A stretch of DNA of 24,902 bases from a virus. Positions 1 to 24,902 of this stretch are shown one piece after another. The DNA lies in IMG/VR virus record IMGVR_UViG_3300031539_003894, positions 1-24,902 of that record; one strand, given 5' to 3'. The first letter of the stretch is position 1, and every line of letters starts with the position of its first letter. A model generated the notes under the pieces. It made no database searches and had not been told where the DNA came from. It saw nothing but the letters and a program-made list of their open reading frames with translations. The position numbers and the translations under genes were made by a program.

Positions 1-608
1 ATTACAACTTCAGCAGGGTGGACTTCAACCATACCTCCCTTTTCAACATATCCACCACGAGCCATTTTCGGAACAGGATCTTTTCTACCGTCAGCTTTTT
101 CTTTTCCTCTAAATATACTTGCAACACTAGAACCAATTCCTTTAAATGCACCGGCAATTGATTCTTTCATTCTCTCTTTTGCTTTTTGGAAAACATCAGT
201 CTCCATAAATTTAGCAGCGAAATAACCGAATAATGGAGTTGTTCTTGCTAGTGCCATAGCAACCATATTTTGTTTATTATAGTTTATATCTTGACCAATA
301 GCTTTTCCATATTGACCAATAGCATCTTTAGTCGCACGTGCTGTACTCATCGAAATGTCTTGAATACCTTTTGTAAATGCTGTGATTGTTTCTCCGAAAC
401 GTGAAAGGACTCCATTCATCTGTCTTGCTGATGATTCCGGAGCTTGCCCGTAGTTTATGGACTCATCGGTTTCTTCAATTTGTCGTTGGGTAGTCTTTTG
501 CATTTGTGTAATAGTATTAGATACATTACTTATGCCGGATATCCTTTCTTGTTGGGCATCAGACGTTTTAGTTATACTACCTGGCTCTTGACGTTTATCA
601 TTAGCCAT
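1..608 (-). CDS. Tail tape-measure-like structural protein, N-terminal part (partial)
   Basis: The frame is open from an ATG at 608 to the window edge, so only about 202 N-terminal residues are seen. AAGGAGAT lies 6 nt upstream; the ATG at 612 fails because it meets a stop after three codons. The N-terminus is polar and Gln/Ser/Thr-rich (MANDKRQEPGSI). A helical Ala/Gly/Met region follows, then a basic segment, and the visible part ends with the motif ARGGYVEKGGMVEVHPAEVV. Gly-Gly repeats followed by 'VHPAEVV' are typical of phage tape-measure and large tail proteins. It is the last gene seen in a structural unit after the hub, TerL and a metallopeptidase, which fits a virion role. The family assignment is an inference from this short motif; another large tail or virion protein is possible. 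Confidence 0.6.
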   Translation of the reverse strand, partial: MANDKRQEPGSITKTSDAQQERISGISNVSNTITQMQKTTQRQIEETDESINYGQAPESSARQMNGVLSRFGETITAFTKGIQDISMSTARATKDAIGQYGKAIGQDINYNKQNMVAMALARTTPLFGYFAAKFMETDVFQKAKERMKESIAGAFKGIGSSVASIFRGKEKADGRKDPVPKMARGGYVEKGGMVEVHPAEVV

Positions 609-620
609 CCATTAATCTCC

Positions 621-1505
621 TTATGCGACTATCTTTAATATAGATTTTACTCTTGAATCTTTAGATATCATTTCTGCCATAACACAAGCTACTTCCGAGA
701 CAGAAACTAATTCTTGAAATGGTGAAGTATATGTATTACGTTTCCCAAATGTTTTTGTGTATGCATGATTTAATTCTATAAATATACTTTGCCATTTTCT
801 ATATGATCTTACAAACGATGGAAAACTTACAAAAAAGATCTTCATTGATACAATATAATTTTGTAATTGTAATCTAAATGGTGTTTCCTCTAATTTTGTT
901 TGAGGTTTAAACGTATCATAAAGCATATTATAATATTGAGTTAGTTTCTTATTTGTATTTACTGTTTCTGCGCTTTCATATGATGCTATATGATATATAA
1001 TTTCATCAATGTTCGGAACTGATTTTAGAGAAAATATTTCTGTAAATAATTCAGAATAATATTTTCTTAGAGTTGGCATCATCACTTTCAGAAATTGTTT
1101 CATGTTTTTTCCTGCTGCTAAATGCATACATTCGTGTAAAGTAGTAGATACTATTTCATCATTTGATGATGTTCCAAAGATGGTGGAATTGTTATCAATT
1201 AAAACATAAACTCTTTTATTTTCAAGATGATACATTCCAAGAATCGCTTTTGAATCTTGGCTTCCAAAAAATTTCTGTTTTAAAAATCCTAATGTACCCT
1301 TTGATTTAAAACATGGGATTAAAAGTCCTTTTTTCATTAACTTGTCGATTAAATCAACTTTGTCGCTACCTCTACTAGATTTCTCAAATGCAAATAAAAA
1401 CTTTTTGAATAGTTTTGCTGATGAATATAATTTCATTCCATCAACAACATCAACTAATTTGAGTCCAATAGGGGGCGCAAATAATTCCTGGACATTTTCA
1501 GTCAT
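621..1505 (-). CDS. Putative HExxH zinc metallopeptidase, virion-module protein
   Basis: A 294-residue protein with ATG start and TAAGGAG 7 nt upstream, beginning 5 nt after the terL stop. The key feature is TTLHECMHLAAG around residues 121-132: His124-Glu125 and His128 form an HExxH zinc-protease motif on a predicted helix preceded by a beta-like strand (KRVYVLIDNNSTIFG). The third metal ligand is not certain; Glu residues in the following helical region (for example around YSELFTEIF) are candidates. No signal peptide or transmembrane segment is evident. It lies between terL and the tape-measure-like gene, so a role in virion maturation or as an injected protease is plausible but inferred. 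I do not recognise a named family, and it is not a typical S14/S49/U35-type prohead protease. Confidence 0.6.
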   Translation of the reverse strand: MTENVQELFAPPIGLKLVDVVDGMKLYSSAKLFKKFLFAFEKSSRGSDKVDLIDKLMKKGLLIPCFKSKGTLGFLKQKFFGSQDSKAILGMYHLENKRVYVLIDNNSTIFGTSSNDEIVSTTLHECMHLAAGKNMKQFLKVMMPTLRKYYSELFTEIFSLKSVPNIDEIIYHIASYESAETVNTNKKLTQYYNMLYDTFKPQTKLEETPFRLQLQNYIVSMKIFFVSFPSFVRSYRKWQSIFIELNHAYTKTFGKRNTYTSPFQELVSVSEVACVMAEMISKDSRVKSILKIVA

Positions 1506-1509
1506 GTTA

Positions 1510-3159
1510 TTACTCCTTAAAGAAACTTATCGTATCTACAAATCCGTGTACATCTTGTGGTCTACTTTTAACATATTTCATAATACTTTGGTCTGTAAAT
1601 TGAACACCACTATCTTCCATGTTAAATGCTAGAATATCTTTGAGATCATTTGCTATCATTGAACCGTCTGTCATGTTCATTAATAATGCTAAAGGTGGAT
1701 CATATTTTCTAACATAAAAACATAAAGATGCTGATAAGGCAATATCGTCAGTACACCCTGTATCTGCTTCAACTTTTCCATTAGATTTAGATACGAGTCC
1801 TGTTAATTCTAATGCTAATCTTTCAGACTTAACAGATTCAGGATATTGAGTTATATATGAATAGAGAGCGTCAATCATTAATGGTCTAGTTTTTGAATTA
1901 GTTGACAGACCTGGAACTAATGTATTGTTCCCTCGTTTTTCTTTATATAATTGTGAACAGTATTCGCTTGCATTTAAATGCTCTACAACTTGATTTCCAT
2001 ATGAGTTCGATTCTACAACTATTACAGAATTTTTGTATGTTGTTGCTGCAATTTTAACAACATTTACAAAATCAAGGACTTTACATTTACCTTGATATTC
2101 CCATACTTGTTCTAGAGTTTGATAATCCCAAACTGTAATAGCAGATTTATCTGTTCCATGCTCAGGAGCTGTATCGACCCCTATGATGTAATTTGTTCCA
2201 GGAATTGCATCAGAAAATTCCCATATTTCTCCATTATAAAGTTTGATTTTTTGCTTAGGTTTGACAGCACCATCCTGCATCTTTTCAACTGTATCTGCTT
2301 CAAAGAATGAACCCTCTGCCGGTAAGAATTTTAATTCCAACTCCTGTGCGATTTTCTTTTTGTCATGGTCGAATAATCTACATTGTGTATTATACCATTC
2401 AGGATCCTGTGCAAGCTCAGGAATCATTTTCCAATGAATAACAAATGGATGAAAAATATCATTTCCAGAAATTGACTTCAAATATCTTTCAAAATACCAT
2501 TGACCAACACCAATTGTTTTATTAGGAGTTGAAAGAACAACTGTCCCATAAGGAATCCCGACTTTACGAGCTTGCATCTGATTGGTTGATAGAGCAGGAA
2601 CCATTGAAGTCCAAGCGGTATCAACATAGTTAACAAATGCAGCTTCGTCGATAACCAAAAATGTGATTGCTTTACCACGAAGTGTCTTCTCTGGAGCATT
2701 TGGGTTTACTGGTGAAGCGAAGACTTTACTACCATTTGTTAAAATAAATGATTGTTCAGTTCTTTTTGCAAACCCTCTACCTAGTATACCCTTTAATGGT
2801 TTCATCCAATCAGGAAGTTTCTCTATCATTCCTCTAATTGCTCTTGCAAAATCGGTTGCTTCCTTCCCATCTTTTGAAATAATTCCTATTACAACATTGT
2901 TAAAAAATATAGTTAACCAAGCTGAATAAGCTTGAATGACTGTTGATATTCCAATTTGCCTACTCTTTAAAACAAGAACATAATGATAAAGTTGAACTAG
3001 ATCTATTAACTCAGTTTGTTTCTGATAAGGAATTAATTTTTCATCTCTTCCAGGCAGTTCGATTAGAATGTAATTTCGGCAGAAATAGTCGAACGAGGAT
3101 TTACACTTTAGAAATTCCTCTATGTATTTTTGAGCTAACCTTTTTAGTTGTATGGACAT
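1510..3159 (-). CDS. terL: Terminase large subunit (ATPase-nuclease packaging motor)
   Basis: A 549-residue large terminase, the ATP-driven motor that packages DNA into the prohead and cuts it. The N-terminal ATPase has PYQKQ (residues 44-48, Q-motif-like), a Walker A-like KSRQIGIST (65-73), Walker B FLVIDE (167-172, Asp171 and catalytic Glu172) and a coupling motif STPN (210-213). The C-terminal RNase H-like nuclease has YIIGVDTA (Asp329), VIVVESNSYG (Glu383) and TDDIALS (Asp471/Asp472), the three acidic positions expected. Length and motif order match T4 gp17-like headful terminases. ATG start with AAAGAGGG 5 nt upstream. It sits 30 nt after the hub-like gene; no small-terminase gene was recognised in the window. 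Confidence 0.97.
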   Translation of the reverse strand: MSIQLKRLAQKYIEEFLKCKSSFDYFCRNYILIELPGRDEKLIPYQKQTELIDLVQLYHYVLVLKSRQIGISTVIQAYSAWLTIFFNNVVIGIISKDGKEATDFARAIRGMIEKLPDWMKPLKGILGRGFAKRTEQSFILTNGSKVFASPVNPNAPEKTLRGKAITFLVIDEAAFVNYVDTAWTSMVPALSTNQMQARKVGIPYGTVVLSTPNKTIGVGQWYFERYLKSISGNDIFHPFVIHWKMIPELAQDPEWYNTQCRLFDHDKKKIAQELELKFLPAEGSFFEADTVEKMQDGAVKPKQKIKLYNGEIWEFSDAIPGTNYIIGVDTAPEHGTDKSAITVWDYQTLEQVWEYQGKCKVLDFVNVVKIAATTYKNSVIVVESNSYGNQVVEHLNASEYCSQLYKEKRGNNTLVPGLSTNSKTRPLMIDALYSYITQYPESVKSERLALELTGLVSKSNGKVEADTGCTDDIALSASLCFYVRKYDPPLALLMNMTDGSMIANDLKDILAFNMEDSGVQFTDQSIMKYVKSRPQDVHGFVDTISFFKE

Positions 3160-3189
3160 ATAACCCTCTTTAATATTTGTTCTAAGTTT

Positions 3190-4425
3190 TTAACCCTTCG
3201 ATATAATTCGATTCGTCCTAATTAATCTTAAATCGGCTGAAGATTCCCAATCTTTTGCTTTGGAAAAATTCAACTGTGTTGCTCGCATGATATATATTCC
3301 TGTGAGATCTTTATAATCATCAATTTTGGAAGTGAAAGATACTGCTTCTCCAACATTCATTAGATTTTGTAACTTTAAATTTCGCTCTAATTTTATTCTT
3401 ATTTCAGATAAATCTCCTATTTCTTCTGCCATATTTGCATTTATAAATGACTGGCTAGATTCATATCCTGTATGATCTTTATATATTCTTTGTCTGTTGG
3501 TTAGAGACATAGCTTGATTGTCAAAAAATATTTTATTTTTTTGTGATACTAAACCATATTGTTTAGCGAAAGTTTCTAATTCTAACTGAATAGTTTGACT
3601 TAATTTATCTTTGGGTTTTACAATATGCTTCATAGTTGGAGCAAAAACAGCAAATTTTGTATTGCCTGTATATGAGGTTTCAATATCATATGTTGTATAG
3701 TATACGGTATCATTTAATGTTTCTATAATTTTAGAATTATCAATATTACCTGCTAATTGATAAACAGAAAATAAATAAGATGATTTCATTTTATTTGTTA
3801 AATTTTTCAAATAGACTTTATTATCATATGTACACCATAATCCTAACCATCCATTAAATACTCCAAAAGTCCTATTTAGATGTTTTATAGCTTGATATAG
3901 TGTAGTAGGAGGAACAATTACTTGATCTAAGATATCTAGATTTCTTCCTGTGGAATCTTGTCTTATTAGACCTTTAGCTTTTGATACTATATCTTCAATA
4001 ACATATCCGACAGATGCTCTTTCATAAACTTCATTTACATACGTTGACATTGTAGTAAATGCTTTTCGAGAAACAGCTGATATTGATATTGGAGCTCTTT
4101 TAACGTCAGTATTGGTCTGTATTGTATTTTGCATAGTTAATGGGATTTCGCTTGACAAACTCATTAAACTTATCTCAATTATATCAGTTGGGATGTTTGG
4201 CGCCGTTCCGAATAATTTTATTGTCAACTTGATCTCTTCTTGCCCATATATTTTTTCTAATATCAAATCATTTTGATTCATAAAAAATTCTAATAAAAAT
4301 GTTTGATATGGCAAATCTATTGAAGTTAAAATAGTTAATTTGATAAGATCGGGAGTGAGGTCTCTATCTGATACCTTCACTTCAAACTCATATGTTCTCG
4401 ATGGTGACCAATAACTTGATGCCAT
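3190..4425 (-). CDS. Baseplate or tail hub-like protein (gp27/gpD-like)
   Basis: A 411-residue protein rich in beta strands. It starts with a strand-rich domain (SPSRTYEFEVKVSDRDLTP), then has a region reading GYVIEDIVSKAKG and YQAIKHLNRTFGVFNGWL, and later TGIYIMRATQLNFS. The arrangement, an early beta-barrel, a central helix pair of the 'I..I...N..FG.F' type and a late barrel, resembles phage tail hub proteins (T4 gp27, late control protein D). This is recognised by overall pattern rather than a diagnostic catalytic motif. ATG start with AGGGGAG upstream. It is the first gene after the terminator at 4478-4514, so it probably begins a late transcription unit running through terL, the metallopeptidase and the tape-measure-like gene. 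The 52 nt between terminator and start are A/T-rich; I could not pick out a convincing promoter there. Confidence 0.5.
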   Translation of the reverse strand: MASSYWSPSRTYEFEVKVSDRDLTPDLIKLTILTSIDLPYQTFLLEFFMNQNDLILEKIYGQEEIKLTIKLFGTAPNIPTDIIEISLMSLSSEIPLTMQNTIQTNTDVKRAPISISAVSRKAFTTMSTYVNEVYERASVGYVIEDIVSKAKGLIRQDSTGRNLDILDQVIVPPTTLYQAIKHLNRTFGVFNGWLGLWCTYDNKVYLKNLTNKMKSSYLFSVYQLAGNIDNSKIIETLNDTVYYTTYDIETSYTGNTKFAVFAPTMKHIVKPKDKLSQTIQLELETFAKQYGLVSQKNKIFFDNQAMSLTNRQRIYKDHTGYESSQSFINANMAEEIGDLSEIRIKLERNLKLQNLMNVGEAVSFTSKIDDYKDLTGIYIMRATQLNFSKAKDWESSADLRLIRTNRIISKG

Positions 4426-4477
4426 AAACGAACTCCCCTTATTTTTTATTTACATTATTTTGTTCCAAAAAAAATCG

Positions 4478-4514
4478 AACGAAAAAAAATGAAGCAGATT
4501 TCTCTGCCCCATTC
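4478..4514 (-). terminator. Rho-independent terminator
   Basis: On the minus strand, directly after the TAA of the 85-aa gene, GAATGGGGCAGA pairs with TCTGCTTCATTT around a GAAA tetraloop (12 pairs including three G-T wobbles), merging into a run of eight T. Stem plus U-tract makes this a textbook intrinsic terminator. It separates the enzyme unit upstream from the structural unit (hub, terL, protease) downstream. Confidence 0.85.
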
Positions 4515-4516
4515 TT

Positions 4517-4774
4517 TTATGGTAATACAGTTGTTATACGATCTTTAGAAAGTGAGAATACAACTTTAACAATCTTGTTTTTAATAGATATTGTATGAAC
4601 TTCTTGTTCCCCATTATTATCAGTTTCGTAATCAAATCGGCTATTTGATATATACGGGGCAATATCTTTATTCATTCTATCATAAAAATCGCGATCAATG
4701 TCGAGATTATGTCTTTCCATTAATCGTTGTTTTACATGATTGAAGCTGTATTCCTCATCTTTTATAGTTTTCAT
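4517..4774 (-). CDS. Small protein of unknown function, last gene of its unit
   Basis: An 85-residue protein. Its ATG overlaps the stop of the DUF932-like gene (ATGA), so it is probably translationally coupled; the SD sequence is weak (TAGGG). The start reads YSFNHVKQRLMERHNLDI, an amphipathic helix with His/Arg/Glu, and the end is two beta-like strands, VHTISIKNKIVKVVFSLSK then RITTVLP. This helix-then-strands layout resembles small DUF4258- or RelE/BrnT-like folds, but no catalytic signature is clear. An intrinsic terminator follows the stop codon at once. Function unknown. Confidence 0.7.
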   Translation of the reverse strand: MKTIKDEEYSFNHVKQRLMERHNLDIDRDFYDRMNKDIAPYISNSRFDYETDNNGEQEVHTISIKNKIVKVVFSLSKDRITTVLP

Positions 4775-5691
4775 AATTGCCCTAAGACCTCATACATTCG
4801 AGTCGGAACGACTAAAACGCTTTCAGCAATGTTCTCCAAAAGTCTTTTCATATTCAAATTTGGTTCAAGAGCGCAATACCTTGTAATAGATAAAAAGACT
4901 TGCCATGCACTTGGCAATGCTGGAGGTTGACCTTCTCTTGGAGGTGGTTGCATTGATGTTAATATATCGGTTATTTGTTTTCTTCTCTTTTTGCCATATT
5001 TTTCAATAACATCAAGAGTTCCAAACATCTGATCTTGGGTTAATATTGTATTGAAGCTTCTATCAATCATATCTAAAATATGATTATTGAAAACTTCAAG
5101 ATATTGATTGATACCTGAAGATAATCTTGTATTATTGCTTGCAATATGAATCATCTTCATCTCACCAAGTGAGAAACCGAATATTGTTTGGCCAATAATC
5201 TCTCCACCATCAACAGCTATACCGAAAGCAACAGTTGCTGCTTTTGTTCCGTTATAACTATTTCCAATAATCATTACAGGGTTAATATCACCTGCTTGTG
5301 GAGAACTGAGACTACTTCTTAATACAGTTTCTTCTCTGATTGCAGTTAGATCATAAAGAAGATGTGTTGCAATTTTAAGTATAGGGGTGCCGACTTCTTC
5401 TAAGGCATTACGAACTCGATCAATGATAAGTTCATTACCAACAAATTTATAGATGTTTGAAACGTACCCGACATAACTATAATTATTAGTTTGTGGGGGT
5501 GCTGTCCAAACGCCAATCATTGGAACTTCAGCTCCATCGGTCGGATGATGTTGTGGATCCAGATGCGGTTGCGAGGCTCCTAATTCTCTATATACAACTT
5601 TTGAATAACGATCTTCATATGAATACAAACCTTTGTAGGATGATGAAACATCAAGTCCCATCTCCTGTGCTCTTTGTGCGAAAGGGATCAT
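4771..5691 (-). CDS. DUF932-like phage/plasmid protein
   Basis: A 306-residue protein starting at an ATG with TAGGAG 6 nt upstream; the start lies 41 nt inside the preceding gene. Features resembling the DUF932 family are YSYVGYVSNIYKFVGNELIID (about residues 71-91; family form 'vGiVsdrYkivqN.e.fd'), MIIGNSYNGTKAATVAFGIA (about 143-162; family form 'NSyDGs.a..v..G'), and a late helical region. A Pro-rich loop (MQPPPREGQPPALP) lies near residues 247-260. DUF932 proteins are frequent on phages and plasmids and their biochemical role is not established. The assignment is by motif pattern. Confidence 0.6.
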   Translation of the reverse strand: MIPFAQRAQEMGLDVSSSYKGLYSYEDRYSKVVYRELGASQPHLDPQHHPTDGAEVPMIGVWTAPPQTNNYSYVGYVSNIYKFVGNELIIDRVRNALEEVGTPILKIATHLLYDLTAIREETVLRSSLSSPQAGDINPVMIIGNSYNGTKAATVAFGIAVDGGEIIGQTIFGFSLGEMKMIHIASNNTRLSSGINQYLEVFNNHILDMIDRSFNTILTQDQMFGTLDVIEKYGKKRRKQITDILTSMQPPPREGQPPALPSAWQVFLSITRYCALEPNLNMKRLLENIAESVLVVPTRMYEVLGQL

Positions 5692-5998
5692 GTGAGTCTC
5701 CTATTTTTTTCATTATGGTTTCTTTTATTGCTTCTTCTAATTCAATTCGAAATAATTTTAACGTCTCTCCGAAAACAGACATAGCAATCATACGAGCACA
5801 AAGTTCAATAGTTAACTTTGGATCTGCTCTACCAGTTTCACCAGTATATCTGTTTTTTAATATTTTTACAAATCTTTCTTTCGGATTATTCCTATCTCTT
5901 GTTAATGCTATCATAAAATCTGCCATAAAAAGACTGTCGCGATATGAGTTTTGTCGGTTAATAAGAGGTCGTCTAAGGGATGGTACTGCGAGCGGCAT
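5651..5998 (-). CDS. Hypothetical small basic protein
   Basis: A 115-residue protein whose ATG shares bases with the TAA of the methyltransferase-like gene (TAATG), indicating translational coupling; the SD is weak (AGAGAG). The N-terminus is Pro/Arg-rich (MPLAVPSLRRPLINRQNSY). Helices follow, including a Leu-rich amphipathic stretch (LFRIELEEAIKETIMKKI). The C-terminus overlaps the start of the DUF932-like gene by 41 nt. No recognised family. Confidence 0.65.
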   Translation of the reverse strand: MPLAVPSLRRPLINRQNSYRDSLFMADFMIALTRDRNNPKERFVKILKNRYTGETGRADPKLTIELCARMIAMSVFGETLKLFRIELEEAIKETIMKKIGDSHDPFRTKSTGDGT

Positions 5999-6603
5999 TA
6001 TGACACTCTCTTTGCTTGGAATCTTAGATATATATTACGACCATCATAGACAAAATGAGGATCTATTGTCTTTTCATCAACTGTAAATCGACCTTCAAAT
6101 TCCCAAAAATAAGATGCTCGTTGTGGAGTCCATATAGAAGCGTGGGGGTTTGATGGTTCATTTAATAGTTCTGTTGTCAATAAAATATTTCGTTCCTCAA
6201 ACTCCGGACTATCAGTAGTATCATCTAATAACATTTCTGCTAACGAGTGATAATTAGGAACAATTACATCAACGATTCCATCAATACGAACAGCAGTCGA
6301 TACTAAATATATGAAATATAATATTTGAGTAAAAGAAACGTGCTCAAGAAATCTGTAAATTGCAATTACATCAAAATTCATTACAGTTCGTTCTAGAAAT
6401 TTAAATACATCTTCGTTGCAGTAATATACCATATCACTTTGTAGGTTGTGAGAACGATGTTGATAATTCCATTCAACTTGTGATATTTCAGTTTTGTTAT
6501 AATAATTTAGATCTAAATTGACTTGAAATTTTCCCTGTTTGAACCTGGTTGCCATATCTGCAAGGACTGGCATTTTTCCTGCTGCGATATTCAATATATC
6601 CAT
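5998..6603 (-). CDS. SAM-dependent methyltransferase-like protein
   Basis: A 201-residue protein with a Rossmann-type class I methyltransferase layout. The N-terminal LNIAAGKMP is in the position of the SAM-binding loop (usually a D/E-x-G-x-G form, so this one is unusual). An acidic residue follows in VNLDLNYY (about residue 31), then YCNEDVFKFLE (about 82-92), and FDVIAIYRFLEHVSF (about 98-112), which matches the 'FDvI....vLEHv' pattern after strand 4. The final third has strands and a helix. The substrate cannot be read from the sequence. ATG start with AGGAGG 4 nt upstream, 8 nt after the previous gene. Confidence 0.65.
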   Translation of the reverse strand: MDILNIAAGKMPVLADMATRFKQGKFQVNLDLNYYNKTEISQVEWNYQHRSHNLQSDMVYYCNEDVFKFLERTVMNFDVIAIYRFLEHVSFTQILYFIYLVSTAVRIDGIVDVIVPNYHSLAEMLLDDTTDSPEFEERNILLTTELLNEPSNPHASIWTPQRASYFWEFEGRFTVDEKTIDPHFVYDGRNIYLRFQAKRVS

Positions 6604-6611
6604 ATAACCTC

Positions 6612-7340
6612 CTACGCATATTGAGCAACAATACTTTTTGTGAATGGTGAAATGTAAATATCAAAATATCTTCTCTTGTCGATTTCATCCGTATCGACTA
6701 ACTTAACTGTTCCAGGTGATACTTCCATTTCTCCATATCCTCTTAAGAAAATGCTCAATTTGTCATTTTTTGTTGGGATTGCAAACAAATTTACATCATT
6801 TGAATCCAGAATGAATCTCTTTATATTTTCTAACCCTCTAAACAATCCGGGTTTATTGGCAAAATTTAATTGACATATTTTTTTGTATACTTTATCCATA
6901 TGTGGATATCTGAAAGGAATTCCTTTAATAGAAATTTGTTGTATTGTATCAATAGCTATATACATATCTCTATCTATCGACGTAATGAGCACATCAAATG
7001 TTTTTCTGAGGTTTAAAGGAATTTCTTGTATATTATTTTTATGTAGAAGTTTGGTGAGTAGCAAACCATCGTATTGTCTAATAACAATATCAGAGTCATC
7101 AATTTCATTAGCTGTTATATATTCATCTATCAATGATATTGTTGTACTCCTGAGAAACTCTGTGAGTCTTGGATTCTTTTGCATCATTTTACCGATTGCA
7201 ATATTTCTAGCTTCCTTATCATTTGGGTCTATACCTCCCAAATCATATCCATTCATTTTCATTAGAGTATAGTGACAGGATTCAATATCATAAACATAGA
7301 TTTCTTTTAGAACAAGGTTTAAATCTGGATTGATTTTCAT
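6612..7340 (-). CDS. Unrecognised protein with polymerase-palm-like motifs
   Basis: A 242-residue protein with ATG start and TAAGGAG 5 nt upstream. The N-terminus contains VYDIESCHYTLMKMNGYDL (about residues 16-34), followed by a helix with conserved-looking basic and polar residues (ARNIAIGKMMQKNPRLTEF) and IVIRQYDGLLLTK (about 85-97). The order Asp-containing strand, helix, then Asp in a 'YDG' strand resembles motifs A, B and C of polymerase palm domains, but a complete match to family A, B or reverse transcriptase is missing. The C-terminal half is strand-rich and unknown. I do not assign a function. Confidence 0.6.
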   Translation of the reverse strand: MKINPDLNLVLKEIYVYDIESCHYTLMKMNGYDLGGIDPNDKEARNIAIGKMMQKNPRLTEFLRSTTISLIDEYITANEIDDSDIVIRQYDGLLLTKLLHKNNIQEIPLNLRKTFDVLITSIDRDMYIAIDTIQQISIKGIPFRYPHMDKVYKKICQLNFANKPGLFRGLENIKRFILDSNDVNLFAIPTKNDKLSIFLRGYGEMEVSPGTVKLVDTDEIDKRRYFDIYISPFTKSIVAQYA

Positions 7341-7355
7341 ATAATCTCCTTATAA

Positions 7356-7397
7356 CTCGGGTGAGGAGTGGACGGGGGAGGCAAAACCCCACCCGAG
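7356..7397 (-). other. Intergenic RNA hairpin after the acidic-protein gene
   Basis: In the 65-nt gap between the 7406-8152 gene and the next gene, the minus strand carries CTCGGGTG and its exact complement CACCCGAG, 26 nt apart, with an inner GGGG/CCCC pairing. No T-run follows, so it is not a standard terminator. It ends just before the TAAGGAG of the next gene and may be an RNA-stability or processing element. Confidence 0.6.
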
Positions 7398-7405
7398 CTA
7401 AGAAG

Positions 7406-8152
7406 TTAGTTCAACAGGGTCATAATCACTTTATCAATCTCAAGGTGATGATTGATGTCTGTAATCCCATCCTGTCGATCTAACAACCAATTGATTGCGG
7501 CGCCTTTTGTTGCAAAGGCATCGGATTTAACACTCTGTCTATATAACAGATGCATAGTTTCTAAATCAATAGGTTGTGTCCATTGTTGCCGGTAACTTTC
7601 AATATCGCCTGTTTGAATTTCAATGGTTTCTACTCTCTTTTTTGCAACAAATTTTGCATATGGTAGAAGTCCATTGCCGATGGCATAACAAAACATTGCA
7701 ATAAGACCGGTCTTTACTCCATACATTTTGATAAATATATCATCGTTGATTGGATAAATAACTCTGAAACCATTATTATAAATTTGCATACTCGATGGTT
7801 CCAGATCAAGGACAGGTTGGATTAAAGCGTCATCAAATAATTTTAATGATCTTTTTCTTTGTCCATCTGCTAATTCAGCTCCCTCTGGGTCATCAATTGA
7901 AATTAATAGATTTTCGAGTGGGTCAACGCCACGAATGGCGACTCGAACCTGATGTAGATTCGTAAACCCTGCTCCATATTTTTCAAACCATCCACCCAAA
8001 GTTACGATTGCAATCTCATTAATGGTAGCTTCTGGTTCGATTGGAGCGACTTCATCCGATGGATCTTCTGCTAGTTCCAGATTCTCAGGAACGAATTGTG
8101 CCCCTTCATCTGCTGGTGTTTCTTGGATCATTTCATTCAAATTGTCAGTCAT
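7406..8152 (-). CDS. Acidic-N-terminus protein of unknown function
   Basis: A 248-residue protein, ATG start with AAAGGAG 10 nt upstream. The first about 45 residues are Glu/Asp/Pro-rich and probably disordered (ETPADEGAQF, EDPSDEVAPIEPEA). A compact alpha/beta domain follows, with LGGWFEKYGAGFTNLHQVRV and a hydrophobic segment around IAMFCYAIGNGLLPYA that is too polar around it for a clear membrane helix. Base composition is somewhat higher in GC than its neighbours, at least in the 3' half, and a GC-rich hairpin follows the stop. Together these suggest strong expression. No family recognised. Confidence 0.7.
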   Translation of the reverse strand: MTDNLNEMIQETPADEGAQFVPENLELAEDPSDEVAPIEPEATINEIAIVTLGGWFEKYGAGFTNLHQVRVAIRGVDPLENLLISIDDPEGAELADGQRKRSLKLFDDALIQPVLDLEPSSMQIYNNGFRVIYPINDDIFIKMYGVKTGLIAMFCYAIGNGLLPYAKFVAKKRVETIEIQTGDIESYRQQWTQPIDLETMHLLYRQSVKSDAFATKGAAINWLLDRQDGITDINHHLEIDKVIMTLLN

Positions 8153-8159
8153 TGGACTA

Positions 8160-8519
8160 TTACTCCTTTTCCCATTTTTTCAAATCTTCTTCTATATTGT
8201 TGCGCCATTCTGATAGATTAATGACAGCGTAAGTTTCAAGTGCTGCCCCTGCAAGGGTGAACACTTTAATCAATTCCTCATATGCTTCAACTGGAGCGGA
8301 ACCTTCTAAAACATTTTCTCTACAATTGGTTAACCATTCAGGAAGGTTTTGTTTCCACGGTCCGGAGTAACTTTTTTTAGCTTTTTCTAAATAATTATCA
8401 ATTAATATAAGAAAGCTTCCTAAGTTTAAACTCTCAACATTGTTATAATCTCCATGAGCACGCTTTTGATATTCTCGTTCTTTTTGGTACAAGTTACAAA
8501 CATCTTCAGTTCTATCCAT
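8160..8519 (-). CDS. Possible MazG/DUF550-like small helical protein
   Basis: A 119-residue all-helical protein. ATG start with AAGGAG 7 nt upstream; it overlaps the TIM-barrel gene by 8 nt. The pattern KEREYQKRAHGDY, LGSFLILIDNYLEKAKK, EAYEELIKVFTLAGAALETYAV resembles small phage proteins related to MazG/DUF550-like nucleotide pyrophosphatases ('ERqyq...G' then 'L...i...L.kA', then a long helix with Ala-Ala). The EExxE metal motif of true MazG proteins is not clearly present, so enzymatic activity is uncertain. Confidence 0.6.
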   Translation of the reverse strand: MDRTEDVCNLYQKEREYQKRAHGDYNNVESLNLGSFLILIDNYLEKAKKSYSGPWKQNLPEWLTNCRENVLEGSAPVEAYEELIKVFTLAGAALETYAVINLSEWRNNIEEDLKKWEKE

Positions 8520-9228
8520 TCAAATGCTCCTTTAAAAAGTGATAATTTTTAATTTTCTTGTCCGTGTATTCAGGCATATATTCAAGGACAAGATCACCAT
8601 TCCATTTAATAAATTTCAAATGGTTGACAAATGCCATTAGATTCAAATCACCCTTCCCTGTATTGAATGGCATATGTTGTTTTCTTTCAGAATAGATTCT
8701 GTTTGATAAATGAATTACTTCGGTGTATGGAAGTAATGTATATAATATTTTGTGATCTAACCAAATCTCTTCCGTGTGTGATGTATCAAGACAAAGTCCA
8801 AAATATTGTGGATACTCAATACAATATTTTAATATTTCAAGAGGCGATCTTAGTTCTTTCTTTTTTCTCCACTGAAAATTCTCAATACATAATTTATATT
8901 TTGGAAGAGTTTGACTTCCAACATGATCATTGATATAATAATGAATAAAACTGGTGATTAATTTATTAGGATGGATTACAAACTTTTCTGTTCCTACTGT
9001 TTCATGTATTTTATTCATTAATTTTATTATTTCATATTGTGGTCTTTTTAGAGTATCTAGGGGAAGGTGAACTACATTTACGTTCACATTGTTTCGTTCT
9101 AAGAAGTTCAAGTTACCTTCTGAGTATCTTTCGTATTTGTATAATGCCCATTGTATATTTTCCGGAATATAATTAAGATTATATCGGTTATCTTCCCCAA
9201 ATCCGTATGAGATTGAAACTCGAATCAT
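8512..9228 (-). CDS. Xylose-isomerase-like TIM barrel protein
   Basis: A 238-residue protein of the sugar phosphate isomerase/epimerase (AP endonuclease family 2) superfamily. Family-like strands with metal-ligand candidates appear in order: VVHLPL, FVIHPN, LCIENF (Glu), FGLCLDTSHT (Asp and His), VIHLSNR (His), a GKGDLNL turn, and GDLVLEYMP (Glu). These are the usual divalent-metal positions at the C-terminal ends of barrel strands. It is slightly shorter than typical members (about 260-290 residues). Its ATG overlaps the folE2 stop (ATGA), so it is co-translated with folE2. The substrate is unknown; both repair endonuclease-like and sugar-phosphate roles are possible. Confidence 0.8.
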   Translation of the reverse strand: MIRVSISYGFGEDNRYNLNYIPENIQWALYKYERYSEGNLNFLERNNVNVNVVHLPLDTLKRPQYEIIKLMNKIHETVGTEKFVIHPNKLITSFIHYYINDHVGSQTLPKYKLCIENFQWRKKKELRSPLEILKYCIEYPQYFGLCLDTSHTEEIWLDHKILYTLLPYTEVIHLSNRIYSERKQHMPFNTGKGDLNLMAFVNHLKFIKWNGDLVLEYMPEYTDKKIKNYHFLKEHLNG

Positions 9229-10115
9229 ATGTACCGCCTTCCATCAAATCCTCCAGCAATACCTTTCCAGTTTACAGCTACAGCTTCCGAAGTATGGATG
9301 GACTCCTCATGAATACATTTCACAATCCAATCCATAATACCGGGTATGCTATCGACGGCACTTGATATAATTCTTATTGCATCTTCAACAAACATCGGAT
9401 TTTCTGCTGCAACTCGAGCTATTTCTTGTTCGTCGATTCTTTTGATAATTGGATAAGGTAATGTTGGTATACTACTTTCAACTGCATCAATTATATCCTC
9501 TAACCAAATGTAATGCTTGTCTGTATCTACCTCGGTTAAAATGTGAGCAAACGATCTCTGATTATGTGGAAATCCAGCTCCATCTAATGCATTACATAAT
9601 TCAGCAGAGCATGGACAATATGATGAGTATTGAACTGTTACTCCTTGAAAGAATCTAAATCTGTCAATTGACGGATGATTTATGTCTCCGCTTTCTTGCA
9701 CATCTTTGATTTTATAAATCTGTCCCTCGAACTTACACTTGTAGTATATTGGAAATGAATTATCTGTTTTAATTGATTTTCGATTAATTGGCATTCTGAA
9801 TTGAAACCTCATAAATGCCGATGACCCTCCAACATTTTTTAACATCATAAAGATGATTTCTTTTATTAATTTGCTTTTTAAAGGTAAGTCTAAATAAGGT
9901 TTTAATGTTAATAATAATCTTGACATTGAGATCCCTTTTGTGCCTTCGTCTAAATCAGTCATCATTGTGACATTTGCAGTCAGCTGATGAAAACCTCCAT
10001 ATTTAGATTCTAACTTAAAAGGTACCTCAACATTTTCCACCCCCACCTGTTTAATAGGAATTGTTATGTCGGGTAAATCGCATTGAATGTCGGGTAAGCA
10101 TTCTTTATCTGTCAT
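9225..10115 (-). CDS. folE2: GTP cyclohydrolase IB (FolE2)
   Basis: A 296-residue FolE2-type GTP cyclohydrolase, which converts GTP to 7,8-dihydroneopterin triphosphate, the entry step to folate and to 7-deazaguanine (preQ0) compounds. Visible family motifs are KQVGVENVEVPF near the start (form 'kvGv.nl.yPi'), DEGTKGISMSRL (about residues 55-66), QYSSYCPCSAEL (about 162-173, with metal or active-site Cys) and PHNQRS (about 183-188). The ATG at 10115 was chosen because AAGGAG lies 6 nt upstream and family homology begins there; a longer frame reaches 10250 but would overlap the preceding gene by far more. It is coupled to the TIM-barrel gene. No QueC, QueD or QueE was recognised in this window, so the end product is open. 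Confidence 0.9.
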   Translation of the reverse strand: MTDKECLPDIQCDLPDITIPIKQVGVENVEVPFKLESKYGGFHQLTANVTMMTDLDEGTKGISMSRLLLTLKPYLDLPLKSKLIKEIIFMMLKNVGGSSAFMRFQFRMPINRKSIKTDNSFPIYYKCKFEGQIYKIKDVQESGDINHPSIDRFRFFQGVTVQYSSYCPCSAELCNALDGAGFPHNQRSFAHILTEVDTDKHYIWLEDIIDAVESSIPTLPYPIIKRIDEQEIARVAAENPMFVEDAIRIISSAVDSIPGIMDWIVKCIHEESIHTSEAVAVNWKGIAGGFDGRRYI

Positions 10116-10353
10116 AATATGCTCCTTTATAAAATCCTTCTCTAACAGGATCTTCCCATTTGGGATAGTTTGGTATTTCGTGTTCTCTATCATTTGAACA
10201 CTCAAATAATAATTCGGGGGTATCCCAAAAACCCCTTTGGTGGGCATCATCCCTGACTATCTTTCCTTTTTCAAGACGGAAATATTTGTCTTCGACGTGA
10301 TACCTGAGTGTGACTTCTGCTTTGCAGATTGGACAATATCTGTTTTCAAACAT
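10105..10353 (-). CDS. Small putative zinc-binding protein
   Basis: An 82-residue protein, ATG start. It begins MFENRYCPICKAEV, with Cys7 and Cys10 as a CxxC knuckle; Cys52 and His58 could complete a metal site. The end is aromatic and charged (YPKWEDPVREGFYKGAYYDR). The start lies 97 nt inside the preceding gene in another frame, a long overlap; the stop overlaps the folE2 start by 11 nt. An in-frame TGA sits 6 nt before the ATG. The CPIC motif supports this frame as the real one here. Function unknown. Confidence 0.65.
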   Translation of the reverse strand: MFENRYCPICKAEVTLRYHVEDKYFRLEKGKIVRDDAHQRGFWDTPELLFECSNDREHEIPNYPKWEDPVREGFYKGAYYDR

Positions 10354-10652
10354 TTTGGTTCACTCCATAAATTTTCTGGGTCGAATTTAACAGCTTGAAT
10401 GGGGTCGATTTTTTCTTCTATATTGGTATATTTGATTGGCCGGTTAGCTATTTCCTCTTTAAAGAAATCGTTAATAGGAGGTTTTTTCATTCCGAAATTA
10501 TAACGAAAGTCGGAATAGTATTGTTTATACCAAAGTTCTCTATCTCTACGAAAATAGTCCTCCTCGGTTACAACTTTATAATCGGTTGAGAGGTTGGTAC
10601 AAGATGATGTTGCCTCGTACCAACCCCACCTCTTCTCATTAGGAACTCCCAC
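10257..10652 (-). CDS. Hypothetical protein with an overlapping 3' end
   Basis: About 131 residues when started at the GTG at 10652, which has AGGAG 9 nt upstream; a TTG at 10661 is too close to that SD. The start overlaps the end of the RNA polymerase beta gene by 14 nt. The first about 100 residues look like real protein, rich in aromatic residues (KRWGWYEATSSC, LWYKQYYSDFRYNFG). The last about 33 residues (from EPKCLKTD onward) share DNA with the start of the 82-aa zinc-binding gene and have a Ser/Lys/Thr-rich look typical of shadow translation. A shifted or naturally overlapping end is possible. No family recognised. Confidence 0.5.
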   Translation of the reverse strand: MGVPNEKRWGWYEATSSCTNLSTDYKVVTEEDYFRRDRELWYKQYYSDFRYNFGMKKPPINDFFKEEIANRPIKYTNIEEKIDPIQAVKFDPENLWSEPKCLKTDIVQSAKQKSHSGITSKTNISVLKKER

Positions 10653-13600
10653 GATAATCAACTCCTAAGACTGTAAGATAAGAGTTCAACAGTTTAACAG
10701 ATTCAGGCATTGGGTCTAAATCTTTTGAGTCTTCTATACCAACTCTACCCGGGTCAATGCAGTTTCTGATGTAATCGTTCTTCAAATCTATACAATCTGA
10801 TTTTGTTGTCAGAAATTCAAATAAATTCTTTGGAGCATCATGACCAATAATACATGCTGTTTCCATTTCACCACATCTTTGTCCACCTTTGTTTTTTCGA
10901 CCCCCTAATGGTTGCAAGGTTCTTTTCGCATATGACCCGATTCCCCTTGCTGCTAATTTTTCTTCTGCTATATGAACCATTCTGAAGAAATAAAGATATC
11001 CGGCTGCAATATCATTTAATAGATATTTTCTTGCAATAGGATCATATATTTTATATTTAAAAGTAGATCCTGTATATTGTAATGCTTGAGTCAAATCTTT
11101 TAATTGACAAGATTCAAATGGAGGCTGAATAATCGACAGAGTTTCAATAAATTCTTCATCTATTTTTTTCGGCAGTTGCTCTATGAATTGTTTAATATAC
11201 CATTTATCTTTTGTTTTGTCAATTATATCAATGTATCCTAACAGATATGACTTAAGATCTTCTTGACTTCCTTCTTCTAATATTTTTAGAAGGTTTTGTT
11301 GTAGATCATATAAAGACATTGACAAATGTAACTCAAATAATTGACCGATATTCATACGAGAGATTATACCCAATGGATTGATGCATATATCAAGATGTCT
11401 TCCATCTGGCAGTTGTGGCATTTTATCATGTGGTAATATTCTTGATATAACTCCTTTGTTTCCATGTCTATTGGCAATTTTATCCCCGACCTTGATTGAT
11501 CGAACATGAATGCCATACATTTCAACATAAATACCGTTAACCCTTTCTTTCTTATTTTTATATTTACCTACGAAAGAAAATAATTCTAAGTCTTTCTCTC
11601 TGATGAATTTAACAGCTTGATCTCGGGGTAGTTTCTCTTTAACGATAGATCTCAGAGCTAATTCTTTTTCTTTTTGCTTTTCAATAGTTTTCTCTACCCA
11701 TTCTTTATATTCTGGAATGTCTCCATTCCATTCGTTAGCAAATATTTTTACACCTGAAATGATATAAGATTTTTCTGCTTCCAAAGGTGTTGCTTCTGAA
11801 AAAACTGAATATAAATCATCTGCTGATAGAGTTTTCATAATTGCATACGGATCTCCCTGTGCGACTCTATCAAGAGTACTTGGTAATGGTTTATATTCAT
11901 CGTTTGTTAATGTCAATAAAACCTTATGGGGAGGAATAGTAAATGATAAATCTTTGAAATGGGCTGAAGTGAATGTTTCTTCATTTACTAACCTGTCGGA
12001 TATGATAATTCCATCTTCATAGTTATGACCATAATAAATCATAACTCCTGTTAGAAGATTTCGGCCGAAAGTGATTTCGCCATTCTGAACAAAGTTGCTT
12101 TCAGCTAATATTTCCCCAGCTTTGAATTTGCTACCTACACTGACATAAACTTTCATTAAATCCATATGTTCAACATAAATATTTCTATATGAAACGTCAA
12201 AGATGTCAACCGTTTTATCATCATAAACAACCATTAAATATTTTTCATCAAGGTGAACGACCTCACCATCTTTTTTAGCACACTTGATAAATTGTGTATG
12301 CTTTGTATATAAACCTTCACACCCGGATTTAATCATCGGTTGGTCAAAGTCTTTTAACATGATTGCTTGCCTCATTTGTGATGATGCCATTTGTAATCTT
12401 GTTTGATCATCATGCTCACAGAATGGGGTAAACGACACAGGTATTGAAATGGGTTGTTTCTCGCATATATCGCTTGTAAAACGGAGTTCGTCATCCAACT
12501 TGACATTAGGGATGAGGTTTTGTAGAACACCGCAATTATCGCGGTCTGGGGTGTCTACTGGACAAATACGACCGAACATTGTTGGACATATATCCCTTAA
12601 ATGTTTAGGAATGTTTTCCCTTTTAAATCCACCGGGACCCAAAAGACTTATCCTTGATAATTTGGTTAATTCTTCAATTGGGTTAATTGAAAAATCGAAC
12701 TGAACAATATCTGATACATTACATTCTGTTAATATCATAGATGAATTAATATTGAATTTTGGAGCTTTTGATGTTCTGTTTGAAAAGCACATATCGAAAA
12801 TAATTTTTGAAAGCTTTGCAAATATCATATATTCAAAACATCTAACTCTTTTATTTATAAATAGAGTATCATCTACATCTCCTGTTGCGATTGTATGAAC
12901 CAACTCGTCTAACAATGATCCTGTTTGAAGTAAATTTTTTGTAAATATATCAACTTGCGGAATTAAATCAAGAGCATATACAATATCATGCCCTTTTGAT
13001 TTAGAATTATATCTTGAATACATACGACCTATCTCTAATATAAAATCGTCCTGTGTGTCGGTTTTTAATTCATCGTAAATCATTTTACATTCAGATACTA
13101 ATATATCCATCAACTCGATTTTACCTAAGTCATCTAATTTGACATTTGCTAAATCAAATTTCTTGATCATTTCGTCAACCCCAAAATATGCAAACATCAA
13201 GATAGATAACGGAACCTTTTTTCCCAAAAAACTTACTTTGATAAATGGTTGTTCTCTATCTTTGAAGATCATTAGGGTTGCGACATTGGTTCTTAATTTA
13301 ATATTTTCTCCTCTTGTAACAATGGGGATATCAAATAGTTGAAATAAAGGGATTTTTCTACGCCCGTTTATTACAATATAATTATCGTCAACTAATTTAG
13401 GAAGATGTAAACTCAAATCAATATTTGCTGTTCCCTTTTGCAATTTAATTGCAAGGGTTTGTTTTATCGTCTTTGATAATTCTCCAGACGAAAATCTTGA
13501 TTCCTTTATGTCCAGTTCATTCAACTGGAATCCTAAATCTATTGCAGGTTGGAGTATTTGTCTTGTTACGGGTAAAATCTGTTTGTAGTCATTCACTCGA

Positions 13601-13659
13601 AGTGTGAAGATGTTTTTATCTTCATTTTGAATCTTAAAGATTGGATTAATTATGTTCAA
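10639..13659 (-). CDS. DNA-directed RNA polymerase beta subunit-like protein
   Basis: A 1006-residue single-chain beta homologue, the catalytic partner of beta'. Conserved blocks appear in the usual order: RISLLGPGGFKRE (336-348) with FGRICPVDTPDRDN (362-375), the rifampicin/fork-loop region; GHNYEDGIIISDRLV (544-558); VGDKIANRHGNKGVISRILP (724-743) with two conserved Lys; PDGRHLDICINPLG and SRMNIGQ (751-773); and LQPLGGRKNKGGQRCGEME near 920-940. It lacks much of the bacterial lineage-specific length (about 1200-1350 aa), but the chain is not split, unlike beta in phiKZ-like and AR9-like phages. The start is TTG, with GGAGG 7 nt upstream inside the last codons of the 58-aa gene. It follows the beta' gene, the reverse of bacterial rpoB-rpoC order. 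Confidence 0.97.
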   Translation of the reverse strand: MNIINPIFKIQNEDKNIFTLRVNDYKQILPVTRQILQPAIDLGFQLNELDIKESRFSSGELSKTIKQTLAIKLQKGTANIDLSLHLPKLVDDNYIVINGRRKIPLFQLFDIPIVTRGENIKLRTNVATLMIFKDREQPFIKVSFLGKKVPLSILMFAYFGVDEMIKKFDLANVKLDDLGKIELMDILVSECKMIYDELKTDTQDDFILEIGRMYSRYNSKSKGHDIVYALDLIPQVDIFTKNLLQTGSLLDELVHTIATGDVDDTLFINKRVRCFEYMIFAKLSKIIFDMCFSNRTSKAPKFNINSSMILTECNVSDIVQFDFSINPIEELTKLSRISLLGPGGFKRENIPKHLRDICPTMFGRICPVDTPDRDNCGVLQNLIPNVKLDDELRFTSDICEKQPISIPVSFTPFCEHDDQTRLQMASSQMRQAIMLKDFDQPMIKSGCEGLYTKHTQFIKCAKKDGEVVHLDEKYLMVVYDDKTVDIFDVSYRNIYVEHMDLMKVYVSVGSKFKAGEILAESNFVQNGEITFGRNLLTGVMIYYGHNYEDGIIISDRLVNEETFTSAHFKDLSFTIPPHKVLLTLTNDEYKPLPSTLDRVAQGDPYAIMKTLSADDLYSVFSEATPLEAEKSYIISGVKIFANEWNGDIPEYKEWVEKTIEKQKEKELALRSIVKEKLPRDQAVKFIREKDLELFSFVGKYKNKKERVNGIYVEMYGIHVRSIKVGDKIANRHGNKGVISRILPHDKMPQLPDGRHLDICINPLGIISRMNIGQLFELHLSMSLYDLQQNLLKILEEGSQEDLKSYLLGYIDIIDKTKDKWYIKQFIEQLPKKIDEEFIETLSIIQPPFESCQLKDLTQALQYTGSTFKYKIYDPIARKYLLNDIAAGYLYFFRMVHIAEEKLAARGIGSYAKRTLQPLGGRKNKGGQRCGEMETACIIGHDAPKNLFEFLTTKSDCIDLKNDYIRNCIDPGRVGIEDSKDLDPMPESVKLLNSYLTVLGVDYRGSS

Positions 13660-13661
13660 AT

Positions 13662-13838
13662 TTACTCCTCCTCATACTGTTTTTTAAGACTTTCTAAAAG
13701 TACGTCGTCTTCAATATAATATACTACGCTTTCAGAACAGGCATTTAATATTAACTGACCTAATCGAAGGTCTGGATGTTTATACCAGACCTTCGATACC
13801 ATTCGTAATACTTCATTGATTCTGTTGGGGTCTCTCAT
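13662..13838 (-). CDS. Conserved-looking 58-aa protein between beta' and beta genes
   Basis: The ATG overlaps the TGA of the beta' gene (ATGA) and the TAA lies 2 nt before the beta TTG start, so this small gene bridges the two polymerase subunits. The sequence begins MRDPNRINEVLRMVSKVWYK, continues HPDLRLGQLILNAC and ends with YYIEDDVLLESLKKQYEEE. 'RDP.RI..vL......W...PDLRlgQLI.N' followed by 'YyiEDD.L...L' is a pattern I associate with a small uncharacterised family in bacteria and phages. The terminal Glu codons double as the Shine-Dalgarno of the beta gene. A role with the polymerase is possible by position only. Confidence 0.8.
   Translation of the reverse strand: MRDPNRINEVLRMVSKVWYKHPDLRLGQLILNACSESVVYYIEDDVLLESLKKQYEEE
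13763..13797. repeat. 13-bp perfect inverted repeat with 9-nt loop
   Basis: ATCGAAGGTCTGG (13763-13775) is exactly complementary to CCAGACCTTCGAT (13785-13797). It lies in the 5' half of the 58-aa gene, inside codons for SKVWYKHPDLR, between the beta' and beta genes. There is no adjoining T-run, so it is not an intrinsic terminator. Confidence 0.8.
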
Positions 13839-16519
13839 TCGATATACTCCCCTTTTAAAATTTTATCCATTATACCAGAATATTTTCCTTCGTTAAGAAT
13901 ACCTTGGAGAATACTTCTCTTTGGATTTGAGAATGCCATTGCTAATATCCAACTCTCTTGGTTTGGAACAGATTGAATTGAATAATAATCCGGAGCTATT
14001 AAATGACGATTATTTAATAATCTCCATTTTTGATGATTCTTCCACATTAACTGAGCCACGACACATTCAAAATGGACATGGTAAATATCTTTATCATATA
14101 CTTCAAATAGCTCTGAAACTATATCTGTATATGTTTTATTCTTGAACTTATGCAGGAGCTGAGATACTGATGCAAGATCACCGATAATATCTTTTTGTCT
14201 CATTGACTCTGTTTCGGTGTCCTGTCCTTGTATTACAGCTGAACCTGACGTATGGAATGTCCTGAGAACTAATTGTGTCCCACGCTCACCAAGAGTTTGA
14301 GCAGCTATGATTCCAACGAATCTGCTGTTTAATTTTTTATGTAAATCTCCATAACAAGTCTGACATAATTTGGGTGATTTACATAATATCGGAGTTCGAA
14401 TCCATATAGTTTTTCCGATTATATCTTTGTAATTTTGCTTGGTGATTAACTCAAGAGTTCCTTTATTTGACTGGTATTTGTTGACTAACATTCTAGCTTT
14501 TCTTTCAGTTTTCACATATACTTCCAAACAATCTGTAGTTCCACAATCTTCTAACTCTGTATGAATTTGGAGGTTAGCACAAGTAAAAATTAATTTTCTT
14601 GAAAGATATCCTGATGTTCCTGTATTCAGCGCAATGTCAAGAAGACCTTTTCGGCATCCGTATGTTGAATAAAAGAACTCTTCTTCTGATAATCCTTCGA
14701 CTAAATTATGTTTGATTGGTATTGGCAAAATTTCTCCGTCGAAATTTGATACAAATCCTCGGGTCATGATTATCTGTTTAACCTGGTCCCAACTTCCTCT
14801 AGCACCAGATTCAATCATGTATGCGTATTCAAAGTTTTCTCTTAAAGCTTTTGTAATTCCCTTATTCGATGATGCAACTAATTGTTGTCTGATTGTGTCT
14901 TTCTCATAAATTTTATCCCTTAATAATGTTAAGGAATCCGATTGAAAGTTTTCCAGTGACATAGTGCAACCAAATAAAGTTGCATATGTGAAACCTATTG
15001 CTTTTATATTATCCAAAACTTTAACAATTTCATCAATTGGATATCTATCTTTTATATCATTCAAAATGTCTAATAATTTCTTTTCATTGACAACTTCTTC
15101 AACTCTTGGATAATCATCTGGAAGGGAATTGTTGAAAATATTGATGCCTGTTTGATCGTCCAGTTGACCATCAAAGACACCTGTTGTTAAGAAATAAATT
15201 CCTAAAATAATATCCTGACTTGGAGTTGTTGTTAAAGTTTCATTTGATGGACTGCTTAAATTTTTGATAGCTGCAATTTTTTCTATTATTTCATCTTTTG
15301 CTCCTTCTGTTACAGGAATATAAACTGCCATTTGGTCTCCATCAAAGTCAGCATTGAATGGAGGACACACTAACGGATGAATTTTAATAACTTGATCTGA
15401 TGTAATCAAAATTTTAAATCCCAACATTCCTAATCTATGCAAAGATGGTTGTCTATTCAAGATACACATTTGACCTTCAACAACGTCCTTACATATTTTA
15501 AAAAGATCAGGTTTCTTTAATTCAATACATCTATCAACAAAATCAATAGCTTTATTTAACAACTTATATTTACCTACCTGAATAATTCGTTTTGCAATAG
15601 GAAGTTTGAACATTTCTAATGCCATAAAATATGGTAGTTTACATTCATTCAAAGATAATGAAGGATCTGGAGTTATAACAGCTCTACCCGAAAAGTCAAT
15701 CCTTTTTCCTAAAATGTTTCCACGAATTAACCCTTCCTTCTTTGCCATTTTTTCAAGGATACGATTATATAATTCATTTACATCTTTTTGTAGTTGTTTG
15801 AAATAAGTATAATATAAATTTTTATCTCTTTGAATGTTAAGAATTGTTCCTTGCATTAACTCTTTTTTGGTTAAGATTTGAACATAATACCTGTTAATTT
15901 TATCCATTAAGTGTTTGCCGCCTCCGCCTCTTGATGCAGGTCTCAAGTCTGGAGGAAGAACAATTACTTGATGGATCAGAAGACTATCAATATTAAGTAA
16001 AACATTTTTCCAGTCTTCAATTCCTTCCTCTGCCATTTGTGTAGCAACATCAAAAACTAGTTTATAAACGGCATCGGTCTTCTCATAGATTTGCACTCCA
16101 CGGGGTCTTTGTGTTTCATCGTAATTTACAACATGCTCTGTTCCATCAACATACATAAAACTTTTTTCATTTCGCATCAAATCATCAAGAGCTGATTTAA
16201 AAGTTTTACCTGCAATCTCAACTACGAGATCATAAAATAATGGGTTGACCACTGGAATGGGTAATATAATTTTAGCAAATCGAGTTCGTCTAACATCACT
16301 ATTGACAATATCGACGTGGCATAAATCACATTTGCCTCCAGTTTTTGGATTCGAGGGTCCATAATATGTCCCACATTGGCAAGTGTAATTTTTTACTGGT
16401 CCAAAAATTTGCTCGGAAAATAAACCCTCAGGATGGTATTTCTTTTTTGCTATGAGTTTTAGAGACGTCACTTCGTCTAAATTTTCACAAAAGTTTCTAT
16501 AACTAAGAATTTTTGGCAT
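13835..16519 (-). CDS. DNA-directed RNA polymerase beta' subunit-like protein
   Basis: An 894-residue unsplit beta' homologue carrying the active site. Domains in order (numbered from the ATG at 16519): N-terminal zinc ribbon with Cys47, Cys49, Cys64 and Cys67; RGGGGKHLMDKINRYY and RGNILGKRIDFSGRAVI (zipper/lid/rudder region); NRQPSLHRLG then NADFDGDQMAVY (389-400), the three catalytic Asp of the Mg site; bridge helix and trigger loop region GARGSWDQVKQI with GCRKGLLDIALNTGTSGYLSRKL; a second zinc site using the Cys of CGTTDC and CKSPKLCQTC; and GERGTQLVLRTFHTSG near the C-terminus. It is shorter than bacterial beta' (about 1200-1400 aa). The ATG at 16519 has AGAGGAG 10 nt upstream and directly follows the previous stop; a frame-extended ATG at 16546 lacks a better SD. 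No alpha, omega or sigma was recognised nearby. Confidence 0.97.
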   Translation of the reverse strand: MPKILSYRNFCENLDEVTSLKLIAKKKYHPEGLFSEQIFGPVKNYTCQCGTYYGPSNPKTGGKCDLCHVDIVNSDVRRTRFAKIILPIPVVNPLFYDLVVEIAGKTFKSALDDLMRNEKSFMYVDGTEHVVNYDETQRPRGVQIYEKTDAVYKLVFDVATQMAEEGIEDWKNVLLNIDSLLIHQVIVLPPDLRPASRGGGGKHLMDKINRYYVQILTKKELMQGTILNIQRDKNLYYTYFKQLQKDVNELYNRILEKMAKKEGLIRGNILGKRIDFSGRAVITPDPSLSLNECKLPYFMALEMFKLPIAKRIIQVGKYKLLNKAIDFVDRCIELKKPDLFKICKDVVEGQMCILNRQPSLHRLGMLGFKILITSDQVIKIHPLVCPPFNADFDGDQMAVYIPVTEGAKDEIIEKIAAIKNLSSPSNETLTTTPSQDIILGIYFLTTGVFDGQLDDQTGINIFNNSLPDDYPRVEEVVNEKKLLDILNDIKDRYPIDEIVKVLDNIKAIGFTYATLFGCTMSLENFQSDSLTLLRDKIYEKDTIRQQLVASSNKGITKALRENFEYAYMIESGARGSWDQVKQIIMTRGFVSNFDGEILPIPIKHNLVEGLSEEEFFYSTYGCRKGLLDIALNTGTSGYLSRKLIFTCANLQIHTELEDCGTTDCLEVYVKTERKARMLVNKYQSNKGTLELITKQNYKDIIGKTIWIRTPILCKSPKLCQTCYGDLHKKLNSRFVGIIAAQTLGERGTQLVLRTFHTSGSAVIQGQDTETESMRQKDIIGDLASVSQLLHKFKNKTYTDIVSELFEVYDKDIYHVHFECVVAQLMWKNHQKWRLLNNRHLIAPDYYSIQSVPNQESWILAMAFSNPKRSILQGILNEGKYSGIMDKILKGEYIE

Positions 16520-16520
16520 C

Positions 16521-16736
16521 TCAAGAGATCTCCTCTTTTTCTGCAAGTGATTCTAATAAATATTCTGCCAGAATCGTTAAATGCAGTTTGATTTTTTTGG
16601 CTACTATTTTTTCTAATGAAGGCATCAATACTTCCATTATTTTTTGTGCATCTTCTTCTTTAATAATTGTGTCATGTTTATCCAACTCTTCTTTAATTTT
16701 ATCTTGGATATAATTGTCTAAAGGGTGCTTCTGCAT
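16521..16736 (-). CDS. Small helical protein upstream of the beta' gene
   Basis: A 71-residue protein. The ATG at 16736 has AAGGAG 9 nt upstream, preferred over an in-frame ATG at 16766 that lacks an SD. It overlaps the end of the E2-like gene by 38 nt, and its stop is adjacent to the beta' start. It is predicted fully helical and charged (LDNYIQDKIKEELDKHDTII, EVLMPSLEKIVAKKIKLHL), possibly a coiled coil. It has none of the features of an omega subunit. Unknown function; the position links it to either the conjugation cluster or the polymerase. Confidence 0.65.
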   Translation of the reverse strand: MQKHPLDNYIQDKIKEELDKHDTIIKEEDAQKIMEVLMPSLEKIVAKKIKLHLTILAEYLLESLAEKEEIS

Positions 16737-17166
16737 CGTGTATTTCTCCTTTGTCAAAGTTAACATTTATTTTCATAAAACCATCGACTGGTTTTGTTTC
16801 GTAATCTTTTTGATTAGGTCTAAAGTGAGATTCATCAAAATAATAAACTTCAAGTCTATTAATTAAAACATTTAATAGACAATTTATATCCGTAACTTCC
16901 GCACCATACTCCTCATCTCTTAGACAAAGTTCATCTGTATTCAAATCAGCGTTTGGGTGACTTCCGAAAATTCTAACTTCACTTAGTTTGTTGTTGAATC
17001 TTTTAATAATAAGACCTTCTAAATGTAATTTCTCATGAATTTTTGTTATTGTTTTCGGAACTCCATCATCTATAATAAATTTAGGAATTATTTTTCCAAC
17101 GAAAATATCATAATCAATTGATACATTTTCTTTACTTCCTGGTATATATAAATGCTTATGTTCCAT
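16699..17166 (-). CDS. E2-like ubiquitin-conjugating fold protein
   Basis: A 155-residue protein with the hallmark of the ubiquitin-conjugating E2 fold: IFGSHPNADLNTDELCLRD, with His70-Pro71-Asn72 and the candidate catalytic Cys81. In eukaryotic E2s the form is HPN followed by G.ICL with the Cys 8 residues after Asn; here it is 9. Downstream, INCLLNVLINRLEVYY matches the helix after the active site, and FGSHP is preceded by a strand (LSEVRIF), as in E2s. The length equals a minimal E2 (about 150 aa). The predicted role is to accept the activated ubiquitin-like protein from the E1 as a thioester. The ATG overlaps the TAA of the E1-like gene (TAATG), so the two are translationally coupled. The motif is direct evidence; conjugating activity is inferred. 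Confidence 0.75.
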   Translation of the reverse strand: MEHKHLYIPGSKENVSIDYDIFVGKIIPKFIIDDGVPKTITKIHEKLHLEGLIIKRFNNKLSEVRIFGSHPNADLNTDELCLRDEEYGAEVTDINCLLNVLINRLEVYYFDESHFRPNQKDYETKPVDGFMKINVNFDKGEIHDAEAPFRQLYPR

Positions 17167-18065
17167 TATGCTCCTCCTTCTGTTTGTAATATATGAATTT
17201 CATTGTCTATTAGAACTGGTAAAAATATTAAACTTTTACTTTTATTCTTTATAGCATTTTTAAGAACTTCGATAACGTCCTCGGGGTGTTTTAAACTGTT
17301 TTGAGGAATAATCTGATACGTTGTTTTTGCAACCCTTGGTATTTCAAAAACTTCCCTGGCTATCGAACCTCTTTCTTGAACTGCTACTTTAAGAGGAGCT
17401 TTTTTATTTCTATTTAATATAGGTTGTATAACTTCCTCTAATTTTGATATTCTATTTATATTATCATCTGTATCATATATCAAGTCTGGATAAGATTTTG
17501 ATTCTTTAATACTTTTTAACATTACTGATTGAATTATGTCAATATCAATATATTTAATAGATTGTCCTTTTAATAATTCTTCAATAACATTACTACATAT
17601 TAAATCAGTTGCATAAGAAGCTGCTCTACTAATTTCATGTTTTGATAGTTGTATAACATATTCGCCTTTTGGTCTTGTTTGATCTTCTAGTTTCTTTTGA
17701 AAATCGAGTATTAGAAACTTTCCATTGATAAACATCTTCATATCAATATTCAAGTCTCTTTTGCCAAATATATTTCGGCAATCAATTATTAAGTCTGATT
17801 CTGGGAGATCGGTAATACCTTCAATGTAAAACTCTGCTCTTGGTTGAATCTCTATATTATAATTTAAAAGATTACGATATAGTACATGAACTTTTGGTTC
17901 ATCAATATCAATAGGTTGAAATATTCCTATTTCTGTATCTTTTTTATCAACTATATCCTTATCTATTAATATAAGTTTACTAACCTTAGAACATTCTACC
18001 AGATGTTTACAAAGGTGTCCTCCCAACGTTCCGGTTCCAATTACAGTTACAGTGCTGAGATTCAA
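17166..18065 (-). CDS. Second, degenerate E1/ThiF-like Rossmann protein
   Basis: A 299-residue protein with an N-terminal nucleotide-binding Rossmann motif, VTVIGTGTLGGHLCKHL (Gly10, Gly12, Gly15, Gly16), then LILIDKDIVDKKD (Asp35, Asp37) and DLIIDCRN (Asp95, Arg97), as in E1/ThiF/MoeB proteins. Unlike the first E1 in the cluster it lacks the NxxRQ arginine-finger segment and any clear catalytic Cys, so it is probably catalytically reduced. The C-terminal half is an unrecognised alpha/beta extension. TTG start at 18065 with AAAGGAG 9 nt upstream; part of that SD is in a small hairpin. By analogy with heterodimeric eukaryotic E1s it could be a partner of the active E1; this is an inference. 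Confidence 0.7.
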   Translation of the reverse strand: MNLSTVTVIGTGTLGGHLCKHLVECSKVSKLILIDKDIVDKKDTEIGIFQPIDIDEPKVHVLYRNLLNYNIEIQPRAEFYIEGITDLPESDLIIDCRNIFGKRDLNIDMKMFINGKFLILDFQKKLEDQTRPKGEYVIQLSKHEISRAASYATDLICSNVIEELLKGQSIKYIDIDIIQSVMLKSIKESKSYPDLIYDTDDNINRISKLEEVIQPILNRNKKAPLKVAVQERGSIAREVFEIPRVAKTTYQIIPQNSLKHPEDVIEVLKNAIKNKSKSLIFLPVLIDNEIHILQTEGGA

Positions 18066-18076
18066 AGGGTTAATTC

Positions 18077-18120
18077 TCCTTTCGGAAGGATTGGGTGGGG
18101 ACCCAATCGAATCCCCACCC
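18077..18120 (-). promoter_or_regulatory. Overlapping RNA hairpins in the gap after the ubiquitin-like gene
   Basis: The minus strand can form GGGTGGGG/CCCCACCC (18113-18120 with 18093-18100) or the alternative GATTGGGT/ACCCAATC with a CCCC loop (18101-18108 with 18089-18096); they share bases and exclude each other. A third small stem, TCCTT/AAGGA (18077-18090), covers part of the Shine-Dalgarno of the downstream E1-like gene. No T-run follows. This looks like an RNA stability, attenuation or translational control element. Confidence 0.6.
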
Positions 18121-18133
18121 GCCAGGCTCCTAT

Positions 18134-18583
18134 TTAGCAGCCTTTACGACCGGAAGGTTTCATGAACTCAAGAGAATCCCCCACTTTCAATTCATAATCG
18201 CCGGAAACTTCTTTTCCATTAACCAGACCTGTGGAGAGTTTGTCCACGTTCAACACCTCACGCAGGAACTCACCGACTTCGGCAACACTTTTCCCTTCAA
18301 CAGGAAAGGCGCCGGTACTGGCACCACATGATACACGGATTGTGGTTGTGGTTTTTTGACCGAAAGCAGCAGACGGTTTGGTCATAACGCTGTGGCCATC
18401 AAATGCAATACCTTCCAGCTTATCCGAAACATCCGGATTTCCATCGGCCAGCAGGATAGCGTCGATAACGACGTCTTTACGTTTTTTGGTCAATCCCGGC
18501 AGTCCCAGGTTGTCCACACAAAGACGACGAAGCTCTTTAAGATTCATTCCTTCTAAATTTTCACGAGTATATTCATTAGCCAT
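18134..18583 (-). CDS. Ubiquitin-like beta-grasp protein with SAP-like N-terminus
   Basis: A 149-residue protein. Residues 7-46 (RENLEGMNLKELRRLC, then LPGLTKKRKDVVIDAIL) form a SAP/Rho-N-like helix-turn-helix used by many proteins to bind nucleic acid. A short linker leads to a ThiS/MoaD/Prok-Ub-like beta-grasp domain, residues 78-149: TTTTIRVSCG (strand 1), AFPVEGKSVAEVGEFLREVL (strand 2 and helix), LVNGKEVSGDYELKVGD (turn and strands) and SLEFMKPSGRKGC. The tail G-R-K-G plus a final Cys resembles the GxKG ends of PRTRC protein C as I recall them; the extra Cys may be trimmed by the JAB protease. ATG start with AAGGAG 8 nt upstream. GC content is close to 50% while neighbours are near 30%, suggesting high expression or separate origin. 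It is the likely modifier of this conjugation cluster. Confidence 0.8.
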   Translation of the reverse strand: MANEYTRENLEGMNLKELRRLCVDNLGLPGLTKKRKDVVIDAILLADGNPDVSDKLEGIAFDGHSVMTKPSAAFGQKTTTTIRVSCGASTGAFPVEGKSVAEVGEFLREVLNVDKLSTGLVNGKEVSGDYELKVGDSLEFMKPSGRKGC

Positions 18584-18630
18584 TTTAAAATTCTCCTTAC
18601 AAAGTTTAGTTGTTGTTCACGTTCGGCTTA

Positions 18631-19314
18631 TTACTTTAAAGCCCTTGATTGCGCAATCACGGACATCTGTTTCATATCAAAATAAATTTCGGATGCCTCT
18701 ATTTTATTACTGATTACTACGTTGTAAAACACGCCACACATGAGTGTAGCTACCCATACATTTACGAAATATAATTGAGGATCAGACTGAGCTAGCTCTT
18801 CGCAGCTCATTTCCTCAGGTAATTTATCTACGGGATCTGCAATCTCCGGATGATAAGCGCACAAGTCAGGTGTTAAATCTTTACCCCCTTCTCTGACATA
18901 TAGTTGTACGTTACCGTCTGTAAATTCGTTCCCACCAGAAATTAAAGTAACATTATTTAAGTTTTTGCAGTAATTGGATGTGATCATTCTGGTTTTGTGA
19001 TTGTCTACGCATAAGAACACAATATCACCATTTAAAATAACATTGGTGATGTTTGCGTCATTTATATACGAAGGAAAGAAATCTAAATTCAGCCTTGGGA
19101 ATTGGTCTTCTATATCGCCAGCTTTAATCTCAGCTTTATTTCCCATTTGTGTAAATTCTTGTCTTTCGTAATTTTTAGTTTCATATGTATCCCCGTCCAC
19201 TAATGTTAATGTTGAATCTATATCTTTTGCATAGTTTAAGAATCGAGCAATTCTTCCACATAATACTGATCCGACTCCACCGAGTCCAATGATTTTTATA
19301 GATATTTTTTTCAT
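18631..19314 (-). CDS. E1/ThiF-like adenylyltransferase (ubiquitin-like activating enzyme)
   Basis: A 227-residue ThiF/E1-family protein predicted to adenylate the C-terminus of a ubiquitin-like protein. Numbered from the ATG at 19314: IIGLGGVGSVL (Gly10, Gly12, Gly13, Gly15), TLVDGDTYETKNYERQ with Asp40 and the NxxRQ segment (Asn48, Arg51, Gln52), Lys61 region, CVDNHKTRM (Asp104), then LCAYHPEIADP (Cys152) and SCEEL (Cys171), either of which could be a thioester Cys. The ATG overlaps the JAB stop (ATGA) and has GGGAG 6 nt upstream; a longer frame from 19344 lacks an SD. No thiamine or molybdopterin genes are near, so a cofactor-synthesis role is unlikely. The gene lies between JAB and ubiquitin-like genes, which supports a conjugation role. 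Confidence 0.88.
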   Translation of the reverse strand: MKKISIKIIGLGGVGSVLCGRIARFLNYAKDIDSTLTLVDGDTYETKNYERQEFTQMGNKAEIKAGDIEDQFPRLNLDFFPSYINDANITNVILNGDIVFLCVDNHKTRMITSNYCKNLNNVTLISGGNEFTDGNVQLYVREGGKDLTPDLCAYHPEIADPVDKLPEEMSCEELAQSDPQLYFVNVWVATLMCGVFYNVVISNKIEASEIYFDMKQMSVIAQSRALK

Positions 19315-21086
19315 CGTTTTCTCCCGAATTTTTCCATCATCCATTGTAGAGGATTCATATTGGATCTTATCATCTCATCCATATGATGTAGATCTTGCCC
19401 CGGTATCATATTAGCAGGGTTTGGTGGTTCTTCAGCTGCCTGGTAATTGGCTGCTTCTTCGATTGCAACTTGCTCGACTTCGTTTGCGTCTCCTAATAAG
19501 TCCCTGTTTTTTGCCCCCGAGTATTCCACTAGAGCAATTTTGCAGAAAGGGCAGTTGTTATCCTTGATCAATTCTTTTGTAAATTGACTTCCGCATGATT
19601 TGCAATTATAGTGTTCTCCCTTTTTTTCATAGTTAAGGGATTGATCAGGCATTAATAATGTTCCACAGAATGGACATGAGCCACCATCTTTGCCAGTTTC
19701 TAAAAAACTAACATCAAATGTGCTAACACAACTTACACATTTAATTTGCCCTGGTTCATCATCATCGACGGTAAAATCATTTTCCTCAATTAGAGTCATA
19801 TGCTCATCTGATTTACATGATGGGCAAACCATATTACCTTTGATTTCATCTTCATCATCATAGTCAAATGTAACAAGAACATTACATTTTTCACACACAT
19901 ATGATTCTTTATCATCGTCTAGAATTGAGTTCTCTTCAATAGTTCCGTCGTTTTGATCAACTAATAGTTCAGCAACATATTCCACTGCCTTTTCTTTAAA
20001 TGCGCATGTTTTGCAAGGCATATATCTAGAAGGTGTCACTTCTGTAATAACGGGACCTTGATCATGTGCAGGAAATTTAATAGGATCGACTTTTACTCCC
20101 ACATTCTGTGGTGGACGTTTTACATCTTTTTGAACTCCGGCTGCAAGGGCGCCTGGTTTTGTTCGGTCTTTCCATGCATCTGCATCAAAGTTTCTACCCC
20201 AGTTGTTATTATATTTGGGTGCGATCCATTTACCACTTTCCCAATGACCAGCTTGATAATTTCCTCTCCAGCCGCCATATCCGCTCCATGCTGTACCATA
20301 TGAATAAGTAGGTTTGTATTCAACTGTATCCATCCATGATTTCGGACATTGGGCTTTAACATTTTTCTCGCTTGTTATAACATATCGTCTGTCATATTTA
20401 CGATATGATCGGAAAGTGGTTGCTGCATATTTTGTTGTTTCAACCATCTTTCCATTCTCCCATTTATATACTCTGGAGGTTGGAACTTTTTCAACTTCAT
20501 CAATCTCATGATCTAATCTAATTCCTTTTAAATATTCTTCTGGAGGAACTATTGTTCTGTGACCATTTGATACGATTGATGCTGAAATACTTATAAGTTC
20601 GGAATTGAGATTTCCGAATGTGATATGGAGCCCATCAAAGGACTCTTCATCACCTTGATCCGTCCCGGAATGAAACGCAGACATACTTGAATGACTGTGA
20701 ATGTCACCGATCATTGTCCACCCGTCTATAACAATTGATCTATTATAATCGAGCGAGGCAGGACCGACCTTCTGCGCTGGCGGGATAACTTTATATTTTC
20801 GTGTTTGTTCATTGAAGAATAATAATACGATTGCTTCTGACCTATGTTCCTTCTGAACTTCCCGGAAGAAATTAGCAATCTTAGCTATCAATCTTGCAGG
20901 TATCTCTGGAATGTGCATTTTAGCTGTTGCTTCAACACTCTCCAGTATTGATATGGTTTTGACTGGAGATAGACTTTCCATAATCCCTAATCTCTTTTTA
21001 ATAAATACTCCTTCTTTTCCTACAACATAATAAATATCATCTTTTGGCATCTCTTGCGTGCCGTCAGCTATCACTATTGGGAACAT
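19311..21086 (-). CDS. JAB/JAMM metalloprotease fused to multiple zinc ribbons
   Basis: A 591-residue protein. The JAMM signature is complete: Glu84 in SEAIVLLFF, then GDIHSHSSMSAFHSGTDQGD with His130-x-His132, seven residues, Ser140-x-x-Asp143. This zinc isopeptidase family removes or trims ubiquitin-like modifiers. Residues 255-300 are Gly/Trp/Tyr-rich low complexity. Residues 358-515 hold seven CxxC pairs (358/361, 398/401, 421/424, 450/453, 471/474, 495/498, 512/515), enough for three zinc ribbons plus one unpaired pair, alternating with acidic linkers. The tail is helical. Prokaryotic JAB proteins are typically much smaller (about 120-250 aa), so the ribbon array is a large addition, perhaps for nucleic acid or substrate binding. 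TAATG overlap with the upstream 879-aa gene. The protease call is firm; the substrate is inferred. Confidence 0.92.
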   Translation of the reverse strand: MFPIVIADGTQEMPKDDIYYVVGKEGVFIKKRLGIMESLSPVKTISILESVEATAKMHIPEIPARLIAKIANFFREVQKEHRSEAIVLLFFNEQTRKYKVIPPAQKVGPASLDYNRSIVIDGWTMIGDIHSHSSMSAFHSGTDQGDEESFDGLHITFGNLNSELISISASIVSNGHRTIVPPEEYLKGIRLDHEIDEVEKVPTSRVYKWENGKMVETTKYAATTFRSYRKYDRRYVITSEKNVKAQCPKSWMDTVEYKPTYSYGTAWSGYGGWRGNYQAGHWESGKWIAPKYNNNWGRNFDADAWKDRTKPGALAAGVQKDVKRPPQNVGVKVDPIKFPAHDQGPVITEVTPSRYMPCKTCAFKEKAVEYVAELLVDQNDGTIEENSILDDDKESYVCEKCNVLVTFDYDDEDEIKGNMVCPSCKSDEHMTLIEENDFTVDDDEPGQIKCVSCVSTFDVSFLETGKDGGSCPFCGTLLMPDQSLNYEKKGEHYNCKSCGSQFTKELIKDNNCPFCKIALVEYSGAKNRDLLGDANEVEQVAIEEAANYQAAEEPPNPANMIPGQDLHHMDEMIRSNMNPLQWMMEKFGRKR

Positions 21087-23725
21087 TAAATTAGACTCCT
21101 TGGGTCAGTTAAATAGAGAAATGCAGATCCTTCAACAGGAACAAATCCTCCATTAAAGTTAGCGTTTGCAGGAACAAACCCATCAATATCTTGTTGCGAT
21201 TTACTGATTCTCGGATTGGGTATACAGTCGAGTACACATTCATCCTGAAATGATTTATCAGCGGTATACGATTCCAATCCTCCATTTGAATAATAACTTA
21301 ATGGATGATATTTCAGAGATCTAGAATCATTTGTTTGAATCATTAAATAACCATGATCTTTTGATGAATCCGCATAAGATGGTATAACAACATCCCCTGC
21401 TTGAAATTTAATTTTTTTTGGATCTAATGGAGTATGATCCTTAGTTTTCCAGACAGCTGAACTCATTGGAATATGTTTGAATTTCTCCATTACATCTTGA
21501 TACCATAAAGTACAACCGTTTGAACATAATACCAATGGATTTGGACCGTCAACAATAATACCAATAACAATATTAACGTCTTTCATTGGAAAGTTTGAAA
21601 TATTACCATCAGTGGCGATAATCTTTGTTCCTGAACTTAACTCTTCAAACTTAGTTACAATTTTTCTAATATATCCAATCCGAACAATTTGATTAGATAC
21701 AAAGATTTCTTGTGATAGAGTGCTATTTTTATCCATTAATATAAATGATAAGTTTGTATAATCTCCTTTATCTTCAACCTTGAACCCTTGGATTCTTTTA
21801 ATATTTAAAACGCTTAAAGGATCTTTCCAGTTAGCGACAACAACAAGATCACCTATCTTATGTTCCAATAATCCAAAGTGAGTATCAATCTGAAATTTCT
21901 CATTGTTTATAATGAGATTTTTAATATCACTTCTGTTGAGAGTTTCTATTCTGGTATTAGCAAAATGTATATATCCTGATGGGGTTTTGAAAACCTTTTT
22001 TCTTTCTTCATGTTCTTCCATTGGTAATGATATTCTTCGAATCATTCTACCTATTGAAATCATTGAAGGATTAATACACTCAGAACCTTTTTTTACGGCA
22101 AGAGGTGGAAATAATTTTCTTGAAGATTCTCCAAGATTATTTATCGGAATATTTAAATGCCTTCCGGTACGATCTGTGGAGAGAAATTTGAATATCAATT
22201 TGTTTTCTTGCCCAACATCAATGCCATCATAAGAGCATCTTTCTACTTGATGGATCATCGTGTTTCTATTATTTCCTGAGTGTGAATAATAATATTCAGA
22301 ACTTTTCACCAAATCCATCCCATATATATTAGGTTTATCTTGATTAAATAATTGTGCGTTTTCTGGTAGATTTGCAGCTATATAATATTGATTTCCTAAC
22401 CTAACTTCTGGGCGACCATCGAGACCTTTTCTAATATAAAATACTCTTCGATATAATTCTGCTCCAGCTTTATTTGTGTATTTAATAATATCATCACTTT
22501 TAATAACTAGCCCATTATTCATCTTTATACTGGGTAGATATTTTTGGGCTCCTATTCTCTTTTGGAAATAAGATTTTGATATATTATTCAATTTATAATT
22601 GAACAGTTTCCCTTTATATGAAAGGCGAACTTTTTGTGGTTCTTGCCCACTGACTCCTATAAAAGAAACAATATGATATTGTTTTGATTTTGATTCATTG
22701 GTAAATGAGTCTCCTACCTCTGCTCTTAATATATCATTTAGATAAATACTATTAGAAACATCATAATATACAGGATCTACTTTTTTTCTAATTTTTCCGG
22801 TTGTGATTTCCCCAATTTTTACAGGAGATGTAAAAGCTGAAATAAAATCATGGTATATAGTGTCTGGGTTTCTAGCTTTAGAGTGATCACCCATGTATTG
22901 TTTTACGTCTTCGATCAACTGGAAAATATTTTTATTATGGTTTAGCCAATCAACTCGGTATATAAACATTGGATCTAATCTTGATAAGTATTGCCACTCT
23001 AAAAAGTTTGAGATGCCGGCAACACTATCATACGCTTTGATATTGTATGTATAATCTGCATTAAATACACTTGTCCAGAATACATTAATTGTTGCATCAA
23101 CAGCTTCGGCAGCTGTATTATATGTGTCTTTATTAAGGCGACTTCCAAAACATATAGCTTGGTTATCAGAGATGTTAGATAATGGCATTTTTAAAAGGTA
23201 ATCTGATAAACCAATCATAGGATTAACTCTTAAAAATGAGTAACCCGCTTGGATTTGATGACCTCTGTTTATATACATTAGAAATATGACATAAGGAAAT
23301 GCAAGATTCAGTTTATAATAAGATCCTAATTGTGATGACTCCACTCTTTCCTGTGTTAACCATCCTTCTAGTCCGTATTCTTTTAATAGATTTTTAGACT
23401 TTATTTCTGAATACATTAAATCAAAGTTTAATGCCATCGCTACAGTTCTAAATTGGGGTTGTTGTTCGATAACATAGAGATAATCCCCATTACCAATTGG
23501 TTCAACATATCTGCAACCGGACGGAAGGATTTTTGGAGCTTGTAATGTCATCTCAGAATATTTTCTGAGGTAATCCATAGTAGGTAATGTTTTAATTCTT
23601 TTGGTGGGCAGCGCCTGTGTATGATCTTTTCTTGCGACGCTGTCTTTTTGTTCTGCTAATAATAGCGATATGTAACTTGAGTTCATTCGGATATCATAAT
23701 CTTCAAAAAGATCTTTTTCGTCCAT
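21086..23725 (-). CDS. Large protein with N-terminal Prok-E2 (PRTRC protein B-like) domain
   Basis: An 879-residue protein. The first about 60 residues are charged. Residues 64-262 resemble the prokaryotic E2-like family typified by PRTRC protein B: PKILPSGCRYVEPIGNGDYLYV, LAFPYVIFLMYINRG (141-155), then MPLSNISDNQAICFGS with Asn184 and candidate catalytic Cys192, spaced 8 residues apart as in eukaryotic E2s, and later NVFWTSVFNADYTYN (214-228). The remaining about 600 residues are strand-rich with no family I recognise; several sections look like small beta-barrel domains (GDLVVVANW, GDVVIPSYA). PRTRC-B proteins are about 250 aa, so this is a large extension. ATG start with AGGGGAA upstream. 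It overlaps the JAB gene (TAATG), consistent with a shared pathway. Confidence 0.7.
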   Translation of the reverse strand: MDEKDLFEDYDIRMNSSYISLLLAEQKDSVARKDHTQALPTKRIKTLPTMDYLRKYSEMTLQAPKILPSGCRYVEPIGNGDYLYVIEQQPQFRTVAMALNFDLMYSEIKSKNLLKEYGLEGWLTQERVESSQLGSYYKLNLAFPYVIFLMYINRGHQIQAGYSFLRVNPMIGLSDYLLKMPLSNISDNQAICFGSRLNKDTYNTAAEAVDATINVFWTSVFNADYTYNIKAYDSVAGISNFLEWQYLSRLDPMFIYRVDWLNHNKNIFQLIEDVKQYMGDHSKARNPDTIYHDFISAFTSPVKIGEITTGKIRKKVDPVYYDVSNSIYLNDILRAEVGDSFTNESKSKQYHIVSFIGVSGQEPQKVRLSYKGKLFNYKLNNISKSYFQKRIGAQKYLPSIKMNNGLVIKSDDIIKYTNKAGAELYRRVFYIRKGLDGRPEVRLGNQYYIAANLPENAQLFNQDKPNIYGMDLVKSSEYYYSHSGNNRNTMIHQVERCSYDGIDVGQENKLIFKFLSTDRTGRHLNIPINNLGESSRKLFPPLAVKKGSECINPSMISIGRMIRRISLPMEEHEERKKVFKTPSGYIHFANTRIETLNRSDIKNLIINNEKFQIDTHFGLLEHKIGDLVVVANWKDPLSVLNIKRIQGFKVEDKGDYTNLSFILMDKNSTLSQEIFVSNQIVRIGYIRKIVTKFEELSSGTKIIATDGNISNFPMKDVNIVIGIIVDGPNPLVLCSNGCTLWYQDVMEKFKHIPMSSAVWKTKDHTPLDPKKIKFQAGDVVIPSYADSSKDHGYLMIQTNDSRSLKYHPLSYYSNGGLESYTADKSFQDECVLDCIPNPRISKSQQDIDGFVPANANFNGGFVPVEGSAFLYLTDPRSLI

Positions 23726-23728
23726 TCG

Positions 23729-24103
23729 TTATTCCCCTCTATAAAATTTTACAAGTTTAGCAAATTCAATCATTATCTTTTTTGCGGATCTTCCTTCGAT
23801 TCTGTGTGCCTGATACCTTTTCGGCATTTGAGCAACGTCTCTTATATCAGAAATTCTTATTGAATAATAGTTACAAACCCATTCATCCATAGGATCTCTT
23901 TCTAATGACAAGAATGATAATTCTGCTCTGCCTTTGGGAGGAACTGGTAACGCAAGAAATATGTTTGCTCCTTGTGGAACAACTTTAGGATGTGAAATAT
24001 TACCCTGTTCTTCTTTCTTTATCCTTTCACATATTTCTTTGATCTCCTCTGCCATCTCATTCGATTTTACTTCTTTTAAAATATCGTTTAAAATTTTTCC
24101 CAT
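23729..24103 (-). CDS. Hypothetical protein upstream of the conjugation cluster
   Basis: A 124-residue protein, ATG start with TAGGAG 6 nt upstream. The first about 35 residues are a charged helix (ILKEVKSNEMAEEIKEICER), followed by an alpha/beta part with NIFLALPVPPKGRAELSFLS and WVCNYYSIRISDIRDV, ending in a basic helix (RSAKKIMIEFAKLVKFYRGE). No family recognised. It ends 3 nt before the 879-aa gene and is probably co-transcribed with it. Confidence 0.65.
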   Translation of the reverse strand: MGKILNDILKEVKSNEMAEEIKEICERIKKEEQGNISHPKVVPQGANIFLALPVPPKGRAELSFLSLERDPMDEWVCNYYSIRISDIRDVAQMPKRYQAHRIEGRSAKKIMIEFAKLVKFYRGE

Positions 24104-24111
24104 TGTTGCTC

Positions 24112-24426
24112 CTATTTTTTAAAGGGGGTAATCTTGTATCGTTGAGTAGGAGTTTCTAACCAATCGACTCTTTCAAATGGAACTGATCTCCAATCTTTTG
24201 CCTCGAGATCATACACATGAATGATTCCACTCTTTTGCATCAACTTTAATATCCTTGACATATTGACATTCTTTGGATGATCTTTATGTGGAATTTTTTT
24301 GAAATCTAAAGTGCATTTCATTGTCCTTGCATTTCCATCTTTTTTAATAAATCGAACAGTTGCTTCTCCTGCTTCGTATAGAGTTTCCCAAAATTTTACG
24401 GCATTTCTGATCTGTTCTTCTGCCAT
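24112..24426 (-). CDS. SH3-barrel phage protein (DUF2693/WYL_2-like)
   Basis: A 104-residue protein resembling the small SH3-like/Sm-like barrel family widespread in T4-type and large phages (DUF2693, also called WYL_2): VRFIKKDGNARTMKCTLDFKKIP (first strands), then IIHVYDLEAKDWRSVPFERVDWLE (the 'vyDle...WRsfpfdrv' signature). The biochemical role of the family is not established. ATG start with AGGAGG 7 nt upstream, placed over the end of the radical-SAM-like gene region. Confidence 0.8.
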   Translation of the reverse strand: MAEEQIRNAVKFWETLYEAGEATVRFIKKDGNARTMKCTLDFKKIPHKDHPKNVNMSRILKLMQKSGIIHVYDLEAKDWRSVPFERVDWLETPTQRYKITPFKK

Positions 24427-24428
24427 TG

Positions 24429-24902
24429 TTACGTCCTCCTGTCGAGGTGAATTAAGTCTTCACTCCCTTGGTTGTTTCTCTCAATATGCAGACTCATTAA
24501 TAAACATGTATGATTACAACCTTGGCAATGGACTTGTTTATCTTTTGCGATTGCTTTTTCAGCAATAAATGATACCTTTCCATCTGAGTCAATTAGGTTT
24601 GGTATCTTTACTAATTTTGGAGTGTGAGTTCCTCTTATCCGTAAACATAATCTTAGAGTTCCGTCAGCATCAACCGTTACATTATGCACCCCTTTCTCCA
24701 ATTCACAATCCATACTTGAAGGTAAAACGTGCCAGATCATCGGAAGAAGAACTTTTTTCATATGAACATTTAAATCTCTATCTTGTAAAAGTTGAAACAT
24801 ATCAGCTAATTCCGGAGTCTGATTGACTAATAAACTTTTATCTTTTATATCTGAAAAATCATAATACGGACTTTTCGCTATATCAATAAATGTTATATCG
24901 CT
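24429..24902 (-). CDS. Radical-SAM-like protein, C-terminal part (partial)
   Basis: The frame is open from the window edge to a TGA/TAA-type stop at 24429, giving 158 residues that lack the start. An ATG at 24800 lies in the same frame but coding-like sequence continues upstream to the edge (SDITFIDIAKSPYYDFSDI), so the gene begins outside the window. Cys-rich features in the visible part are VTVDADGTLRLCLRIRG and KQVHCQGCNHTCLLMS, a layout typical of SPASM-type auxiliary Fe-S binding regions at the end of radical SAM enzymes. The defining CxxxCxxC motif would be N-terminal and is not in view. Substrate unknown. Confidence 0.6.
   Translation of the reverse strand, partial: SDITFIDIAKSPYYDFSDIKDKSLLVNQTPELADMFQLLQDRDLNVHMKKVLLPMIWHVLPSSMDCELEKGVHNVTVDADGTLRLCLRIRGTHTPKLVKIPNLIDSDGKVSFIAEKAIAKDKQVHCQGCNHTCLLMSLHIERNNQGSEDLIHLDRRT

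Follow-up and report, generated by a model that had tools for sequence, protein, structure and literature searches.

Does a bacteriophage encode its own ubiquitin-like (Ubl) conjugation pathway, and what would such a pathway do? The question is raised by the window, the whole 24,902-nucleotide stretch of the IMG/VR record IMGVR_UViG_3300031539_003894 analysed here, in which a sequence-only reading had placed a complete pathway in a phage genome at 16699-23725. Positions 1510-3159 encode the large subunit of a terminase (PHROG E 4e-34), which confirms the phage origin. The bounds are also correct, with the HPN E2 candidate ending at 16699 and the B protein starting at 23725. The minus strand carries a JAMM protease, an active-type E1/ThiF, a Ubl, a PRTRC_B/Prok-E2_D-like protein, an HPN...C E2-like protein and a second ThiF protein, and this cassette is directly followed by RNA polymerase beta' and then beta:

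24429..24902, minus strand: radical-SAM/SPASM protein of the same operon, C-terminal part, cut by the contig end (relatives' full-length copies)
24112..24426, minus strand: small WYL_2 (Sm/SH3-like) protein, same operon (PF10902 E 2.4e-9; 56/62 beta' loci)
23729..24103, minus strand: g124, conserved 124-aa protein, same operon, no family match (48/62 beta' loci)
21086..23725, minus strand: B879, PRTRC_B/Prok-E2_D-like, N184-x7-C192, long C-terminal extension (PF14460 and PRTRC_B profiles)
23150..23176, minus strand: N184...C192 motif of B879 (homologue conservation)
19311..21086, minus strand: JAB591, N-terminal JAMM isopeptidase and C-terminal CxxC zinc-ribbon array (PRTRC_A, Prok-JAB)
20658..20699, minus strand: JAMM motif H130xH132x7S140xxD143 of JAB591 (sequence, homologue conservation)
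18631..19344, minus strand: E1_237, activating enzyme with invariant R61, D114 and C181 (ThiF, PRTRC_ThiF)
18802..18804, minus strand: Cys181 codon of E1_237, predicted thioester cysteine
18134..18583, minus strand: Ubl149, modifier with N-terminal Rho_N/SAP-like and C-terminal beta-grasp domain (Pfam, AF2 model, PDB fold search)
18137..18151, minus strand: Ubl149 tail G145-R-K-G148-C149 (homologue tails)
17166..18065, minus strand: ThiF299, second E1-like Rossmann protein, E1 arginine lost (ThiF E 4.6e-8)
17925..17939, minus strand: lost NxxRQ motif position in ThiF299 (homologue tally)
16699..17166, minus strand: E2a, 155-aa E2-like protein, HPN-x8-Cys (homologue conservation, PDB-sequence profile search, AF2 model)
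16924..16959, minus strand: HPN...C motif of E2a, H70 to C81 (homologue alignment)
16521..16766, minus strand: g81, small conserved protein between E2a and beta' (44/62 beta' loci)
13835..16546, minus strand: RNA polymerase beta', NADFDGD motif (motif, beta' search)
10639..13659, minus strand: RNA polymerase beta (adjoins beta' in 62/62 loci)

The genes had been described as one overlapping train. This holds for the B/JAB, JAB/E1 and ThiF299/E2a junctions, but gaps of 47-68 nt flank the Ubl gene. Relatives carry the radical-SAM/SPASM protein at full length, and these copies give matches to PapB-type maturases, with E-values as low as 7e-15. Profile comparison related none of g124, g81 and E2a to PRTRC_E or PRTRC_F.

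The JAMM protease and the activating E1 are both present as first described. The 591-aa protein contains E84...H130-S-H132-x7-S140-xx-D143, scores above the Prok-JAB cut-off and keeps its catalytic set in 101/101 distinct homologues, while its match to PRTRC_A (E 4e-15, 55.9 bits) lies below the curated NCBIfam cut-off of 101.8. The 237-aa E1 contains GLGGVG and N58-Y-E-R61-Q62 and matches ThiF (E 1e-18) as well as PRTRC_ThiF (E 7e-12), the latter with 45.2 bits, below the curated NCBIfam cut-off of 144.75. The GxGGxG, NxxRQ, aspartate and catalytic cysteine of this putatively active enzyme are all invariant or nearly so, and Cys181 is found in 97/97 distinct homologues.

The claim of extra paralogues has to be narrowed, since the second ThiF protein is present but degenerate. 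None of the 70 sequences tallied has the NxxRQ arginine; most have Asn at this position instead. The expected N-x-x-R-Q mostly reads N-L-x-N-S; the G-rich loop, D35, K58 and D95 are retained. PDB matches include MoeB, ThiF and NAE1, with Cap2 and BubCD among the Rossmann-domain matches. ThiF299 and E2a are restricted to RNAP-linked loci, and ThiF299 nearly always occurs together with E2a. It probably serves E2a as an adaptor or as an E1 partner without activating function. The C-terminal ETGAA of ThiF299 is conserved across homologues. A fixed ribosome-binding site (Shine-Dalgarno sequence) of the overlapping E2a gene accounts for this tail only partly, because the Gly codon is variable at its wobble position (GGA/GGG/GGT/GGC) and ETGAA is kept even where the E2a start is not at the overlap.

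The 149-aa protein does end in GRKGC, and its C-terminal domain is beta-grasp, with Pfam TGS matching 23/26 and ThiS 19/26 family members. A PDB search with the AF2 model, which bears on the fold that the pathway had been made to depend on, is dominated by TGS/MoaD/TtuB/ubiquitin chains; nearly all matches are beta-grasp, as are most of the top 50, at probabilities up to 0.99 and E-values of 0.1 and above. The N-terminus matches Rho_N in 22/26 members (best 3.8e-13), and this Rho_N/SAP-like domain probably keeps the tag, and hence its targets, close to nucleic acid. Not all members share this arrangement: in the loci L029 and L031, the N-terminal domain is apparently replaced or followed by acidic sequence. 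Among 87 distinct homologues, nearly all have the tail K-G; 52/87 end exactly after the G and 15/87 with an additional C, the rest carrying short extensions. Gly148 is the predicted conjugating residue, with Cys149 presumably removed beforehand. Tandem precursors, all joined after the tail G, occur with two units in L124, three in L165 and four in Bacillus phage KLEB27-3.

Two E2 candidates with PN...C motifs had been proposed. The 155-aa protein has a true HPN-x8-C, whereas the 879-aa protein has N-x7-C without HP. In E2a, H70 and C81 are invariant in 71/71 distinct homologues and HPN is kept in most; the HPN-to-Cys spacing is +9, compared with the usual +8 of E2s. Three of four matches of its profile to PDB sequences are E2s aligned on HPN..C, and the UQ_con profile matches 1/25 family members. 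As to whether either candidate has an E2 fold, the AF2 model of E2a is confident and its top PDB match is an E2 (UBE2N), but with an E-value of 0.52 this match is not significant; in BFVD, a viral E2 is ranked second (E 0.46). An E2 fold of the HPN protein is thus only weakly supported by the structure searches. In B879, the N-x7-C lies at the Prok-E2_D catalytic position, and the N and C are kept in 83/83 distinct homologues. PF14460 matches 20/24 members of its family (best 3.7e-6) and PRTRC_B 8/24 (best 0.0065), the window member being below the cut-off. The phage collection searched with B879 gave no match.

Loci were collected by beta' alone, and the 62 with enough upstream sequence were counted. 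The search for the same gene order in other large phages, which had been suggested as a check, found the cassette in 55/62 of these loci, usually in one order. A set of this kind beside a phage RNA polymerase had been considered unusual, but it is no oddity of one phage. The set is far beyond chance, since it recurs in dozens of contigs. Re-reading the beta' loci without E1 or Ubl with alternative stop codons altered nothing. Mantel correlations with beta' were 0.85 for E1, 0.84 for Ubl, 0.85 for B, 0.73 for JAB, 0.71 for ThiF299 and 0.60 for E2a, and for none of the six proteins did any permutation reach the observed r. E1 and beta' diverge in step. E1 (dN/dS 0.09 against locus L008), Ubl (0.13) and beta' (0.09) are under purifying selection. 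With both RNAP subunits, a phage terminase and an IMG/VR origin, the window may be compared in gene content with the mReC phages, defined as Caudovirales contigs whose beta and beta' subunits fall into a single deep clade (Weinheimer and Aylward 2020). Sequence comparison thus documents which parts are present, how strongly they are constrained, in what order the genes lie and that they are co-inherited with the RNA polymerase, and it supports a complete, strongly constrained E1 / E2-like / Ubl / JAB set encoded by the phage.

We consider it probable that the locus encodes a system for reversible Ubl conjugation that belongs broadly to the PRTRC kind (Iyer class 6d) and whose core operon is inherited with the phage RNA polymerase. 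A working conjugation and deconjugation system is the likeliest reading. We infer its steps, their order and, above all, its targets as follows. The JAMM enzyme would trim the Ubl precursor after the tail K-G and, in some relatives, cut tandem precursors there. E1_237 would then adenylate the tail Gly (R61, D114) and form a thioester on Cys181, from which the Ubl may move to the active cysteine of B879 (Cys192) and/or E2a (Cys81). Finally, target proteins would receive it on their lysines, from which the JAMM enzyme could take it off again. No E3 was recognised. The likeliest targets, as a guess, are phage transcription or virion proteins. A proteasome or ClpP partner as a general feature was rejected: obligatory degradation by a phage protease is unsupported because a proteasome-like ORF and ClpP were each found in only 1/10 large contigs. 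Since the catalytic residues of JAMM, E1 and both E2-like proteins are essentially invariant over 70-101 distinct homologues from dozens of relatives, protein modification by some bacterial viruses probably resembles that in our own cells.

A more far-reaching version appears unlikely to us. It holds that a tailed-phage lineage independently arrived at a set organised like that of eukaryotes, with an active/inactive E1 pair, a canonical-motif HPN-Cys E2 and a nucleic-acid-binding Ubl tag, polymeric as a precursor in some, and that infection depends on this set to modify the phage RNA polymerase or proteins bound to the template.

Bil, a bacterial Ubl system, acts in anti-phage immunity. The same is reported for type II CBASS (PMC11153139, PMC10097602). 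These precedents, together with weak matches of the E1 proteins to PADLOC E1-E2 models, favour a defence or counter-defence module that spoils competing phages in a Bil/CBASS-like manner or tags and inhibits host immune proteins. However, the cassette is near-universal and co-inherited with the RNA polymerase in this lineage, while defence genes are usually patchy; neither a CD-NTase nor another defence gene was recognised, and PADLOC gave no significant match past the E1 fold, with none for JAB, Ubl, E2a or B. We consider such a role improbable.

Little credence is given to a factor for virion assembly or maturation, in which, as in the lambda tail Ubl/JAB, the JAMM enzyme would cut the Ubl during assembly and conjugation would be secondary. 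Mass spectrometry of Salmonella phage Arash particles detected Gp246, Gp247 and Gp248 (PMC10585845 Table 2), which we assign as E1, JAMM and B-like, but the authors caution that abundant enzymes may co-purify. Moreover, the invariant E1 and E2-like cysteines would be needless for a protease-only role, the cassette has no recognised tail gene next to it, and the family searches gave no NlpC/P60 domain. Equally doubtful is a sulfur-carrier pathway, in which the E1 would adenylate and thiocarboxylate a ThiS/MoaD-like protein passing sulfur to a nucleotide or cofactor and the JAMM would only mature the carrier: the beta-grasp domain resembles ThiS/TGS/MoaD and TtuB and the neighbours include folE2 and the radical-SAM protein, yet the tail is K-G rather than G-G, the E1 has no fused rhodanese and none is among the Pfam matches, two conserved-cysteine E2-like proteins and tandem precursors have no role there, and 7-deazaguanine synthesis is the simpler explanation for folE2, given that a relative has a 465-aa ORF that, by eye, may be tRNA-guanine-transglycosylase-like.

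Most Ubl systems known in bacteria come from plasmids or from anti-phage defence. The present system is virus-owned, its core operon is co-inherited with RNA polymerase, and it shows features of the eukaryotic ubiquitin type, namely the HPN E2, the degenerate E1 partner and the tandem modifier precursors. No paper on a full phage-encoded Ubl system was found in the open-access literature searched, and the main texts of an RNAP-phage paper (PMC7481178) and a huge-phage paper (PMC7162821) do not mention ubiquitin, ThiF or JAB. If the cassette is active, protein tagging would be a viral infection tool in bacteria, and such compact systems could be used to study the evolution of the E1-E2-Ubl cascade.

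The similarity to PRTRC and Bil sets stated by the sequence-only reading holds best for the former: PRTRC-type and compact chromosomal B-JAB-E1-Ubl sets are closest, whereas Bil is represented by weak E1-domain matches only. Bil, type II CBASS (Cap2-Cap3) and Bub share E1, E2-like, JAB and Ubl or the conjugation logic, but the phage set has neither an E1-E2 fusion nor a CD-NTase. The lambda TAPI/TAPK tail pair comprises a phage Ubl and JAMM with no E1 or E2 described (PMC1779556), and its NlpC/P60 and tail context is absent from the window. Salmonella phage Arash, Bacillus phage KLEB27-3 and gut phage MT835919 all have JAMM and E1, the first two also B and a GxKG Ubl, in KLEB27-3 as the four-unit poly-Ubl gene; these sets do not belong to the RNAP cassette described here, and no E2a or ThiF299 counterpart was recognised in them.

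Like the phage, PRTRC plasmids (Iyer et al. 2006 class 6d; PRTRC_A, B, C, ThiF) have a PRTRC_A-type JAMM, a ThiF E1 and a B/Prok-E2_D protein with N-x7-C, in the common order B-A-ThiF. Profile comparison with plasmid PRTRC gave 98% for A and 97.8% for ThiF; B was weak, but the best of its row, as was the match of Ubl149 to PRTRC_C at 7% probability. Ubl149 did not match NCBIfam PRTRC_C, although plasmid tails (AVGTKG or AAGAKGSHA) and the phage tail AGKKG(C) have G-x-K-G in common. PRTRC_E and PRTRC_F had no match among the window proteins compared by profile, and ParB was absent from the family matches of the window proteins and relatives. In contrast to PRTRC, the phage Ubl follows ThiF and has the Rho_N/SAP-like domain, the JAMM has zinc ribbons, B is three times longer, and an HPN-Cys E2 and a degenerate E1 are added and linked to a viral RNA polymerase. 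Compact operons on bacterial MAG contigs (for example L174 Methylomirabilota, L175 Falkowbacteria and L187) have the same B-JAB-E1-Ubl order, with Ubls of 79-95 aa and tails PAGDKG/LAGEKG, but lack the RNA polymerase, ThiF299, E2a and the Ubl N-terminal domain of the phages. The phage E1s branch inside the wider group of these bacterial E1s. Compared with PRTRC and the compact relatives, three components are new in the phages: a Rho_N/SAP-like domain fused to the tag, an E2-like protein with the HPN motif and a second, degenerate E1.

By its gene content, the window, a complete viral contig from IMG/VR (24,902 bases), comes from a tailed phage, as it encodes a terminase large subunit, FolE2 and the beta and beta' subunits of an RNA polymerase (RNAP). 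The long genes lie on the minus strand, in the order along transcription radical-SAM/SPASM (cut), WYL_2, g124, B879, JAB591, E1_237, Ubl149, ThiF299, E2a155 (E2a), g81, beta' and beta; numbers in the names of the cassette proteins give lengths in amino acids.

Window 1510-3159: terminase large subunit
Window 9225-10250: FolE2-type GTP cyclohydrolase, adjoining beta
Window 24429-24902: PapB-like radical-SAM/SPASM protein, operon head (L005:3894-4913 in a compared locus)

The phage probably belongs to the RNAP lineage mReC named by Weinheimer and Aylward (PMC7481178); ubiquitin, ThiF and JAB are nowhere mentioned in the main text of that paper. Window folE2 and a putative tRNA-guanine-transglycosylase-like ORF recognized by eye in a relative (L190:5312-6709) hint at 7-deazaguanine DNA modification in the lineage.

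The enzymes of the cassette retain their catalytic residues among distinct homologues. JAB591 is a PRTRC_A-type JAMM protein with a C-terminal zinc-ribbon array, and its E/H/H/S/D set is present in 101/101. An E1/ThiF protein with GxGGxG and NxxRQ, as claimed in the sequence-only reading, was confirmed in E1_237 (GLGGVG, NYERQ), where R61, D114 and C181 are present in all 97. Of the two E2-like proteins proposed there, B879 has Prok-E2_D matched by 20 of 24 family members, and N184 and C192 are present in 83/83. E2a carries the motif HPN-x8-C, through which three of four matches of its profile to PDB sequences were ubiquitin-conjugating enzymes, and H70 and C81 are present in 71/71. The core of its AF2 model is confident, but since the top PDB match (the E2 UBE2N) and the second-ranked match in a viral structure library (a Bodo saltans virus E2) were not significant, an E2 fold is considered no more than likely for E2a.

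ThiF299 is a second protein of E1 fold that retains the glycine loop, Asp35, Lys58 and Asp95. In place of NxxRQ it mostly has NLxNS, the Arg having given way to various residues. Because it almost always co-occurs with E2a and the two genes overlap, we read it as a partner that may bring E2a to E1, by analogy with eukaryotic active/inactive E1 pairs. Its C-terminus, ETGAA/GGA (window 17166-17190, gene 3' end), is kept across very divergent phages and partly overlaps the E2a start.

The beta-grasp fold proposed for the 149-aa protein was also supported. The C-terminal domain of Ubl149 matches TGS (23/26 members) and ThiS (19/26), and a fold search with its model returned mainly TGS, MoaD, TtuB, FAT10, SAMP1 and ubiquitin. 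The N-terminus is a helical domain of Rho_N/SAP-like type, recognized in 22/26 members (best 3.8e-13), for which the fold search returned Rho. An x-K-G tail occurs in nearly all of 87 distinct sequences: 52 end exactly there, 15 carry one additional Cys and others have short extensions, while a few end in K-A or lack the tail. In three phages, tandem units are joined after the same tail Gly:

L124:6702-7715: two-unit Ubl precursor, joined after GRKG, the Rho_N/SAP-like domain also repeated
L165:6924-7556: three-unit Ubl precursor, joined after GRKG
L003:4718-5425: Bacillus phage vB_BauM_KLEB27-3 gp199, four near-identical tandem units, each VKAGVKG followed directly by Met

Judged from sequence, K-G tails with short extensions and tandem genes are the architecture of a processed modifier, and with gp199 a cultured phage carries a poly-ubiquitin-like gene. 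This gene lies four genes upstream of a PRTRC_A-type JAMM gene (gp195) and five upstream of ThiF (gp194).

In the proposed chemistry, which we consider quite probable, the JAMM protein would trim Ubl, E1 would activate Gly148, B879 and/or E2a would take over the activated Ubl on their cysteine, target lysines would accept it, and the JAMM protein would reverse the tagging.

The RNAP-linked lineage was studied in metagenomic contigs only. An E1-based search yielded 30, then 77 viral loci. An independent beta'-based search kept 80 loci, the top-ranked among over 500 matches, and in the 62 of these loci with at least 8 kb upstream, E1 and Ubl were found in 55, E2a in 56, ThiF299 in 59 and the radical-SAM/SPASM gene at the operon head in 52. 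The latter protein could modify some peptide or protein belonging to the system. At the most divergent loci (L115, L121, L122), diverged versions of JAMM, of two ThiF proteins and of E2a persist, and L096 retains ThiF299 and E2a; no cassette gene was found at L099 and L118. For the one genome pair compared (with L008), dN/dS was 0.09 for E1, 0.13 for Ubl, 0.22 for ThiF299, 0.29 for B, 0.30 for JAB and 0.36 for E2a, with 0.09 for beta', and cassette protein divergence follows that of beta' (Mantel r 0.60-0.85). One of ten large contigs, that of a 248-kb relative (L018), has a 174-aa proteasome-beta/HslV-like ORF between thymidylate-synthase-like and zinc-motif genes (L190:7153-7677).

The transcription apparatus, or proteins bound to DNA or RNA, are suggested as targets by the position of the operon beside RNAP, by its joint inheritance with beta' and by the Rho_N/SAP-like domain. 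Virion proteins are also in play, as E1, JAMM and B (gp246, gp247, gp248) of Salmonella phage Arash were detected in purified particles by mass spectrometry, for which the authors caution about co-purification (PMC10585845); any specific target class is doubtful.

L004:50-4539: Arash set, with a Ubl ORF ending RRTGTKG, B-like gp248 with an N..C motif, JAMM gp247 and E1 gp246

In an E1 tree with rough bootstrap and several long branches, the RNAP-linked phage E1s form one supported group (99/96), which takes in a MAG contig and two viral contigs with no RNAP seen at their loci. It is nested in a wider set whose members come from bacterial MAG contigs and belong to compact B-JAB-E1-Ubl operons; E1s from plasmids, both PRTRC and Bacillus-type, stand apart. 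E2a and ThiF299 were seen only with the RNAP-linked form, and the Ubls of bacterial loci are compact (79-95 aa) without the N-terminal domain. From this distribution, the phage lineage appears to have acquired a four-gene set and extended it by a further E2-like protein, a degenerate E1 and, on the tag, a domain resembling nucleic-acid-binding ones. Three such compact operons (L174, L175, L187), whose contigs have been assigned to MAGs of bacteria (CPR, Methylomirabilota), are apparently chromosomal and not classical PRTRC.

PRTRC and Bil had been named as similar sets. PADLOC models assign the phage set to neither Bil nor CBASS. With PRTRC it has in common the working logic, the B-A-ThiF order and the Ubl tail. 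However, it lacks ParB/E/F, its scores fall short of the curated cut-offs, and three features are added, namely the second E2-like protein, the degenerate E1 and the Rho_N/SAP-like tag domain. For these reasons, it is filed not as a PRTRC member but as a variant relative of PRTRC.
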